From: Steroidobacter gossypii
Lineage (GTDB): Bacteria > Pseudomonadota > Gammaproteobacteria > Steroidobacterales > Steroidobacteraceae
Direction of reading: 5' to 3'
NCBI RefSeq assembly: GCF_016801985.1
Contig: NZ_JAEVLS010000004.1
Coordinates: 558,001-622,000, forward strand
Length of the DNA stretch: 64,000 bases
Made by a program: the position numbers and the translations under genes. How positions within the stretch are numbered: position 1 is the stretch's first letter; each line of letters starts with the position of its first letter. Shown here piece by piece: positions 1-64,000 of the stretch. The notes under the pieces are model-generated. The model did not search any database. It had not been told where the DNA came from and saw nothing but the letters and a program-made list of their open reading frames with translations.

Positions 1-586
1 AAAGATCGCACCCACCGGCAGCGAGCTCGAGATTGGCATCGATCAACGCAATGGACGCGAGTTGCTGCTGTCCGGTTACGTGCCCAGCAACGATCATCGG
101 ATCAAACTATCCGACGATGCCGCTGTTTCGAGCTTCCGACCACGCGTCGAAGTGTTTGCGACGGACGAGATGTTGGAGGCGATGTCACGGATGGCATCGA
201 TGGCGCACATCGCTTGCGAACCGCAGTATCGCGGCGGCGGGCAGCTCGTTTGCACACAGCCGATCGCATCGGAGCAGGAGGCGACTCGCCTGCGCACGCT
301 GGCCAAAGATGTGCCCGGCCTGCGCCTGCTCGACTTGCAAGTACTGCCGGTCGCGCGAGTGGCGGAGACGACGTCTAAGGCGCAACCCAATCAGATCACG
401 CAGCGCTTTGCAGTGCTGATGTGGCGCCAGCAGCGCTATCTGGTGAATGAGGTAGGCAAGCGTTATCGAGAAGGCGACGAGTTCGACGGTTTCAACATCA
501 AACGCATCGAGCTGGATCGTGTGGTGTTCGCGCGTGACGGCCGCGAATATGAGTTCTATGTCGCTGCATTGGGTAAGCGCTCATGA
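1..586 (+). CDS. sctD: SctD inner-membrane ring protein, C-terminal part (partial)
   Basis: The reading frame is open from base 2 to the TGA at 584-586, so the window starts inside this gene and about 194 C-terminal residues are visible. SctD (YscD/PrgH/EscD family) forms the outer of the two inner-membrane rings of the injectisome, with periplasmic ring-building domains at its C-terminus. The visible part is soluble and mixed alpha/beta, and ends in a beta-rich stretch (RQQRYLVNEVGKRYREGDEF) typical of the last periplasmic domain of YscD-like proteins. The family call rests mainly on its position just upstream of sctE-F-G-I-J, the place of yscD in Yersinia. Its stop overlaps the sctE start (ATGA). 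Confidence 0.75.
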   Translation, partial: KIAPTGSELEIGIDQRNGRELLLSGYVPSNDHRIKLSDDAAVSSFRPRVEVFATDEMLEAMSRMASMAHIACEPQYRGGGQLVCTQPIASEQEATRLRTLAKDVPGLRLLDLQVLPVARVAETTSKAQPNQITQRFAVLMWRQQRYLVNEVGKRYREGDEFDGFNIKRIELDRVVFARDGREYEFYVAALGKRS

Positions 587-828
587 CCTTGGTGAAACCC
601 GACGATCCAGACACCTACGGCGAGCTCGCGCGTCGTCTGCACGACGATGCGAGCGACAGCGTGCTGACGGAATATCGCAGTTGTTTCGAGCAGGCTCGCG
701 ATAGCGCGCGTCAACGCTTGCACGAGCCCTTACCCGAGGATGAATTTCGTACTCAGCAGGCGCTCGCGCAAAGCGCCGAACTGTCGATCGAAGTGCTCGA
801 GGCGGTGCACGCGAGCTTGCGAGGATGA
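583..828 (+). CDS. sctE: Small SctE (YscE-like) needle co-chaperone
   Basis: An 81-residue acidic, helical protein with no signal peptide or membrane segment. In Yersinia, YscE pairs with YscG to hold the needle subunit YscF in the cytoplasm before export. Here the gene sits directly before the needle gene and one gene before a TPR protein, so the E-F-G order is reproduced. Sequence identity within this family is very low, so the call rests on size, predicted helices and position. The start ATG overlaps the sctD stop (ATGA at 583-586). Confidence 0.6.
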   Translation: MTLVKPDDPDTYGELARRLHDDASDSVLTEYRSCFEQARDSARQRLHEPLPEDEFRTQQALAQSAELSIEVLEAVHASLRG

Positions 829-874
829 CGAGTACTTTGCCCCCCATGTAAGTGCATGTAACGAGGAGAGGACG

Positions 875-1093
875 ATGACCATTGCCCTGAACGGTTTGGT
901 GAACACGGTAGGCAGCGCCGAGAGCACGGCATCCAGCGCGGTGAACGGCCTGGGCGCCAACTCCACGGCGGCCGAGCTGACGCAGGCCAGCCTGCGCATG
1001 AATCAGTATCAGATCGTCGCGACGGCCGTGTCGGCCATCATCAAGTCCGACTCCGAAGCGAAGTCGGCGCCGGCCCGCGCCATCTCTCGCTAA
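875..1093 (+). CDS. sctF: SctF injectisome needle subunit
   Basis: A 72-residue protein of the size of YscF/PrgI/EscF needle monomers, which polymerise into the extracellular hollow needle. It is a small helical hairpin with an Ala/Ser-rich N-terminal half and a C-terminal amphipathic helix (NQYQIVATAVSAIIKS). The frame is open further upstream, but ATG 875 is preceded by AGGAGAGG at the right distance, and the extended N-terminus would be Arg/Cys-rich and unlike needle proteins. It lies between sctE and the TPR gene, as in ysc operons. Confidence 0.85.
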   Translation: MTIALNGLVNTVGSAESTASSAVNGLGANSTAAELTQASLRMNQYQIVATAVSAIIKSDSEAKSAPARAISR

Positions 1094-1105
1094 CAGGAGA
1101 GCGAC

Positions 1106-1591
1106 ATGTCACAGCAAGGCGTCGCGAGCATCGGCATTCCCCCACGGCGTATCAAGGCGCCGGATCCGCTGCTGCTCGAGCGCCTTGCTGAGACGGGATT
1201 CCTGGCCACCGAGTTCGGCATGCACGAGCGCGCCGAACAGATATTCATCTGCCTGCGCCAGCTGCGGCCGGGCAAACCCTCGCCGCTTATCGCGCTGGCC
1301 ATGGTGCACGCGAGGCGCGGCCAGCTCGATCAAGCCATCGACGAGCTCAACGCCCTGCTGGAAACGCATCCCGATTGTGAGATCGGCCGTGCGGTGCTCG
1401 GCACGATGCTGGTGCACGCGCGCCGCCCGGGAGCGCTCGAGCTGTTCGAGAAGATCATCGCCGATGGCGCCGACGCCGGCGCCATCAGCATCGCCAACTG
1501 CTGTGTCGAGCTCGCTCGCAAGCAGGAGGCTCCGCCGGAAAGCGACGCGAGCTCGTTCGCCTACTTCCGGCATTACAACGTCAGCCCGTGA
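1106..1591 (+). CDS. sctG: SctG-like TPR chaperone of the needle subunit
   Basis: A 161-residue soluble protein with tandem TPR-like helical repeats at about residues 25-130 (for example ALAMVHARRGQLDQAIDEL). This matches YscG-type TPR chaperones, which with YscE sequester the needle protein. It starts 12 bases after sctF behind an AGGAGAG site. Other TPR proteins occur in Hrp-type systems (HrpB1/HrpK), so the SctG assignment depends on gene order. Confidence 0.65.
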   Translation: MSQQGVASIGIPPRRIKAPDPLLLERLAETGFLATEFGMHERAEQIFICLRQLRPGKPSPLIALAMVHARRGQLDQAIDELNALLETHPDCEIGRAVLGTMLVHARRPGALELFEKIIADGADAGAISIANCCVELARKQEAPPESDASSFAYFRHYNVSP

Positions 1592-1630
1592 GCATGCTCA
1601 CGGCCCCCCTTCGACAACGGAGATTTCCGC

Positions 1631-2023
1631 GTGAGCACCCCCGTCGTTCTACCCGATCTGGCGTTTGCCCCGCAAAGCTCGCAAAACCCTGTCAGCCGTG
1701 CGCCGAGCTCACCTGAGTCGGTGGCGCGCTTCGAACAGCTCATGTTCGCACCGAACAACACATCGGCGGCAAGCGCGAGCGGCTCGTTCGTCACGAGCGG
1801 CGTCGGCGAGAACCGCTTGCAGCTGCACCTGGAGCGCCTGTCGCAGCGCTGGGAAGCGAGTCAGGCTGCCTTGCATCGCTTCTCGGATGGCAAGGAAGTA
1901 ACCACCAAGGAACTGGTGGTGACCCAGATGCAAATGATCAATTGCGCGCTGGATGTCGAAGTCTCCTCCAAGTGCGCATCGATCTTCGAGAACGGCGTCC
2001 AGACCCTGACTCAACGTGCATGA
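1631..2023 (+). CDS. sctI: SctI inner rod subunit
   Basis: A 130-residue protein. Its C-terminal third (about residues 93-130) has the YscI/EscI/HrpB pattern: a polar helix with paired hydrophobic residues ending in VSSKCASIFENGVQTLTQ. The rod connects the export gate to the needle inside the basal body and is itself an early substrate. The N-terminal half is Ser/Ala/Pro-rich and probably disordered. Translation starts at GTG 1631 behind AACGGAG. There is no yscH homologue between sctG and this gene. The stop overlaps the sctJ start (ATGA). Confidence 0.8.
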   Translation: MSTPVVLPDLAFAPQSSQNPVSRAPSSPESVARFEQLMFAPNNTSAASASGSFVTSGVGENRLQLHLERLSQRWEASQAALHRFSDGKEVTTKELVVTQMQMINCALDVEVSSKCASIFENGVQTLTQRA

Positions 2024-2880
2024 GCCTCCTGAATGGCGCTGCGTCCCGGCAGTCCGCTCGCCACGCCTGGCGAGCGGCGATAGTGCTTTCGATCCTCGCC
2101 CTTGCCGGCTGTAAACAAGCCATCTACTCGCAACTGACCGAAACGGAAGCGAACGATGTGCTGCTCACGTTGATCCGTGGCGGCATCGAGGCGGAAAAGC
2201 GCGTCACCGACGACAAGCAGTTCAGCGTCTACGTGCGCGATGCAGATGTCGCCACGGCGATCGAGCTGTTGCGTGCCGACGCTCAACCTGCGCAGCGCTA
2301 TTCGAGTCTCGGCGAAGTCTTCGAGCGCAACGGGTTGATCTCCTCGCCCACCGAAGAGCGCATGCGCTTCATACACGGCTTGCAACAGGAGCTTTCGCAT
2401 ACCTTGTCCGAGATCGACGGCGTCATGGTCGCGCGCGTGCACATCGTCGTTCCCGCCCAGAATGCGCTCGACACTACCGTGAAGCCGTCGTCCGCATCGG
2501 TGTTCATCAAGCATCGACCCGATCTGAACATGCAGTTACTGGTGCCGGCGGTGAAGGATCTGGTCGTGCGAAGCATCGAAGGCCTCGGACCGGACAACGT
2601 GGCCGTCAGCCTGTTTCCTGCTCGCGCTCCGGTGACCACTGGCACGCAGATTCCGCTGACCAAGTTCTTCGGCGCCACGGTGGCCTCGACGAGCACGACC
2701 ACTCTGTGGATTCTGCTCGCGATTCCATGGCTACTGGTCGCGGCCATGGTGGTGATGCTGTTGCATGCATCTTCGCTCGGCTCGGGAGTGGCTCATCTGC
2801 TCGCTCGGGGCAAAACGTCTGAGCCAGACCCGAGCCGGCAGTCGATGGGAGTGGGTAGGGAGGATCGCCGTGCCGCCTGA
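2020..2880 (+). CDS. sctJ: SctJ inner-membrane ring lipoprotein
   Basis: A 286-residue lipoprotein of the YscJ/PrgK/FliF-like family, which forms the inner ring of the basal body. The signal peptide ends in a lipobox with the lipidated cysteine at residue 31 (LALAGC). Two periplasmic domains follow, with recognisable motifs (YSQLTETEAND, a SPTEERMRFIHGLQQELS segment, DGVMVARVHIVVP), then a C-terminal membrane helix at about 228-252. ATG 2020 overlaps the sctI stop. A longer frame to 1942 is open but would bury the signal peptide. Confidence 0.95.
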   Translation: MSLLNGAASRQSARHAWRAAIVLSILALAGCKQAIYSQLTETEANDVLLTLIRGGIEAEKRVTDDKQFSVYVRDADVATAIELLRADAQPAQRYSSLGEVFERNGLISSPTEERMRFIHGLQQELSHTLSEIDGVMVARVHIVVPAQNALDTTVKPSSASVFIKHRPDLNMQLLVPAVKDLVVRSIEGLGPDNVAVSLFPARAPVTTGTQIPLTKFFGATVASTSTTTLWILLAIPWLLVAAMVVMLLHASSLGSGVAHLLARGKTSEPDPSRQSMGVGREDRRAA

Positions 2881-3595
2881 GCATGCCAGCCTCGCGCCAC
2901 ACGAGCGCCGCACGCCATGGGCGGCGATCACCAGGTTCAATCTGTTTCCGGCGGAATATTTGCACGACAGCTGGCGCGAGCAGTTGACCGCTCGCCTCGG
3001 CTCGATCGAACCCGCCCTGAGCTCACAACCCTTCTGGATTCGTGAGCTGTCCACGACCCTCCTGCGTGAGCGCCAGCTCCACGACCAGTTCGACTTCGAT
3101 TTCCTGGAGCGGAGCAAACGACTGGCGTTGCTCGACGCCCCGACGCTCCATCGACTGTGTCTCGTGCTGGCCGGTCTGCTCGTGCGTCAGCATCTGCGCT
3201 TGTTGGTGAGCCGTGACGATGCGAGCTTGATTCAACGCAGCCTGGGTCAAGACATTCACAAACTGGTGCTGGAATGGCGCGGCCCGATGCCTGTCCCAGC
3301 CGCGCCGGCGTTGTGGCCCGCGGACTGGCGCTCGCGTCTGGGCCACAGCGACGCCTGGGCGCGTCGCGGTGTGGCGATCATCTATTCCGCCCTACCGCCG
3401 CAAACACTCGCGCTCCATGGTCGTCTGCGGTTCAAGTTCCCCATCGGATGGCCGGAGGAATGTTTCTCGATCGGCTCCGCGCTGAATCACCGGGAGTCGA
3501 ATGCAAATGTTGTGGTGACAGCTCTATCGATGATCGCGCCCGAGTGCTCGTGGCTGTTCGATGAGAACGTTCCGATCACGGAGGTGGCCGCGTGA
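2870..3595 (+). CDS. sctK: SctK sorting-platform accessory protein
   Basis: About 241 residues. The N-terminal FNLFPAEYLHDSW motif (residues 23-35) is characteristic of SctK (YscK/HrpD/PscK) proteins, which link the SctQ pods to the SctD cytoplasmic domain in the sorting platform. I chose GTG 2870, which overlaps the end of sctJ by 11 bases, because TAGGGAGG lies 7 bases upstream and the protein then starts shortly before the conserved motif. The frame stays open to 2765, but that extension is encoded inside sctJ and looks like shadow sequence. It ends in a GTGA overlap with sctL. Confidence 0.8.
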   Translation: MPPEHASLAPHERRTPWAAITRFNLFPAEYLHDSWREQLTARLGSIEPALSSQPFWIRELSTTLLRERQLHDQFDFDFLERSKRLALLDAPTLHRLCLVLAGLLVRQHLRLLVSRDDASLIQRSLGQDIHKLVLEWRGPMPVPAAPALWPADWRSRLGHSDAWARRGVAIIYSALPPQTLALHGRLRFKFPIGWPEECFSIGSALNHRESNANVVVTALSMIAPECSWLFDENVPITEVAA

Positions 3596-4239
3596 CCGCC
3601 CTTCTCTCGATCAACCGCGCCGCGCTCATCGCCGGACGGGATCCGGTGATCAAGGCCGACGAGTTCACAGCGATGGTCGAGGCGCGCGAGACGGTTCGCC
3701 TTGCTCAGCGTGCGGCTGAGCAACTGCGCGCGACCACCGAAGCGGAAATCGAACAGGCACGTCGACGTGGGTATGAGGCTGGATTGCGTAAGGCGCGTGC
3801 GGAGCTGTCGACTCAGATTGCCGAAACCAAAGCACAACTCGAGCACTCGTTTACCTCCCTCGAAGCCCGCATCGTGCAGACCGTGCTCAAGGCGGTTCAG
3901 CAGATTCTGGCGAACACCAGCGACCGGGCGCTGCTGGAGCCGTTGATCCGGCGTGTTCTGGCGCAAGCAAAGAGCGATACGCCGCTCCGGTTGCGAGTCA
4001 GCGCGGAGCAGTTCGACCCCGCCAACGACGCGGTCTCGTCGCTGCTGAAGGAATTTCCTCAAGTCGAATGGATCGACGTGGCCAAGGATCCCAACGCCTC
4101 GCGCGGCACCTGCGTGCTCGAAAGCGAGTTCGGCGTCATCGACGGCAGCATCGACACACAGCTCGCCGCCCTACGTCGTGGCCTGCTCAACGCTTTCGTC
4201 GGCAAGCGGCTCGCCAGCGATCTTCGCTCCGAGGAGTGA
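3592..4239 (+). CDS. sctL: SctL stator of the injectisome ATPase
   Basis: A 215-residue FliH/YscL-type stator that binds and restrains the SctN ATPase and connects it to SctQ. A long Ala/Glu/Arg-rich coiled coil (about 30-85) precedes a C-terminal domain with the FliH/ATPase-E-like pattern, including the stretch VLESEFGVIDGSIDTQL, which strongly resembles other SctL proteins. The GTG start at 3592 overlaps the sctK stop. The gene is directly followed by its partner sctN, 3 bases away. Confidence 0.9.
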   Translation: MTALLSINRAALIAGRDPVIKADEFTAMVEARETVRLAQRAAEQLRATTEAEIEQARRRGYEAGLRKARAELSTQIAETKAQLEHSFTSLEARIVQTVLKAVQQILANTSDRALLEPLIRRVLAQAKSDTPLRLRVSAEQFDPANDAVSSLLKEFPQVEWIDVAKDPNASRGTCVLESEFGVIDGSIDTQLAALRRGLLNAFVGKRLASDLRSEE

Positions 4240-4242
4240 GTC

Positions 4243-5574
4243 ATGCGCATCCACCAACAGCGCCCTCACTATCTCGCTGCTGCGCTCGATGAAGCGTTGC
4301 TCGACGTCGCTCCCGTCGAGTCGCGCGGTCGTGTGCTTGAAGCGGTGGGAACGTTGATCAAGGCCACGGGAGTGCAAGCCCGTATCGGCGATCTGTGCGA
4401 GCTGCGCACCAACGGCAGCTCGGAGCGCAGGTTTGCTGAAGTTGTCGGCGTGCAGAAGCAAGCAACGCTGTTGCTGCCGTTCGGAGAGCTCGACGGCATC
4501 TGCGTCCAGACCGAGGTGGTGAATTGCGGCCGCGCGCCGACGATTCGCGTCGGCAACGGCCTGCTTGGCCGGGTGGTGGATGGTTTCGGTCAACCTATCG
4601 ACGGCCTCGGCCCGCTGAGTGAAACGGAAGACTTCCCGGTGCACAACCGACCGCCGAATCCGCTCGACCGCAAACGGATACAGCGCTCGTTGCAGACTGG
4701 CGTACGAGCGATCGACGCCGTACTCACTTGCGGTGAAGGCCAACGCACCGGCGTGTTTGCGCCGGCGGGTGCAGGCAAGAGCACGTTGCTCGCGATGATT
4801 GCACAGGGCACGGCCGCCGATGTGACGGTGGTGGGGCTGATCGGTGAACGTGGTCGCGAGGTCAGAGAGTTCATCGACAATGTTTTACCGCCGGGGCGCG
4901 CGGCCAAGACGGTTGTGGTCGCCGCGACGTCGGATCGTCCCGCGGGTGAGCGAGTCAAAGCCGCTAACGTCGCGACGGCGATTGCCGAGTTCTTTCGCCA
5001 GCAGAATCGATCGGTGCTGCTGCTGATCGACTCGGTGACTCGTTATGCACGCGCCTTGCGTGAGATCGGTTTGGCTGCCGGCGAGCCGCCGACGCGACGT
5101 GGTTACCCGCCCTCGGTGTTCTCGGCGCTTCCGACGTTAGTGGAACGCGCTGGGCAAAGTGCTCATGGGGCGATCACCGCATTTTATACCGTGCTGGTCG
5201 ATGACGAAGAAGGCGATCCCATCGGCGAGGAGCTGCGGGCGCTGCTCGATGGGCACATCGTGTTGTCCCGTGAGTTGGTGGCAGCGGATCACTACCCAGC
5301 CATCGATGTCGCCGCAAGTCGCAGTCGAGTCATGAGCCATGTGACATCGAACGAGCACCGCAAGGCTGCGGCTGAGCTGCGTGAGTTGCTGGCGAAGCAT
5401 GCGGACATTCAGGTGCTGCTGCAGATCGGTGAGTACAAGGCGGGGGCTGACGCCTTGGCGGACAAGGCGATTCGTTGCAAGCCGAATATCACCAAGTTGT
5501 TGCGACAGCAGTTGGGCGAGCGCGGCTCGCTCCCTGAGACCCTCGCGTTGCTGAGGCGGGCGGTGGAGTCGTGA
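4243..5574 (+). CDS. sctN: SctN type III secretion ATPase
   Basis: A 443-residue F1-beta-like ATPase (YscN/FliI family) that unfolds substrates and separates them from chaperones at the base of the export gate. Walker A is APAGAGKST at 173-181 with catalytic Lys179, and the Walker B aspartate is Asp263 (LLLIDSVTRYA). The family segments GLIGERGREVREFI, RRGYPPSVFSALPTLVERAG and VLVDDEEGDPI are intact. Length is normal for the family. Its stop overlaps the sctO start. Confidence 0.97.
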   Translation: MRIHQQRPHYLAAALDEALLDVAPVESRGRVLEAVGTLIKATGVQARIGDLCELRTNGSSERRFAEVVGVQKQATLLLPFGELDGICVQTEVVNCGRAPTIRVGNGLLGRVVDGFGQPIDGLGPLSETEDFPVHNRPPNPLDRKRIQRSLQTGVRAIDAVLTCGEGQRTGVFAPAGAGKSTLLAMIAQGTAADVTVVGLIGERGREVREFIDNVLPPGRAAKTVVVAATSDRPAGERVKAANVATAIAEFFRQQNRSVLLLIDSVTRYARALREIGLAAGEPPTRRGYPPSVFSALPTLVERAGQSAHGAITAFYTVLVDDEEGDPIGEELRALLDGHIVLSRELVAADHYPAIDVAASRSRVMSHVTSNEHRKAAAELRELLAKHADIQVLLQIGEYKAGADALADKAIRCKPNITKLLRQQLGERGSLPETLALLRRAVES

Positions 5575-6098
5575 TGCGGTCCAGGGATATCGTCACGCTC
5601 GAACACTTGCATCGCGTTCGCGGTTCGCGGCTTGCTGCGCTCGAGCGCGATTTGCAGGCGAAGGTGGCCGTCCTTCGGGAAGTCGAAGACGAAGCAGAGG
5701 CTTGTCGCGCGGAGCTTGCTCAGGCGCGGCTGCAGCGCGATGCGTGGGAAAGCGAATGGCAGAGCTGGTTGAGCACGCATGGCGTATTGAGTCGCGGTGA
5801 GGATTACAACCGCTATCACGTCGTGCTCATCGCTTGGGAGCGCGATGTTCACGAACAGCTTTCTGAAATCGAAGCGCGGTTGCGGGTCGCTGCCGATGAG
5901 GTTACGAAAGCGCGGGGTGTTGTTCGCAAGGCGCAGGTGAGGTTGGAAGCACTCGGCGACAGACTTGCTCGCTCCCGTCACTCGCTCGCATACGCCAGGT
6001 CGCTTCGTCAGCATCGAGAGAACGAAGAACTCGCCACCATTGCCGCGCGCCGGGCACACGCCGCGTGGCTCTCTGACGTTGTGAGTGCCGGCGTATGA
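5574..6098 (+). CDS. sctO: SctO central stalk protein
   Basis: A 174-residue protein that is almost entirely predicted coiled coil, with charged heptads and no signal peptide. In YscO/FliJ-type stalk proteins such a helical hairpin inserts into the SctN hexamer and contacts SctV. The call rests on the coiled-coil character, the usual size (150-180 residues) and the position immediately after sctN. The stop of sctN and ATG 5574 share one base. GTG 5571 is an alternative start one codon earlier. Confidence 0.8.
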   Translation: MRSRDIVTLEHLHRVRGSRLAALERDLQAKVAVLREVEDEAEACRAELAQARLQRDAWESEWQSWLSTHGVLSRGEDYNRYHVVLIAWERDVHEQLSEIEARLRVAADEVTKARGVVRKAQVRLEALGDRLARSRHSLAYARSLRQHRENEELATIAARRAHAAWLSDVVSAGV

Positions 6099-6664
6099 GC
6101 GACACTCGCCCTCTCCAGCTCACCCCGCCCACGTCCGGCGTAAGCCCTCGCTCCCCGGATCAGAGAGCGCTACAAACGGAAACGATCGCTCGCTTCCGCC
6201 AGGCTCTGAGCGAGCCCAGCTCCGCTCTGCCCGAACCAACGAACTCGGCCGCCTCCGAGGGCCGCGATGCGGGCTCGTTGGCGACAGGCGTGCCGGCGAT
6301 GGCGGGTTCTCTTTACTATTCCCTGCCGTTGACTCAAACGGCGGCGCCGCCTGGGATGGCACCGGATTTAGAAGAAGCGGTGCGGCTGATCGAACAGGCG
6401 ACCAGCGTCGCGATGGAACGCGCGGCGCGAGCCGATGCGTCGCGGTTCATTGTGTCTCTGGATCACGCCATCGTGGGCGGCGCGTCCGCCGAATTCATAA
6501 GAGACGGCGCCTTCCTCCACGTACGTTTGCTCGCGCGAAACGACGCGGCGTATCGAAGCATGTGGACGCATCGAGCGGAACTGGAAGAGCGGCTCGGAGC
6601 GAGCACGGGCCTGGTGGCGAGAGTCGAAATCATCGAGGGCTACGGCGATGGCCGCTCAGCCTGA
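6095..6664 (+). CDS. sctP: SctP-like needle-length/substrate-switch candidate
   Basis: A 189-residue protein with a Pro/Ser/Thr/Ala-rich, probably disordered N-terminal half (residues 1-90) and a compact alpha/beta C-terminal part (about 90-185, ending EERLGASTGLVARVEIIEGY). This layout fits YscP/SsaP/HpaP proteins, in which a secreted linker measures needle length and a C-terminal T3S4 domain contacts SctU. It occupies the SctP slot between sctO and sctQ. It is short for a molecular ruler, and sequence similarity in this family is weak. It overlaps sctQ by 17 bases. Confidence 0.65.
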   Translation: MSDTRPLQLTPPTSGVSPRSPDQRALQTETIARFRQALSEPSSALPEPTNSAASEGRDAGSLATGVPAMAGSLYYSLPLTQTAAPPGMAPDLEEAVRLIEQATSVAMERAARADASRFIVSLDHAIVGGASAEFIRDGAFLHVRLLARNDAAYRSMWTHRAELEERLGASTGLVARVEIIEGYGDGRSA

Positions 6665-7754
6665 GCAACTCCTTCCCATGCCGCAGCCCATCTCGCCGGC
6701 CACGTCGGAGCCCATCTCATGGGAGACCATCGATCCAGCGGTGCTACCCGCCATCGAGCGCCTGTTACATCGTCACGGCCCGGCGACCTTCAAAATCGGC
6801 GACCAGGAGCTGAATTTTTCCTGGGCCAACGCGCAACCAGGCGAGCACGCGATAACAGTCACCCTCGCCTCCGGCGCTCACAGCCTGCAGATCGAGCTCG
6901 ACAACCTCGGCGCCATCGATCCACTCATGATCGGCGAACCCTTCGAGCTGCTTCCGCCAGCACTCCGCAGCCTGGTGGTCCGCAAAACCGTTGCATCATT
7001 GCTGACCAGCACACCGCGAGTCCTCGCTGAATCGCTGCAAGTGACAGACATTCAGTGGAAAGCGGCACTACGAACCGACTGGCCCATCAAGCTTGGCTTC
7101 CGCTTGCAACGCGGAGACGACGGCTGCGTCACTCACGGTCGACTTTCAGTGCCATCAGCTGCCACGCTGGCATGGCTCGACGAACAGCTGCCGGCGCAAT
7201 CGAAAGCCCAGCGAGCGAACCTGCACCTGTTGCCTATTCCCATCCGTCTCGTGCTTGGACAAACCGGACTCACCACGTCGGCCATGCGAAAGCTGGAAGC
7301 CGGCGACATCGTCTGGGTGCAATCCGCACGTCACACGCGAGCCGGCATCAACATCGACTGCCGTATCGGCAATCTCAGCGCGGCGCTGGCCATGGTTCGC
7401 CACCGGCAGCTCCAGATCAGAAACGTCCAGGCGCTCACCATGAAACTGCAACCACAAGCGACGGCCACCGCCACTCCGCCCAAACCTGTCGCCATCGACA
7501 GCGAGCGCACGGCGCGAACACTGGAAGTGCCAGTCACATTCGATGCCGGCGAGCTCAACGTGCCACTGTGGCAGCTCGAACGTTTACAACCCGGCGCGGT
7601 ACTCGAGCTGCCGCAGGACATCGGCGACTCGACCATTCAACTGCGCGTTGGCAACAGCCTTATCGCGCACGGCGCGCTCGTGGCCATCGGCCAACGCCTC
7701 GGCGTCCGCATCACTCACGTATATCTCGAAGAGAACAGCAGCCCGACAACATGA
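6648..7754 (+). CDS. sctQ: SctQ cytoplasmic sorting-platform protein
   Basis: A 368-residue YscQ/HrcQ/SpaO protein that forms the pods of the cytoplasmic sorting platform. A variable N-terminal region (1-170) precedes two SPOA-like domains: SPOA1 at about 195-260 (IPIRLVLGQTGLTTSAMRKL) and SPOA2 at about 290-362 (VPVTFDAGELNVPLWQLERL, LVAIGQRLGVRITHV). Two in-frame internal methionines (codons 249 and 265, ATG at 7392 and 7440) lie just before SPOA2, where several SctQ genes start a shorter SctQ-C product. The stop overlaps sctR (ATGA). Confidence 0.92.
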   Translation: MAAQPEQLLPMPQPISPATSEPISWETIDPAVLPAIERLLHRHGPATFKIGDQELNFSWANAQPGEHAITVTLASGAHSLQIELDNLGAIDPLMIGEPFELLPPALRSLVVRKTVASLLTSTPRVLAESLQVTDIQWKAALRTDWPIKLGFRLQRGDDGCVTHGRLSVPSAATLAWLDEQLPAQSKAQRANLHLLPIPIRLVLGQTGLTTSAMRKLEAGDIVWVQSARHTRAGINIDCRIGNLSAALAMVRHRQLQIRNVQALTMKLQPQATATATPPKPVAIDSERTARTLEVPVTFDAGELNVPLWQLERLQPGAVLELPQDIGDSTIQLRVGNSLIAHGALVAIGQRLGVRITHVYLEENSSPTT

Positions 7755-8404
7755 CTGGCACTCCCGATCCCGTCGTCGTCCTGCTGACCCTGGCGCTGCT
7801 GTCGCTCGCGCCGCTGATCGCCATCATGGTCACCTCGTTCGCCAAGATCGTGATTGTGCTGGCGCTAGTGCGCAACGCCCTCGGTCTGCCGCAGATTCCG
7901 CCCAATCTGGTGCTCAACGGCCTGGCGCTGGTGCTGTCGATCTACATCATGGCGCCGCTTGCCACCCAGATCGCCGAGCGCGCCGAGCAAGGGCTGTCGA
8001 GCGGTCGCATGGAAGCGTCGAGTTTGTTTCGAATCGTCTCCGACGCACGAGAACCGTTGCGCGCTTTCCTCGCAAAACACGCGCGCCCGCGTGAACGTGA
8101 CTTCTTCGTTAAGTCGGCGCATCAGCTATGGTCCGCGGAGCAAGCGCAATCGCTGCGCTCTGACGATCTGATGGTGTTGGTGCCGGCGTTCACGGTGAGC
8201 GAGCTGACGGCCGCGTTCACCATCGGTTTTCTGCTGTATCTCGCGTTCGTGGTCATCGATCTGGTGGTGGCCAACGTACTGGTCGCGCTCGGCATGATGA
8301 TGTTCTCGCCCACCGTGGTCTCGGTGCCGCTCAAGCTGCTGTTGTTCGTGCTGTTGGATGGCTGGTCGAAACTCATCCACGGCCTGATCCTGACGTATCG
8401 CTGA
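7751..8404 (+). CDS. sctR: SctR export-gate protein
   Basis: A 217-residue FliP/YscR-family membrane protein. Five SctR subunits build most of the helical export gate together with SctS and SctT. The hallmark N-terminal segment (SFAKIVIVLALVRNALGLPQ, residues 25-44) and the C-terminal segment VLVALGMMMFSPTVVSVPLKLLLFVLLDGW are present. Four hydrophobic segments surround a central hydrophilic region. The frame is open to 7055 upstream, but that part is sctQ in another frame. ATG 7751 overlaps the sctQ stop. Confidence 0.96.
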   Translation: MTGTPDPVVVLLTLALLSLAPLIAIMVTSFAKIVIVLALVRNALGLPQIPPNLVLNGLALVLSIYIMAPLATQIAERAEQGLSSGRMEASSLFRIVSDAREPLRAFLAKHARPRERDFFVKSAHQLWSAEQAQSLRSDDLMVLVPAFTVSELTAAFTIGFLLYLAFVVIDLVVANVLVALGMMMFSPTVVSVPLKLLLFVLLDGWSKLIHGLILTYR

Positions 8405-8405
8405 C

Positions 8406-8672
8406 ATGCCGATCGAGCAACTTGCAACCAACGTCCAGGAAGCGCTGCTGCTGGTGCTGTGGCTGTCGCTGCCGGCGGTACTGGTGGCCGGCGTGGTCGG
8501 CCTGCTGGTCGCGTTCGCGCAGGCGATCACGCAGATCCAGGATCAAACCATCTCGTTCGGCATCAAGCTGATCGCGGCCATCGTGGCGATCGCACTCACC
8601 TCGGCCTGGCTGGGCGGCGAGTTGCTGAACTTCGCCAACCGCCTGTTCGATGCGATTCCAACCATCCGCTGA
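8406..8672 (+). CDS. sctS: SctS export-gate protein
   Basis: An 88-residue protein with two membrane-type helices separated by the QAITQIQDQTISFGIKL motif typical of FliQ/YscS proteins. SctS helices wrap around the SctR5-SctT1 core and help keep the export channel closed. Normal family length. It starts one base after the sctR stop and ends two bases before the sctT start. Confidence 0.96.
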   Translation: MPIEQLATNVQEALLLVLWLSLPAVLVAGVVGLLVAFAQAITQIQDQTISFGIKLIAAIVAIALTSAWLGGELLNFANRLFDAIPTIR

Positions 8673-8674
8673 CC

Positions 8675-9466
8675 ATGGATCTGCAAAGCCAGTGGCAACA
8701 GATGCTGATGACGGTCGCGCTGCTGATGTCGCGCATGGCGGTGGCCTTCAGCGTCATACCGATTTTCCTGGGCAACAGTATTCCAGCTTTCATCCGCATC
8801 GCGTTTGTCGCCGGTCTGTCGACGGCGCTGCTGCCCATGGCGCTGCATGACCCGGCGATGAATTCACTGCCACTGTCCAGCTTGCTGGTGTATGTCGGCA
8901 AGGAAGCCGCGATCGGCCTGGTGCTGGGCCTGGCCGCAAGCGTCGGCTTCTGGGCGTTGTATGTGGCGGGCACCATCATCGAATATCAAACCGGCCTGTC
9001 GTTCGCGACCACCATCGATCCGGGCACGGGGCAGAACGATTCGATGGTCGGGACGCTGTTCATGCGCATGTTCACGGCGTTGTTTCTTATTGCTGGCGGC
9101 TTGTTGTCGCTGATCGGCATGCTGTTCGACAGCTATCGCATCTGGCCGCTGTCCAGCCTGCATCCGCTCGCGTCCAATCTCACCATCGTGCAGCTGCTGA
9201 CGACCGGCGTGCTCAATCTCATCGTCATCGCAGTGAAGGTGGCGGCGCCCTTCGTGATCATCATGCTGCTGCTCGAGGTGGCGGTCGGATATCTGTCGCG
9301 CTTCGCGCCTCAGATCAACGTGTTCTTCGTCACGTTGCCGCTCAAGGTGCTGGCTCTCACGATCCTGCTGCTGGCTTACGGCACCATCGTCGCCGCCAAC
9401 GGCGAATGGCTGCCCATGATGCGCTTCGACGCCATGCTGGCGCCGTTCGAGCGCGTGACGCCATGA
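8675..9466 (+). CDS. sctT: SctT export-gate protein
   Basis: A 263-residue FliR/YscT-family multipass membrane protein, the single-copy subunit that caps the SctR5-SctS4-SctT1 export gate. Family signatures are present: GFWALYVAGTIIEYQTGLSF followed by DPGTG, and FAPQINVFFVTLPLKVLALT near the C-terminus. The open frame extends back to 8459 inside sctS. I chose ATG 8675, which gives the expected length and N-terminus. It overlaps sctU by 4 bases (ATGA). Confidence 0.96.
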   Translation: MDLQSQWQQMLMTVALLMSRMAVAFSVIPIFLGNSIPAFIRIAFVAGLSTALLPMALHDPAMNSLPLSSLLVYVGKEAAIGLVLGLAASVGFWALYVAGTIIEYQTGLSFATTIDPGTGQNDSMVGTLFMRMFTALFLIAGGLLSLIGMLFDSYRIWPLSSLHPLASNLTIVQLLTTGVLNLIVIAVKVAAPFVIIMLLLEVAVGYLSRFAPQINVFFVTLPLKVLALTILLLAYGTIVAANGEWLPMMRFDAMLAPFERVTP

Positions 9467-10527
9467 GCCGTCAATCTTCGCAAGCCAAAACCGAGCAGCC
9501 GACGATCAAGCGGTTGCGTGATCTGCGCAAGAAAGGCGATGTGCCGAAAAGCGCCGACGTACCCGCGACGGTTGCGGTGCTGGCGGCAGTACTCTACTTC
9601 TCGGTTGCCGGCGCGCAGCTTCTCACCGGACTCACCGCGTTGCTGGAGAAGACCGCGAGTGCGGATTTTCGCGCGCTCGAGTCGCCAGCGAGCGTCGCCG
9701 ATTGGACCCGCGGCCTGCTGCTGGAAGCGTGGCACATGATCTGGCCGTTGGTGGTCGTACTGGTGGCCGCCAGCGCCCTGGCCGCCTTCATTCAAGTCGG
9801 CAGCGTGTTTTCTTTCGCAGCCGTGAAGCCGCAGCTGTCTCGCGCCAGCCCGGTGGAAGGCATGCGGCGGCTGTTTTCACGCCGCAGCCTGATCGAACTG
9901 GTGAAGCTTGCGATCAAGACGCTGCTGCTCGTGACAGTGATCTGGCTGCTCGGCCGTCAGCTGCTTTCGACGTTGTTTCAAGCGCATTGGCTGCAGACCG
10001 CTCAGCTGCTGCCGCTGAGTACGCGAATGCTGAGCATCCTGTCGTGGGCGGCGTTGGGCGGCTTCATTCTGATCGCCGTCTTCGATGTGTGGTTCCAGCA
10101 TTGGGACTATCGACGCCGCAACATGATGACCATCGAGGAAGTGCGACGCGAGCAGCGCGAGATGGAGGGCGATCCGCAGATCCGTTCGCGCCGCCGGCAG
10201 ATCCATCAGGAAGTCGCCAACGCCGGCATGCTGCAGAACCTGCGACGCGCCAACGTCGTGGTCGTCAATCCGACGCACATCGCGGTGGCCTTGTACTACG
10301 AAGCGGGCGAGACCGATCTGCCCGTCGTGGTCGCCAAAGGCGAAGGCGACCTTGCGCGCCAGATCCGGCGGATCGCCGAGGAAGAAGGCATCCCGGTGAT
10401 GCAGAACATCGATCTGGCGCGACGACTGCAAGCAACCGTACCCGTCGACCAGTACATTCCCGATGAGCTCATCGAACCGGTCGCGGAAGTGCTGCGATGG
10501 GCGCGCTCGATCGGGCGGACGCCCTGA
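9463..10527 (+). CDS. sctU: SctU autoproteolytic export-switch protein
   Basis: A 354-residue FlhB/YscU-type protein that switches export from early to late substrates after self-cleavage. The N-terminal motif KRLRDLRKKGDVPKSADV and four membrane helices (about 30-205) lead into a cytoplasmic domain. The cleavage motif NPTH is intact at residues 269-272, inside VVVVNPTHIAVALYYE. The open frame extends to 9406, but ATG 9463 overlaps the sctT stop (ATGA) and gives the normal N-terminus. Confidence 0.97.
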   Translation: MSRQSSQAKTEQPTIKRLRDLRKKGDVPKSADVPATVAVLAAVLYFSVAGAQLLTGLTALLEKTASADFRALESPASVADWTRGLLLEAWHMIWPLVVVLVAASALAAFIQVGSVFSFAAVKPQLSRASPVEGMRRLFSRRSLIELVKLAIKTLLLVTVIWLLGRQLLSTLFQAHWLQTAQLLPLSTRMLSILSWAALGGFILIAVFDVWFQHWDYRRRNMMTIEEVRREQREMEGDPQIRSRRRQIHQEVANAGMLQNLRRANVVVVNPTHIAVALYYEAGETDLPVVVAKGEGDLARQIRRIAEEEGIPVMQNIDLARRLQATVPVDQYIPDELIEPVAEVLRWARSIGRTP

Positions 10528-10554
10528 GGCGCGCGGCAACCCTATGGAGCGAAC

Positions 10555-12537
10555 GTGGCGACGATAGCAAAGGACATTCCCAGCTCGATCCCGTGGCGCG
10601 CGGCGCTGTTACAAAACAACATCCTGCTGACGCTGCTGGTGGTGGCGGCGATCGGCATGATGATCCTGCCGCTGTCGCCGCTCATGCTCGATCTGCTGAT
10701 CGCGGTGAATCTGAGCATGTCGGTGCTGTTGCTGCTGGTCGCGCTGTATGTCAGCTCGCCGCTCGGGCTGTCGACCTTCCCGTCGCTGCTCTTGTTCACG
10801 ACGCTGTTCCGCCTCGCGCTCAATATCGCATCGACCCGTCAGATCCTGATGCACGCGAACGCGGGCGACATCATTTTCACGTTTGGCAATCTGGTGGTGG
10901 GCGGCGACATCATCGTGGGGGTCGTGGTGTTCCTGATCATCGCGATCGTGCAGTTCGTGGTGATCGCCAAGGGTGCCGAGCGCGTGGCGGAAGTCGGTGC
11001 ACGCTTCACTTTGGACGCCATGCCCGGCAAACAGATGAGCATCGATGCGGATCTGCGCGCCGGACTGATCGACAAGGACGAAGCGCGTCAGCGCCGCAGC
11101 CGCCTGGAACGCGAAAGTCATCTATACGGCGCCATGGATGGCGCGATGAAGTTCGTCAAAGGCGATGCAATCGCCGCGCTCATCATCGCGGCTGTGAATA
11201 TTCTTGCGGGACTTGCGATCGGCACGCTGCGCAAGGGCATGGACCTGAACCACGCGTTGCAGACCTATGCGGTACTGACGATCGGCGACGCGCTGGTGTC
11301 GCAGATTCCGTCGCTGCTCGTCTCCATTTCGGCGGGCATCCTGATCACGCGCGTCGCGGATCCGAGCCGAGCGGCTATGCCCGGGCTCGGCGACGAAATT
11401 GCGGACCAGTTGAAGGTGCATCCTCGCGCGCTGCTGATCGGCAGCGCCGTGATTCTCGCGTTGATGCTGATCCCGGGCTTTCCGAAGCTGCCGTTCTTGC
11501 TGCTCGCCGGGTTGGTGGGCGCGGCCGGCTATGCGTTGCTGCCGCATCGGCGGCGTTACAAGCAGGCGGGCGATCGGCCGATGCCTGTCATGCGCCGCGA
11601 GGGCACCGAGCTGGTCAGGCCGTGGCTCGACGCCACCGATCGTTTGCTCGCCGTGCCGTTGTCGGTCGAGGTGTTTCCGACCATCGATCGTTACTTGCAA
11701 CCGGACGCGCTGGAGATCGAGCTCAAGCTGATCCGCCGGGTGCTGGAAACCGATCTCGGCGTACCGTTTCCGGGGATCGTCATGCGTCGTACGCCCGAGC
11801 TCGCGGACGGCGCCTATCGCATTTGTATTCACGAGATTCCCGCCGCGCATGGCGAGCTGCGGTTCGACCGCTCCGAGGCCAGCGAAGCGCCGGAGAAAGT
11901 GCTTACTCGCCATGTGTTGTTCGTATTGAGACAGCACGCCGACGAGTTCATCGGGATTCAGGAAACGCAGCTGCTGCTGAAACGTCTGGCCGATGAATAC
12001 CCCGACCTGGAACGCGAGCTGCAACGGAACATACCGGTGCCGCGGCTGACCGATGTGTTGAAGCGCCTGGTGCGCGAGGACATCTCGATCCGCAACCTGC
12101 GTGAGATCGCTCATGCGCTGGTCGAGTGGGCGCCGCGCGAGAAGGACACGACGCTGGTCACCGAATACGTGCGGACCAGCCTGTCGCGTTACATCTCTTA
12201 TCGGTTCGGCAATGCCGGCGCGGTGTCCGCGGTCGTGCTCCATCCGACTCTGGAAGACCGGTTGCGCCAATCGCTGCGTCAGACTTCAGCGGGCACGGTG
12301 ATGATGCTCGATCCGCAGGCGCGTCGCGAGGTCATCACCAAGCTGCGAGCCAGCTTCGCATCACGCAGCACGCCGGCGCCGGAACGCGCGCCCACGGTAT
12401 TGCTCACTTCGCTGGAGATCCGCCCGCACCTGCGCAAGCTGATCGAGCCGGAGCTCGGGCGCATCCCAGTGCTGTCTTACCAGGAGCTGGAGCCGCGCGT
12501 TCGCATCGACCCGGTCGAGTCGGTGTCGCTGAGCTGA
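10555..12537 (+). CDS. sctV: SctV major export-gate protein
   Basis: A 660-residue FlhA/YscV/LcrD-family protein. Seven to eight membrane helices (about 20-320) are followed by a cytoplasmic domain that forms a nonameric ring receiving substrate-chaperone complexes. The FHIPEP-type signature is at about 146-170 (ARFTLDAMPGKQMSIDADLR), and SQIPSLLVSISAGILITRV ends the membrane region. It starts at GTG 10555 with GGAG 6-10 bases upstream. In most Ysc-type loci sctV is in another operon near sctW; here it closes the sctD-U run, 27 bases after sctU. Confidence 0.97.
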   Translation: MATIAKDIPSSIPWRAALLQNNILLTLLVVAAIGMMILPLSPLMLDLLIAVNLSMSVLLLLVALYVSSPLGLSTFPSLLLFTTLFRLALNIASTRQILMHANAGDIIFTFGNLVVGGDIIVGVVVFLIIAIVQFVVIAKGAERVAEVGARFTLDAMPGKQMSIDADLRAGLIDKDEARQRRSRLERESHLYGAMDGAMKFVKGDAIAALIIAAVNILAGLAIGTLRKGMDLNHALQTYAVLTIGDALVSQIPSLLVSISAGILITRVADPSRAAMPGLGDEIADQLKVHPRALLIGSAVILALMLIPGFPKLPFLLLAGLVGAAGYALLPHRRRYKQAGDRPMPVMRREGTELVRPWLDATDRLLAVPLSVEVFPTIDRYLQPDALEIELKLIRRVLETDLGVPFPGIVMRRTPELADGAYRICIHEIPAAHGELRFDRSEASEAPEKVLTRHVLFVLRQHADEFIGIQETQLLLKRLADEYPDLERELQRNIPVPRLTDVLKRLVREDISIRNLREIAHALVEWAPREKDTTLVTEYVRTSLSRYISYRFGNAGAVSAVVLHPTLEDRLRQSLRQTSAGTVMMLDPQARREVITKLRASFASRSTPAPERAPTVLLTSLEIRPHLRKLIEPELGRIPVLSYQELEPRVRIDPVESVSLS

Positions 12538-12612
12538 CGCCCTGAACGAGGCGCTTGACGCCGATCGCAAACATCTTCCTTTTTGTCTCCGGCTCGGCGA
12601 CTCTTTCGCCAC

Positions 12613-13653
12613 ATGGAGACAGATTCGACGACGACTGAAATTCCTACCAAGGAGCGCGAATCCGGGGGCGCCTGGGTGCGGATTGCCCACGTCGTCGAAC
12701 GCTTGCCCTGGCTCATTCCCACGATCAGTTTCGTCACCGGCGTGGTCGGGTTCGTGATGGTGAAGCGTGGCGCGGGCCTGGCGCGCTATGTCGCCGTGGC
12801 CGCCCTGGCAGGTTGGCTGTGGCTGCTCATCGAGCCCCTGGTCCGGCGCTATCTCGAAAGTCGCCGCTCGGGCATCGGCAAGTTCGTTTCCAACTTCCTG
12901 ACCCAGTCGTTACAGCAGGAAGTGCTGTTCTTTTCGCTGCCGTTTCTATTCGGCGCCCTGCAGCGGGATATCGGGCAGATCATATTCATCGCGATCGCTG
13001 CGGGCGCCGCGCTGCTGACTGCGCTCGATCCATTGTATGAGCGCTGGATCGCGGCCCGCGCAGCCACGCGCCTTCTGTTTCATGCCTACTGCAGTTTGAT
13101 CGCGGCGGTGGTAGTCGTGCCCATGGTCGTGCATCTGTCGCTGGACGAGGCGTTGCCGCTCGCACTGGCTGCCGTGAGCTTGTGGTTATTACTCACATCG
13201 CCTATGTCGCTGCGCTCACTGCGATCCAGTCGTCACCGATGGCTGTGGGTGGCCTGCTCCGTGCTTGCACCGGCGCTGATATGGGCATTGCGCGCTCATG
13301 TGCCGCCCGCGGGTCTGGCAGTGACCCAAGCCGTCATCACGCAATCCATCGACGATCTGACGCCCGGCCCGCGCGTTCGCACACTCACAACGGCTGAGCT
13401 CGCCTCTGGTGTCGTCGCCTTCGCCGCGATCCGTGCGCCCAGCGGTGTCGCGCAGTCCATCGTGTTCGAATGGCGTCATCGCGGTGACGTCGAGAGCATC
13501 AGCTCGGAAATCCGAGGCGGCAACGAGCAGGGCTGGCGCACCTACTCACGCAAGCAGAGTTTTCCGGCGAATGCGCTGGGGCGCTGGATCGTGGACGTGA
13601 AGACGCCCCAGGGTCAGCTGCTGAAACGAATGCAGTTCACCGTGCAGCCCTGA
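12613..13653 (+). CDS. DUF5924/DUF2914 family membrane protein
   Basis: A 346-residue protein of unknown function. The first two thirds hold seven or so membrane helices (about 25-240), matching the DUF5924 layout. The C-terminal third (about 265-346) is a soluble beta-rich DUF2914 domain with the ending GRWIVDVKTPQGQLLKRMQFTV. Such domains are common in gammaproteobacteria, but no molecular role is established. ATG 12613 is preferred over an in-frame TTG at 12583. It follows sctV by 75 bases and has nothing that ties it to secretion. Confidence 0.7.
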   Translation: METDSTTTEIPTKERESGGAWVRIAHVVERLPWLIPTISFVTGVVGFVMVKRGAGLARYVAVAALAGWLWLLIEPLVRRYLESRRSGIGKFVSNFLTQSLQQEVLFFSLPFLFGALQRDIGQIIFIAIAAGAALLTALDPLYERWIAARAATRLLFHAYCSLIAAVVVVPMVVHLSLDEALPLALAAVSLWLLLTSPMSLRSLRSSRHRWLWVACSVLAPALIWALRAHVPPAGLAVTQAVITQSIDDLTPGPRVRTLTTAELASGVVAFAAIRAPSGVAQSIVFEWRHRGDVESISSEIRGGNEQGWRTYSRKQSFPANALGRWIVDVKTPQGQLLKRMQFTVQP

Positions 13654-13664
13654 CGGGCACGGGC

Positions 13665-15323
13665 TCACTTCGATGTCTCGGTGTCGGAGCCGCGCGCGGA
13701 CGCCGTCGCAGGGGGACGCGGGTCGCTGGCTTTCTTTGCTTGCTGCGACTCGAAATAGCGCAGCGACGTTTCTGCTTCGACCTGCAGTTCATCGATCACG
13801 GTAGTCACGCTGCGCGTGAGCGTTTGTAGATGAGGCAATTCGTCCCACCACGCGCCGGCCCCCAGTGCTACGAGCCCGAGCACTGCTACTTGGGCGAAGA
13901 GTCCGCGCGATTTGGAACGCGCAGTTGGCGGCGGAATCCAGTGACAGTCGCGATCGAATATCGGCACCAGTAGCGGGCCAAAGTGCGCCGGCAGTGTATC
14001 CGGGCGCAAACGAACAAGACGCCGCTGGCCGCACGTCAGCGTGGGAAGCTGGGCGAGCCCATGGACCCGCACGACCTCGGCAACGGCGCTGGACGTCATA
14101 TTGGAATGTTCCGCAAGCAAGCCGTTGCGCAGCTCGAGCATGCGCTGGCGATGCTCCGGCGTACTGGCTTCCAGCACCAGATTGCATTCGACGTCGAAAC
14201 CCATGGAGCGCCGGTTCAAGTTGGCCGACCCGACCGTCAGCCAGCGATCGTCGAACAACCCCAGCTTGGAGTGCAGATTGATGCCTTCGCTGCCGCTGAG
14301 CGCCGCGACCAGCGGCACGCGATCGGTCACCCCATTCTCCGCCAGCACACGATAGAAACGTTGCATGCCGTGACCCATGGTGTGCAGCTCCGCTGCCGTC
14401 TTCGGACGTTCCATACCGACCAGCAGCCCCTGCAAGGTGGGCACTTGCCGGCAGCGAGCGGCAATGGCCTGAGCGATGTCGGGGCACGTGAAGTACTGGT
14501 TTTCCAGATACAACGAGTGTTCGGTGCGAGCGATGGCGGCCAGGTAGAACGCCTCGACTTCCCTGACGGCAACGGTGCACGGTGGCGAGGGGAGCGTGCG
14601 GCAGACGCCCGCAGCGATGCGATGGAAGTGCACCGGCAGTTCTTCGGGCCAGCACGCCGAATCCACCTGCACGGGCGCAGGAGCCTCGCCTGCCGGCCAG
14701 TTCTCCCGCAGATAGGCGGCGACATCGCTGACGATGGGGCCGCTGACACACAGCTGTGTGTCATGCACCGGCATGTAAGGCTGTCCGTCCACATTGGAGC
14801 GCCGGGGATCGTCCGGCGCATGGTCGCGAGTGTCCCAGCGGCTGTGAGTCAGATCGATGCCGCCGACGAACGCCAGCGCATCGTCGATGACCACGACTTT
14901 GTGATGCACGCAGCCGGTCGTCGGGTGCTGCGCGTCTTCGTAGAAATGAACGCCGCGCGCTTCGAGCTGCTCACGCGTATCCACTTCACGGTCGTCACGA
15001 TAGAACCAATGGTAGTTCCAGCGAGTCACATGGACCTGCAGGCCCGGACGAGTGCGCAGCAGATATCCAAGCAGCTCTCCCAGTTGCGTCGGCGCAGACA
15101 GCGCCTCGCCGGATGCGCCCGCGGCGATCGGCAAGTTGACGCGACTGTCGATGTCCCAGCCGGCGATAAGAACCAGCTTACGGGCGCGCAGCAGGGCCGC
15201 TCTCAGCGCGGCGAAGTACTCCTGGCCATCAACCAGCAAGGTCGCCCGCTCGGCAAGCGAGGCGCGCCAGCAGGTTTGCCCCGGCCGAAGAATCGATCCA
15301 TTGTCCGTTGGTCTGGGGAGCAT
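13665..15323 (-). CDS. Phospholipase D-family protein with C-terminal membrane anchor
   Basis: A 552-residue PLD-superfamily protein with both catalytic motifs. HKD1 is His140-Lys142-Asp147 (VHHKVVVIDD) and HKD2 is His351-Lys353-Asp358 (LHSKLGLFDD followed by VGSANLNRRS). A hydrophobic segment at about 480-500 is followed by a polar tail, unlike cardiolipin synthases, whose membrane helices are N-terminal. This suggests a tail-anchored phosphodiesterase acting on phospholipid; substrate and reaction (hydrolysis or transphosphatidylation) cannot be told. ATG 15323 is preceded by AGAGG. It is convergent with the upstream + strand gene. Confidence 0.85.
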   Translation of the reverse strand: MLPRPTDNGSILRPGQTCWRASLAERATLLVDGQEYFAALRAALLRARKLVLIAGWDIDSRVNLPIAAGASGEALSAPTQLGELLGYLLRTRPGLQVHVTRWNYHWFYRDDREVDTREQLEARGVHFYEDAQHPTTGCVHHKVVVIDDALAFVGGIDLTHSRWDTRDHAPDDPRRSNVDGQPYMPVHDTQLCVSGPIVSDVAAYLRENWPAGEAPAPVQVDSACWPEELPVHFHRIAAGVCRTLPSPPCTVAVREVEAFYLAAIARTEHSLYLENQYFTCPDIAQAIAARCRQVPTLQGLLVGMERPKTAAELHTMGHGMQRFYRVLAENGVTDRVPLVAALSGSEGINLHSKLGLFDDRWLTVGSANLNRRSMGFDVECNLVLEASTPEHRQRMLELRNGLLAEHSNMTSSAVAEVVRVHGLAQLPTLTCGQRRLVRLRPDTLPAHFGPLLVPIFDRDCHWIPPPTARSKSRGLFAQVAVLGLVALGAGAWWDELPHLQTLTRSVTTVIDELQVEAETSLRYFESQQAKKASDPRPPATASARGSDTETSK

Positions 15324-15516
15324 AGCCCTCTTCTAATATGGGTGAAGTTGCATTCGCTCAACTCCACCGCGGGCCAGTCGTTCCAACAGCCGCGAAATGG
15401 CCTTGGCGCTGGCAGCAGTCGCCGACACGGCTACGGAATTCGGCTGACAAGTACTCGCCGGTCGCGTACTGTCACGCGGCCATCTGCTTGCATTCCAGCT
15501 TCGAGGAGCCTCTGTT

Positions 15517-15963
15517 GTGATTACTCCGCGCGATATCACGATTGCCGCCGTATCCGTGGCCGCCACGTTTGCGATCACTGCCGTCAGCGCGCCCAAGCCC
15601 ATGGGCTCGGTGGCCATCGCATGGGGCGACGTTCCGGTCCAGCAGGAGGAAGTACGCGCTGTCCGCCAATTCCTGCGGGCGCCGACCGCGACGCTCGACG
15701 AGTTGGAGCTGCATGTCACCACCCTGCCCGCCGGCGCGACTTCACATGCGCCTCACAAGCACGCCAACGAAGAACTCGTCATCATCAAGGAGGGCGAGGT
15801 AGAGGTGCTGGTGGATGGGCAGATGAAGCGCGTGGGCCCGGGCTCGGTGGTGTTCAATGCCTCCAATGAGATGCACTCGCTGCGAAACATCGGCGCGGGG
15901 CCGGCGACCTATCACGTCATCAACTGGACCTCGTCGGCCACGCCGTCCGCCAGAAAACAGTAG
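15517..15963 (+). CDS. Exported single-domain cupin protein
   Basis: A 148-residue protein with a hydrophobic N-terminal segment (residues 7-25, likely signal peptide) and one cupin barrel (about 65-140). The metal-binding pattern is APHKHANEELVIIKEG, giving His, His and Glu ligands, followed by a second cupin motif around NASNEMHSL with a further His. Periplasmic small cupins can be isomerases, dioxygenases or sensors, and nothing here decides which. It starts at GTG 15517 with GAGGAG 8 bases upstream. Confidence 0.75.
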   Translation: MITPRDITIAAVSVAATFAITAVSAPKPMGSVAIAWGDVPVQQEEVRAVRQFLRAPTATLDELELHVTTLPAGATSHAPHKHANEELVIIKEGEVEVLVDGQMKRVGPGSVVFNASNEMHSLRNIGAGPATYHVINWTSSATPSARKQ

Positions 15964-15966
15964 TCC

Positions 15967-15992
15967 GCCGCGGCCGTCCCTGGCCTGGCGGC
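15967..15992. terminator. GC-rich hairpin between convergent genes
   Basis: GCCGC then GGCC pairs with GGCC then GCGGC across a 6-base loop, with a two-base bulge on the right arm. It lies between the cupin gene and the end of hmp, which point at each other. There is no T-run on either side, so it may act as a stem that helps Rho-dependent ending rather than as a classical intrinsic terminator. Confidence 0.35.
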
Positions 15993-16001
15993 GTCTCGGC
16001 T

Positions 16002-17171
16002 TCAGTCCAACGCTTCCATCGGCCCGAAGAACTCATAGCGAATCCGCTCTGCGGCGACTTTCAATTCGCGCAGCGTGCGATTCACATGGACCATGAACGG
16101 CTTCGGCCCGAGGAAATAAACCTCCGCGTCTGCCGGCGTGTATCTCTGCAGCAGCTCCGAAGTGACGAAGCCGCGATGATGCGGCTCATCGCCCGGCAGC
16201 GGCTCGCTATAAATGTACGCGTGCTGCAGATTCGGATGACGTGAAGCCAATGCGTCGATGCGCTCGCGAAACGCATGCACCGCGCTGTTGAGCGCCGCAT
16301 GTAGATAGATGACGCGTCGCCCACTGGCGAGCGCCCGATCGAGCATGGGCAGCGCCGGTGTCTGCCCGACGCCGGCCGTCAGCAGCACCACCGGCTTGGA
16401 CGTCTCCGCCAGTGTGAACTCGCCTGCTGGCGCGAAGGCATCGACCTCGAAGCCCGGCTGCACATGATCGTGAAAGAAATTCGAGACCAATCCGCCGGGC
16501 TCACGCTTCACGGAGATGCGATAGGTGTTTCCATTCGGCAGATCCGACAGGCTGTAGTTGCGCTGAACTGTCTGACCGTCGACGTCGATCCGCAGCCCCA
16601 GGTATTGGCCCGGTTTGAAGTCCATCAGCGAACCTGCATCGGCGGCAGCAAACCAGAACGACGTGATGACATCGCTCTCGCGCTCACGCTTCACCACGCG
16701 CAAGCGACGCGTACCGCGCCAGCCGCCAGTCATCGCGGCCTTACGCTGATATTCCTTTTCTTCCGCCGCGATCAACAGATCGGCGAGTTGCCAGTACGCG
16801 GCGGACCAAGCGGCGGCGACCTCGGGCGTGATAGCGTCGCCGAGTACACGGCCGATCGCCTCCATCAGGCACTCGCCCACGATCCGATACTGCGGCGGTG
16901 TGATGTTCAACGAGACGTGCTTCTGCACGATGCGTTCGACCACGGCCGTCAACGCACCGAGGTTATCGATGTTCATGGCGTAGCCGACGACCGCGTTGGC
17001 AAGTGCGCGCGGCTGTGAGCCTCCATGCTGATGCGCCTGATTGAACACCTCGCGCACTTCCGGATAGCGCTCGAACATCAACGGATAGAACACGGTGGTG
17101 ATGCGCTCGGAGTGCTGGGCAACGACCGGCGCGGTGGCCTTTACGATGGCGGTCTGGGCGGGGGTAAGCAT
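16002..17171 (-). CDS. hmp: Flavohemoglobin (nitric oxide dioxygenase)
   Basis: A 389-residue cytoplasmic enzyme that oxidises NO to nitrate with O2 and NAD(P)H. Domains are an N-terminal globin (1-140, with the proximal His in IVQKHVSLNI and the family segment YRIVGECLMEAI), an FAD-binding reductase domain (about 150-255, with GQYLGLRI and QRNYSLSDLPNG) and an NAD-binding domain (about 265-389, with LTAGVGQTPALPML and the ending YEFFGPMEAL). ATG 17171 is chosen for its AGAGAGGA ribosome site; an upstream in-frame start at 17198 would place translation at the predicted transcript start. It is divergent from a NorR-type gene and has a sigma-54 promoter. Confidence 0.95.
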   Translation of the reverse strand: MLTPAQTAIVKATAPVVAQHSERITTVFYPLMFERYPEVREVFNQAHQHGGSQPRALANAVVGYAMNIDNLGALTAVVERIVQKHVSLNITPPQYRIVGECLMEAIGRVLGDAITPEVAAAWSAAYWQLADLLIAAEEKEYQRKAAMTGGWRGTRRLRVVKRERESDVITSFWFAAADAGSLMDFKPGQYLGLRIDVDGQTVQRNYSLSDLPNGNTYRISVKREPGGLVSNFFHDHVQPGFEVDAFAPAGEFTLAETSKPVVLLTAGVGQTPALPMLDRALASGRRVIYLHAALNSAVHAFRERIDALASRHPNLQHAYIYSEPLPGDEPHHRGFVTSELLQRYTPADAEVYFLGPKPFMVHVNRTLRELKVAAERIRYEFFGPMEALD

Positions 17172-17206
17172 GCAATCCTCTCTTGCTGGCGATACCACTT
17201 ATGTAG

Positions 17207-17222
17207 AGCAAGGCTCGTGCCA
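17207..17222 (-). promoter_or_regulatory. Sigma-54 (-24/-12) promoter of hmp
   Basis: Read on the minus strand the site is TGGCACGAGCCTTGCT, an exact match to the sigma-54 consensus TGGCACR-N4-TTGCW. The -12 GC lies about 37 bases before the hmp ATG, giving a predicted 5' leader of roughly 25 bases. Sigma-54 promoters need an AAA+ activator, and a NorR-type one is encoded divergently, with its likely binding boxes 42-112 bases upstream of this element. Confidence 0.9.
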
Positions 17223-17263
17223 CCCGGTAGGTCATTGATTCGGCGGGTTCCTTTCCACCCTGA

Positions 17264-17274
17264 GTCAAAATGAC
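17264..17274. promoter_or_regulatory. NorR box 1 (GT-N7-AC)
   Basis: GTCAAAATGAC, an inverted repeat fitting the NorR consensus GT-N7-AC. It is the box nearest the hmp sigma-54 promoter, starting 42 bases from the -24 element. One of three related sites in the hmp-norR intergenic region. Confidence 0.8.
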
Positions 17275-17289
17275 CCACTTGCCGGAGGA

Positions 17290-17300
17290 GTCGATATGAC
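17290..17300. promoter_or_regulatory. NorR box 2 (GT-N7-AC)
   Basis: GTCGATATGAC, same GT-N7-AC pattern and same GTC/ATGAC ends as the other two boxes. Centre is 26 bases from box 1. It overlaps the last base of a strong ribosome-site sequence (GGAGGAG, 17284-17290). Confidence 0.75.
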
Positions 17301-17308
17301 ATCATCGA

Positions 17309-17319
17309 GTCGTAATGAC
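17309..17319. promoter_or_regulatory. NorR box 3 overlapping the norR start codon
   Basis: GTCGTAATGAC, third GT-N7-AC box, centre 19 bases from box 2. It includes the norR ATG (17315-17317), so bound NorR could also block its own gene, consistent with autoregulation known for NorR proteins. Confidence 0.7.
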
Positions 17320-18862
17320 CACTGCATTGATCGCCGCCTGCGAGCGGGTGCTGCGCGAGGCGCTGGACGGAGAAACCACGCTCTCATGGCAACTCTGGTT
17401 GGCGGCATTGAAGGAAGCCACGCACGCCGACTCGTGCGCCATGCTGCAACTTCGAGGACCCGATCTGGTGCCCGTCGCGGTCGACGGACTCAGCGCCGAC
17501 GCCATGGGCCGACGTTTCCCTGTAAGTGAGCATCCGCGCCTGCAGGCCATCATGGGCGCGGCCGACGTGCTGCGTTTTCCGCCCACCTCCGCGCTCCCCG
17601 ATCCGTTCGACGGCCTCATTCCGAATGTCGCGGATCGTCTCCACGTGCATGACTGCGCCGGTGTGCAGATTCGCGGCAGCAACGGCCCCTTGGGCGTGCT
17701 CACAATCGACGCGCTACGCCGAGGCACCTTCAATCAAAAAGCGCTCGATGCGCTCCGTACTTTTGCGAATCTTGCCGGCGGCTGTCTGGAGATCATCGAG
17801 CGACTCACACGCATGCAGGATGCGATGGAGCGTCAAAGCCTGGTCAGCAGCGCCTTGCTGGCGGAGTTGAGGCCGGATCAGCACTTGATCGGGCGCAGCG
17901 CCCCGATGCGCGCCTTGCTCAAGGAAATCGATACGGTCGCAAACAGCGATCTGACCGTGTTGATCACTGGCGAGACCGGCACTGGCAAAGAACTGGTCGC
18001 GCGCGCCATCCACTACGGCTCTCATCGCAGCGGAAGACCGCTCATATCGGTGAATTGCGCGGCTTTGCCCGAGGCGCTGGTAGAGAGCGAACTATTCGGT
18101 CACGTCGCCGGCGCGTTTTCGGGCGCGTCCGCGAACCGTCGCGGCAAGTTCGAAATCGCCGATGGCGGCACGCTGTTGCTGGATGAAGTTGGCGAGCTGC
18201 CGATGACCGTGCAGCCGAAGCTGCTACGTGTGTTGCAGAGTGGCGAGATTCAGCGCGTCGGCTCGGATGAACACATCAAGGTGAACGTGCGCATCGTGGC
18301 TGCGACGAATCGCGATCTCGCCGAAGAGGTTCGCGTCGGGCGCTTCCGGGCCGATCTGTATCACCGCTTGAGCATCTATCCTCTGCAGGTGCCGGCATTG
18401 CGCCATCGCGGTCGTGACATCCTGCTGCTCGCGGGTAACGCACTGGAACGCAATCGCGCCAGTCTGCACTTGCGCGGCCTGCGGCTGTCGCAGGAGTCAC
18501 AACAGGCGTTGCTGTACGCAACCTGGCCGGGCAACGTGCGGGAACTGGAGCACACCATCAGTCGCGCCGCGTTGAAAGCCGCCGCCGGAGGAACGGGCAG
18601 CGATCGCATCGTGACCATCGAAACCTGTCATCTGGATCTCGGCAGGCCCCGCGTCGAAGCAGCGCCGCCCGTCCGCTGCGAACATGAGCACGTCGACATC
18701 AGTGGTCTCAGTCTCAGCGTGGCGACAGACGACTTTCAGCGCCGGCTCATTGAGCAAACACTTGCCGCGCAGCAGGGCAACTGGGCCGCAGCCGCGCGAG
18801 CGCTGGGCATGGATCGCGGCAATCTGCGACGTCTGGCGAAGCGGATCGGCGTGCCTACTTGA
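17315..18862 (+). CDS. norR: NorR/FhpR-type NO-sensing sigma-54 activator
   Basis: A 515-residue three-domain activator. The N-terminal GAF domain (1-170) keeps the positions proposed as non-haem iron ligands in E. coli NorR: Arg75, Asp96, Asp99, and Cys114 and Asp132 (shifted by one). The AAA+ domain (about 188-425) has Walker A GETGTGKE at 219-226 and the R-finger region. The sigma-54 contact loop is GAFSGA (266-271) instead of the usual GAFTGA. A Fis-type helix-turn-helix ends the protein ([22 protein letters not shown]). Divergence from hmp mirrors fhpR-fhp of Pseudomonas aeruginosa. An in-frame stop at 17297 makes ATG 17315 the only ATG start. Its 3' end overlaps regA by 8 bases. Confidence 0.93.
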
Positions 18863-19430
18863 CCTGACGCTTGAGCAGTTTGCGAGCCAGGGTGCGGCGA
18901 TGGATGCCCAGCCGGCGAGCGGCTTCGGAGATGTTGAAATCCGCGTCCGCCAACGTTTGATGAATGCGCTCCCATTCCAACGTCTTGATGGACGTGGGCC
19001 GCGCGCCCAACTCCACTTCGGCATCGCCTTCGGTCTTGTCGAACGCCTTCTCGATGTCGTCGGTATTGGAAGGCTTGGCAAGATAGTGCCGGGCGCCGAG
19101 CTTGATGGCCTCGACCGCGGTGGCGATGCTGGCGAAGCCAGTGAGCACGACGATGTTCATTTCCTCATCGTGCGCGTGCAGGGTCTGCACGCAGGACAGG
19201 CCGGACGCGCCGTTCAACTTCAGATCGACCACGGCGTAGCCCGGTGAGTCGGTCTTCAACAGTTCGAGCACTTCCTCATGACTCTGCGCGGTGAGCACGC
19301 GATAGCCGCGCCGCTCGAACGAACGTTTCAGGGTGCGCGCCAGCGACTCGTCGTCTTCGACGATCAGCAGCACCTTCTGCGACTGCCCCGCCTCGACGGC
19401 GGCGCCCTGATTGTCGACGTCCTCAGCCAC
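18855..19430 (-). CDS. regA: RegA/PrrA/ActR-type response regulator
   Basis: A 191-residue regulator with a receiver domain (about 18-130; acidic pair in IVEDDESL, phospho-acceptor Asp in YAVVDLKLNG, Lys in YLAKPSN) and a C-terminal Fis-like helix-turn-helix nearly identical in pattern to RegA family members (NISEAARRLGIHRRTLARKL). RegA-type proteins control respiration, CO2 and nitrogen fixation genes in response to redox state. GTG start at 19430 overlaps the regB stop by 8 bases, so the pair is co-translated. Confidence 0.93.
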   Translation of the reverse strand: MAEDVDNQGAAVEAGQSQKVLLIVEDDESLARTLKRSFERRGYRVLTAQSHEEVLELLKTDSPGYAVVDLKLNGASGLSCVQTLHAHDEEMNIVVLTGFASIATAVEAIKLGARHYLAKPSNTDDIEKAFDKTEGDAEVELGARPTSIKTLEWERIHQTLADADFNISEAARRLGIHRRTLARKLLKRQVK

Positions 19431-20766
19431 GATCTTTCTCTCGATACATCAACGCCGCGAGCGGCAACTCGACCGTGACCGTGGCCCCGCCTGCTTCGCG
19501 ATTGTGGGCCGACACGCGACCGCCGAACTTTCGGATCACGTTGGTGACCAGGAACAATCCCAGGCCGGCGCCCCGGCGCGCCTTGGTCGAGCTGTACGGT
19601 TTGCCGAAATTCTCCAGCATCTCCGGCGAGAAGCCGGGCCCCAGGTCGAGCACTTCGATCCGCAGCATGTCACCGCGGCGCTCGGCATTCAATCGAATCC
19701 AGCCGGGCGAGACTTCGTAGGCGTTGTCGAGCAGATTGGTCACCACCTGCTTGAGCGCCTGATCCGACACGATGGTCACATCTTCTCCTAACGCGCCGCT
19801 GCCGGCGTGATACTGGAGCGTGCCGGCCGGGCGCCCATCGGACCAATCGCGTGCGATCTCGTCGAGGAAGCGATGCAGAGTCGTCACGCTCGGCGCTTCG
19901 CCTCTCGCCTCGCCCGCCGACAACAGAATGCCGCTGAGGATGCTCTTGCAGCGACGGATCGCCGCCTGCATCTCGCGCAGCTCCTGCATCATCTCCGGAT
20001 GCTGCGAGATTTCAGGCATGCGGCGCCAGTCGCCGAGAATCACTGACACCGCAGCGAGCGGTGTCCCCAGTTCGTGCGCAGCGCCCGAGGCCAGCAGACC
20101 CAGCCGCACGATGTGATCTTCCTCGGCGGCACGCTGCTTCAACTCGGCAAGATAGGTGTCACGTTCCCGAAGGTTGCGTGTCATGCGGCTGATGAACCAC
20201 ACCAGCAGCACCGCGCCGAGCACGAAGCAGACGAACATGCCCATGATGTGCAATCTCAGCAGGCTGGCAGGCGGCTCCACCGCCAGCGGCTGATTGATGC
20301 CGATCAATCCCAGGAACGCGATGAACGTCGCGGCCACGATCAACCAGGCGCCGGCGCCCGGCAACAACACGGCAGCCAGCGCGATCTGCAGCAGATAAAG
20401 CGCGGTGAACGGATTGGTGGCCCCGCCACTGAAATAAAGCTGCACGGTCAAGGCGGCCACATCGAGGAGCACCGCCAGGAACAGCGCCTGACTGTTGACC
20501 TGCAGGCGCTTCTGCAACCACAGATGACTGAGCGCGTTGAGCGCGAGCAAGGCGCCGAGCACCGCCCCCATGGGCTCCAGCGGCAACGCAATGCGCAGCC
20601 CGAAGTGGACGACGGCAATGGTGATGACCTGGCCGAGCACCGCCATCCAGCGCAACTGGATAAGCAGCTCCAGGTTCTTGCGATTGGCGGTATCGATGTG
20701 AGACGGAGCGACCGGCTCGGCGGAAGTTATCGAGTTCACTGGGTCTGCAGCCTGCGCGAGCGCCAT
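19423..20766 (-). CDS. regB: RegB/PrrB/ActS-type redox sensor kinase
   Basis: A 447-residue histidine kinase with about six membrane helices (residues 35-195). The ubiquinone-site heptapeptide GGATNPF that defines the RegB family lies in the membrane part. The H-box is SGAAHELGTPL; a cysteine in the following dimerisation helix (IRRCKSIL) occupies the region of the redox-active Cys265 of Rhodobacter RegB. N and G boxes (NLLDNAYEVSP, GAGLGLFLV) are intact. It overlaps the SURF1 gene by 31 bases and so is likely expressed with the cyo operon. Confidence 0.93.
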   Translation of the reverse strand: MALAQAADPVNSITSAEPVAPSHIDTANRKNLELLIQLRWMAVLGQVITIAVVHFGLRIALPLEPMGAVLGALLALNALSHLWLQKRLQVNSQALFLAVLLDVAALTVQLYFSGGATNPFTALYLLQIALAAVLLPGAGAWLIVAATFIAFLGLIGINQPLAVEPPASLLRLHIMGMFVCFVLGAVLLVWFISRMTRNLRERDTYLAELKQRAAEEDHIVRLGLLASGAAHELGTPLAAVSVILGDWRRMPEISQHPEMMQELREMQAAIRRCKSILSGILLSAGEARGEAPSVTTLHRFLDEIARDWSDGRPAGTLQYHAGSGALGEDVTIVSDQALKQVVTNLLDNAYEVSPGWIRLNAERRGDMLRIEVLDLGPGFSPEMLENFGKPYSSTKARRGAGLGLFLVTNVIRKFGGRVSAHNREAGGATVTVELPLAALMYREKDRG

Positions 20767-21548
20767 TCGTGGCGAAGCACCAGGGCCGCGCCAGCGGCCA
20801 CCATGCCGGCCAGCGCGAACCAGGTGAGCGCATACTGCAGATGATTGTTGGAAAAAGCGATTACCGTGAGGCCGCCCACAGGTGCGCCGTCGATCGCAGG
20901 GGCTGACGCTTCGGCGTCGATGAAATAAGGGGCCACGTCGGTCAGGCCACGAGCGGCCGCGATGGCAGCTACATCCCGCGAAAACCAGCGATCTTCCGCT
21001 GGCTGGTTGGTTCGCAAATACCCTCCTCCCGGCTCGCTCAATCGCAGCAGCCCCGTCACCGTGGTGACGCCTTCGATCTGTCCCTCCGGACGACTCGCGG
21101 GATCCCGCAGCGGTGGCGGTACGAAGCCGCGATTGATCAGAACCGTGAAGCCGTCGGTCTCGAGCGGCGTCAGCACCCAGAAGCCGCCGCCGCGTTCGGT
21201 GACGGCCTGAACCAGCGTTTCGCGGTCGTGGAGAAAACGTCCCTGGATGGCGACGCGCAGATATTCGCTATTCTCTCGATTCACGAGCGGCCACTGCTCG
21301 CGACCCGGCGGGGCTACGGGCGTCGCATGAACTCGCTGCTCGACGCGCTCGATCAAATCGCGCTTCCAGGCGAGGCGATGCACCTGCCAGACGCCGAGAC
21401 TGATCAGCAACGCCACGCCGGCGACAGCGGCGATGCAGACTGCCGCCAGCTTCAGCGGCGGCAGCGGCGCACGGGTCGGTGCGCTCAGAGGGGCTGACTG
21501 GCCTCGTGCTGGGGCATCATGTTGGTGTCGAGGTGATACATCACCCAT
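20736..21548 (-). CDS. SURF1-family oxidase assembly protein
   Basis: A 270-residue protein with a membrane helix near each end (about 35-55 and 235-255) around a periplasmic domain, the SURF1/Shy1 layout. Family features include LGVWQVHRLAWKRDLI, VLINRGFVPPP and the C-terminal NNHLQYALTWFALA. SURF1 proteins help insert haem into haem-copper oxidases, so its place right after cyoD fits. The only ATG (21548) overlaps cyoD by 64 bases; a later non-ATG start near the cyoD stop is possible. Confidence 0.85.
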   Translation of the reverse strand: MGDVSPRHQHDAPARGQSAPLSAPTRAPLPPLKLAAVCIAAVAGVALLISLGVWQVHRLAWKRDLIERVEQRVHATPVAPPGREQWPLVNRENSEYLRVAIQGRFLHDRETLVQAVTERGGGFWVLTPLETDGFTVLINRGFVPPPLRDPASRPEGQIEGVTTVTGLLRLSEPGGGYLRTNQPAEDRWFSRDVAAIAAARGLTDVAPYFIDAEASAPAIDGAPVGGLTVIAFSNNHLQYALTWFALAGMVAAGAALVLRHEWRSRRLQTQ

Positions 21549-21877
21549 AGCGAACCCGCGAGCGTGATCACGACCAGGATCAGCGTAAAGACCAGGGAGG
21601 TCAGCGTCCAGCCGTCTTCGCTCCGAGGCGTCATGTGCAGGAAGTAGACCATGTGCACGACCATCTGCACGGCGGCGAACCCCATGATGACGAACGCGAT
21701 GGTCTGCTTGCTCCAGGTCACATCGCCCATCACCAGCCAGAACGGAATGGCCGTGAGCACCACCGACAGCAAAAAGCCGATGACGTACTCGCGGAGCGTG
21801 CCGTGCGGCTCCTCCGCTCCATGATTCGGGCCGGCGTCCGGTCGGTGGTCGGCCAATGCGTGTTCGTGAGCGCTCAT
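21485..21877 (-). CDS. cyoD: Cytochrome bo3 ubiquinol oxidase subunit IV
   Basis: A 130-residue membrane protein with three helices after a polar His-rich N-terminus (residues 1-30). The REYVIGFLLSVVLTAIPFWLV stretch is typical of CyoD, which stabilises the CuB site during assembly. ATG 21877 overlaps the cyoC stop by 4 bases; the frame is open further but that extension would lie within cyoC. Confidence 0.93.
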   Translation of the reverse strand: MSAHEHALADHRPDAGPNHGAEEPHGTLREYVIGFLLSVVLTAIPFWLVMGDVTWSKQTIAFVIMGFAAVQMVVHMVYFLHMTPRSEDGWTLTSLVFTLILVVITLAGSLWVMYHLDTNMMPQHEASQPL

Positions 21878-22506
21878 CGCAACATGCCCATCAGGTAGAC
21901 GAACGTGAAGACGCCGATCCAGATCACGTCCAGGAAGTGCCAGAACAGGCTCAGGCACGCGAGCCGGCGCGCGTTGGCCTTGTTCAAACCCTGCTTGCCG
22001 ATCTGCACCATCAGCGTGATCAGCCATACGATGCCGAATGTCACGTGCAAGCCGTGCGTGCCGACCAGCGTGAAGAACGCGGACAGGAACGCGCTACGCT
22101 GAGGCGTGGCGCCTACGTGGATCATGTGCGCGAACTCGTACAGCTCGATGCCAAGGAACGCCGCGCCGAACAGGCCGGTGACGGCCAGCCAGAACTGGGT
22201 GGCGGCCACTTGCTTGCGATACGAGGCCAGCATGGCGAAGCCATACGTGATCGAAGACAGCAGCAGCATCGAGGTGTTGACCGCGACCAGGGACAGATCG
22301 AACAGATCCTTCGGCCCCGGCCCGGCCGCGTAGTTGCCGCCCAGCACGCCATAACAGGCGAACAGCACCGCGAAGATGAGACAGTCGCTCATCAGATAGA
22401 TCCAGAAGCCCAGCAGCGTGCTGCCGCCGGCTTCGTGATCGTGCTCGTCCACTACATGGAACAGCGTACGAGCGGCCGCTTGTTCCGCAGTCAGTGCGTG
22501 ACCCAT
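21874..22506 (-). CDS. cyoC: Cytochrome bo3 ubiquinol oxidase subunit III
   Basis: A 210-residue protein with five membrane helices in the COX3-like CyoC fold. Diagnostic stretches are LLGFWIYLMSDCLIFAVLFACYGVL, the helix with GIELYEF, and GTHGLHVTFGIVWL. It starts 4 bases after cyoB and overlaps cyoD by 4. Confidence 0.96.
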   Translation of the reverse strand: MGHALTAEQAAARTLFHVVDEHDHEAGGSTLLGFWIYLMSDCLIFAVLFACYGVLGGNYAAGPGPKDLFDLSLVAVNTSMLLLSSITYGFAMLASYRKQVAATQFWLAVTGLFGAAFLGIELYEFAHMIHVGATPQRSAFLSAFFTLVGTHGLHVTFGIVWLITLMVQIGKQGLNKANARRLACLSLFWHFLDVIWIGVFTFVYLMGMLR

Positions 22507-22510
22507 TCGT

Positions 22511-24529
22511 TCAGCTCCGTGCCGCCGCAGCCAGCAGCTGCGTGCGCTCTTCTTCGGCCCGGATCACTTCTTCTCGCGGCAAGTGATAGTCCCGGTCGTA
22601 GTTGAAGGTGTGATAGATGGCGTAGCCGACGATGCCGACGAAGCTCAGCGCGGCCAGCCACCAGATGTACCAGACCATCGCGAAGCCGAACACCGTGCTC
22701 AGCGCCGCCAGAATGAAACCGGCGCCGGTGTTGCGAGGCATGAGGATGGCCTTGAAGCCCGACAGCGGACGCTGATAGCCGCGCTGCTTCATGTCCCACC
22801 ACGCGTCGCCATCGTGAATGATGGGCGTGAACGCGAAGTTATAAGCCGGCGGTGGCGACGAGGTCGCCCACTCCAGCGTGCGGCCGTCCCACGGATCGCC
22901 GGTGGTGTCACGCAGCTCGTGTCGCTTGCGGAAGCTGACATAGAACTGGATCAGCATCGCGCCGATGCCAATCGCGATCAGGAACGCGCCCAGCGCGGCG
23001 ATCTGAAACCAGATCTGCAGCGACGGATCTTCGAAGTAGCGCATGCGGCGGGTCACGCCCATCAAGCCGAGCACGTACAGCGGCATGAACGCCACCCAGA
23101 AGCCGACCACCCAGAACCAGAACGACACCTTGCCCCAGAACACGTCGAGCTTGTAGCCGAACGCCTTGGGGAACCAGTAGTTGATACCGGCGAACAGACC
23201 GAACAGCACGCCGCCGATGATCACGTTATGGAAGTGCGCGATCAGGAACAGGCTGTTATGCAGCACGAAGTCCGCCGGCGGCACCGCCAGCAGCACGCCC
23301 GTCATGCCGCCGATCACGAACGTGAGCATGAAGGCCACGGTCCACATCATCGGCAGCTCGAAACGAATCCGGCCTCGGTACATCGTGAACAACCAATTGA
23401 AGATCTTCGCCCCGGTGGGGATCGAGATGATCATGGTGGTGATGCCGAAGAACGAGTTCACGCTCGCGCCCGAGCCCATGGTGAAGAAGTGATGCAGCCA
23501 CACGATGTACGACAGGATCGTGATGACGACCGTCGCGTACACCATGGAGCTGTAACCGAACAGCTTCTTGCCGCAGAACGTCGAGGTGACCTCCGAGAAC
23601 ACGCCGAACAACGGCAGGATCAGGATGTACACCTCCGGATGGCCCCAGATCCAGATGAGGTTGACGTACATCATCGGATTGCCGCCGAAATCGTTGGTGA
23701 AGAAGTTGGTGCCCACGTAACGATCCAGCGACAGCAGCACCAGCACCGCCGTCAGCACCGGGAAGGCCGCCACGATCAGCACGTTGGTGCACAGGGAAGT
23801 CCAGGTGAACACTGGCATCTTCATCAGCGTCATGCCCGGCGCGCGCATCTTGATGATGGTCGCAAGCAGATTCACGCCGGATAGCAAAGTTCCTACGCCC
23901 GCTATCTGTAGCGCCCATATGTAATAGTCGACGCCGACATCGGGACTGTATTGAATGCCGGAGAGCGGCGGGTAAGCGAGCCAGCCAGTGCGCGCGAACT
24001 CGCCGACGAACAGCGAGAACATGACCAGAACCGCGCCCGCCGTGGTCATCCAGAAGCTGAAGTTATTGAGGAATGGGAAGGCGACGTCGCGCGCGCCGAT
24101 CTGCAGCGGCACGATGTAGTTCATCAAGCCGGTGACCAGCGGCATGGCCACGAAAAAGATCATGATCACACCGTGCGCCGTGAAGATCTGATCGTAGTGA
24201 TGCGCGTTGAGATAACCCTCCGAGCCGCCGAACGCGATCGCCTGCTGCAATCTCATCATGATGGCGTCGGCGAAGCCACGCAGCAGCATCACGATGCCGA
24301 GGATCATGTACATGATGCCGATGCGCTTGTGATCGATGGTGGTGATCCACTCGCGCCACAGATAGCCCCACAGCTGATAACGGGTCACGGCCGCCAGCAT
24401 CGCGATGCCGCCGATGGCGACGGCGACGAAGGTCGCGACCAGGATGGGCTCGTGCAGCGGCAGCGCCGCCGGGCTCAAACGGCCGAAGATCAGCTGCAAA
24501 ACGGGCGAATCTTGGTAGGGCAACTGCAT
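22511..24529 (-). CDS. cyoB: Cytochrome bo3 ubiquinol oxidase subunit I
   Basis: A 672-residue catalytic subunit of the proton-pumping quinol oxidase that reduces O2 to water. It carries the haem-copper core: [12 protein letters not shown] (CuB His and cross-linked Tyr), WLHHFFTMG (two CuB His) and [11 protein letters not shown] (haem ligands), with about 14-15 membrane helices. Length matches E. coli CyoB (663). Its ATG overlaps the cyoA stop (TAATG). Confidence 0.98.
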
Positions 24530-25677
24530 TACTGCAAACTCGACGGATCGATCGCATCCGCGACCAGCGAACGGGACGTATTCGACACAGGACGCGGCAG
24601 GCCGGCGCCACGCAGCGGCGCGCGATCCACCTGCGGCAACAGATCATCTTCGAAGGTCTGCACCACCGGCGCGGTACACATGCCGATGACGTGCGAGGCG
24701 TCGGAGCCGAACACCGCGCGCGGCCGATCGTCCTCGATGCGGGCGACGTTGTAGACACCGCCCAAACCCAAGCCGCCGCGATCGTCGATCGCCATCATGT
24801 CGTGCATGCACATCTTGCCGGGCTCGACACACATGCCGAGGATGGAGCTGTAGAGCTGTGAGTCGACGTTCGAGAAATATCGGACCGGCTCCCGCTCCGA
24901 CGGCTTCGCCAGCTGCAAATACACGTCGCGAGTCAGCGATTGCTCGCCGGTGCGCGCGGTGGCGATCCAGCGCTTGAACTCGGTGTCGTTGACGCCGCGT
25001 ACTTTGAACCTCATGCCGGAGAACCCGGCGCCGCTATAGTTGGCGGAAAATCCTTCCGACACGCCGGCCTGGTTCAAGACGCCGTTCAAGCGCGTCTCCA
25101 TGCCCGGCATGGCGTAGATCATGCCGGCCATGTCGGGGATATAGAACGCATTCATCACCGACGAGGCGGTGATCTTGAAGGTCACCGGCTGATTCACGGG
25201 CACTGCCAGTTCGTTGACGGTGGCCACGCCGTACTGCGGATAGATGAACAGCCACTTCCAATCGAGCGCCACCACGTTCACTTGCAGAGCGCGCGTTTCT
25301 GCAGGCACTTCCTTGTCTGGCCCGAGGCGGTCGAGCGGACGATAGGGATCCAGCAGGTGCGTGCCGAGCCAGGTCAGCGCGCCCAGACAGATGATGATCA
25401 GCAGCGGCGCCGACCAGATCACCAGCTCCAGTCGCATTGAGTGATGCCAGTCTGGCTCGTAGCGCGCCTCGCGGTTGTTATGTCGATATCGCCAGGCGAA
25501 CAGCACCGTGAGCGCCATCACAGGCACGATGATGAGCAGCATCAAGTAGGTGGACATGACCAGCAGGTCGCGCTGCTGAGCGGCCACATCGCCCGTGGGA
25601 TTCAGCACCACCATGTCGCAGGCGGACAGCGCCGCGAACAGCGGCAGCACCGCGAGCGTGCGCAGTAAGTTCTTCAT
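24529..25677 (-). CDS. cyoA: Cytochrome bo3 ubiquinol oxidase subunit II
   Basis: A 382-residue lipoprotein: lipobox LSAC near residue 20, two membrane helices (about 40-65 and 82-105), then a periplasmic cupredoxin-like domain without the CuA cysteines, as expected for a quinol rather than cytochrome c oxidase. The segment [20 protein letters not shown] and [18 protein letters not shown] are CyoA hallmarks. The frame is open to 25758, but ATG 25677 puts the signal peptide at the N-terminus. It leads the operon cyoABCD-SURF1-regB-regA. Confidence 0.96.
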
Positions 25678-25740
25678 CGTTACTGATTCTGGGCCCGGCA
25701 TAACGACTGCGCAGGATAGAGATCGCGGTCGCGCGGCGAC

Positions 25741-25759
25741 ATTGGGCATTTTGCCCAAT
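25741..25759. promoter_or_regulatory. Perfect palindrome between cyoA and the MFS gene
   Basis: ATTGGGCATTTTGCCCAAT, two perfect 8-base arms around TTT. It lies 64 bases upstream of cyoA and 56 bases upstream of the divergent MFS gene, with no T-run, so an operator is more likely than a terminator. It does not match FNR/ANR (TTGAT-N4-ATCAA) or GT-N7-AC NorR boxes. Confidence 0.6.
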
Positions 25760-25814
25760 GGTCCAGTCCAGGCTTCCGGCCTATAAAAGCGGGCATGATC
25801 CAGAGGAGTGACAT

Positions 25815-27149
25815 ATGACGGTCGCGCAGTCCGGTGCGCCTACTTCATCGCTGGAACGCGATGCCCGGCGGACCAACGAAGCGCATGCCGGCGAGGTTCG
25901 GCCCGGCGACATCGCCATCGGCGTGATCATCGGCCGTACGTCGGAGTTCTTCGACTTCTTCGTGTACGCCATCGCCTCGGTGGTGGTGTTTCCGAAGCTG
26001 ATTTTTCCTTACGTGGATGCGCTCACCGGTACCTTGTACTCGTTTGGCATCTTCGCGCTCGCGTTCGTGGCGCGCCCGCTCGGGACTGTCATTTTTACCG
26101 CTATCGACCGAGCCTACGGTCGCGGCATGAAGCTCACGGTCGCGTTGTTTCTGCTTGGCACGTCGACCGTGGCCATTGCCTTCATTCCCGGTTACAACGA
26201 CATCGGGATTGCTTCGGCGTACTTGTTGGGCTTCCTGCGCATCGGCCAGGGCATTGCGCTGGGCGGCTCGTGGGATGGCCTCGCGTCGCTGCTAGCGTTG
26301 AATGCGCCCCAGAAACGTCGCGGCTACTACGCGATGATTCCGCAGCTGGGCGCACCGCTCGGCTTGATGGTCGCAAGCGCCCTGTTCGCCTACATCATCG
26401 GCAATCTCTCGGCCGCGGATTTCCTCGGTTGGGGCTGGCGCTATCCCTTCTTCGTCGCGTTCGCCATCAACGTGGTCGCGCTGTTCGCACGGCTGCGTAT
26501 CGTCGTCACTCCGGAATACACCAAGGCGTTCGAAACGCAGGAGTTGCAGCCGACGCCGATGTTGGAAACGTTGCGCAACAACGGCCGCCTCATTGTGGTT
26601 GGCGCGTTCGCGCCGCTGGCGAGCTTCGCATTGTTTCACATGGTGACGGTGTTTCCTCTTTCGTGGGTGTTCCTGTACACCGACGAGGGCCCGGCGCGCT
26701 TCTTGTTGATCGAGTCGCTCGGCGCGGCGGTTGGCGTGGCTGCGATCGTCGCTTCCGGCTGGATCGCCGATCGCGTCGGTCGTCGTACCCTGCTCGGCGG
26801 CACAGCGGCGGCGATCGCCGCGTTCAGCGGCTTCGCTCCTCAGTTGCTCGCCGCCGGTGAGATCGGTGAGATCGTGTTCATGATGTCGGGCTTCCTGCTG
26901 CTCGGCCTCGCCTTCGGCCAGGCCTCCGGCGCGGTTGCCTCCAACTTCCCATTGAGCCACCGCTACACGAGCTCGGCGCTCACCTCGGACCTCGCGTGGC
27001 TGTTCGGCGCAGGCTTCGCCCCCTGGGTCGCGCTCGAACTGACGAGTCGCTTCGGCCTGGTGTTCTCTGGCGCTTATCTACTGTCCGGCGCGGTCGGCAC
27101 GCTGGTGGCGTTGTTCATCAATCGTCAGATGGTGCAGGATCACCGATAA
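25815..27149 (+). CDS. MFS transporter, metabolite:H+ symporter-like
   Basis: A 444-residue major facilitator protein with 12 membrane helices and an N-terminal polar region of about 30 residues. The opening GVIIGRTSEFFDFFVYAIAS and the loop motif WIADRVGRRTLLGG resemble the MHS (metabolite:H+ symporter) family, which carries organic acids such as citrate, alpha-ketoglutarate or shikimate. The substrate is not predictable. ATG 25815 follows GAGGAG. Divergent from cyoA; its stop is 1 base from the end of the convergent MOSC gene. Confidence 0.85.
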   Translation: MTVAQSGAPTSSLERDARRTNEAHAGEVRPGDIAIGVIIGRTSEFFDFFVYAIASVVVFPKLIFPYVDALTGTLYSFGIFALAFVARPLGTVIFTAIDRAYGRGMKLTVALFLLGTSTVAIAFIPGYNDIGIASAYLLGFLRIGQGIALGGSWDGLASLLALNAPQKRRGYYAMIPQLGAPLGLMVASALFAYIIGNLSAADFLGWGWRYPFFVAFAINVVALFARLRIVVTPEYTKAFETQELQPTPMLETLRNNGRLIVVGAFAPLASFALFHMVTVFPLSWVFLYTDEGPARFLLIESLGAAVGVAAIVASGWIADRVGRRTLLGGTAAAIAAFSGFAPQLLAAGEIGEIVFMMSGFLLLGLAFGQASGAVASNFPLSHRYTSSALTSDLAWLFGAGFAPWVALELTSRFGLVFSGAYLLSGAVGTLVALFINRQMVQDHR

Positions 27150-27150
27150 G

Positions 27151-27816
27151 TCATCCCAGTCGGCGCGACCAATCCTCCACCTCCGCCGACTGTAAGCGGC
27201 GCTCGAACATGCGCCGCCAGCTGGGCGGCAGCGGCAATTCGAGCAACGGCTCGATAATCCATGGGCTCACCTCGCGATCTCGGATCACCGCGAGGATGCG
27301 AGCGATTGTCCATTCCGGATGTGGACGATCCAACAGCTCGACTTGATCGCCCGCGCCGAGCTCGCCGGGTTCGAGCACTCGCAGATACCAACCGGCGCGC
27401 AATGTATCCTGTACCTGCGCGGCCATATCCTTTACGCCGAAACGCAGATTCAGTTTGAAACATGGCTGTCGGCCCTGGCTGACCTCGAATATCACATTGC
27501 CGATACGCCAGCGATCGGCCATGCAGACGCCCTGCTCGTCCATGCCGTCGATACTCAAGTTTTCCCCGAACGCACCCGCTTCCTGTAGCAGTGCGTGTCC
27601 AGGCAGGCGCTCCCGCCAGAACGTGTAGTGTGACCACGGATAGCAGTGCACCGCCTTGTCGACGCCACCATGCACTCGCCGATCCGCCTGCCGGTCCTCG
27701 ACGAGCCCCTCCTGCTCCACCCGCTGCGGCCCGCTCACCGGCTTCTTGTCGATGCCACTTCGAGTCCGCCCCAGCGGCCGAACCTTGCCGCAAAGAACGG
27801 CCAGTGCTGTTGCCAT
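27151..27816 (-). CDS. MOSC-domain protein, YiiM-like
   Basis: A 221-residue protein with one MOSC beta-barrel (about 20-165). The conserved Cys expected to bind molybdenum cofactor sulfur is in GRQPCFKLNLRFG, and GVDKAVHCYPWSHYTFW is close to the E. coli YiiM segment. A C-terminal three-helix part (about 170-221) as in YiiM is present. YiiM gives resistance to N-hydroxylated base analogues through a molybdenum-dependent reduction. The frame runs on to 28389 antisense to other genes; ATG 27816 gives the standard N-terminus. Confidence 0.85.
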   Translation of the reverse strand: MATALAVLCGKVRPLGRTRSGIDKKPVSGPQRVEQEGLVEDRQADRRVHGGVDKAVHCYPWSHYTFWRERLPGHALLQEAGAFGENLSIDGMDEQGVCMADRWRIGNVIFEVSQGRQPCFKLNLRFGVKDMAAQVQDTLRAGWYLRVLEPGELGAGDQVELLDRPHPEWTIARILAVIRDREVSPWIIEPLLELPLPPSWRRMFERRLQSAEVEDWSRRLG

Positions 27817-27964
27817 CGTGATCTCTCTAACTCGTCGCAGCCTAGCGCAATGGTAGCGCCTTCGCTGCCAGTCGCAGGAAAAAACAAACAGGTTGACGTT
27901 TGCGGGGAGAAGGGCTGGAATCGCCTCCGCATCCAAGCTCGACGGGCACACAGGAGTGGCACCT

Positions 27965-28330
27965 ATGCTTCGAGTTTCGGCTCTTTCTCTGGCTGTTTTG
28001 GTCGGGATGACGGCAGCGGTTACTGCCGAGGCGGCGCAATCGCATGAGGGCGTCGTATCGGCTTCGACCCTAAAGCGCACCCATACGATTCCTCCCGCGT
28101 GGCCCGCCTCAGCACCAACGGGTGTCGAAGGTTGGGTGATGTTGGAGTTCACGTTGTTGCCGGATGGCACGGTGAGCGACATCGAAGTCAAAGAATCCCA
28201 CCCTGCCGGCGTCTTCGACACCTCCGCGGTAGAGGCGCTTCGGCAGTGGAAATACGAGCCCGTGGAGCGTGCGGGCCAGAAGGTTGCGCAGCGTGCAGAG
28301 ATTCGGATGAAGTACGCGTTGGCGAAGTAG
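27965..28330 (+). CDS. Short exported TonB C-terminal-domain protein
   Basis: A 121-residue protein: signal peptide (1-23, ending AEA) and then directly a TonB_C fold (about 35-118; GVEGWVMLEFTLLPDGTVSDIEV, AVEALRQWKYEP). It lacks the membrane anchor that stays in place and the Pro-rich spacer of true TonB, so it cannot by itself reach from the inner membrane to a receptor. ATG 27965 follows AGGAG; an open extension to 27893 looks non-coding. It may act with the following gene (58 bases apart). Confidence 0.8.
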   Translation: MLRVSALSLAVLVGMTAAVTAEAAQSHEGVVSASTLKRTHTIPPAWPASAPTGVEGWVMLEFTLLPDGTVSDIEVKESHPAGVFDTSAVEALRQWKYEPVERAGQKVAQRAEIRMKYALAK

Positions 28331-28387
28331 CAACCTTTCTCTGCGAGCCGGCATCCGACTCCCATTGGGGAACGTGGAGAGCATCTC

Positions 28388-29917
28388 ATGCCGTGTCGAT
28401 TCGGACATCAGCGCGGGCGGGCTCGCTGGGCTAGTGGGCTGCTGGCAGCTCTGCTCGCGTGCAGCACCGGGCACGCTGAGCAGGCCGATGAGCTGCAACG
28501 CTGGATTGAGAAGAATGCCGCGCCGCTCCGCTCGATTGCTGCGACAGATGAAGATTTCCGGGATCTTGAACCGCTGTTGACCGCCATCGGCCCAGCCGAG
28601 GTGGTGCAACTGGGCGAGCCCGGTCACGGCGCCGGTAACAGCTTTGCCGCCAAGGTTCGTCTGATCAAGTTCCTGCACCAGCGCATGGGCTTCGATGTGC
28701 TCGTGTGGGAGTCGGGCATGCACGGCATGCGGCTGGCGGATGCAGCCATGCGCGGCGAGAGCGATGCCGTCTCGGCTGCGCAGCGCGGAATCTTCACGAT
28801 CTGGTCGAATGCCGAAGAAGTCAGGCCCTTGCTGGAGTACGTGAAGTCGACTCAAGCAACCTCGCGACCGCTGCAGATGGCGGGATTCGACTTGCAGTTC
28901 ACCGCCCGAAACGCACTTGACGCATTCTCAGAAGACCTGCGTGCCTTCGTCAGCGCGATTCACGAGCCGACGATTCGCAGCCAGCTGCAGGCGGACGTGG
29001 ATCGAGCGCTTGCCACCTACCATCGCCTGTGTTGTGAGCTGCGAGAAGCGCGCAGGCAGCATAGAGAGCATCTCGTTCGACTGGGAACATCCGAACAGGT
29101 GCTGGCGGAACGCCTGACGGCGTGGGACAAAAGGGAGGCGCTCGCGCTGCGGCCAACTCAGCAAGATCTCGACGCGTTCTCGAGCAGTTCAGACGCCGTG
29201 CTGAACGCCATTCAAGCTCACCGGGCTCTCTTCGAGCAGGCGCACGGCGCCAAAGGAACATCCTTCATGGAACAGGCGCTGATCAACCTGCGAGTCGATG
29301 CACAAGGCAAGCTCGACATCGATCACGGCGTTCGGGGCGAAACATCCGCCAGGTTCCGGAACGCCGTCGCGTACTTCAATCGACGCGACGAGCGCAACGC
29401 TCACAACCTGCGCTGGCTGATCGAGCAAGGCTATCCAGGCCGGAAATTGATTGTCTGGGCGCACAATGTACATGTCACACGTGCACACTTCGCACCAGGC
29501 TTCGCGGCCGTCCACGTTCATCCACGAGCGGGCGACATGAAGCCGACCGGCGCATATCTCTCCGACTGGTTTGGACCGAAGATCTACACGATCGCTTTGA
29601 CGACCTATCGCGGCAAGGACCGCTGGGTCACCGGAGACCGAGTCATCGAGATACCGCCTTCCGAGGCCGGCAGTCTCGAGGCGCGCTTGCACGCACTCGG
29701 AAAACCGTACTGGTTTCTTGACTTACGCGCAGCCGCGATAGGTTCATCGCACGTCGCGGGTCAACCGTTAAAGATGCGCATGATGACCCCGGTGCCGGGG
29801 AGCAACACAGCAGCGCCACCGCACGGTTCCTATCTTGTGGAGGACATCAGGCGAGCCTTCGACGGAGTGTTCTTTATCGATGAGACCACGCCCGCGACGC
29901 CCATCAGAGCGCAGTAA
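28388..29917 (+). CDS. Exported erythromycin-esterase-like hydrolase
   Basis: A 509-residue protein with an N-terminal signal (15-30; LLACS could be a lipobox with Cys25) and an EreA/EreB-like domain. The catalytic pattern is kept: LGEPGHG (about 75-81, Glu and His), VWESG further on, and WAHNVHVTRAHF in the C-terminal half. EreA and EreB open the macrolide lactone ring, but most family members of environmental bacteria have unknown substrates and are larger and exported as here. GGAGA precedes ATG 28388. Confidence 0.8.
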   Translation: MPCRFGHQRGRARWASGLLAALLACSTGHAEQADELQRWIEKNAAPLRSIAATDEDFRDLEPLLTAIGPAEVVQLGEPGHGAGNSFAAKVRLIKFLHQRMGFDVLVWESGMHGMRLADAAMRGESDAVSAAQRGIFTIWSNAEEVRPLLEYVKSTQATSRPLQMAGFDLQFTARNALDAFSEDLRAFVSAIHEPTIRSQLQADVDRALATYHRLCCELREARRQHREHLVRLGTSEQVLAERLTAWDKREALALRPTQQDLDAFSSSSDAVLNAIQAHRALFEQAHGAKGTSFMEQALINLRVDAQGKLDIDHGVRGETSARFRNAVAYFNRRDERNAHNLRWLIEQGYPGRKLIVWAHNVHVTRAHFAPGFAAVHVHPRAGDMKPTGAYLSDWFGPKIYTIALTTYRGKDRWVTGDRVIEIPPSEAGSLEARLHALGKPYWFLDLRAAAIGSSHVAGQPLKMRMMTPVPGSNTAAPPHGSYLVEDIRRAFDGVFFIDETTPATPIRAQ

Positions 29918-29940
29918 CGCAGGCGCTATAGCTCGCAGTG

Positions 29941-29956
29941 CATTTGTTGACAAATG
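29941..29956. promoter_or_regulatory. Palindrome over a TTGACA box upstream of the pectinacetylesterase-family gene
   Basis: CATTTGTTGACAAATG has perfect 7-base arms around TG. It contains TTGACA at 29947-29952, a consensus -35 hexamer, 99 bases before the ATG at 30051. No good -10 is seen at 17 bases. An operator covering a promoter is possible. Confidence 0.4.
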
Positions 29957-30050
29957 TTTGAATCGAGGAGCAGCATCATGTCGGGCAACAAGGCCGTGCC
30001 CACGAACGCAGTTGCCGTAAAGTCGCGGACGGACTCTCAAGGAGACGATC

Positions 30051-31463
30051 ATGACAGGACTCGTTTTCTCCACTGCGCGCACGATGTTTCTTCCGCTGGC
30101 CGTGATCGCCTGCACTGTGGGCGCAACGTCCCAGGCGCATGCCGAAGCAGGCGATTACAGCGCCCTGCAGACGATCATGAATCTGATCTCCCCGCCGCCG
30201 GCCGACAACCCGGTGACGGCGGCCCAGATGCAGGGGCCGTATCCCCTGCTGCCGAATCCTGCTGGATACAATGACGGCTTCAGTCCGGGCGCCTACTATC
30301 AGTGGCAAACAATCAAACTCGCGCCCTCCACCGGCGCGGTGTGCGGCAACGGTTCCCAATACAAGTTTTTCGTGAATCGCGTCCCCAACACGCGGAACAC
30401 CATTATTTACATGGAAGGCGGCGGTGCGTGCTGGGACTATGCAAGCTGCAGCGGCCAGACCGGCATCCGTGGCGCTCGCAATCCCAATGGCATTCCGGAC
30501 GACTATATGAGCTTGCTCAATCCTGCGAGCAGCCTGGTCAGTCCCTTCGTGGTGCGCGCACATCCATGGTCGTCGGTCAAAACCCAGAACTGGAACATGG
30601 TCTATGTTCCTTATTGCACCGGTGACGTGTATAGCGGCGACCGAGTCGCGGTGTACAACGACCCCACCGGGCAGAACAACCCGCTGGTGTTTCATCACAA
30701 TGGCGCCCGCAACACTCGCGCCGTGCTCGCCTGGCTGAAAAACAAACTGCCTCGTCCGACGCAGATGCTGTCGACGGGCTGCAGCGCGGGCGGCATCGGC
30801 AGCCTCAACAGCTACGCGACTGTCCGGCGCGACATGGCTCCGACTTACGGATATCTGATCAACGACTCCGGTCCGTCGTTCTCCGCTCCCGTGGGCGGCA
30901 ACCCTGCGCAGTACCCGTCGGTGCCGTTACATACTCAGATTCGCTCGGCCTGGGGATTGGATCAGGGGCCGATGCCGTACCTGGCTTCGGTGCTGCCCGG
31001 CTTCGACAGCAACAATTTCGGCAGCATCTATGCAGCGCTGTCCTCCAAAGTGCCGAATGACCGCCTCGGCCACACGCATTTCTGGCAGGATCTGAACTAT
31101 TCGTCGTACTCGTACGAGCGTTTTTTCCCGGAGATCGTCAACGCACCGAACCAGGCGGCCAAAGAGGCGCTGATCCATGCCAAGTGGGCCACGGATACCG
31201 AGCGTTTGCGACAGACGCTGAACACGCTGTCCAACTTCGGGGGCTACTTCCCGCAGTTCCGGGCGCTGAACGAAAGCCACTGCACGACCATCGTCGATTT
31301 CAATCACGGCGACATTCAGGAACGCTCGCTGGAGCTGAGTCACTTCATCGCTAGCGTGCTGAACGGCAGCGGCGCGGTGCTGGACGCCTCCGAAGCCAGC
31401 GACGCGGCCGACCGCGCGAAACCGGCCAACCCGATTTATGAACTGATCGAGTCGCTCTTGTAG
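30051..31463 (+). CDS. Secreted pectinacetylesterase-family hydrolase
   Basis: A 470-residue protein with a signal peptide (1-31, ending AHA) and the pectinacetylesterase/Notum-type alpha/beta-hydrolase layout. IYMEGGGACWDYASC provides the oxyanion-hole region, and the nucleophile elbow is STGCSAGGIGS. Conserved cysteines fit disulfide bonding outside the cytoplasm. The family removes acyl groups from polysaccharides or other esters; acetylated pectin is only one option. AGGAG precedes ATG 30051. The next gene follows after 7 bases. Confidence 0.8.
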   Translation: MTGLVFSTARTMFLPLAVIACTVGATSQAHAEAGDYSALQTIMNLISPPPADNPVTAAQMQGPYPLLPNPAGYNDGFSPGAYYQWQTIKLAPSTGAVCGNGSQYKFFVNRVPNTRNTIIYMEGGGACWDYASCSGQTGIRGARNPNGIPDDYMSLLNPASSLVSPFVVRAHPWSSVKTQNWNMVYVPYCTGDVYSGDRVAVYNDPTGQNNPLVFHHNGARNTRAVLAWLKNKLPRPTQMLSTGCSAGGIGSLNSYATVRRDMAPTYGYLINDSGPSFSAPVGGNPAQYPSVPLHTQIRSAWGLDQGPMPYLASVLPGFDSNNFGSIYAALSSKVPNDRLGHTHFWQDLNYSSYSYERFFPEIVNAPNQAAKEALIHAKWATDTERLRQTLNTLSNFGGYFPQFRALNESHCTTIVDFNHGDIQERSLELSHFIASVLNGSGAVLDASEASDAADRAKPANPIYELIESLL

Positions 31464-31470
31464 GCGGGCA

Positions 31471-32124
31471 ATGCAAGCTCGATGGACAACGTTCCTTGCC
31501 GTTGCGGTGGCCGCCGTGGCCATCGGCTGGATGCTGCACGTAAGCAAGCCCACGCCCGAACAGGCGAAGGCCACCGACGCTCGCGAGAGCGTCGGTGAAG
31601 CGCGGGAGCGCCGGGATGCTCCTTCGCCCTCACCTGCAGCCGCCGAAGCGCCACCGAACGCGAGCGACAACGCGAGCCCTGTTGATGTTCGAGAGCGCGC
31701 GAGATTCAACGAGCGTGCTCGTGAATTTTTCGCTCAGGCTCCAACATTGTCGCCCGACGAAGCCCGGCAACGAGCCGACGATCTCTCACAGGAACTGTCG
31801 CGCATCGAACAGGCCGGCGGTCTGTCCGCCGGCGAGACATTTCTGATTCGTGCCGGTTTGATTCGAGCCACCGTCGCCGACGAACAACAACAATTGGCGC
31901 AGATCCGCGCACTCAAGGAACGCTACGAAGCAGACGCCCGACAACGCAACGCTCTAGCGTCCGGGCACTCCGATCCAATGTTTGATCTATACAAGGTTCG
32001 AGAGGGTCAGATCGTCGCCGAGGTCATGTCGCTCGCAACCATCCCGGGCGGCCTGACCCGCGAAGAATATCTCCGCCGCCGCTTGCAAACAGAACGCGAA
32101 CAACTGCTCGGCGAAGCGATGTAG
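31471..32124 (+). CDS. Membrane-anchored helical protein of unknown function
   Basis: A 217-residue protein not recognised by family. It has one N-terminal membrane helix (about 6-23), an Ala/Pro/Ser/Glu-rich linker (25-70) and a helical periplasmic part (75-215) with many Arg/Glu heptads and the segment LSAGETFLIRAGLIRA. The layout resembles lipase-specific foldases (Lif), which are anchored helical chaperones encoded just after their lipase, but it lacks the RxxFDY motif and is about 120 residues shorter. It starts 7 bases after the esterase stop, so the two are probably co-translated. Confidence 0.65.
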   Translation: MQARWTTFLAVAVAAVAIGWMLHVSKPTPEQAKATDARESVGEARERRDAPSPSPAAAEAPPNASDNASPVDVRERARFNERAREFFAQAPTLSPDEARQRADDLSQELSRIEQAGGLSAGETFLIRAGLIRATVADEQQQLAQIRALKERYEADARQRNALASGHSDPMFDLYKVREGQIVAEVMSLATIPGGLTREEYLRRRLQTEREQLLGEAM

Positions 32125-32139
32125 TTGACTTCTGCTGCT

Positions 32140-32181
32140 ATTTAACATTCGATGTTTCCGTCGAAACGCCGAATGTCAAAT
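32140..32181. terminator. Long near-perfect hairpin between convergent genes
   Basis: A 19-base left arm (from ATTTAACATTCG) pairs with a 19-base right arm (to CGAATGTCAAAT) around the loop CGTC, with two mismatches and one G-T pair. It sits 15 bases after the stop of the anchored helical protein gene and 25 bases from the end of the oppositely oriented HIT pseudogene. No T-run follows on either strand. It could end transcription from both sides or be a small repeated palindromic element. Confidence 0.5.
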
Positions 32182-32206
32182 CGTCGAGGGAGCTTCCATA
32201 CATTCG

Positions 32207-32718
32207 CTACGCCGGCATGTTTCTTCGAATCTGCGCAGCGGTCTTATGGAGCGTTTCAGCATCGACTTTGGCACGGCGTCGTCTCTCATCGTCGGATGCG
32301 GAGTGACGGATCGTCCCAGCCGCACGGCCCGCATCAGGAAACTTGTGGAGCTGGGGAGGTCCTATGCCCCAATCGCTGCCAGGCTGCCTTGGCACGACGT
32401 GGAAATGGTAGTGCGGCACCTCTTGGCCGCTATACACGCCGTTGTTCTGGAAGGTGAGAATGCCGACGGCTGGTAGGTCGCCAGTAACGCCTGCGCCACT
32501 TCTCGCGCCGCCTTGATGACAGCCGCCCCCTCCTGTTCAGTCAGATCCAGCAAGGTGCCGACGTGGCGGCGAGTAACAACACAGCACTGGCCGACCTCGA
32601 ATTGCACCGGAGTAACGACGGTCACCGTCAGCTCGGACTCCGCGATGATCGGAACTGTGCTTCGACCTGCCAGCGTTTCGCAGATATCACAAGGATCCTG
32701 TTGTGGCAACTCGATCAT
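32207..32718 (-). pseudogene. HIT-family protein gene broken by a frameshift
   Basis: Two overlapping frames together make one HIT-domain protein. The first (from ATG 32718) encodes CDICETLAGRS and VVTRRHVGTLLDLTEQEG up to LLATYQPSA. The second frame, one base off, continues with ILTFQNNGVYSGQEVP and the catalytic triad HYHFHVVPR and runs to TAG at 32207. The change falls near 32462-32470, where one G appears lost from a short run. HIT proteins are nucleotide hydrolases or transferases; without the frameshift repair the histidine triad is lost. A sequencing error is possible. Confidence 0.8.
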
Positions 32719-32879
32719 ACGGCGTCACTCCGTGGGCACCGGCAAACCCTGCTGCCTGAGGAGCAATCCGGAATCGTCCGTCGGCATTGTATGGATCATG
32801 CCACATACTGCTTGCACCGACACGAGAAGGAGCGGATGAGGGCAATCGAGAGCCTGGCCTTCATGATCACTCCTCTGCA

Positions 32880-33644
32880 CTACACCGACAGCATCACCCA
32901 CATTCCAGCAATAACCAAAGCCACCCCACTCAATCGCCCGCCCTGCACTCCAACGGGCGCCAGCTTCTCCAGCAGAACGAACAAAGTAATCGCGCCGATC
33001 CATAGCAAGCTCATCACGCCGCCGACGAACAGCAGCAGCATCAGAGCCCAGCAACAGCCGACGCAGTAGAGACCGTGACGCAAGCCGAGTCGCAGTGCGC
33101 GAGGCATGCCGGGGCGCCAGTGTTCCATGAGAAAGGAAATGGGAGAGCGGCACTGGCGAAGGCAGGCGTATTTGATGGGCGTCCACTGATAGATGCCGGC
33201 GACGATCAACAGCGCGCCGCCGAGCCAGGGACTGGCGCTCACCATCATGGGAGACAGCAGCGCGGCCTCGGCAAGTCCCCACTGCAGCAGCGTAGCGCCC
33301 GCGCTGAAACCGAACCAAGCGAGCATATATCCAGCCACGAACGCAACAATGCGCCGAGCGGGCGAGCGAATGTTTGAATCATTCCGAGCGGCGCGATGGA
33401 AGATGAGAATGGTGGGCAGCGCGCTCGGCAGCATCATGGCGATCATCATCACCGCCCACATCAGAAAGATGAGAAGAACGTAGTGCGCATCCCACGTCGT
33501 TTCCATCATCCAGGCGGCGACGCCATCCATGCGGCCGTACATGTCGAGCGATGCGGGAATGAGGTATGCCCACGCGCAGGCCACCACGCCGGCGAGCCCG
33601 ACGATCACTAGAACCTTGTCTCGCAGATACGGAGGCGTTGGCAT
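32880..33644 (-). CDS. DUF2182 multipass membrane protein
   Basis: A 254-residue protein with about seven membrane helices and the DUF2182 features: a Met/Trp-rich helix (LMWAVMMIAMMLPSALPTIL), YQWTPIKYACLRQCRSP, and GLRHGLYCVGCCWALMLLLF. Cys, Met and His concentration suggests metal handling, and the family is described as putative metal-binding, but the function is unproven. Divergent from a DUF1326 gene 104 bases away; the two families often occur together. Confidence 0.85.
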   Translation of the reverse strand: MPTPPYLRDKVLVIVGLAGVVACAWAYLIPASLDMYGRMDGVAAWMMETTWDAHYVLLIFLMWAVMMIAMMLPSALPTILIFHRAARNDSNIRSPARRIVAFVAGYMLAWFGFSAGATLLQWGLAEAALLSPMMVSASPWLGGALLIVAGIYQWTPIKYACLRQCRSPISFLMEHWRPGMPRALRLGLRHGLYCVGCCWALMLLLFVGGVMSLLWIGAITLFVLLEKLAPVGVQGGRLSGVALVIAGMWVMLSV

Positions 33645-33748
33645 GTGCCGCTCCCGACAGCGTGTATCTGAGCCCTTTGATTTCAGCCGGCCGCGCGCGT
33701 AATGTCACTTTATCGTAACGTCCACTGCCGTGCAGAGAGGGGGTTACC

Positions 33749-34390
33749 ATGGCCGACGTTCAGAAGTGGACCCTCAAGGGTCAATGGTTCGACGTGTGCC
33801 GCTGCGCCATTCCATGCCCATGCTCCTGGGCTCAGCCGCCGGACGACGGCTTCTGCGAAGGCATTCTCATCTGGCACATTCAGCAAGGTCACTACGGCGA
33901 CTGCGACCTCGACGGTCTGAACGTCGCGATGGTCGGGTCGTTTCGCGGCAACGTCTGGGAGCAAGCCAGCGATTTCAAAGACGCGATTTTCATGGACGAG
34001 CGCGCCGACGCAACTCAGCGCGCGGCGCTACAGAGCGTTTTCGGCGGTCAGGCGGGCGGCTGGCCGAAACGTTTCGGCGAATTGGTCGAGGGCCAGCACA
34101 TGGGCTTCGCATTCGCGTCCATCCACGTGGAGATCGCGCCGGACCTTTCAACCTGGAGAGCCGAGATTCCGGCCCACAATATTCTGGCCGCGGCCAATGC
34201 ACTCATGGGGCCCACCAGCGACGGTAAGGTAACGAAGGTCTACAACCTGCCAGGCGCCGAAACCGGTCCAGGCGGCGTCGCCACGTGGGGGCGCGCGACG
34301 TCCGATCGTGCGGACGCGTTCGGTTTCAAATGGGACCGCACTGGCAAGTCCAGCAAGCTCATCGCCTTCGAGTGGAGCGGCCCGGACTGA
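33749..34390 (+). CDS. DUF1326 protein with N-terminal Cys cluster
   Basis: A 213-residue soluble protein. Near the N-terminus WFDVCRCAIPCPCSWAQPP carries four closely spaced cysteines, a likely metal site; the rest is beta-rich and ends SSKLIAFEWSGPD as in DUF1326 proteins. No enzymatic role is known. It follows AGAGAGGGGG at 33735-33744 and is transcribed away from the DUF2182 gene, its frequent genomic partner. Confidence 0.85.
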   Translation: MADVQKWTLKGQWFDVCRCAIPCPCSWAQPPDDGFCEGILIWHIQQGHYGDCDLDGLNVAMVGSFRGNVWEQASDFKDAIFMDERADATQRAALQSVFGGQAGGWPKRFGELVEGQHMGFAFASIHVEIAPDLSTWRAEIPAHNILAAANALMGPTSDGKVTKVYNLPGAETGPGGVATWGRATSDRADAFGFKWDRTGKSSKLIAFEWSGPD

Positions 34391-34528
34391 GACCGGCCGC
34401 AGGGTTCACCGCAAGTTAAGCACGCTTCAATTCTTTTCGATAGCGCCGACGCAGCGGCTCGCGGATACTGCGCTGAACATCGCGCCGACAGATTCGGCCA
34501 TGCGCATTGTAGCAACAGAGGACGATCG

Positions 34529-35446
34529 ATGAGTTCGGCGGGTCAGGAAAAGCGGGTGCAATTCGATTTCGAAGTCGAGTTCTTGAATGGCGGCGGCATC
34601 CAGGGTCAGGGTTTTCGACTCGACATCGCAGGAGAAGACATCGACGATCAGGCGCTGGCCCAGTACATCGTCAAAGACATGCGGCTGCTGATGGTCGGGC
34701 GCGTACGTATCTTGAACAAGTCCATCATCGTCGAACCTCACAAGCGCTCACGCGCGGCGGCGGTGGATTCCGACAAGACGAGCGGGCCCAGGTTGATCGA
34801 TCTGAGCCACACGATCGAGGACGGCATGGTGACCTACAAGGGCTTGCCGGCGCCGCTCATCTGCGATCACCTCAGCCGTGAACAATCGCGCGCGCTCTAC
34901 GCTCCCGGGACCGAATTCCAGATCGGCAAGATCACCATGGTGAGCAACACGGGCACCTATATCGACAGTCCTTTCCACCGCTTCGCCGACGGCGCGGACA
35001 TCGCCGACCTGAAGTTGAAGTCGCTGGTGGGATTGGACGCCGTGGTGGTGCATGCCGAGGGCATGTCGAGCCGCCAGGTTCCAGCCGAGGCGTTCGGCGC
35101 CATCGACGTGCGTGACAAAGCGGTGCTCGTTCACACCGGGTGGTCGCGTCATTGGCGCACTGATCGCTACTTCGAGAATCATCCTTTTCTGACCGCGGGC
35201 GCCGCCGAGTATCTGAAGCGCGAGGGCGCGAAACTCGTCGGCATCGACTCTTACAACATCGACGACACAGGCGCCGGACATCGGCCTGTGCACACCACCC
35301 TGCTTCAAGCAGGCATACCCATCATCGAACACATGCGTGGCCTGGAGCTGGTGCCTGCGACGGGCGCGACCTTCACGGCAGTCCCACCCAAAGTTCGCGG
35401 CATGGGAACATTCCCCGTGCGGGCCTTCGCGACGCTGGCCGACTAG
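34529..35446 (+). CDS. Cyclase-family (kynurenine formamidase-like) protein with extra N-terminal domain
   Basis: A 305-residue protein. Residues 88-300 form a cyclase/formamidase domain (LIDLSHTIEDGMVTYKGLP; later DSYNIDDTGAGHRPVHTTLL). The usual metal motif HxGTHxDxPxH reads N140-TGTY144-I-D146-SPF-H150, so two of the metal-binding His are Asn and Tyr while Asp and the last His remain. Residues 1-80 are an additional small alpha/beta domain of unknown type. The family hydrolyses amides or lactones of small acids; this variant may use a different metal arrangement. It overlaps the convergent SDR gene by 4 bases. Confidence 0.75.
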   Translation: MSSAGQEKRVQFDFEVEFLNGGGIQGQGFRLDIAGEDIDDQALAQYIVKDMRLLMVGRVRILNKSIIVEPHKRSRAAAVDSDKTSGPRLIDLSHTIEDGMVTYKGLPAPLICDHLSREQSRALYAPGTEFQIGKITMVSNTGTYIDSPFHRFADGADIADLKLKSLVGLDAVVVHAEGMSSRQVPAEAFGAIDVRDKAVLVHTGWSRHWRTDRYFENHPFLTAGAAEYLKREGAKLVGIDSYNIDDTGAGHRPVHTTLLQAGIPIIEHMRGLELVPATGATFTAVPPKVRGMGTFPVRAFATLAD

Positions 35447-36180
35447 ATCGAATTCAGGAACCCTCCATCCACGGCGATGGCCTGGCCGGTGATGTAAGAG
35501 GCCCGATCGGAGGCCAAAAACGCCGCGAGTGCGGCGAACTCCTCCGGTCGCCCCATGCGGCCGGCCGGAATCTTCGGTCCCATGGTCGCATCGTCCAGGC
35601 CCAGTTCTTTCACTCGATCGGTCGCGGTGTAACCCGGCAGCAGCGCGTTGATGGTGATGCCGTCTTTGGCGATATCGCGACTCAGCGAATTGATCAGCCC
35701 GAGCAATCCGGCACGCAGGCTATTGGAGATCACCAGCCCTGGTTGCGGCTCGCGCGCGGCGATCGACGTGATCGCGAGGATTCGACCCCACTGCTGCTGT
35801 CGCATGTGGGGCAACACAGCCCGCACGCTCTCCACAGTGCTGATCCATAAGTTATCGAAGCCCTTCTGCCAGTCGGCCGACGACATTCGCTCGAACGGAC
35901 CGGCCGGCGGACCACCGGTATTGGTGACCAGAATGTCCACGGGCGCACCTAGCGCTTTGGTCGCCTGTTCGATGAGTGTTCCGCAACTGCCAGGCGAAGC
36001 AACGTCACCGGCGATTCCGATTGCGCCAATCTCGGAGGCGGTCGCAGCGATGCGCGCAGGGTCGCGAGAAACGATGACGACCCGCGCCCCCTCCGCAATT
36101 AGCTCTTGCGCCACCGCTCTGCCGAGTCCTTTGGATGCGCCGAACACCAGCGCGTGACGACCTGCAATTTTCAGATCCAC
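35443..36180 (-). CDS. SDR-family protein lacking the YxxxK catalytic pair
   Basis: A 245-residue short-chain dehydrogenase/reductase fold. The nucleotide-binding GASKGLG (14-20) and the C-terminal SYITGQAIAVDGG are standard. The catalytic Ser139 is present, but the expected Tyr and Lys are Ser152 and Arg156 (ISNSLRAGLLGL). A recognised FabG-like subgroup shares the SNxxRAG pattern, so this looks like a lineage feature rather than decay. The start is GTG 36180 with AGAGGAGAGG upstream. Confidence 0.8.
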   Translation of the reverse strand: MDLKIAGRHALVFGASKGLGRAVAQELIAEGARVVIVSRDPARIAATASEIGAIGIAGDVASPGSCGTLIEQATKALGAPVDILVTNTGGPPAGPFERMSSADWQKGFDNLWISTVESVRAVLPHMRQQQWGRILAITSIAAREPQPGLVISNSLRAGLLGLINSLSRDIAKDGITINALLPGYTATDRVKELGLDDATMGPKIPAGRMGRPEEFAALAAFLASDRASYITGQAIAVDGGFLNSI

Positions 36181-36199
36181 GACCGACCTCTCCTCTGAA

Positions 36200-36520
36200 T
36201 CAGACCCGCGGGTCCGGCGCTGTATGATCGGGCCGGCCTTCCTGAAGAATCATCCGGCAGCGCGTGCTTGCCGCGCGCCGGTACTGCGACAACCTCTGAT
36301 ACTCCGCGTCGTTGTACCAGGCTTCGGCTGCCGTCCGGTCGGGGAACTCCAGAATCACCATCCGATCCTCGAACGTCTCCCCTTCCGCCGTAGTCACCGG
36401 GTCACCCCGTGTCAGAAAGCGGCCGCCGTATTTCTGCAGCGTCTTGGGCGTGTGATCGGAGTATTTCCGAAATGTCTCGGGATCGTGGATCCGCATCGTG
36501 CATATCATGTAGGCCGCCAT
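36200..36520 (-). CDS. DUF1330 small protein
   Basis: A 106-residue dimeric alpha/beta-barrel-type (ferredoxin-like) protein with the DUF1330 pattern: MAAYMICTMRIHDPETFRKYSD, GGRFLTRGD, and VILEFPDRTAAEAWYNDAEY. Function unknown; such proteins often sit in catabolic operons. The gene lies 19 bases before the SDR gene on the same strand, so the two are probably co-transcribed. Confidence 0.85.
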   Translation of the reverse strand: MAAYMICTMRIHDPETFRKYSDHTPKTLQKYGGRFLTRGDPVTTAEGETFEDRMVILEFPDRTAAEAWYNDAEYQRLSQYRRAASTRCRMILQEGRPDHTAPDPRV

Positions 36521-36632
36521 CGCATTCTCCTCGCCGCACTCCAGCGCTGGAGTTTACTGCCACGAGAGGGCGAATTTTTCCCAAAGACCCTGTGTTAGAT
36601 TCGCAGCATCCTTCCCCAGCCCGTGGTGCACA

Positions 36633-37427
36633 GTGCACGGCGACCAGATTCGTTCCAGCGTCGATCGACTCGAAATCCACATCGCCGCTCGCACGGCATT
36701 TCAGCTTTATCGCATCGACGATCGCCCCATCACGCTGGATGAGGCGTACTCGATGCAAGCCGAGATCCTGGCGCGCGCGCTTCGTTCCGGCAGCGACAGC
36801 ATTGCCGGTTACAAGGTGGGCCTGACCACAGCGAAGATGCAGGCCTTCTGCGGCGTGAAAGAGCCGATCGCGGGTCGCATTCTGAAGAGCGGCGTTCGTG
36901 CGAGCGGCGCAACGCTGCGCAAATCGGACTTCCATCGGCTCGGCATCGAAAGCGAACTGGCCTTGCGCGTCGGCAAGCCTGTGCCGGCACTCACCGCGAG
37001 CAACGACGTTGCAGATCTCATCGGCTGCATCGACGCTATCGCCGCCGCGTTCGAAGTGATCGACGATCGCGACGCCGACTACTCGCATCTGGAAGCAAGC
37101 TCCATCGCGGCCGAAAACAGTTGGAACCGGGGCGCCGTACTCGGCGAAGCAATGTCACCCGCCGATTTCGGTGACCTGTGCAACCTGCAAGGCCGGCTCC
37201 TCGTCAACGGCGAGCCCGTAGCCACCGGATCCAGCAGCGACGTGATGAGCGGCCCCTTGTCCGTGCTGGCCTGGGTCGCGCAATTCGCTCGCGCCAATGA
37301 CGAGGAACTGCGTCCCGGCCAATGGATCCTGACCGGCTCCATCATTCCGACCAAATTCGCCGTGGTCGGGGAGACCTATTCATTCGAACTTGGCAGTCTG
37401 CCGCCGGTGACTGTAGAGATCGCCTAG
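36633..37427 (+). CDS. 2-keto-4-pentenoate hydratase-family protein
   Basis: A 264-residue protein of the MhpD/fumarylacetoacetase-C family, which hydrates 2-hydroxydienoates or decarboxylates oxo-acids in meta-cleavage pathways using a divalent metal. Metal-ligand acids lie in GIESELALRVGK and AAFEVIDDR; the substrate-side SIAGYKVGLTTAKMQ and the ending GETYSFELGSLPPVTVE fit the family. The start is uncertain: GTG 36633 is used, without a clear ribosome site. Divergent from the DUF1330 gene. Confidence 0.85.
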   Translation: MHGDQIRSSVDRLEIHIAARTAFQLYRIDDRPITLDEAYSMQAEILARALRSGSDSIAGYKVGLTTAKMQAFCGVKEPIAGRILKSGVRASGATLRKSDFHRLGIESELALRVGKPVPALTASNDVADLIGCIDAIAAAFEVIDDRDADYSHLEASSIAAENSWNRGAVLGEAMSPADFGDLCNLQGRLLVNGEPVATGSSSDVMSGPLSVLAWVAQFARANDEELRPGQWILTGSIIPTKFAVVGETYSFELGSLPPVTVEIA

Positions 37428-37541
37428 TGCCGCAATTGGTGACGGGACGCCTGGGCCAATAATCGCTGTTCTCGCAGCCACTCGACTGCGCTAAGATGCT
37501 TGCGCCTGACTCGGGTTCGAGCCGCCACCAGGCCGCCGGTC

Positions 37542-38918
37542 ATGATTCAGCGGACAATTCGCAGCGTCATGGTTTGTTTGGCGCTTCTCTGCGCGATAGC
37601 GCCGCGCGCCTGGTCGAGCGAAAGTGAACCGATACTCTCCGACCGGCTGGCCGCTTACGTAGCGACACCCGATCCCAGTCTGGAGTGGCGCGAGATGAGC
37701 TCGGGCCGCATCGGCGCGACCGAGTACGTCGAATATCTGATGACCTCGCAGATCTGGCGAGGCATCCCCTGGAAACATCAATTGTTCGTGCTGCGCCCGG
37801 GGAACATGGCCGGCGATTCGCGGCATGCGCTGTTGTTCATTCATGGCGGCCGCTGGAAGCCTGAATACGAAGGCGAGCGCAAGGCGCAGCAACTGCCGAG
37901 AGAAGCGCTCTTGTTCGCGCAACTGGCCGAGTCCATTCGCGCGCCGGTGGCCGTGCTGAGGCAAGTCCCCTTCCAGCCGATCTTCGATCGCAGAGAAGAT
38001 GCGCTGATCGCTTACACCTTCGATCAGTATCTGCAGACCGGCGAAGCCGATTGGCCGTTGCTGCTCCCCATGGTCAAGAGCGCCACGCGCGCCATGGACG
38101 CCGTGCAGGACATCGTACGCAAGCGATGGGCCGCGTCGCCCGAGTCGTTCACCGTGTCCGGCGCTTCAAAGCGCGGCTGGACCGCATGGCTCACGGCCGC
38201 GATCGATCAACGCGTGATGGCGGTGGCGCCCATGGTGATCGACGTATTGAACATTCCGGCGCAGATGGATCACCAGCGCGCGACCTGGGGAGAATTCTCC
38301 GAGGAGATCGCAGATTACTCTTCGCTGGATCTGCAAAGCCGATTGAAAACACCGCGCGGCGAAGCGCTGTTGTCCATGGTCGATCCTTTCAGCTATCGCG
38401 AGCGGCTCACGCAGCCCAAACTGATTCTGCTGAGCACGAACGATCGTTACTGGCCGCTGGACGCGCTGAAATTCTACTGGCCCGGGTTGCCCAATCCCAA
38501 ACACGTGATGTACGTGCCCAATCAAGGTCACGGGCTGCAAGACGCCGATCGCGTTATCGGCGGCTTGAGCGCGGTCCATCGCTACGCCGCGGCCGGCAAA
38601 CCATTGCCGCGCACTGAATGGGCGTTTGCATCGAAAAAGAACTCGGTCACCATCCAGCTCAAACCCGACCGTCCCGCCCAGAACGTGCTCGTCTGGAGCG
38701 CCTATAGCTCCACCCGCGACTTCCGCGAAGCTCGTTGGGCAGCCCGCAAGTGCTCGAGATCGAACGACGGATATGTTTGCTCGGTGGAGCGCCGCGAACA
38801 GGGCTACACTGCCGCGTTCGGGGAAACCTCTTTCCGCGATGATGGCAATCCCAATTTCTCGACCACCACGACGGTGTGCATCGCCGGTCCGAAAGGCGCC
38901 GAACCCGTAGAGTGCTGA
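37542..38918 (+). CDS. Exported PhoPQ-activated pathogenicity-related (PqaA) family hydrolase
   Basis: A 458-residue protein with a signal peptide (1-25) and an alpha/beta-hydrolase fold. The motif GASKRGWTAW (about 195-205) contains the serine nucleophile typical of PhoPQ-related proteins; ILLSTNDRYWPLDALKFYW (Asp) and VPNQGHGL (His) complete a likely triad. The physiological substrate is unknown. ATG 37542 is chosen over TTG 37500 because it places the signal peptide first; no strong ribosome site is seen. Confidence 0.8.
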   Translation: MIQRTIRSVMVCLALLCAIAPRAWSSESEPILSDRLAAYVATPDPSLEWREMSSGRIGATEYVEYLMTSQIWRGIPWKHQLFVLRPGNMAGDSRHALLFIHGGRWKPEYEGERKAQQLPREALLFAQLAESIRAPVAVLRQVPFQPIFDRREDALIAYTFDQYLQTGEADWPLLLPMVKSATRAMDAVQDIVRKRWAASPESFTVSGASKRGWTAWLTAAIDQRVMAVAPMVIDVLNIPAQMDHQRATWGEFSEEIADYSSLDLQSRLKTPRGEALLSMVDPFSYRERLTQPKLILLSTNDRYWPLDALKFYWPGLPNPKHVMYVPNQGHGLQDADRVIGGLSAVHRYAAAGKPLPRTEWAFASKKNSVTIQLKPDRPAQNVLVWSAYSSTRDFREARWAARKCSRSNDGYVCSVERREQGYTAAFGETSFRDDGNPNFSTTTTVCIAGPKGAEPVEC

Positions 38919-38938
38919 GAATCCAGCAGAGTGACTCA

Positions 38939-40096
38939 ATGACGCAGACCCAAGCCGGGGCGCCCGAGCAACGTGCAGCGTTCGAGATCCCTGACCACAT
39001 CACCTATTTGAATTGCGCCAGTCTGTGCCCGCGCCTCAAGGCCGTCACCGCCGCCGGCCAAGCCTCGCTGGTGCGCATGGGGACGCCGTGGAAAGTCGAC
39101 AATTCGGATTGGTTCGGCGGGTCGGAGCAACTTCGCAGCGCGTTCGGCCGAATCATCAATGCGCCCGCGTCGAGTATCGCGCTGGTGCCGGCGGTGAGTT
39201 ATGGAATCGCGGTGGCGGCGCTCAATGTACCAGTGAAAGACGGCGACAATATCGTGGTCGTCGATCAGGAATATCCATCCAATTTCTACAGCTGGCGACG
39301 CTTGGCGCGCCAACGCGGCGCTGAGCTGCGAGTGGTGCTCCCGCCTCCCGGCGGCACCATCACCGACGCCATCATCTCTCTCATCGATCGGCGCACGGCC
39401 GTGGTCGCCACTCAGAACTGCCATTGGACCGATGGCACATTCGTCGACTTGCGTCGCGTTGGCGCCGCTGCCCGAGCGAACGACGCCGCATTGGTCGTCG
39501 ACGCGAGCCAATCGCTAGGCGCGTACCCATTCGATGTGCAGGAGATTCAGCCCGACTTCCTCGTCACGGTCGGTTACAAATGGTTGCTCGGCCCTTACGC
39601 GCTCGGCTACATGTATGTCGCCGAACGCTGGCACTCGCAAGGCGTGCCGCTGGAAGAATCGTGGCTGCATCGGGAAGGCAGCGAAAGTTTCGTTGGGCTG
39701 GTCAGCTACACCGAAGCATACAAAGCCGGCGCCGCTCGCTTCAGTCAGGGCGAGGCGGCGCAGTTGTATCTATCTGCGATGGCGCTTGCCGCGCTAGAAC
39801 AAATCCAACAATGGACGCCATCGCGCATACAGCAACAGCTCGGCGAGTGGACCACCGAGCTCGCCGCCCGCGCCAAGCCGCTGGGCCTCACCTGCGTTGA
39901 TGCCTCGAATCGCATGGGCCACCTGATCGGACTCAGAGCGAAGAATGGTCTGCCCGAGAATCTCGTCACGCAACTGGCGGATCGCGACATTTACGTCGCG
40001 GCCCGCGGCAGCAGCATTCGTGTCGCCCCGCACTTGCACAGCACCGCCAGTGACATGGATCGCCTGGTGACGGCGCTGGGCGAGATCCTGCGATAA
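38939..40096 (+). CDS. Class V aminotransferase-fold PLP enzyme
   Basis: A 385-residue PLP enzyme of the cysteine-desulfurase/isopenicillin-epimerase type. The Schiff-base Lys is K214 (TVGYKWLLGPY), the cofactor Asp is D188 (LVVDASQSLGAYP), and CHWTDG (161-166) takes the place of the usual His-containing motif. A catalytic Cys loop for desulfurase activity is not obvious, so an epimerase, lyase or aminotransferase is equally possible. The gene begins 20 bases after the PqaA-family gene and is probably in its operon. Confidence 0.8.
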   Translation: MTQTQAGAPEQRAAFEIPDHITYLNCASLCPRLKAVTAAGQASLVRMGTPWKVDNSDWFGGSEQLRSAFGRIINAPASSIALVPAVSYGIAVAALNVPVKDGDNIVVVDQEYPSNFYSWRRLARQRGAELRVVLPPPGGTITDAIISLIDRRTAVVATQNCHWTDGTFVDLRRVGAAARANDAALVVDASQSLGAYPFDVQEIQPDFLVTVGYKWLLGPYALGYMYVAERWHSQGVPLEESWLHREGSESFVGLVSYTEAYKAGAARFSQGEAAQLYLSAMALAALEQIQQWTPSRIQQQLGEWTTELAARAKPLGLTCVDASNRMGHLIGLRAKNGLPENLVTQLADRDIYVAARGSSIRVAPHLHSTASDMDRLVTALGEILR

Positions 40097-40115
40097 GTCC
40101 GCGCGAAGAGCGACG

Positions 40116-41459
40116 TTACTTAAACAGTACCAGCTCTTCCGCCATTGTCGGATGAATCGCGACCACTTCGTCCAGCTGCGACTTGCGGAGCCCGGCCTTC
40201 ACCGCCACCGCAAGCACCTGGAGGATCTCCGGCGCGTCCGGGCCGATCATGTGCGCGCCGACGATCCGCTCGCTGGCGGCGTCCACGACGATCTTATATA
40301 GAGCGCGCTCATTGCGTGCGGCGAGCACGTTCTTCATCGGGCGGAAGTCCGCGGTGAAGACCTTGACCGCGCCATACTTGTTACGAGCATCGCCTTCGGT
40401 GAGCCCTACGCCCGCGAGCGGCGGATGACTGAACACCGCGGAAGGAATGCAGTCGTAGTCCACCTTGGTGGGCTTCTTGCCGAAGACCGTATCCGCGAAC
40501 GCCTGCCCTTCACGGATCGCGACCGGCGTGAGCTGCACGCGATTGGTGACATCGCCAACGGCGTAGATGGACGGGCACGTCGAGCGGCTTTCGTCATCGA
40601 CGCGAACCGCACCGTTTTCGTCGGTCTCCACGCCCGCGCTTTCGAGCCCCAGCCCTTCGGTGTTCGGCACCCGTCCGGTGGCGAACATCAACGCGTCGCA
40701 CTCGACGGCACCGCTCGGCATGTGCACGGTGAGTGCGCCGTTCGGCTCTTTCACGACTCTTTCGATAGGCGAATTGAACAGGAACTGGATGCCTTTGATC
40801 ATCGAGATCTGCAGCAGCCGATCGCGAATCTGCGCATCGTAACCACGCAAGATCACGTCCGAACGGTTGACGAGCGTGACCTTGACCCCGAGCTCGTTGA
40901 ACACGCCTGCGAACTCGTTGGCGATATAGCCGCCGCCGGCGATCAGCATGCGCCGTGGCAGCTGTTCCAAATGAAACGCGTCGTTGGAAGTGATGCCGTA
41001 CTCGCACCCCGGAGCCTCGGGCACATGCGGCCGCGCACCGGTGGCGATCAGGATGACATCCGAGGTGATTTGGCGATCGCCGACGCGAACGCTATGGGCT
41101 CCAGTGATGACCGCGCGCTGGTTGAAAACTTTCACCTTGTGATTGTCCAGCGTCTGGTTGTACAGCCCGCTCAGCCGCGTCACCTCGGAAAGCACGTTGT
41201 CACGTAGCGTGGGCCAGTCGAACTTCGCGTCCTGCACGTGCCAGCCGAAACGACGTGCGTCTTCGAGGTCTTCGGCGAAGTGCGCGCCATACACGAGCAG
41301 CTTCTTCGGCACGCATCCGCGGATCACGCAGGTGCCGCCGATGCGATATTCCTCGGCGATTGCAACTTTGGCGCCGTGTGCGGCAGCTACGCGCGCCGCG
41401 CGAACGCCACCCGAACCGGCGCCGATGACAAAGAGGTCGTAGTCTCGCTGGCTGGCCAT
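40116..41459 (-). CDS. gor: Glutathione-disulfide reductase
   Basis: A 447-residue flavoprotein that reduces GSSG with NADPH in the cytoplasm. FAD site GAGSGG at 13-18, redox disulfide Cys44-Cys49 (GGTCVIRGCVPKK), NADPH-site GGGYIANEFAG, the second FAD motif YAVGDVTNRVQLTPVA, and the C-terminal catalytic AIHPTMAEELV. ATG 41459 is used; an in-frame TTG lies two codons earlier. It ends 19 bases from the convergent aminotransferase-fold gene. Confidence 0.95.
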   Translation of the reverse strand: MASQRDYDLFVIGAGSGGVRAARVAAAHGAKVAIAEEYRIGGTCVIRGCVPKKLLVYGAHFAEDLEDARRFGWHVQDAKFDWPTLRDNVLSEVTRLSGLYNQTLDNHKVKVFNQRAVITGAHSVRVGDRQITSDVILIATGARPHVPEAPGCEYGITSNDAFHLEQLPRRMLIAGGGYIANEFAGVFNELGVKVTLVNRSDVILRGYDAQIRDRLLQISMIKGIQFLFNSPIERVVKEPNGALTVHMPSGAVECDALMFATGRVPNTEGLGLESAGVETDENGAVRVDDESRSTCPSIYAVGDVTNRVQLTPVAIREGQAFADTVFGKKPTKVDYDCIPSAVFSHPPLAGVGLTEGDARNKYGAVKVFTADFRPMKNVLAARNERALYKIVVDAASERIVGAHMIGPDAPEILQVLAVAVKAGLRKSQLDEVVAIHPTMAEELVLFK

Positions 41460-41505
41460 GAGCAAAAAAGTCGATGCGGGACAGGTCCCGAAGGCCGCGA
41501 GTCTA

Positions 41506-41760
41506 CTACGAACGCGAGCCCAACTTGCGCGTCACCACGATATCGACCGAGCTCGTCACCGGGTCGAACATGATGTGCGCCTCGCCGCGCTCCAGCTGAT
41601 GGAGGACGTGCGTGCGCTTTTCTTCGAGCGTGAACTCGCGCTCGCCATACTCCGTCCCCTCCCTGAGCACGAACGCTTCAATGACACCACGCAGCGCCTC
41701 CGCAGACAACTCGGTATGCGGTACCGGAACGGGGGTTTGATCTTCTTCCTCGGGATACAT
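41506..41760 (-). CDS. YheU (UPF0270) family protein
   Basis: An 84-residue protein. The core ELSAEALRGVIEAFVLREGTEYGE and LEEKRTHVLHQLERGEAHIMFDPV match the E. coli YheU pattern, with a short acidic N-terminal extension (YPEEEDQTP). Function unknown; mostly gammaproteobacterial. It lies upstream of gor on the same strand, 46 bases away. Confidence 0.85.
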   Translation of the reverse strand: MYPEEEDQTPVPVPHTELSAEALRGVIEAFVLREGTEYGEREFTLEEKRTHVLHQLERGEAHIMFDPVTSSVDIVVTRKLGSRS

Positions 41761-41881
41761 CGGCAAGCTCGGGGACGGGCGGTGTCAGGTCGCTTCCGAG
41801 CGCATTGTATATTGATTCGAGAGATCTCTGCGCGGCGCGCCCAGCCTTCCATGCGAGGTCAATGGCTGCTACCGTCGCGCC

Positions 41882-42532
41882 ATGACTGCTCATCTCAAAA
41901 TCGACTTCGTGTCCGACGTGTCCTGCCCCTGGTGCGTGATCGGCCTCAAATCCCTGGAGCAGGCGCTCGAGCGCGCCTCCGACGCCACCACGGCGGAGAT
42001 CCATTTCCAACCTTTCGAGCTCAATCCGCAAATGGGCCCCGAGGGACAGGATCTGGCCGAGCACATCGCCGAGAAATACGGTTCGACGCCCGAGGACATG
42101 CAGCGCAATCGCGAAGGCATTCGCGACCGGGGCGCGGCGCTCGGCTTCACCTTCAACATGGAAAAGCGCTCGCGCATCTACAACACTTTCGACGCGCATC
42201 GGCTGCTGCACTGGGCGGAATCGGAAGGTCGCCAGCTCCAGTTGAAACAAGCCTTGTTCTCCGCCTATTTCACCGACGGTCGCGACCCGAGCGATCGCGA
42301 GGTGCTGATCGACGTCGCTCGCCAGGTTGGCCTGGACCCCGACGGCGCGCGCCAGGTGCTGGAATCCGGCCAATTTACCGACGAGGTCCGGCAGATCGAG
42401 CAGCGCTATGGCCAGCTCGGCATTCGGGCCGTGCCTTCGGTGATCGTCAACGACAAGTATCTGATCCAGGGCGGCCAGCCCGTGGAAGTATTCGAGCAGG
42501 CCCTGCGCAAAATCGCGGCCGAACCTAAATGA
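41882..42532 (+). CDS. FrnE-like DsbA-family oxidoreductase
   Basis: A 216-residue thioredoxin-fold protein without a signal peptide, so cytoplasmic. The redox motif is CPWC (15-18, in SDVSCPWCVIG), and FQPFELNPQMGPEG and GIRAVPSVIVNDKYLIQGGQP (cis-Pro loop) are characteristic of FrnE/2-hydroxychromene-2-carboxylate isomerase-like proteins. Likely a disulfide reductase or isomerase acting on small molecules or proteins. Divergent from yheU. Confidence 0.9.
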   Translation: MTAHLKIDFVSDVSCPWCVIGLKSLEQALERASDATTAEIHFQPFELNPQMGPEGQDLAEHIAEKYGSTPEDMQRNREGIRDRGAALGFTFNMEKRSRIYNTFDAHRLLHWAESEGRQLQLKQALFSAYFTDGRDPSDREVLIDVARQVGLDPDGARQVLESGQFTDEVRQIEQRYGQLGIRAVPSVIVNDKYLIQGGQPVEVFEQALRKIAAEPK

Positions 42533-42706
42533 CAGCTGAATGATCCGGTCGTCGATCTGAGCGGAAGGACTCCGCGTGCGCACCGGACTACACCGTGGCC
42601 CGGGTGGGACGGTGTGCGGGCCGCGGATACGGCTCGACGTTGCGCTCGCACCGGCCTAGACTGAATGCCACTGCCGTCGATGGCATGCAGCGGGGGCTGG
42701 GGATCC

Positions 42707-43546
42707 ATGACCGCTTCGCCGTTATCCAAGATCAATGCAGCCTGGAACAGCTGCTGCACGGGATTGGCTTTGACTCTACTTGCGGCCAGCGGCGCGGCGC
42801 TCGGCGCCGAAGCTGGAGCGAACGAGCCAATCACCGCCGTCTACAAAGCGCACGAGTTTTCATTCCAGTATCGCGGCACCAGCCGGCTCTATACATGTCC
42901 CGAGCTGGAGCAGCGGGTCGCGCTGATCTTGATCGGCGTGGGCGCGCGAGACGACGTCAAAGTCAACGCGCGCAGCTGTAACTTCAGCTTCATGCCCGAA
43001 GAAGAGCTGTCCATCGATCCCACCTTCGGCCGCGACCGCTTCGACCAGTCTGATCGATGGGGCAGTTCCTCACGCATGCGCCAACCGAATCGAGGGCGCG
43101 AGCAATCGACCAGCATCCACATCCAGGCGATGTTTCCCGTCGAGGTGACACCGAAGGTGCTGGAGGAGCTGGACAAGGACAAGTCACGTCGCGAGCTGGT
43201 GTCACGCGTCACCGGCAATGCGGCCGCCGCCTTCAACGATCCCATCCTGTTCGAAGCACAGCGACAGGAAGTGACGTTGTCACATCGTTCGATACGGCTG
43301 CAGGGCGAAGATTGCGACCTGCTCGAACAGATGAGTCAGCAGGTGTTCCGCCGGCTCAACGTAAAAGTGGTGCGTAGAAGCTTCAATTGCAACGGCGGCG
43401 CTTCGCGCATCCCGCCGCAGATCACCGTCGAGTCCTTGCTGCCTACCGGCAAGTTGAAACCGATGCCGGATCCCGAGAAGAAAAACGAAAGCGCGCCCGA
43501 GCCCGAAGAATCGTCAGCGCAACCCGCCGAGCCGGCGCCTCAATAA
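42707..43546 (+). CDS. Exported protein of unknown function with an internal repeat
   Basis: A 279-residue protein not recognised by family. Signal peptide at about 10-34 (LALTLLAASGAALGAEA). Two related units of about 40 residues, each with a pair of cysteines, are visible: one from HEFSFQYRGTSRLYTC to NARSCNF, the other from VTLSHRSIRLQGEDC to RRSFNCN. A helical segment separates them, and the tail is Pro/Glu/Ala-rich and disordered. The paired cysteines suggest one disulfide per unit in the periplasm. ATG 42707 is preferred to 42665 because it starts the signal peptide. Confidence 0.65.
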   Translation: MTASPLSKINAAWNSCCTGLALTLLAASGAALGAEAGANEPITAVYKAHEFSFQYRGTSRLYTCPELEQRVALILIGVGARDDVKVNARSCNFSFMPEEELSIDPTFGRDRFDQSDRWGSSSRMRQPNRGREQSTSIHIQAMFPVEVTPKVLEELDKDKSRRELVSRVTGNAAAAFNDPILFEAQRQEVTLSHRSIRLQGEDCDLLEQMSQQVFRRLNVKVVRRSFNCNGGASRIPPQITVESLLPTGKLKPMPDPEKKNESAPEPEESSAQPAEPAPQ

Positions 43547-43698
43547 TCATCAGGGCGCCGCCCGAGTCGGCTAGCACTGACACCTGGCTTGGACATTGGT
43601 TTCGCTGCGCTCCAACGGACGAGCCAACAAGACACCGCCAGTATCCGCCGCCACATCGCATCCTGGTTCTCATAGCGCACGGATGCGTCCAGCGCCCT

Positions 43699-44535
43699 CT
43701 AGCCCCGACCAGACAAGTTGGAGATAGGTTGTGAACGCAAGAATTGGCTCAGCAACCTTGCGTAAAGACTGGGCTCGTCGAGCGCGGCCAGATGCCCAGC
43801 GCCGGCAACGATTCTCAAGTACGCATTGGGCAGAGCCTCGACCATCCGTTGCGCGATGGTTCGCCGCCTCTGCGTGTCGAATTCGCCGCTCAGAACGAGC
43901 GTGCATACATCGATACAATGTAAATCTCGCATTGTGAGCGGGGCGGCCGATCGCGGACGCTCGTCCAGCAACAGATCCTGCGCCGGGTATCGAGCGGCAA
44001 TTTCCTGCAGCAGCAGGCGCGCGCCCAGCGCTGTTGTATAAAGGCGCATGAAGGGATGTTGAGACCAGCTGCGTCGGAACGCTTCGATGCCTTCGCTCCG
44101 GAGCAGCGCCCGATAGTCATCGATGGGAACTTCCTGAATGTCCGGCGTCAGTGACAATCCATCTGGGGGCGGGCCATCGAGCACCAGGCACGCGACGCGC
44201 TGGGGGTACTTCAACGCGCAACGTAGTGCGACCCGTGCGCCCTGTGACATGCCGACGATCGCAGCCTGTGAAATAGCGAGGTAATCCAGCAACCGGGCGA
44301 CGTCCTCCACGTCCCGCTCGATATCCGGCCTGCCCGAGGAAAGCCCGAAACCGCGCCGATCGAATGCAATCACTTGAAACGAGGATGCAAGTAAATGCAG
44401 CTGCGGCTGCCACATATCGAGATCGAGCGCCCAGCCGTGGATGAACACCACGGCAGCGCCTGACCCTGAGCTACGTACGCGGAGCGTTGCTCCTTCGACC
44501 TCGATGAAACGTTCGTCGCTCAGCGCCGCCCCCAC
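43699..44535 (-). CDS. Alpha/beta hydrolase
   Basis: A 278-residue alpha/beta hydrolase with oxyanion motif HGWALD, nucleophile elbow GMSQGA, acid in GEFDTQRR and His in GAGHLAALDEP. It has a cap region rich in Arg (about 130-190). Relatives include C-C bond hydrolases of meta-cleavage routes, enol-lactonases and esterases. It overlaps the MetE-like gene by 16 bases and is the last gene of the six-gene minus-strand operon. Confidence 0.85.
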   Translation of the reverse strand: MGAALSDERFIEVEGATLRVRSSGSGAAVVFIHGWALDLDMWQPQLHLLASSFQVIAFDRRGFGLSSGRPDIERDVEDVARLLDYLAISQAAIVGMSQGARVALRCALKYPQRVACLVLDGPPPDGLSLTPDIQEVPIDDYRALLRSEGIEAFRRSWSQHPFMRLYTTALGARLLLQEIAARYPAQDLLLDERPRSAAPLTMRDLHCIDVCTLVLSGEFDTQRRRTIAQRMVEALPNAYLRIVAGAGHLAALDEPSLYARLLSQFLRSQPISNLSGRG

Positions 44536-45713
44536 AATCGATCGGAGGCGATGGCCGCGCCTTCCGCCAGCGACTTCAATTTGAGATAGGCGACGTCCGG
44601 ATCCACCGGGCCGAAGCCGGCGAAGGTTCCGAACCCACAGTCGGTGCCCGCCATCACACGGTCACGGCCTACCACGTCGGCATATCGACAAAGTCGCTCG
44701 GCGACCAGTAGCGGATGTTCTATGTAATTGGTGGTCGTGCTGATGACGCCGGGGATCAGCACCTTGTCCTCCGGCAAACGCGCGTCCCGAAACACCGCCC
44801 ACTCATGCTCGTGGCGTGGATTCGCGCCTTCGATGAGCAGCGCCTGCACCTTGGCCTTGACCACGACCGGCAACAACTGCTCCAGCGGCACGTCGTGGTG
44901 ATGCGGGCCTTCGTAGTTGCCCCAGCACACGTGCATGCGCGCTCGCTCGGCAGGAACGTTGCGCAGAGCATGGTTCAACACTTCGATGTGGCGCGCGGCG
45001 CTGTTCAAAAAGTCGTTCACTGTATCGTGTCGATACATGGTGTGGCGCCCCATGGCCAGATCTGGAGCATCGATCTGCACCAGCAACCCGGCGCGGGTGA
45101 TCAACTCGTATTCGGCGCGCATCGCCTCTGCCACCGCTTCGACATACGCGTCCTGCGTGCTGTAGTAATCGTTCGGCTGGAACAGCGCGATCACGCCCGG
45201 AGAAGCGGCGTTGAGGAAGCCCTCCAAGGCAGTCGAGTCTGCGAGCGCCGCCTTGAGATTGTCGACGTCGGTCTGCGCCGGCTGCAGGTCGTTGACTCGA
45301 ATCTCAGCAACACAACGAGGCCTCGTGTACTTCGCCGTGGCGCCCGTGTCCGCCAGCCGTTTCAGGATGCGTGGAAACTCGACCAGGTCCTGGCCAGGCT
45401 CACGCGGCGTATCGCCGGCGAATCCCGTCAGCCGGTTCTTTATGTAAGTGGCATAGCTGATCTTGCTCATCTCACCGTCGCTGACCACATCCACGCCACT
45501 TGCCACCTGCCGGCGAACGGCGTCCTTCACGGCGTCTGCGATGGTTGCATGAGCGGCGGCTTCATCGAGCGATTCGCCACGCTCGCGCGCAAACAACACA
45601 TCCGTGACGGCCTGCGACCGAGGCAGACTGCCCACGAGCGTTACCAGGATCCTGTCGCGACCGGTTTCCAATTCTCTCGCCTCCGCGTACAAATACGTCC
45701 TCTGACTAGTCAA
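44520..45713 (-). CDS. MetE C-terminal-like, cobalamin-independent methyltransferase-fold protein
   Basis: A 397-residue UROD/MetE-like TIM barrel. Features are LVGSLPRSQAV near the N-terminus, SGVDVVSDGEMSKISYATY, HVCWGNYEGPHHHD and, near the end, MAGTDCGFGTFAGF; the last two supply the His, Cys and Cys expected to hold catalytic zinc. Lacking the MetE N-terminal domain, it may use another thiol or methyl donor, as the related alkyl-CoM transferases do. The start is unclear: TTG 45713 has no ribosome site, while TTG 45671 follows GGAG. It is the fifth gene of the operon. Confidence 0.75.
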   Translation of the reverse strand: MTSQRTYLYAEARELETGRDRILVTLVGSLPRSQAVTDVLFARERGESLDEAAAHATIADAVKDAVRRQVASGVDVVSDGEMSKISYATYIKNRLTGFAGDTPREPGQDLVEFPRILKRLADTGATAKYTRPRCVAEIRVNDLQPAQTDVDNLKAALADSTALEGFLNAASPGVIALFQPNDYYSTQDAYVEAVAEAMRAEYELITRAGLLVQIDAPDLAMGRHTMYRHDTVNDFLNSAARHIEVLNHALRNVPAERARMHVCWGNYEGPHHHDVPLEQLLPVVVKAKVQALLIEGANPRHEHEWAVFRDARLPEDKVLIPGVISTTTNYIEHPLLVAERLCRYADVVGRDRVMAGTDCGFGTFAGFGPVDPDVAYLKLKSLAEGAAIASDRLWGRR

Positions 45714-45735
45714 TGATCAGTAGTCATCAGTCACT

Positions 45736-46272
45736 TCATCGATACATGTTGTTGGATCGATGATCGCCAGCGAGCCACCGCTTGAGCTCGGAGTGAGCGT
45801 CGGCACGACGCGTGGCGTTGATCTTCTCCACGTCTGGATGATCGACGGTGAACTCCACGATCATGCCGTCCGGGTCGACGGCATACAGCGAGCGGCAGTA
45901 GCCGTGGTCCAGCACGAACATCTTCGGCTCGGTATACCCGGCGGCGCGTAGACGCTGCTCGATGCCCTTCTGCACGTCCGCGTCGACTTTCAAGGCCACG
46001 TGATGAAACGGCGTCTCCGGCATTTTCGGCCCGAACATCTCCTGGTCCTCGGGACGCGCGAACTGAAAGAACGCGAGCGCGCCGCCGTCGCCGATACCGA
46101 AGAACAAATGACAGTAGGTGCGCTCGGCGCCGAACAGCTCATCGGACTCGCACCACGTCGCCTGCAGCGGCAGGCCGATGATGTCTTCGTAGAACTGGCG
46201 TGTCGCTTCCAGATTCCTGGACACGTACGCGGTGTGATGCAATCGTGTCGGCAGCTTCTGAACAGTGGCCAT
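45736..46272 (-). CDS. VOC-superfamily metalloprotein
   Basis: A 178-residue vicinal-oxygen-chelate protein (glyoxalase/extradiol dioxygenase superfamily). Metal ligands are visible as His in LHHTAYVSRN, His in FHHVALKV and Glu in GMIVEFTVDH. The two beta-alpha-beta-beta-beta modules are complete. The reaction (dioxygenase, isomerase or lyase) cannot be decided. ATG 46272 follows AGGAG. It lies 25 bases after the TonB receptor gene in the same operon. Confidence 0.85.
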   Translation of the reverse strand: MATVQKLPTRLHHTAYVSRNLEATRQFYEDIIGLPLQATWCESDELFGAERTYCHLFFGIGDGGALAFFQFARPEDQEMFGPKMPETPFHHVALKVDADVQKGIEQRLRAAGYTEPKMFVLDHGYCRSLYAVDPDGMIVEFTVDHPDVEKINATRRADAHSELKRWLAGDHRSNNMYR

Positions 46273-46297
46273 GATGTGCTCCTGTAGCCCCATGCAT

Positions 46298-48517
46298 TCA
46301 AAAACGGTAGGTCAGGTCCACGCCCCAGCGTCGCGGCAGGGCCTTGAACACGAAGTTGTTGGTGTAACCTGGGTTTGGGAAGAACTGCGGACCGGGCGAC
46401 CATTCGGCGTTGTACTCTTCGTCGGTCAGATTCTTGGCCCACACCGTGGCGCTCCACGCGCCGCCCTCGAGCCCCAGCCTCATATTCACCAGCTCCACCG
46501 GATCGCGCTCGGTGAAATTGTCCGGATAGAACCAGGTGGGGCCGATGGCCTCGAGGTCGGTGCGCACGAACATGCTTAGCGCCTCGCCGAGCGGGCGTCG
46601 ATACTGCAGCCCGAGATTGGCGCTGTACTCGGAGACCAATGGCGCCTGGTTGCCCACATCGGTCGGTGCGCGACTGGAGTCTTTGATCTCGCTATCGGTA
46701 TAGCCGAGCCCGAGATACGCTTCGAAGCCGGTTGCGAGCAGCGCTTTGAGTTCCAACTCGACGCCTTGATAATCCACCCGCTCGAGGTTGCCCAGGTTCT
46801 GGGTGCTGGTGGTGGGATCGAAGACGAAGAAGTACGAGCCTTCGGCGCGCGTGTGATAGAGATTGAGACTGGCGCTCAACCGACGGTCCAGGAATTCGGC
46901 CTTGGCGCCGAGCTCATAAGTATCCGCAGTCTCGGCGTCGAACAGATCCTCGACCCCGGCGATGCCTGCGGAACCTACGCCCGTCTGATTGAACCCGCCG
47001 CTGCGAAAACCGCGACTGAAGCCGGCGTACAGCGTCGAGTTGTCGCTCGGCTTGTAGCGCAATGTGACTTTCGGCTGCCATTCGTCCCAGGTCTGCTCGC
47101 GCACCTGTCCGGGGAAGGCGATGCCCACCAGCGGGCCGGGAATGAATTCGGCCGGCGTCTCGGTCGTATTCTCGCGCTCGTCGCGGTCGTAGCGCATGGC
47201 CAGGGACATTTCCAGGCGCGATGTGAGATCGAAGTCGACGTTGCCGAACACTGCCCAGGCGAAGTTGTCCTGCGCGTCCGCCAGAAACGTGAACTGGGGA
47301 TTGAACAGCGGCAACGGCCGTCGCCGTACTTGCGGCACCATGCCCGTGCCCAGATCGAACACATTGCCCGTGGATATGAAGCGATCGGTCGTGATGCCGT
47401 AGACACCGGCGATCCAACGCACTCGCTTGCCGGCCGGCGAAGTGAAGCGTAACTCCTGGCTCACGGCTGCCACGTCCAGATACTGATGCTGCGCCTGATC
47501 GGAGCGGAAGAACTGAAACAACACCGACTCCTCGATCGGCAGGAAGTTGAACTGGTCGCCGGTGAGGATCTCCTTGAGCGTGTCATAGGAAGTGACTGAC
47601 GTGAGCGTGCCCACGCCGGTTTCATAGTCCATTTTCAACGAGACGCCGTACATATCGCGCTCGTTCACGCCCGGGTTGTTCACGCGGACCGGCAGGCTCG
47701 TATCGTTGACGCTCCCGGTGATGTTGAAGTACAGCGCCTGCGTGTCCACCTGTGACGAGCTCAATCGCAGGTCGGCGGTGAACTCATCCGAAGGCTCCCA
47801 CAACAGTCGCACGCGAGTGGATACATCCCGGAACGGATCGGCTTCCTCGCCCAGGAAGGCATTGTCGATGTAGCCGTCCGTTTCGAAATACGACGCCGCC
47901 ACGCGATACTTCAGCGTGTCCGAGATGGGGCCGCTCATACTGCCGCGCAGCCGCTGTCCGGGCCCGGACTCGTAGCCTGCCGTGATGCTGCTTTCGAACT
48001 CGTCGGTGGGCCGCCGTGTGTTCACAATGATCGCACCGCCGATGGCATTGCGGCCGTAGAGTGCGCCCTGCGGCCCCTTCAGCACCTGGATGCTTTCGAT
48101 ATCCACCAGTTCCTGGTTGAACTGCGACGGATTGACCATCAGCACGCCGTCGATCAGCACGGCCACCGATGGCTCGCTGTTGCGCGCTTGCGAGATGCCG
48201 CGCACCGTCACGAACGAGGTGCCCTGATTCTGAGTCTGGACCAGGCTCATGTTGGGCGTGAGATCGATGAAGTCCTGCGGCCGCTCGATGCCGGCCGCTT
48301 CGATGTCCGCCGCGGTGAACACGTTGATGGCCACGGGAACATCGAGCACCGCCTCGTCGCGTTTGCGCGCGGTGACGATCACTTCTTCGAGACTGCCGTC
48401 GCCTGCCAGGTTCTGCGACTGTCCCTGGTCCTGAGCTGGCGCATCGAACGGCAGAAGACACAACGCCGCCGACACGCCAGCCAGTACCAGCCCCCACCCC
48501 CACTTGTACGTCGTCAT
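46298..48517 (-). CDS. TonB-dependent outer-membrane receptor
   Basis: A 739-residue receptor: signal peptide (1-29), TonB box EEVIVTARKR, plug domain (about 50-165; VRGISQARNSEPSVAVLIDG, LKGPQGALYGRNAIGGAI) and a 22-strand-type barrel ending in the aromatic RWGVDLTYRF. It belongs to the sphingomonad/Caulobacter-like group that imports organic nutrients rather than siderophores only. Being inside a CoA-transferase/lyase operon suggests it takes up the substrate of that pathway. Confidence 0.92.
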   Translation of the reverse strand: MTTYKWGWGLVLAGVSAALCLLPFDAPAQDQGQSQNLAGDGSLEEVIVTARKRDEAVLDVPVAINVFTAADIEAAGIERPQDFIDLTPNMSLVQTQNQGTSFVTVRGISQARNSEPSVAVLIDGVLMVNPSQFNQELVDIESIQVLKGPQGALYGRNAIGGAIIVNTRRPTDEFESSITAGYESGPGQRLRGSMSGPISDTLKYRVAASYFETDGYIDNAFLGEEADPFRDVSTRVRLLWEPSDEFTADLRLSSSQVDTQALYFNITGSVNDTSLPVRVNNPGVNERDMYGVSLKMDYETGVGTLTSVTSYDTLKEILTGDQFNFLPIEESVLFQFFRSDQAQHQYLDVAAVSQELRFTSPAGKRVRWIAGVYGITTDRFISTGNVFDLGTGMVPQVRRRPLPLFNPQFTFLADAQDNFAWAVFGNVDFDLTSRLEMSLAMRYDRDERENTTETPAEFIPGPLVGIAFPGQVREQTWDEWQPKVTLRYKPSDNSTLYAGFSRGFRSGGFNQTGVGSAGIAGVEDLFDAETADTYELGAKAEFLDRRLSASLNLYHTRAEGSYFFVFDPTTSTQNLGNLERVDYQGVELELKALLATGFEAYLGLGYTDSEIKDSSRAPTDVGNQAPLVSEYSANLGLQYRRPLGEALSMFVRTDLEAIGPTWFYPDNFTERDPVELVNMRLGLEGGAWSATVWAKNLTDEEYNAEWSPGPQFFPNPGYTNNFVFKALPRRWGVDLTYRF

Positions 48518-48531
48518 GGTTCGCTCCCCAG

Positions 48532-49698
48532 CTATCTCGTCCACCCCTCCGAGATTTCAGGCCAGCCCTCGCGTGCGGCGAGAGCTTCGCGAATCGAGGC
48601 GCCGTGCTGATCGAGCAGCGGCGCCGAAATCACCCGATCGAACCTGGCGCCATCGAATTGCACGGCGGGGCGGACGGCCCATTTGCCGCCGCTCGCCGCT
48701 TCGACCGGCACGATCAGCCCCAGGTGGCGCACCTGCGCATCGTCGATCACCTGGTCGATGCGGTTGATGGGCGCGAACGGCACATCGTTGTGCTCGAGCC
48801 TTTCTACCCAGTGCTGTCGCGGATGACGTGAAAACAATGCGTCGAGCTCCGCACCGAGCGCTTCGTAGTTGTCGATGCGGCCTTGCCGCGTGCGGAAGCG
48901 CTCGTCAGTGCTCAAACGCTCGCCGTCCAGCGCGGTCGTCAGGCCCTCCCAGAACTTCTCCATGGAGGAGAGATGAATCGCGATGAGCTCGCCATCCGCC
49001 GTGCGCAGGATGTACGCCTGCGCGAGACGCGGCCGATCACTGGACTTCGGAACTTCGTTCAGCGCGAAGAAGGCGGCGAATGGCTCCACTGCGAAATGCG
49101 CCATGGCTTCGAGCATGGAGACTTCGACATGTCGCCCGCGCCCGGTGCGCGCGCGCTCGATCAAAGCGCCGAGGATTCCGAATGCGCCGTAAATGCCGGT
49201 GATGGCGTCGGCAAGCGCCGGCCCAAGGAACCGCGGGCGATCGTGGTCGACGACCACGCTCAGAAAGCCACTCAGCGCCTGGGCCACCGAGTCGTAACTC
49301 GGCCGATCGGCGTATGGCCCGCTCGAGCCGAAGCCGCTGATCGAGCAATACACCAGACGTGGATTCAACTCGTGCAAGCGCGGCGCGCCGGCGCCCAGGC
49401 GTTCGGCGGTACCAGGGCGGAAGTTCTGGATATAAACATCCGCATTGCTGATGAGGCTGTCGAAGGCTTCGCGATCCGCCGGTTGATGCAGATCGAGAGC
49501 GATGCTTCGCTTGTTTCTGTTGTATGCCTGGAAATGCGGCGAGAACTGTCCGCCCTGATAGCTCCGATAGGGATCGCCCGTGGGGCTTTCGACCTTGATC
49601 ACATCCGCGCCGAGATCCGCCAGCATCATGCCGGCGCACGGGCCGGTAATGAACGTGCCCTGCTCGACGATGCGGATACCGGAGAGGACGGATTGCAT
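48532..49698 (-). CDS. CaiB/BaiF family CoA-transferase
   Basis: A 388-residue class III CoA-transferase. Family segments: RIVEQGTFITGPCAGMMLADLGADVIKVE, NRNKRSIALDL, PGTAERLGAG, LVYCSISGFG and HVEVSMLEAMAHF, the last near the Asp that forms the acyl-enzyme. These enzymes move CoA between carboxylic acids by an ordered mechanism. It begins 9 bases after the lyase-like gene and probably makes that enzyme's CoA thioester substrate. Confidence 0.92.
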   Translation of the reverse strand: MQSVLSGIRIVEQGTFITGPCAGMMLADLGADVIKVESPTGDPYRSYQGGQFSPHFQAYNRNKRSIALDLHQPADREAFDSLISNADVYIQNFRPGTAERLGAGAPRLHELNPRLVYCSISGFGSSGPYADRPSYDSVAQALSGFLSVVVDHDRPRFLGPALADAITGIYGAFGILGALIERARTGRGRHVEVSMLEAMAHFAVEPFAAFFALNEVPKSSDRPRLAQAYILRTADGELIAIHLSSMEKFWEGLTTALDGERLSTDERFRTRQGRIDNYEALGAELDALFSRHPRQHWVERLEHNDVPFAPINRIDQVIDDAQVRHLGLIVPVEAASGGKWAVRPAVQFDGARFDRVISAPLLDQHGASIREALAAREGWPEISEGWTR

Positions 49699-49707
49699 GA
49701 TGCCCCT

Positions 49708-50514
49708 CTATCGATCGCTCCCCACGAACCCTTCGGGCTTCGGCCCGTCGTACTCGACGGCCAGCGCGCCCGCATGCGACAGCACGAAGCCGATCGGACG
49801 CGAGCGCTCTTCCAACAGATGTGCGATGAGGCTGGCGGTGCGCGCGAGCAAGGGCGCTCCTTTGAGCGCCAGCAATGGATAGCCCGCATCGAGCAGCGTG
49901 CACGCGATTGCGCCGGATACATTCATGGCGAGTGGCTTGCCCGTGATCTCCGGCAACAGGTCGTCGATGATGCTGGCAGCTTCGATATGCCGACCACTCG
50001 TGCCCGCTTGCCTTGCAACTTCCAGGAGTCGTCGCGCGCGAGGGTCGTAGTCCTTGTGCAGTGGATGGCCGTAACCGGGAATGGCTCGACGGCTCTCTTG
50101 GTAGTCGCGGATGATTTCGCTCGCGGCATCTCGCATCGAAGTCGCTGCTGCTCGTGCAATCACCTCATGCAACAAACGGCCGGCCTCCTCAGCGGCCCCG
50201 AGAATGACCGAGCCACAACCCAACAAGCCCGCCGCCACAGCGCCTTGTAACGCCTCCGGCGCGGCGGCAAGTGTCATGCGGCCGACCTGCACGCTGGGTA
50301 CCAGGCCGTGTTCGGCGATCGCCACCAGCACCGCGTCGAGCACGCGCCTTTGCGCTTCGTTCGGCAAGTCGCCGGTCACGAGCAACCAGACATGGTCGGT
50401 GAAAGAGATGCGCCCGATCAGTTCCTCGCACAGGTCGCGACCCCGCACGAGGATCGTCTCCGCGTTCGACGTGGAGATCGCCGAAGCCCGATTGGCCTGC
50501 GCGCCGATCTTCAT
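49708..50514 (-). CDS. Citrate synthase-family citryl-CoA lyase-like protein
   Basis: A 268-residue short citrate synthase-fold protein. It keeps catalytic His in the GYGHPLHKDYDPR segment and the ISTSNAETILVRGRDLCEELIG start seen in citryl-CoA lyases of this family; it lacks the larger small-domain of true citrate synthase (about 400 residues). It probably cleaves (or forms) a 3-hydroxy-dicarboxyl-CoA by a retro-Claisen/aldol reaction. First gene of the six-gene operon, divergent from the IclR gene. Confidence 0.85.
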   Translation of the reverse strand: MKIGAQANRASAISTSNAETILVRGRDLCEELIGRISFTDHVWLLVTGDLPNEAQRRVLDAVLVAIAEHGLVPSVQVGRMTLAAAPEALQGAVAAGLLGCGSVILGAAEEAGRLLHEVIARAAATSMRDAASEIIRDYQESRRAIPGYGHPLHKDYDPRARRLLEVARQAGTSGRHIEAASIIDDLLPEITGKPLAMNVSGAIACTLLDAGYPLLALKGAPLLARTASLIAHLLEERSRPIGFVLSHAGALAVEYDGPKPEGFVGSDR

Positions 50515-50549
50515 GTCCGCGCGCCCTTAGCAACGCCGCTGGACAACTT

Positions 50550-50562
50550 TTCGGATATCGAA
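50550..50562. promoter_or_regulatory. TTCG-N5-CGAA operator 1
   Basis: TTCGGATATCGAA. First of three matching palindromes between the citryl-CoA lyase-like gene and the IclR gene; it lies 36 bases upstream of the lyase ATG, in its promoter or leader region. Confidence 0.65.
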
Positions 50563-50568
50563 TAAACA

Positions 50569-50581
50569 TTCGTCATACGAA
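50569..50581. promoter_or_regulatory. TTCG-N5-CGAA operator 2
   Basis: TTCGTCATACGAA, flanked by A and T so that the arms extend to ATTCG/CGAAT. Centre-to-centre distance to operator 1 is 19 bases, close to two helical turns, favouring binding on one DNA face. Confidence 0.65.
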
Positions 50582-50631
50582 TCATGCTGGATCCGCCCCT
50601 CGAGGGCTGTCAATCGCGATTGCCGCCGTTT

Positions 50632-50644
50632 TTCGCTTATCGAA
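50632..50644. promoter_or_regulatory. TTCG-N5-CGAA operator 3, next to the IclR start
   Basis: TTCGCTTATCGAA with arms extending to TTTTCG/CGAAAA. It ends 13 bases before the IclR ATG and touches its ribosome site, so binding here could repress the regulator's own gene. Centre is 63 bases (about six turns) from operator 2. Confidence 0.65.
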
Positions 50645-50657
50645 AAGGGCTGTGGCC

Positions 50658-51479
50658 ATGAAGAAATCCAGTGATGTCGCCGCGGGAAACTCAGCGCGTC
50701 GCGAAGCCATGGGTGGCCTCGCAAAAGGTTTGGAGGTCATCCGCGCCTTTTCCCACGATTCGCCTTCTCTGACGCTCTCCGAAATCGCGGGCCGAGCCGG
50801 CTTGCCAGCCGCTACCGCTCGGCGCTGCTTGCTGACGCTTTCTGAACAGGGCTACGTCATGCAATCGGGCCGCAACTTCCTGCTGCGCCCCAAGGTGCTC
50901 GAACTGGGCGCCGCCTATCTCGACTCGATGAACATCGAGATGCTTACCCGAACCTATCTGGAAGATCTCGCCAGTCAGACCGGCGACTCCGCAGCGTTGA
51001 CGGTGCTGGACGGCGCTCACATCGTCTACGTCGCCCGGGCGTCGGTGCGTACGTTGATGCGACTGGAGGCGCATGTCGGCAGCCGCCTCCCCGCCTATCC
51101 CACCTCGCTGGGCCGCGTGCTGCTTGCCGGGCTGTCGCCGGAACGCCTCGACCGATATTTCGAGCAGGCAGAGATCACGGCGCTGACCGAGCGCACCGTC
51201 ACCGACAAGGCTCGGTTACGCGCGTTGATCGAAGAGTGCCGACGCGTCGGCTATTCCTCCGTCGAAGACGAACTCGCCTACGGCGTCGTCGCTGTCGCCG
51301 TGCCCGTTTTCGACAAAACCCGTCGCGTCGTCGCTGCGCTCAACAGCTCCAGTCATTCGAAGAAGACCACGCGCGCGCGGCTTGCCAAGGAGCGGGTGCC
51401 GCTGCTGCAAACCATCAGCTCGCAGATCTCCCGCGAACTGCAGCGAGTGCCGGGCTTGTCGCTCAGCGCGCAGACTTGA
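50658..51479 (+). CDS. IclR-family transcriptional regulator
   Basis: A 273-residue regulator. The N-terminal winged helix (about 20-80; LAKGLEVIRAFSH, LTLSEIAGRAGLPAATARRCLLTL) and the C-terminal effector-binding domain (95-260; LPAYPTSLGRVLLAG, VDDELAYG-like VEDELAYGVVAVAVPV) match PcaR/PobR-type IclR proteins, which answer to aromatic or organic acid effectors. ATG 50658 with AAGGG upstream is used; GTG 50652 is possible. It most likely controls the divergent operon through the three TTCG-N5-CGAA sites. Confidence 0.92.
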   Translation: MKKSSDVAAGNSARREAMGGLAKGLEVIRAFSHDSPSLTLSEIAGRAGLPAATARRCLLTLSEQGYVMQSGRNFLLRPKVLELGAAYLDSMNIEMLTRTYLEDLASQTGDSAALTVLDGAHIVYVARASVRTLMRLEAHVGSRLPAYPTSLGRVLLAGLSPERLDRYFEQAEITALTERTVTDKARLRALIEECRRVGYSSVEDELAYGVVAVAVPVFDKTRRVVAALNSSSHSKKTTRARLAKERVPLLQTISSQISRELQRVPGLSLSAQT

Positions 51480-51555
51480 TCTCGCGATGCGTGCGCCGCG
51501 GTTGAACGCGTGCGCCCTCGAGAAGCACTCGGGTCTAGCGAGGCGCTGATCGAAC

Positions 51556-52080
51556 TCAACGTTTCGAAGCGCCGCGAGTGTCTACATGCACGAGGCTGAT
51601 GCGGGTGCCGTTGCCAAGGGGATCGATGGCGACGATGCGTTGGTTGTCGTCGGTGCCGGCTTTGTAGACGATCTCGTGGGAGTTGGGATCGTCGGCGTCG
51701 CAGGTCAGGACGCCGGTGCGTTTCGATCTGGGCGAGCCTGTCGAGCAGTCGAGGACGGGGCCATACTTGGCAAGCGCCTTGCGATAGAAGGCGGCGACTT
51801 GTTCCGGGCGGTCCGAGGACGACAGTTCCAGCGCGGCGACTTTGAAACCGAATGAGCCGGCGGACAGGCCGATGTTGGCGCCGGAGCTGGTTTCGCCGGG
51901 TTCCTTGTAAGGTGTCGCGCCTGGATATTCCGGCAGCCCGACGTCGGCGACCTCGGCCTGGTCGGTCACCTTCACTTCAAGGCCGAGCGAATGGGTTCCC
52001 CTTTCGTCCGCGCTGCAGGCGCTGACGGCGAGCGAGGCCAACATCACCGCCGCGAAACCGGGCACGACGTGCATCTTCAT
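51556..52080 (-). CDS. Putative lipoprotein of unknown function
   Basis: A 174-residue protein with a lipoprotein signal (lipobox AVSAC, Cys22). The body (50-165) is alpha/beta and includes LPEYPGATPY, a region AAFYRKALAKYGPVLDC and two cysteines that could form a disulfide. The pattern of a PGAT... strand followed by an AAFYRKAL helix is found in several uncharacterised lipoproteins. GGAG precedes ATG 52080. Single gene, divergent from the beta-barrel gene. Confidence 0.7.
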   Translation of the reverse strand: MKMHVVPGFAAVMLASLAVSACSADERGTHSLGLEVKVTDQAEVADVGLPEYPGATPYKEPGETSSGANIGLSAGSFGFKVAALELSSSDRPEQVAAFYRKALAKYGPVLDCSTGSPRSKRTGVLTCDADDPNSHEIVYKAGTDDNQRIVAIDPLGNGTRISLVHVDTRGASKR

Positions 52081-52334
52081 GGGCTGTTTCTCCTTTGCGC
52101 AATCCGGGCTCAGAACTCCCCTGCAGACCAGGACACACCTGCCGCCCCCAAGTTACAGCCGCCAGCAAAAAAGCACATTCGTCCCCGGCCGTGGACACCC
52201 GCTCGGAGTGCGAACAATCCTTCGGGCCTTGTTTTCCAAGAAAATATTCCAACGTGAACCGGCGTCGCCCGGCTGGAATGTCGCTTGCTACGTCTGCCTT
52301 CGCGAGAGCTTTCTCGCGATCGAAGGAGACGCAG

Positions 52335-52946
52335 ATGAAAAGGATCCGTGCTTGCGCTGCCTGGATGACCCTGGCGCTGACCTGCAACGTGAACGCCGAC
52401 GAATCCGGTCCCTATCTCAGCGCGGGCCTGGGCCGGGTCGACGCGCCGGACAATGCCAGCCTGGGCGCCTTGAGAGGGCAGACCGACAATGACGTTTGGA
52501 GTTGGACGGTGGGCGTGGGCTATCGCTTCAACAAGAACATCGCGCTGGAGCTTGGCTATCTGGATCTAGGCGAGCTCGAGTCCGGAAATCTCACGGATCC
52601 CACAGGCAGCACCGATGCTCGCGCTCGCGCCGGTTTCGCTGCGGACGGCGCGACGTTCGCATTGGTGGGCACGTTTCCAATCGGTCGCTGGGAGCCGTAC
52701 GTCAAAGCCGGTGTGATGTTCTCCAGTACGGAGCTACGGTTCTCCGGCTCGACCGACTCCGTGCCGTTCGCCGGGCGCATTACCGACGATACGGAAGATC
52801 CGCTCTATGGTGCCGGCGTGCGCTTCACCGTGGCGGAGCCGCTGCAGGTCTATCTGGACCTGACCTATCTCGACGACGTGGGCGAGCACGACACGGGACA
52901 GTCCAACTACTTGAACGGCTCGGCCGGCGTGCTCTGGCGATTCTGA
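52335..52946 (+). CDS. Small outer-membrane beta-barrel protein
   Basis: A 203-residue protein with a signal peptide (1-22) and an eight-strand OmpA/OmpX-like barrel: alternating strands such as WSWTVGVGYRFNKNIALELGY, EPYVKAGVMFSSTEL and YLNGSAGVLWRF, ending with the C-terminal Phe that directs BAM-dependent insertion. It has no peptidoglycan-binding domain. AAGGAG precedes ATG 52335; the frame is open to 52095 but without a signal. The region between this gene and the divergent lipoprotein gene (52081-52334) shows nothing else. Confidence 0.85.
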   Translation: MKRIRACAAWMTLALTCNVNADESGPYLSAGLGRVDAPDNASLGALRGQTDNDVWSWTVGVGYRFNKNIALELGYLDLGELESGNLTDPTGSTDARARAGFAADGATFALVGTFPIGRWEPYVKAGVMFSSTELRFSGSTDSVPFAGRITDDTEDPLYGAGVRFTVAEPLQVYLDLTYLDDVGEHDTGQSNYLNGSAGVLWRF

Positions 52947-52954
52947 GCCGGCGC

Positions 52955-52980
52955 GGAGTGTCCACGAAGATGGACACTCC
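52955..52980. terminator. Hairpin after the beta-barrel gene
   Basis: GGAGTGTCCA and TGGACACTCC form a perfect 10-base stem around CGAAGA, 8 bases after the stop of the beta-barrel gene. There is no T-run after it, so it is a probable but not classical terminator. Confidence 0.55.
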
Positions 52981-53085
52981 CGTCGCGCATGGCTTGCGTG
53001 CACAATACGACCTTACATGCGCCGGACAACAATAACGCCGCGCACAGGTGCCAATCATTTTGGAAGGCCGCCCCGCCGACGCACC

Positions 53086-54297
53086 ATGAACTTCCGGCCC
53101 CGCTGGCTCCTGTTCATTCTGTTCTTGCTGCCGTTGGCTGCACTGGCGCAATCCCCAGCGGGCGACGACGCGCTGACCATCGATGAGCTGACCTGCCGCG
53201 GCAACGAAGCGACGTCCTGCGATTTCATCCTGGGGCACATCTATCTTTCGCCTGGCGACGCCGTCGACGAGCTAGAGCTCAGCAACGCACGCCTGCGTCT
53301 ATCGTCGCTGCCGAGCTTCTCATCCGTCGACATCTATCTCGAGCGAGGCGTCGCGCGCGGCCACGTTCGCGTCGTCGTCGAAGTTGTCGAAGCCGATCCT
53401 TACGCGCGCGAATGGATCGCCGGCACGTCGATACGTTTCGACAGCGTCAGTCAGCTGCTCGTCGGCCGACTCACCAATCAGAATCTGTTCGGCACCGGCA
53501 AGCTGCTCGACGCGTACGCGTTCGCGTACGCGCCGGTGGCAGGGACGGTTCGCAGCGAATACAGCGCGCGCGTGCAGTATGTCGATCCGCACTGGCTGAA
53601 CAACAAACGCATGTACCTGATCGCCGGGATGTCCGGCGGTTACGTCGATTCCGAGTCGATCAACGGCCGGCGGGCGAAAGTCGAAAACCTCGGCTTCGAC
53701 GTCGCGGTGGGTCGCCGCCTGTTCGACTTTTCCTTCCTGACGTTCGGCTACCGTTACAACTCGTACGCACAGATCGACGTCACCAGCCGATTGCTCGACG
53801 GCAGCGTAGAACGGTCGAGCGAGTCGTTCGACAGCCATGTGTTCAGCATCGCGTACGGCTGGAATTCCGAGGACGACCCGTACTTCCCTACTCGCGGATC
53901 GCGCGCGGTGGTGCACTCCTCGAGGGTGTTCGTCGAAGGAAACGTCGGCACATCCACCGATGGCGGCATTCGAAAGACGTGGACGACCGCGAACGGCACC
54001 TCCTGGGTCATCCAGGTGGCGGACGCACCGAGCACGGAGACCCGCCAGTTCATTCAGGAGCACTTCGAGTTCGTCGGTGGCTTCTCACGACCGATCGGCG
54101 CCAGTGCGAATGGCGAGATTCGCCGCGGCCGGTGGTATGTCGAAGCCGGATACAGCCCACAAGGGCACGACCTGCAAAACCGGCGACAAAAAGAATACGG
54201 AGCCAAGGCAGGCGTCCGTCTGCAAACGCGCTCCTTCGGCATGGTCGATCTGTATGTCATCGGGTCCTTCCTGCACACTGCCGAGGGCGCAGACTGA
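53086..54297 (+). CDS. Omp85-superfamily barrel protein with one POTRA domain
   Basis: A 403-residue protein: signal peptide (1-22), a single POTRA-like domain (about 28-110; LTIDELTCRGNEATSCDF, LPSFSSVDIYLERG, VRVVVEVVEADP) and a barrel (about 120-403). Barrel entry NQNLFGTGK and the strand-loop EDDPYFPTRGSR are Omp85 hallmarks. The L6 (V/I)RGF motif is not evident, and the last residue is Asp rather than an aromatic. BamA has five POTRAs, so this is a reduced relative of unknown client. ATG 53086 starts the signal peptide. Its stop overlaps the DUF4390 start (TGATG). Confidence 0.75.
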   Translation: MNFRPRWLLFILFLLPLAALAQSPAGDDALTIDELTCRGNEATSCDFILGHIYLSPGDAVDELELSNARLRLSSLPSFSSVDIYLERGVARGHVRVVVEVVEADPYAREWIAGTSIRFDSVSQLLVGRLTNQNLFGTGKLLDAYAFAYAPVAGTVRSEYSARVQYVDPHWLNNKRMYLIAGMSGGYVDSESINGRRAKVENLGFDVAVGRRLFDFSFLTFGYRYNSYAQIDVTSRLLDGSVERSSESFDSHVFSIAYGWNSEDDPYFPTRGSRAVVHSSRVFVEGNVGTSTDGGIRKTWTTANGTSWVIQVADAPSTETRQFIQEHFEFVGGFSRPIGASANGEIRRGRWYVEAGYSPQGHDLQNRRQKEYGAKAGVRLQTRSFGMVDLYVIGSFLHTAEGAD

Positions 54298-54926
54298 TGC
54301 GCGCGCTGTGCTTGATCGGCCTGCTGTTGCTGAGCGCACTCGCGCAGGCGGCGGACATCTCACCTGTAATACACGATCGTCACATTGGCGCACGCCTTCG
54401 CGGCCTCGCGCTACCCGACTCGCTCCGCAAGGACCTTCGCAGCGGCTTGACCAACCGGGTTCTGCTACGCGTCACCTTGCTCGAAGGAACGCAGACGCTC
54501 GCCACCGCGAATGTCGAAATTGCACTCAAGTACGATCTGTGGGATGAACGTTTCGGCACGCAGCTCACCGTCAACGGCGTCGTCCGAACGGCGCCGGAGT
54601 TACGAACCGTCGACGAAGCCTGGGCCTGGCTGATCGATCTGCGCCTGATGCCGCTGTTCGAACGGCCCACGACGCCGGCAACGCTGACGCTACGGGCGGA
54701 AGTGCTGCTCAATCCGATCGAGCGTGAACGCATGGAACAGATTCGCGAATGGGTGAAGGAAAACAGCCGCTACGTGCCGCTGGAGGGCGCGCCCAGCGCG
54801 GCTTCGGAGTCCGGGTCGAACTCCGTATTCAACCGGATCTTCGAATATTATGCGGCCGATCAGGGAATGGCGGCGCAGTGGCGTGAACAAGCGGCCTCCG
54901 CGCCGTTCACTGTGAGCGCAAGGTGA
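54297..54926 (+). CDS. DUF4390 exported protein
   Basis: A 209-residue protein with a signal peptide (1-18, ending AQA) and a beta-rich domain matching DUF4390 (GLTNRVLLRVTLLEG, KYDLWDERF, MEQIREWVKENSRYVPL). DUF4390 genes are commonly found directly before ntrY-type kinase genes in proteobacteria, which suggests a periplasmic partner of the kinase. It overlaps both neighbours (TGATG and GTGA). Confidence 0.8.
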   Translation: MRALCLIGLLLLSALAQAADISPVIHDRHIGARLRGLALPDSLRKDLRSGLTNRVLLRVTLLEGTQTLATANVEIALKYDLWDERFGTQLTVNGVVRTAPELRTVDEAWAWLIDLRLMPLFERPTTPATLTLRAEVLLNPIERERMEQIREWVKENSRYVPLEGAPSAASESGSNSVFNRIFEYYAADQGMAAQWREQAASAPFTVSAR

Positions 54927-56044
54927 GCGATCGAAACATCAAGCTGCTGCTGTTCCTGACGGTGCTGGTGATCAGCGTACTGCCGATGATGGCGGCGCTG
55001 TACTTCCTGGATCGCAGCCTGCAGACGAGCCTGAACCTGGGGTTCAATCCCCATATCACTCGCGTACTGGAAGACAGCTCGCACAATTTGCTGACCTTGC
55101 GCAAGCTCGATGCGGAACGACAGGCGGAGTACCGCGAGCAGTTCGAACGGATCGAGCAGCTTCGGCACGTGTACGAGCACCCTGCGCTGGTTCGCCACGG
55201 CGTGCTCGAATCTTTGCGCATCTACTTCGCGCTGGGCCTGATGGCTGCATTGGCCTTCTCGTTGCTGGTTGCCGCCATGCTGAGCCGGCGCATCGCTCGC
55301 GCCTACACACAGACGTTCGATGAGCTATTGAAGCAGCGCGAGAAGGTGCGTTATCTGCAGGAGATCTCCGCCTGGCAGGAACTGGCGAAGATGCTTGCAC
55401 ATGAGATCAAAAACCCGCTCACCCCGATCGAAGTACTGGTGAGCTCGCTGCGCAAGGCGCATGCGCAACTCTCCATGCAAGAATTCTCAGCGCGACTCGC
55501 CCAGACTCAGGCCATGATCGGAGAGGAGTTGCAACACCTGAAGCGGACCGTGGATCACTTCTCGGATTTCGCTCGCCTGCCCGAGGTGAAACTTGAGCGC
55601 GTCGATCTCTCGGCGATCTTGGCCGCGCAGTTGCGGGCTGTCGGCTCGATGTTTCCCACGGCGAAGATCGGCTATGAGCCGGAGTCCGCCACGAGTGTGC
55701 AGGCCGACGTCGATCCGACGCTGTTTCGACAGGTATTGACGAATCTGGTTCGCAACGGGGTCGAGGCAAACCCGGGTCGTGAGGTGCGGTTCCTGGTTCG
55801 CCTGGTACGAACCGATCAAGGCGTTGAAGTCTCAGTGGGCAACGACGGCGCGCCGGTGCCCGAGGATCTGGTGCCCCGCCTGTTCGATCCATACGTTTCG
55901 GGCACGCGAGGCAAGGACAACATGGGGCTGGGGCTCGCGATCGTTCGCAAGATCGTGATCGATCATGGCGGCGATATCCGATATCGGCTTCAGCAGGGTT
56001 CGCCTGCATTCGTGATCGGCCTGCCGGGAGTGCCTCATGGCTGA
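54923..56044 (+). CDS. NtrY-like membrane sensor histidine kinase
   Basis: A 373-residue kinase with two membrane helices (about 8-28 and 95-118) around a short periplasmic part, then a linker, an H-box LAHEIKNPLTPIEVLV (His about 158), and N and G boxes (NLVRNGVEANPG, GLGLAIVRKIV). The HEIKNPLTP H-box is the NtrY type. It is shorter than typical NtrY (700+ residues), lacking the HAMP/PAS array. GTG start overlaps the DUF4390 stop; the end overlaps the regulator gene by 8 bases. Confidence 0.9.
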   Translation: MSDRNIKLLLFLTVLVISVLPMMAALYFLDRSLQTSLNLGFNPHITRVLEDSSHNLLTLRKLDAERQAEYREQFERIEQLRHVYEHPALVRHGVLESLRIYFALGLMAALAFSLLVAAMLSRRIARAYTQTFDELLKQREKVRYLQEISAWQELAKMLAHEIKNPLTPIEVLVSSLRKAHAQLSMQEFSARLAQTQAMIGEELQHLKRTVDHFSDFARLPEVKLERVDLSAILAAQLRAVGSMFPTAKIGYEPESATSVQADVDPTLFRQVLTNLVRNGVEANPGREVRFLVRLVRTDQGVEVSVGNDGAPVPEDLVPRLFDPYVSGTRGKDNMGLGLAIVRKIVIDHGGDIRYRLQQGSPAFVIGLPGVPHG

Positions 56045-57416
56045 GCTTGCCGCGCAACCGACGGTTCTGGTGCTGGACGATGAAAAGAACATTCGTCACG
56101 CCATTCAGATCGCGCTCGAGCAGGAGGGCATGCACGTCATCGCGGCCCATGACGTAGCCAGCGCAGCTCGCGTTCTCGACGAGCGCGTGGTCGATTTGAT
56201 GGTGCTCGACATTCGCCTCGGCGAGATCGATGGACTGGCCTTCTTTCGCAAACTGCAGTCGGAAGGCAGCGCCGTACCGACCATCTTCATCTCCGGCCAC
56301 GCCACGCTCGCTGAAGCGGCGCAGGCCATGAAGGTTGGCGGCTTCGACTTTCTGGAGAAGCCGTTCAGCGCGGAGAAGATCAGTGTGGTCGCGAGACGAT
56401 GTCTCGAACATGCGTCGCTTCAGCAGCGACTGCGCGCCATGCAAGAACGCGAGGGTATGGGTGAGATTGTCGGCGACTCGCCGCTCATACAGCGCCTGAT
56501 TGCCGATGCATTGAAAGTAGCGGACACGCAGGCGAGCGTGCTGATCACTGGCGAGAGTGGCACAGGCAAGGAGTTGGTCGCCAACATGATCCATGCGAAC
56601 TCCTCCCGCCGGGATGCTCCGATGGTGAAGGTGAACTGCTCGGCGATCCCGGAGAATCTCATCGAAAGCGAGTTGTTCGGTCATGAGCGCGGGGCCTTCA
56701 CTGGCGCCCACGCCCCCAGGCGCGGCATGTTCGAGACCGCGCATCGCGGCGTGCTATTTCTGGATGAGGTTGCCGACCTGCCTCTTGGCGCCCAGGCAAA
56801 GATCTTGCGAGCCTTGCAGCATGGTGAGATTCAGAAGCTCGGGGCGGAGCGGACGTTGCGCGTCGACGTGCGAGTGATTTCGGCGACGCATAAAGATTTG
56901 AAGCGGTGCGTCGCTGATGGCACGTTTCGCGAGGATCTATACTACCGACTCAACGTCGTTCCCTTGCGCGTGCCCAGCTTACGGGAGCGCCGCCGGGACA
57001 TCCCGCTGCTCGTGAACTTCATCGTGTCCAGATTGTGCGCGAAGCATAATCTGCGCGCCAAGGAAGTGGACGCCGAGGCGATGCACGAGCTCGAGCAGTA
57101 CTCCTGGCCCGGCAACGTTCGCGAGCTGCAGAACCTGCTCGAGCGCGTGCTCATCATGAGCGGAGATCGCATTACTGTCCTCGATCTTCCCGAGGAAGTG
57201 CTCGCCGTCGACGACCCCGCCGACGCCAAACCCATGGGCCAGTCCAGCCTCAAGGACTGCCGCGACCAGGCCGAGCGAGACTTGATTCTCGCCACCCTGA
57301 AACAACACGCTGGCAACATCAGCCGCACCGCCCTCGATCTCCACGTCCGCCGCCCTTATCTTCACCGCCGCATGTCCGCCCTCGGCATTTCGAAGAAGGA
57401 TTATTTCGGCGGCTAA
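56037..57416 (+). CDS. NtrX-like sigma-54-dependent response regulator
   Basis: A 459-residue regulator: receiver domain (1-120; LVLDDEKNIRHAI, phospho-Asp in MVLDIRLGEIDGL, Lys in LEKPFSAEK), AAA+ domain (about 140-375; Walker A GESGTGKE, intact GAFTGA sigma-54 loop, Walker B VLFLDEVADLPL) and a Fis-type DNA-binding domain (NISRTALDLHVRRPYLHRRM). NtrX proteins act on envelope, respiration or nitrogen genes. Last gene of the Omp85-DUF4390-kinase-regulator chain; 46 bases from the convergent end of fba. Confidence 0.93.
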   Translation: MAELAAQPTVLVLDDEKNIRHAIQIALEQEGMHVIAAHDVASAARVLDERVVDLMVLDIRLGEIDGLAFFRKLQSEGSAVPTIFISGHATLAEAAQAMKVGGFDFLEKPFSAEKISVVARRCLEHASLQQRLRAMQEREGMGEIVGDSPLIQRLIADALKVADTQASVLITGESGTGKELVANMIHANSSRRDAPMVKVNCSAIPENLIESELFGHERGAFTGAHAPRRGMFETAHRGVLFLDEVADLPLGAQAKILRALQHGEIQKLGAERTLRVDVRVISATHKDLKRCVADGTFREDLYYRLNVVPLRVPSLRERRRDIPLLVNFIVSRLCAKHNLRAKEVDAEAMHELEQYSWPGNVRELQNLLERVLIMSGDRITVLDLPEEVLAVDDPADAKPMGQSSLKDCRDQAERDLILATLKQHAGNISRTALDLHVRRPYLHRRMSALGISKKDYFGG

Positions 57417-57462
57417 GAGCGGAAGGCTTGAATTTGTCACACAGCGGCGAGCGACAACGACG

Positions 57463-58527
57463 TCAAGCGATCTTCAGCGCCGGCTGAAGCTTGAGATACC
57501 CGTCAGCCATCCGCTCCAGCGACACCGGTTTGATCTTGCTCGCTTGCCCCGCCGACCCAAAGGCCAGAAAGCGAGACTTACAAATATCCCGCGCCGCCGA
57601 AGTCGCCTGCGCCAAGAACTTCCGCGGATCGAACTCACTGCGATCGGTATTCATGAGCCGGCGCATCGCGCCCGTCATGGCGATGCGTATGTCGGTATCG
57701 ATGTTGACCTTGCGCACGCCATTGCGTATCCCCTGCTGGATCTGCTCCACCGGCACGCCGTAAGTTTCCTTGAACTCACCGCCATGCTCGCGAATGATCG
57801 CCAGCCACTCCTGCGGCACGGACGAAGACCCATGCATCACCAGGTGCGTGTTCGGGATCCGCTGGTGAATCTCACGAATCCGGTCGATCGCGAGAATGTC
57901 GCCCGTCGGCCGACGTGAAAACTTGTAAGCGCCATGCGAAGTGCCGATCGCTATGGCCAAAGCATCGACTCCCGTCTGCTCGACAAATTCGGCGCACTGA
58001 TCCGGATCGGTAAGCATCTGCTCGTGAGTCAGCTTGCCCTCCGCCCCAACGCCATCCTCCTCACCCGCCAGGCCCGACTCCAGCGAGCCCAGGCAGCCGA
58101 GCTCGCCTTCCACCGACACGCCCACCGAATGCGCCATCTCCACGACTTTGGCCGTCACCCGCGTGTTGTACTCATAGCTGGCGGGCGTCTTCATGTCCTC
58201 ACGCAGCGAGCCATCCATCATCACACTGGTGAAGCCGGAGCGAATCGACGCCTGACACACGGCTGGGCTCGCACCGTGATCCTGATGTAGCACGATCGGA
58301 ATGTGCGGCCACGTTTCCGCCGCCGCGAGGACGATGTGGTGAAGGAACGCCTCACCCGCATATTTACGCGCGCCGGCGGAAACCTGCAGGATAGCCGGGC
58401 TGTCGGTTTCATCCGCCGCCCGCATGATGGCGAGCACTTGTTCCATATTGTTGACATTGAACGCGGGCATACCATAGCTGTGCTCCGCTGCGTGATCGAG
58501 CAACTGACGCAGTGACACCAGGCTCAT
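57463..58527 (-). CDS. cbbA: Fructose-bisphosphate aldolase, class II (Calvin subtype)
   Basis: A 354-residue zinc aldolase that joins DHAP with GAP (or erythrose-4-phosphate in the Calvin cycle). Zinc/catalytic motifs: [19 protein letters not shown] (catalytic Asp, Zn His), [24 protein letters not shown] and [12 protein letters not shown]. Length matches CbbA-type class II enzymes (345-360). The frame is open to 58746, but ATG 58527 overlaps the transketolase stop (ATGA) and gives the normal start [11 protein letters not shown]. Confidence 0.96.
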
Positions 58528-60599
58528 GTGGCCCCCTTTTGATCTGCCGTTGAGTCCGCTTCCGCATTCGCACGCGGGAGCACCGATCTCACCGCGGCCG
58601 CCACCCGCTCGGCTGTAAATTCGAAGTAGCGCATCAAATCCGCGGCTGGCGCCGATTCGCCGAAGCGATCGATGCCGACCACCGCACCGGAGCGACCGAC
58701 ATATTTGCGCCACAGATCGGGGACGCCGGCTTCCACGGCGACACATGGCAGGCTCGACGGCAACACCTGTTGGCGATATTCCGAATCCTGCCGATCGAAA
58801 ACGTTGGTGGAAGGCATCGAGACGACGCGCACCGGCACGCCTTCGCTCAACAATGCCTTCTGCGCTTCGACCGCAAGCGCGATTTCGGATCCCGTCGCAA
58901 TGACGACTGCGCGAGGCTCGACCTCAGGTTCCACGAGAACGTATCCACCGCGCCGGATGTTGTCGATCGCCTCCAGACTCCGCGTTTGAAAAGGCAAGTT
59001 CTGGCGACTGAAGACCAGGCTGCTCGGCCCATCCGCGCGCTCGATTGCAGCGGCCCAGGCTGCGAGCGACTCCACCGTGTCGCACGGCCGCCAGACATCC
59101 ATATTAGGTATCACGCGCAACGTCGCCAGATGCTCGATCGGCTGATGCGTCGGACCATCCTCGCCGAGCCCGATCGAGTCGTGTGTGAATACGAAGATGC
59201 AGCGGATGCGCATCAGCGCCGCCATCCGCAGTCCGTTCCGACAGTAATCCGAGAACGTCAAGAACGTGCCGCCATAGGGAATGAAGCCACCATGCAACGC
59301 TAATCCATTCATGATCGCGGCCATGCCGAACTCACGCACGCCGTAGTAGAGATAATTTCCTCCGCTACTGCTGGTGATTGCCTGGGAGCCAGACCACAGC
59401 GTGAGATTCGAACCCGCGAGGTCGGCGGATCCGCCAATCAGCTCCGGCAACACCGGCGCGATGCCTTCGATGGCCTCTTGTGAAGCCTTGCGCGTCGCCA
59501 TGGTCGCCGCCTTGGCATGCGTTCGCGTCATCAACCTGCGAACGTGGTCGCCGAAGTCCGCTGGCAGTTCGCCTCGCATGCGCCGCGCGAATTCCTGACG
59601 CAGCTCCGGATGTGACTTTCCATACTCGGCCAACGTATGCCGCCACGCTGCCTCGGCGGCGGCGCCCGCGGCCCGGGCGTCCCAGCTCTCATATATATGA
59701 GGCGGGATGTCGAAAGGCGGATGCTCCCAGCCGAGCGCGGCACGCGTAGCGGCAATCTCCTTGTCACCCAACGGAGCGCCGTGTGCATCATGTGTGCCCG
59801 CCTTGTTGGGCGAGCCGTGCGCGATGACGGTCTTGCAACAGATCAAGGTCGGCTTGTCGACGCGCGCCTTTGCGGCGCGAATCGCATTATCGATTGCGGC
59901 GCTATCGTGCCCATCGACCTCGATCACATGCCAGCCATAACTATTGAAACGTCCGCGCGTGTCGTCGGTGAACCAGCCCGAAACAGGACCGTCGATGGAA
60001 ATGCCGTTGTCGTCATAGAACGCGATCAGCTTGCCCAGTCCCAGCGTTCCCGCGAGCGAGCAAGCCTCGTGCGAGATGCCTTCCATCATGCAGCCGTCGC
60101 CCAGGAACACATAGGTGTAGTGATCGATGACCTCCTGACCGGGCCGATTGAACTGCGCCGCGAGCACTTTTTCGGCGATGGCCATGCCAACCGCATTGGC
60201 AATGCCCTGTCCGAGCGGCCCGGTGGTGGTCTCCACTCCCGCAGTGACGCCATACTCGGGATGTCCTGGCGTTCGGGAATGCAACTGACGGAAGCGCTGC
60301 AGCTGTTGCAGCGGCAAGTCATAGCCCGTCAGATGCAGCAGCGCATACAGCAACATTGAACCGTGACCGTTGGACAACACAAAGCGATCACGATTGAACC
60401 ACTGGGGGTTGGCCGGGTTGTGCCGCAGATGACGTTGCCACAAGACTTCGGCGATCTCGGCCATGCCCATGGGCATGCCTGGATGCCCCGAGTTGGCCTT
60501 CTGAACCGCATCCATCGCAAGTACGCGCAACACGTTGATGGCGTCGCGCCGAGCTGGGGAGTCTTGGGACGTTGGCCGCATCTTGATTTCGGCGCTCAT
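58524..60599 (-). CDS. cbbT: Transketolase
   Basis: A 691-residue TPP enzyme of the Calvin and pentose phosphate pathways. Motifs: [15 protein letters not shown], the TPP/Mg loop [18 protein letters not shown] through YDDN, the pyrimidine domain (about 355-530; [19 protein letters not shown]), and a C-terminal domain with [12 protein letters not shown]. Full family length. ATG 60599 overlaps the cbbZ stop; ATG 60623 upstream is an alternative. Confidence 0.97.
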
Positions 60600-61309
60600 G
60601 CGATGGCCCTCAACGCGTGACAACCCTGCTGCGCCCCGACGCTCAGCTCGAGAATGTCCTGAAATCGGCTGACGACTCCATCAGGCTGAAGTTGTGCCAG
60701 CGGCACACCGCCGTGATATCCATAGTCCACCGCCACGACGCGGCAGCCGGCCGCTTGAGCAGCGCCGACATCAGCGCCCGAGTCACCCACCAGAAGCGTG
60801 CGTGACGGGCTCACGCCCGCGTCGTTGCATGCCGCGAGCAGCATGTTGGGGCTTGGCTTTCTGTCCTCCAGACGATCGGCGCACAACACCGACGCAAAGA
60901 ACCCGCTCAGGCCCGCCGATCGCAACAACGGAAGCGTGAACCTGCTCTCCTTGTTGGTGACGCAGAACAACTTCCGCCCCAGTCCGTGCAGCGCTCGCAA
61001 TGTTTGCTCCACGCCCGCATAGACGCGGCTGTGCTGAAACACTCGTTGCCCGTAGAGATTCCGAAACAATGCATTGGCCGCGGCATGCTGCGCTGGATCC
61101 GATTTCACATGGCTCGCCTCGACGACTTTGGCCACGAACTCATCGATGCCTCCGCCGATGAAGGCGGCGACGCGCTCTTCGGGCAGCGGCCGTCCGCCCA
61201 GGATGAGCAGCATCATGTTGGCCGCCGATGTCAGATCGGGCGCGGTGTCGACCAGCGTGCCGTCCAGGTCGAAGCAGACGGCGTCGATGCAATCGATGAG
61301 TTTGGGCAT
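60596..61309 (-). CDS. cbbZ: Phosphoglycolate phosphatase
   Basis: A 237-residue HAD hydrolase with [14 protein letters not shown] (nucleophile Asp14, general acid Asp16), motif [12 protein letters not shown], motif III Lys in [10 protein letters not shown] and motif [15 protein letters not shown]. It removes phosphate from 2-phosphoglycolate, the toxic product of RuBisCO oxygenation, which fits its place in a cbb operon. The long open frame to 61909 is antisense shadow; ATG 61309 gives the family length. Confidence 0.92.
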
Positions 61310-61335
61310 GTCGGGCCTCCGCGTGACAGAGATTC

Positions 61336-62259
61336 TTAGAACGTCGGCTCCAGCACCGCGCTGCTCGAGCGATGCGTGCGTCGCGCCAGCGACTCCCTGC
61401 GCCGTTCGATCAGTCGCAGAATCATCGGCGTGAAGATCAGCTGCATGGCCAGATCCATCTTGCCGCCCGGACACACGATGGTGTTCGGACGCGTCATGAA
61501 CGAGTCGTGCAGCATGGTCAGCAGATACGGAAAATCGATGCCCGACGGATTGGCGAACCGGATCACCAGGAACGATTCTTCGGGCGTCGGAATGAACCGC
61601 GCGATGAACGGATCGGACGTGTCCACCATCGGCACGCGCTGGAAATTGATATGCGTGCGTGAGAACTGCGGGCAGATGTAATGCACGTAATCGTGCATTC
61701 GTCGCAGAATGGTGTCGGCCACCGCCTCGGTGGAATAGCCGCGCGTTGCGCGATCCCGATGCAGTTTCTGGATCCACTCGAGGTTGATGACCGGCACCAC
61801 GCCGATCAGCAGATCGACGTGCTTCCAGATCTGGATCTCCTCGTGAGCCGCTGCGCCGTGCAGGCCTTCGTAGAACAGCAGGTCGGTCTGCTCGGGCAGG
61901 TCCTCCCATTCGGTGAACGTGCCTGGCTTTTGACCGTAGGGCGCCGCCTCGTGATCGTCGTGCAGATATTTGCGCCGACGACCCCGGCCGCCCTCGCCAT
62001 AGCTTCTGAACAGCCCGTCGAGCTCGGCGAACAGGTTCGCGTCCGGACCGAAGTGACTGAACGTGTAGTCGCCGCTCGCGACGGCTTCGGCCATCTTCTG
62101 CTTCATGCCGGCGCGATCGTAGCGATGGAAGCTGTCGCCCTCGATGAAGGCGGCAGTGATGGCCTCGCGACGAAAGATCTGCTCGAAGGTCCGCATGACC
62201 GACGTCGTACCCGCCCCGGATGACCCCGTAACAGCAATGATCGGGTGTGTCGCTGACAT
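61336..62259 (-). CDS. cbbP: Phosphoribulokinase (bacterial class I)
   Basis: A 307-residue kinase that makes ribulose-1,5-bisphosphate from Ru5P and ATP, one of the two reactions unique to the Calvin cycle. P-loop GSSGAGTTS (12-20), IEGDSFHRYDRAGMK, FYEGLHGAA (Walker B area) and VPVINLEWIQKLHRD are typical of the octameric proteobacterial form. ATG 62259 lies 10 bases after cbbF. The open extension to 62388 is not used. Confidence 0.97.
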   Translation of the reverse strand: MSATHPIIAVTGSSGAGTTSVMRTFEQIFRREAITAAFIEGDSFHRYDRAGMKQKMAEAVASGDYTFSHFGPDANLFAELDGLFRSYGEGGRGRRRKYLHDDHEAAPYGQKPGTFTEWEDLPEQTDLLFYEGLHGAAAHEEIQIWKHVDLLIGVVPVINLEWIQKLHRDRATRGYSTEAVADTILRRMHDYVHYICPQFSRTHINFQRVPMVDTSDPFIARFIPTPEESFLVIRFANPSGIDFPYLLTMLHDSFMTRPNTIVCPGGKMDLAMQLIFTPMILRLIERRRESLARRTHRSSSAVLEPTF

Positions 62260-62269
62260 GGAGACCTGC

Positions 62270-63331
62270 CTAGGCTGGGCTGCTGAAGATGCTGCGTGAG
62301 CCGAACAACGGCGCCTTGAATTCGAAATCGTTGTACTCGCGGTGATAGCGCTCGATGCGCTCCACCTCCGCGCGCGTTCCGAAAACAAATCCGATGCGCT
62401 GATGCAGACTCTCCGGCTTCACCGTCATCACCGGCTCGCGCCCCGTGCTGGCACGGCCGCCAGCCTGCTCGATCAGGAAGCTGATCGGATTGGCTTCGTA
62501 GAGCAGGCGCAGTCGCCCCGCTTTGGCGAGGTCCTTGCGGTCGCGTGGATACATGTACACGCCTCCTCGCATGAGGATGCGATGCGTGTCCGCAACCACC
62601 GCCGCAATCCAACGCATGTTGAAATCACGGCCGCGGGGGCCAGCGGCGCCCTCCTGACATTCGCGCACAAAGCGCTTGATCGGCTGCTCCCAATGCCGCG
62701 AATTCGAAGCGTTGATGGCGAACTCGGACGTGGTCTCGGGAATGCGCAGATCCGGATGCGTCAAGATGAACTCGCCGATCTCCCGATCCAGCGTGAAGCC
62801 ATGCACGCCCCGTCCCGTCGTCAGCACCAGCATGGTCGAGGGCCCATAGATGGCGTAACCGGCGCACACCTGCTCGGTGCCCGGCTGAAGAAAGTCCTCG
62901 ACCGCGGGCTCCGTGACGCCGTCTGGACAGCGCAGCACCGAGAAGATGCTGCCAACCGCCATGTTCACGTCCACGTTGGAGGAACCATCGAGAGGATCGA
63001 AGAGCAACAGATACTGGCCGCGCGGATATTCCTTCGGAATCAGATACGGTTGCTCCATTTCTTCGGAGACCATGCCCGCCAGCTGCCCACCCCACTCGTT
63101 GGTGCGAATGAAAATCTCGTTGGCGAGCACATCGAGCTTGGTCTGCTTCTCGCCTTGCACGTTGACCGTATCGGCTTCTCCGAGCGCGCCGGACAGCGCG
63201 CCCTTGCCCATCAAGGTCGCGATGCGCTTGCATGCCAGCCGAATGTCGTTCACCAGCGCGGTAAAGTTGCCGGTGGCATGCTCGTGACGGCGCTGTTCCT
63301 CGATCAGGAACCGGGTCAACGTTCTGGTCAT
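62270..63331 (-). CDS. cbbF: Fructose-1,6-bisphosphatase class I
   Basis: A 353-residue class I FBPase. Metal site [14 protein letters not shown], substrate region [13 protein letters not shown] and [21 protein letters not shown] are all present. It supplies fructose-6-phosphate in the Calvin cycle (possibly also acting in gluconeogenesis). ATG 63331 overlaps the cbbX stop by 4 bases. Confidence 0.96.
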
Positions 63332-64000
63332 GTCTGCAATTCCCCTTCTCGTTGTGTCTCCACGGGCGCCGGCTCCGCGAACACGCGGCTGGCTCGGATG
63401 TCCTCGGCTTCGATGGTCATCAGATCCCGCTTGGCCAGCGACGCAGTCCTTTTGGCGAACAGACGGCTCGCCTGCCGCAAACGGGCGCGATCGAGCGCGT
63501 TGCGAACCGACCTGGCGTTCGCGAAGTGCGGCTGCTTCTGGCGACGCTCGATGTATTCGCGCAGCGTCGATCTCGCGTCCGGGCTCAGCATGTACTGCAT
63601 TTGTTCGAGCATCAGCTGGGCGATCGCCATCAGTTCTTCGGAGCTGTAGTCCGGGAAGGCGATGTGATGCGCGATGCGCGAAGACATGCCCGGGTTGCTG
63701 CGGAAGAAACGATCCATGCGGTCTTCGTAGCCGGCCAGGATCACCACCAGATCGTCACGATGGTTCTCCATCTCCTGCAGCAGGATCTCGATAGCTTCCT
63801 GGCCATAGTCGCGCTCGTTCTCCGGTCGATACAGGTAGTAGGCCTCGTCGATGAACAGCACTCCGCCCATCGCACGTTTGAGCACCTCTCGGGTCTTCGG
63901 CGCGGTATGACCAATGTACTGGCCGACGAGATCGTCACGGGTCACTGCAACCATGTGCCCCTTACGCACGTAGCCGAGGTGATGCAGGATCTCCGCCATT
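63328..64000 (-). CDS. cbbX: CbbX red-type RuBisCO activase (partial)
   Basis: About 224 C-terminal residues of an AAA+ protein; the frame runs off the right edge and the Walker A region (expected just before [15 protein letters not shown]) is outside. Visible are the pore-loop region [14 protein letters not shown], Walker [14 protein letters not shown], sensor and arginine-finger region [17 protein letters not shown] and a C-terminal helical lid. CbbX pulls the RuBisCO large-subunit C-terminus to remove inhibitory sugar phosphates and occurs with red-type form I RuBisCO (form IC/ID). The ATG at 63999 is internal, not the real start. Confidence 0.95.

Follow-up and report, generated by a model that had tools for sequence, protein, structure and literature searches.

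A conserved, probably IclR-controlled six-gene catabolic operon in Steroidobacter gossypii with a possible role in the degradation of methoxylated hydroquinones

A run of six closely packed genes in Steroidobacter gossypii raises the question of which compound they degrade, and how. The genes lie in a 64,000 nt stretch of contig NZ_JAEVLS010000004.1 (here, the window), and a sequence-only reading had taken them for an inducible catabolic operon with its own outer-membrane receptor. An ORF check found six ORFs at 43699-50514, all on the minus strand, and both the ORFs and their Pfam families agree with the six genes of that reading.

The operon and its regulator

The features of the region are as follows.

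43699-44535, minus strand: ABH, alpha/beta hydrolase (PF00561, 95.7 bits)
44520-45713, minus strand: MetE1, short MetE-fold zinc protein without a folate domain (PF01717, 55.1 bits)
45736-46293 (likely start 46275), minus strand: VOC, single-domain vicinal-oxygen-chelate protein (PF00903)
46298-48544, minus strand: TBDR, TonB-dependent outer-membrane receptor (PF07715 and PF00593)
48532-49698, minus strand: CaiB, family III CoA transferase (PF02515, 366.9 bits, cut-off 23.3)
49708-50514, minus strand: CCL, citryl-CoA lyase-like, first gene of the operon (PF00285, 88.8 bits; NF004868 subfamily, 313.7 bits, cut-off 193)
50550-50562, no strand: operator copy 1, TTCG-N5-CGAA
50569-50581, no strand: operator copy 2, TTCG-N5-CGAA, at 19 bp spacing from copy 1
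50584-50613, minus strand: putative operon promoter (TTGACA at 50608-50613, CAGCAT at 50584-50589)
50632-50644, no strand: operator copy 3, adjoining the IclR start
50652-51479, plus strand: IclR-family regulator, divergent from the operon, PcaR/PcaU/PobR-like (PF01614 and PF09339)

The gap between CCL and CaiB is 9 nt, that between VOC and MetE1 is 22 nt, and that between TBDR and VOC is 4 or 22 nt, depending on the VOC start chosen. MetE1 and ABH overlap by 16 nt, and CaiB and TBDR by 13 nt with a GTG start.

Against TIGR02431 (PcaR/PcaU/PobR) the regulator scored 271.8 bits, a near miss of the 284.75 cut-off. Repeated palindromic intergenic operators are a trait of PcaR/PcaU/PobR regulators, and operators of this type are present in the intergenic region here, TTCG-N5-CGAA occurring there three times. 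In 17 intergenic regions, which were picked by hand and all have the same head-to-head gene order, at least two copies were found in every case (17/17), as was the pair with 19 bp spacing (17/17) and, spotted by eye in the alignment, a TTGAC box. The tandem pair was found in 10 of 13 relatives searched. As the exact pair occurs only at this site in the S. gossypii genome, and up to two mismatches gave eight forward matches against four for a reversed-pattern control, a wider regulon was set aside. The list returned by a consensus promoter scan did not include the TTGAC box of the operon promoter, and promoter and terminator scans were no richer than shuffled sequence (1 vs 1.7 and 6 vs 5.2, respectively). 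The conserved operator set now backs the earlier proposal that the operon is inducible and, judging from sequence, the operon is probably dedicated and under IclR control.

Linkage of the operon genes in other genomes

Gene neighbourhoods were compared at the best 80 of 352 VOC relatives and in 296 genomes of the order. We set the identity and coverage limits for the locus calls and the E-value limits for the genome counts, dropping weaker matches, and the gene caller in our scripts, which was our own, at times chose an antisense frame. Among the best 80 of 352 loci, CCL was called in 45, CaiB in 44, TBDR in 42, MetE1 in 41, IclR in 40, a second MetE-like gene (MetE2) in 30, ABH in 28 and the quinone reductase gene wrbA in 22. 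CCL and CaiB were found together near VOC in 43 of these 80, and TBDR, MetE-like, hydrolase and quinone-reductase genes recur around CCL-CaiB-VOC in shuffled order. By the limits used, 18 of the 80 included none of the other genes counted, though some of these end at contig edges; a fragment of MetE1 lies at the edge of one VOC locus (L069). Peristeroidobacter soli JW-3 (L059), which is in culture, has all seven genes.

Among the 296 genomes, CCL was found in 13, CaiB in 12, VOC in 16 and MetE1 in 66. CCL and VOC co-occurred in 12 of the 13 CCL genomes (p 3e-17, a value that, like our shuffles, ignores kinship among genomes). Linkage within 15 kb was seen in 11/12 cases for CCL-CaiB, 8/12 for CCL-VOC and 13/16 for VOC-MetE1, and VOC was unlinked to CCL in 4/12 genomes. 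The locus and genome counts are not mutually independent, because several of the 80 loci repeat contigs of a first set of loci (L059 and L031, for example, and L060 and L036) and the 296-genome set overlaps them. The linkage at the 80 loci and in the 296 genomes led us to reject independent assortment of the operon genes, and the neighbourhood search that the sequence-only reading had proposed returned a grouping far beyond chance. That the six genes form one coherent, conserved catabolic unit is well supported.

The IclR gene and a wider core, made up of the second MetE-like gene, a quinone reductase gene and an intradiol dioxygenase gene, had lain outside the view of that reading. A quinone reductase gene is present in 26 of the best 80 of 352 VOC loci (22 WrbA, four FMN-type, never both) and in 25 of the 43 CCL-CaiB loci among them; the one WrbA copy scanned was over its cut-off. 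Intradiol dioxygenase genes were found in seven of the best 80, four of them with CCL. The window operon includes no MetE2, WrbA or FMN reductase gene. MetE2 was not found in the S. gossypii genome, and two WrbA homologues (59% and 40%) are encoded elsewhere in it.

Predicted functions of the encoded proteins

The best structural match of VOC, with which it shares its fold, is 9u42, a homogentisate 1,2-dioxygenase. H14, H56, H92, H124, Y131 and E141 of VOC were invariant (36/36; VOC alignments were of 36 or 34 sequences hand-chosen for spread), and the same six His, Tyr and Glu residues appear in the 9u42 alignment; position 71 is Gln in VOC and Glu in 9u42. Type I extradiol and 9u42-type enzymes have a 2-His-1-Glu metal site and His/Tyr catalytic residues. 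The pattern H-x5,7-[LIVMF]-Y-x2-[DENTA]-P-x-[GP]-x2,3-E was found in 80 of 82 VOC copies and in 0 of 1034 other ORFs of the same loci, which provide no test against other VOC families. The full extradiol dioxygenase signature (the PROSITE pattern with [GNTIV] two residues before the His) matched just one of the 82 copies; once its first residue was relaxed, 80 matched. A methylmalonyl-CoA epimerase-like role was entertained for VOC on account of an H, Q, H, E pattern, but the 9u42 match, together with the arrangement of H124 and Y131, led us to drop it; the VIA list used for VOC speaks only to the families on it. A literature search found no paper on 9u42 or on a VOC-type homogentisate dioxygenase of Acinetobacter. 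The match and the residue pattern support the earlier suggestion of ring cleavage, and VOC is predicted to be a ring-cleaving dioxygenase of a substituted hydroquinone.

CCL has a short domain of the citrate-synthase type. Its nearest solved relative is 6hxp (best PDB match, E 3.9e-40), the citryl-CoA lyase of Hydrogenobacter, and it shares domain and length with this enzyme and the ATP-citrate lyase module. However, the catalytic Asp of citrate synthase and citryl-CoA lyase (NVD motif), present in 6hxp, was found in 0/29 CCL homologues hand-chosen for spread, which have Ser (15), Asn (13) or Ala (1) at this position; the window CCL has Ser. A plain citryl-CoA lyase identity was therefore downgraded. 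CaiB reached no NCBIfam equivalog cut-off, and a PaaK-like acyl-CoA ligase but no CaiB is encoded in L163 and related clusters. We predict that CaiB activates a ring-fission acid with CoA and that CCL cleaves a C-C bond of the CoA thioester in a retro-Claisen reaction. CoA transfer followed by retro-Claisen cleavage of a hydroxy-dicarboxylate had been proposed; CoA activation and then C-C cleavage are retained, while the loss of Asp makes a plain hydroxy-dicarboxylyl-CoA lyase less certain.

In MetE1, H261, C263, E295 and C359, presumably zinc ligands with roles as in MetE, and D215 were invariant (23/23), and the His, Cys, Glu, Cys set is also kept in 13/13 MetE2 (alignments of 23 or 18 MetE1 and 13 MetE2 sequences, hand-chosen for spread). 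An AF2 model of MetE1 (pLDDT 83.2) matched MetE and 3rpd. The best score against the NCBIfam methionine synthase models was 84.9 bits, far from the cut-off of 406, and as the genome carries metH (1788 bits), MetE1 is unlikely to be a housekeeping methionine synthase. Core, folate-independent methionine synthases, as described in the available part of PMC7857596, have a short MetE catalytic barrel and share the zinc-type and Asp residues with MetE1, but the MetE-like proteins miss the NCBIfam cut-offs and lie in a catabolic gene context. MetE1 is predicted to be a thiol-dependent demethylase or methyltransferase, and the methyl-handling role put forward earlier is supported as a possible one. 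No NCBIfam model was shown to reach its cut-off with ABH, the best being those of the enol-lactonase/PcaD and MenH types, and the best solved relatives of ABH are arylesterases; it is predicted to hydrolyse an ester or a ring-fission product.

Candidate substrates and proposed pathway

The reading we prefer, at a probability of roughly 40%, is that the operon is under IclR control and dedicated to the breakdown of a ring of the p-hydroquinone or trihydroxybenzene type. This ring would probably carry methoxyl groups in the syringyl pattern, with 2,6-dimethoxyhydroquinone the likeliest substrate. Syringyl-type methoxylated (hydro)quinones derive from lignin. Counted in its favour were the linkage, the operators, the 9u42 match, the VOC residue pattern, the quinone reductases, the analogy with fungal MhdA/OmeA and the genes at certain related loci. 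For ring cleavage these include the intradiol dioxygenase genes and the LigB-type enzymes next to CCL-CaiB in L054, L055 and L169, three clusters in which VOC was not found. A same-family genome (L157) has MetE2, CCL, CaiB and MetE1 together with a PcpA-like hydroquinone dioxygenase (4huz, E 8e-122), PcaF over its cut-off, a CoA-transferase pair and an iron ADH, to which the NCBIfam scan gave no maleylacetate reductase name, that name being our own; L158 resembles it by eye and has an intradiol enzyme. This set is like the PcpA-type 2,6-dichlorohydroquinone/maleylacetate/3-oxoadipate pathway, but the window operon contains none of these additional genes, and Pfam and NCBIfam scans found no maleylacetate reductase, PcaIJ or PcaF in it. 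A VanA_C Rieske gene adjoins VOC in L165, and both L066 and L072 have, close to VOC and a MetE-like gene, a gene for the syringate demethylase DesA that scores over its cut-off. As neither DesA locus includes CCL or CaiB, this evidence for methoxyl groups connects with VOC and MetE and not directly with the whole operon. Counted against the hydroquinone reading were these DesA loci, the genomes with unlinked VOC, the 18 VOC loci with none of the other genes, the loci lacking MetE, the Asp-less CCL, the Burkholderia glumae module and the Agrobacterium deltaense plasmid described below, and a window operon free of MetE2, WrbA and FMN reductase. The TBDR, poorly accounted for with so small a substrate, also counts against it.

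MetE1 and MetE2 could instead be methionine synthases or methyl-transfer helpers that take up methyl groups which other enzymes release, such as O-demethylases of the DesA/LigM or VanA type; we regard this as rather unlikely. Non-folate compounds serve core methionine synthases as methyl donors (PMC7857596), the MetE-type zinc and Asp residues are invariant, and the Novosphingobium pentaromativorans relative of MetE1 (51%) is found amid aminomethyltransferase, methylenetetrahydrofolate reductase, purU and ligA genes. However, MetE1 lacks a folate domain and scores far under every listed methionine synthase cut-off, metH is already in the genome, and two different MetE-like genes occur in 20 of the 43 CCL-CaiB loci (among the best 80 of 352). 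In epoxyalkane:CoM transferase a MetE-like barrel carries out a different thiol-dependent reaction, and it is unlikely, but conceivable, that the barrel here does likewise in a pathway for a non-methoxylated polyphenol, of the phloroglucinol or hydroxyquinol type for instance. In a B. glumae plasmid, CCL-CaiB is accompanied by an intradiol dioxygenase (64% to the soil-locus one), an FAD hydroxylase and LeuCD, and as MetE and VOC were not found in that stretch, the module can serve other ring compounds. (In an Agrobacterium deltaense plasmid, L168, CCL and IclR are present, and CaiB and a dioxygenase were not found.) The PcaF and CoA-transferase genes of L157 and the DesA loci without CCL-CaiB fit such a substrate, as do seven of the 43 CCL-CaiB loci with no MetE-like gene in the stretch covered (L062, L099, L106, L120-L122 and L124). 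Set against this, the other 36 of the 43 (again among the best 80 of 352) have at least one of MetE1 and MetE2, MetE2 (71%) adjoins CCL in an Aminobacter plasmid, and O-demethylase-type genes adjoin VOC.

We judge distinctly unlikely a syringate/3-O-methylgallate/gallate branch, in which VOC would cut a catechol-type ring such as 3-O-methylgallate, ABH would take the methyl ester, and CaiB and CCL would replace the usual aldolase in processing a citrate-like product such as 4-carboxy-4-hydroxy-2-oxoadipate. The DesA genes near VOC and MetE-like genes would suit it, as would the LigB-type genes in four of the best 80 of 352 loci (L062, L096, L110 and L124), the one in L062 being a gallate dioxygenase over its cut-off with CCL-CaiB. 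LigA and a LigC-like gene (our name) lie beside a Niveispirillum cluster, and LigA-LigB-LigC precede CCL in L124, which points this way. However, VOC is structurally closest to a hydroquinone-type (homogentisate) enzyme, the quinone reductase of 26 of the best 80 loci would be unneeded for gallate, and the operon has no hydratase; nor did a Pfam scan find LigAB or gallate dioxygenase in it. The presence of a receptor had earlier been taken to suggest a bulky substrate, and a bulky quinone or lipid-like molecule (ubiquinone, lignan) could explain TBDR in 35 of the 43 CCL-CaiB loci (among the best 80 of 352), the quinone reductases, and two MetE-like genes that would match two methoxyl groups. 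That argument is undercut by the eight of the 43 with no TBDR in the stretch covered and by the TRAP or branched-chain-amino-acid-type (Liv) ABC transporter genes adjoining related clusters on rhizobial and Aminobacter plasmids. With no side-chain-degrading gene among the six, uptake and breakdown of such a molecule is very improbable.

Returning to 2,6-dimethoxyhydroquinone, the gene families, linkage, operators, residue patterns and VOC fold lead us to infer a substrate, a set of reactions and a step order. The substrate would be taken up with the aid of the receptor and, if in the quinone form, first reduced by a WrbA/FMN-type quinone reductase. VOC would open the ring between C-OH and C-OCH3 to give the methyl ester of 2-methoxymaleylacetate, which ABH would hydrolyse. 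The methyl group still present as an enol ether would then pass, through MetE1 (elsewhere with MetE2), to homocysteine or another thiol, leaving 2,4-dioxoadipate; CaiB would form its CoA thioester, which CCL would split, yielding acetyl-CoA together with oxaloacetate as the C4 keto acid. It is quite unlikely that the most specific form holds. In that form, a bacterial 2,6-dimethoxyhydroquinone/benzoquinone pathway would use MetE-family zinc enzymes as O-demethylases, with homocysteine accepting the methyl group, and acetyl-CoA and oxaloacetate would arise through hydrolytic cleavage of a beta-ketoacyl-CoA by a citrate-synthase-fold enzyme that lacks the Asp.

Parts of this scheme have likenesses in known systems. 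One is the fungal methoxyhydroquinone system MhdA/OmeA, in which MhdA has a fold other than VOC. According to the available part of PMC8336404, a hydroquinone-type dioxygenase yields a methyl ester and an esterase gene adjoins, the counterparts here being VOC and ABH; MhdA, annotated as a homogentisate 1,2-dioxygenase, is larger than VOC (55.5 kDa), reduction of the fission product is proposed to precede the esterase step, the end product is 3-oxoadipate, and CaiB, CCL, MetE and TBDR are not named there. For acetosyringone, Pseudomonas rhizophila AS1 has the asd cluster, with a VOC protein and two alpha/beta hydrolases for a dimethoxylated ring (AsdC likened by description), but an FAD mono-oxygenase acts first and the available part of PMC12911418 does not name CaiB, CCL, MetE or TBDR in it; AsdA also converts 2,4,6-trichlorophenol to 2,6-dichlorohydroquinone. 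A fungal (di)methoxyhydroquinone dioxygenase is cited (Kato 2024) in the part of PMC12915361 available, and 2,6-dimethoxyhydroquinone is listed among consortium products in that of PMC10269927. Papers on separate Caulobacter genes (PMC3751524), on an estradiol VOC (PMC7793797) and on a betaine methyltransferase (PMC12366255) did not help with the pathway. In the open literature searched we found no description of a bacterial 2,6-dimethoxyhydroquinone pathway or of this six-gene pathway, in line with the earlier view that no described pathway combines these genes.

The conserved, dedicated gene set and the unique operator make the question testable in the cultured strain P. soli JW-3. If true, the MetE-like step would be an O-demethylation independent of both cobalamin and folate, and the CCL step would be new chemistry for the citrate-synthase fold. 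Were both to hold, one plant methoxyl would feed methionine, and the ring would enter the citrate cycle directly, with neither an aldolase nor 3-oxoadipate involved. Either step would improve the annotation of genes for short proteins that are now called 'citryl-CoA lyase' or 'methionine synthase II' from their fold only.

Operon structure and putative operators

Profile matches placed six genes on the minus strand, head to tail, in the positions and families proposed by the sequence-only reading. A divergent IclR gene, beyond the coordinates of that reading, completes the operon unit:

43699-44535, minus strand: alpha/beta hydrolase (ABH)
44520-45713, minus strand: MetE-like protein of the first of two families (MetE1)
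45736-46293, minus strand: vicinal-oxygen-chelate protein (VOC)
46298-48544, minus strand: TonB-dependent receptor (TBDR)
48532-49698, minus strand: family III CoA transferase (CaiB)
49708-50514, minus strand: citryl-CoA lyase-like protein (CCL)
50652-51479, divergent from the operon: IclR regulator

The source genome (7.1 Mb, 32 contigs) contains a single match to MetE1. The second MetE-like family (MetE2) is absent from the window operon, as is a nearby quinone reductase, and the genome encodes its WrbA homologues at other sites. The VOC protein is 89% identical to that of Peristeroidobacter soli JW-3 (NZ_RYEV01000004.1), and likewise to one in a same-genus relative (contig G003:C3). In L031, the locus of that same-genus relative, IclR, CCL, CaiB, TBDR, VOC, MetE1 and ABH are in the same order as in the window, with an FMN reductase gene downstream. 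Elsewhere in the window are type III secretion-like export genes (4243-12537, plus strand), including an EscN-type ATPase C-terminal domain and members of the FlhB/YscU and FHIPEP families. Transketolase, fructose-1,6-bisphosphatase and AAA protein genes (58524-63999, minus strand), which run past the window end, look like a Calvin-cycle-type operon.

A set of putative operators supports reading this as an inducible, dedicated operon. TTCG-N5-CGAA occurs three times in the 137 bp IclR/CCL intergenic region and four times in the whole window. Each of 17 head-to-head intergenic regions compared contains at least two copies, giving totals of 42 exact copies and 49 with up to one mismatch, versus a mean of 0.02 exact copies in mononucleotide shuffles, and the operon-proximal pair is spaced by 19 bp in all 17. 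The exact tandem pair is found once in the genome, at this operon. With up to one mismatch allowed, it was present in 10/13 relatives, at this operon in nine of these ten, and was not found in the three genus g21 genomes among the 13 searched. In G006 the pair is on a different contig, and the contig carrying the operon ends within CCL. One extra one-mismatch tandem site was seen in each of G012 and G244, while a control pattern matched once each in G003 and G033. Where TBDR is the first gene (G016), the pair lies between IclR and TBDR.

Conservation and linkage

The operon is a conserved unit. Among the best 80 of 352 VOC relatives found by scanning named genomes, the genes found were CCL (45/80), CaiB (44/80), TBDR (42/80), MetE1 (41/80), IclR (40/80), MetE2 (30/80), ABH (28/80), WrbA (22/80), intradiol dioxygenase (7/80), a LigB-type gene (4/80) and FMN reductase (4/80). 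CCL and CaiB occurred together in 43 of these 80 loci, accompanied by TBDR (35), IclR (35), MetE1 (31), MetE2 (25), ABH (25) and WrbA (21). At least one MetE-like gene was present in 36/43 and both in 20/43; seven had neither. As gene order and orientation differ between loci, from Steroidobacteraceae to Sphingomonadales and Azospirillum relatives, linkage has been maintained despite rearrangement. However, 18 of the best 80 loci show VOC without other pathway genes, which counts against a conserved unit. VOC proteins 68-71% identical were found in Myxococcus (L086, L091, L109) and Archangium (L082, L128), with no other pathway gene found within 20 kb.

A second count used 296 genomes of the order, a set partly overlapping the 80 loci. 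CCL was present in 13, CaiB in 12, VOC in 16 and MetE1 in 66. CCL and VOC co-occurred in 12 genomes (hypergeometric p 3e-17), CCL shared 12 with CaiB and 13 with MetE1, and the p-values ignore phylogeny. Linkage within 15 kb was seen for CCL-CaiB (11/12), CCL-VOC (8/12), VOC-MetE1 (13/16) and CCL-MetE1 (11/13); contig breaks may lie behind some unlinked pairs.

A recurring protein of approximately 390-500 aa (L157:6146-7309; cluster c10, 8 of the best 80 loci) is found beside these clusters. Copies inspected share the motif FRFYDNRQKYL, and the two scanned had no Pfam or NCBIfam match at the limits used.

Substrate and candidate chemistry

Three lines of evidence point to phenols, probably methoxylated, degraded via a quinone or hydroquinone stage. 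A quinone reductase gene is present in 25/43 CCL-CaiB loci, either WrbA (one copy scanned, over cut-off) or FMN_red. L157 includes MetE2, CCL, CaiB, a CoA-transferase pair, an iron alcohol dehydrogenase that we read as maleylacetate reductase, ABH, MetE1, a PcaF thiolase over cut-off and a PcpA-like 2,6-disubstituted-hydroquinone dioxygenase. L158 resembles it by eye and has an intradiol enzyme. The methoxyl line includes the two MetE-like families and a VanA_C Rieske protein adjoining VOC in L165. It also includes DesA syringate O-demethylase, over cut-off at two loci: L066, where VOC, MetE2 and TBDR are present, and L072, where VOC and MetE1 are. However, the methoxyl evidence carries less weight than it might seem to, because CCL and CaiB were not found at L066 or L072 and the CCL of the L165 genome is on a different contig. 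Related clusters carry ABC or TRAP transporter genes, which weakens the earlier idea of a bulky substrate.

All aligned MetE1 (23/23) and MetE2 (13/13) proteins retain the zinc ligands and the Asp typical of MetE, and the copies scanned showed no folate domain. MetE1, modelled with a MetE-like fold (pLDDT 83.2), falls below every listed NCBIfam cut-off. As the genome has metH, methionine synthesis should not need it. An Aminobacter gene adjoining CCL and annotated 'uroporphyrinogen decarboxylase family' is MetE2 (71% identical to a reference copy, up to 76% to others). MetE1 relatives (approximately 55-62% identity) are also found in a quite different recurring cluster (L037-L044 and L056, a Ruegeria conchae plasmid), so MetE1 alone is no pathway marker. 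The L056 cluster, an unexplained catabolic set, includes a LacI regulator, histidinol dehydrogenase, ester cyclases, an SDR, an alpha/beta hydrolase and RraA.

CaiB matches the family III CoA transferase profile. L163 has a PaaK-like ligase and CaiB was not found there (L161, L162 and L164 are alike by eye), which suggests that the CoA step simply activates an acid. CCL is a member of a short citrate-synthase-fold subfamily, whose nearest solved relative is citryl-CoA lyase 6hxp. His 68 and His 149 are invariant, and the Asp of the NVD motif is replaced in 29/29 (Ser 15, Asn 13, Ala 1), so the reaction may differ from plain citryl-CoA cleavage. In an Agrobacterium deltaense plasmid CCL is present and CaiB was not found nearby. 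In a Burkholderia glumae plasmid (L170, 7101-14630), a single run comprises an intradiol dioxygenase, an Asp-less CCL, an MhpA-like FAD hydroxylase, CaiB, LeuCD and a hydroxypyruvate-isomerase-like protein; given this company, in which the module belongs to a different ring-cleavage pathway, CCL-CaiB is of wider use.

Cleavage of 2,6-dimethoxyhydroquinone between C1 and C2 would yield 2-methoxymaleylacetate methyl ester; once the ester was hydrolysed and the enol-ether methyl lost, 2,4-dioxoadipate would result. The same acid would arise if the fully demethylated ring, 1,2,3,5-tetrahydroxybenzene, underwent intradiol cleavage, and this would account for the intradiol enzyme in some clusters. 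A CoA thioester formed at the far carboxyl could then be cleaved next to the hydrated ketone, releasing acetyl-CoA and oxaloacetate, which are also the products of citryl-CoA lyase.

Among described systems, fungal MhdA/OmeA, for methoxyhydroquinone (PMC8336404), come closest, along with the acetosyringone asd cluster (PMC12911418); the first enzyme of that cluster produces 2,6-dichlorohydroquinone as well. The open-licence PubMed Central literature, as far as it was covered, yielded no description of this gene set. We take the pathway to be one of aromatic ring cleavage with an unusual CoA-dependent end and, probably, MetE-type methyl handling.
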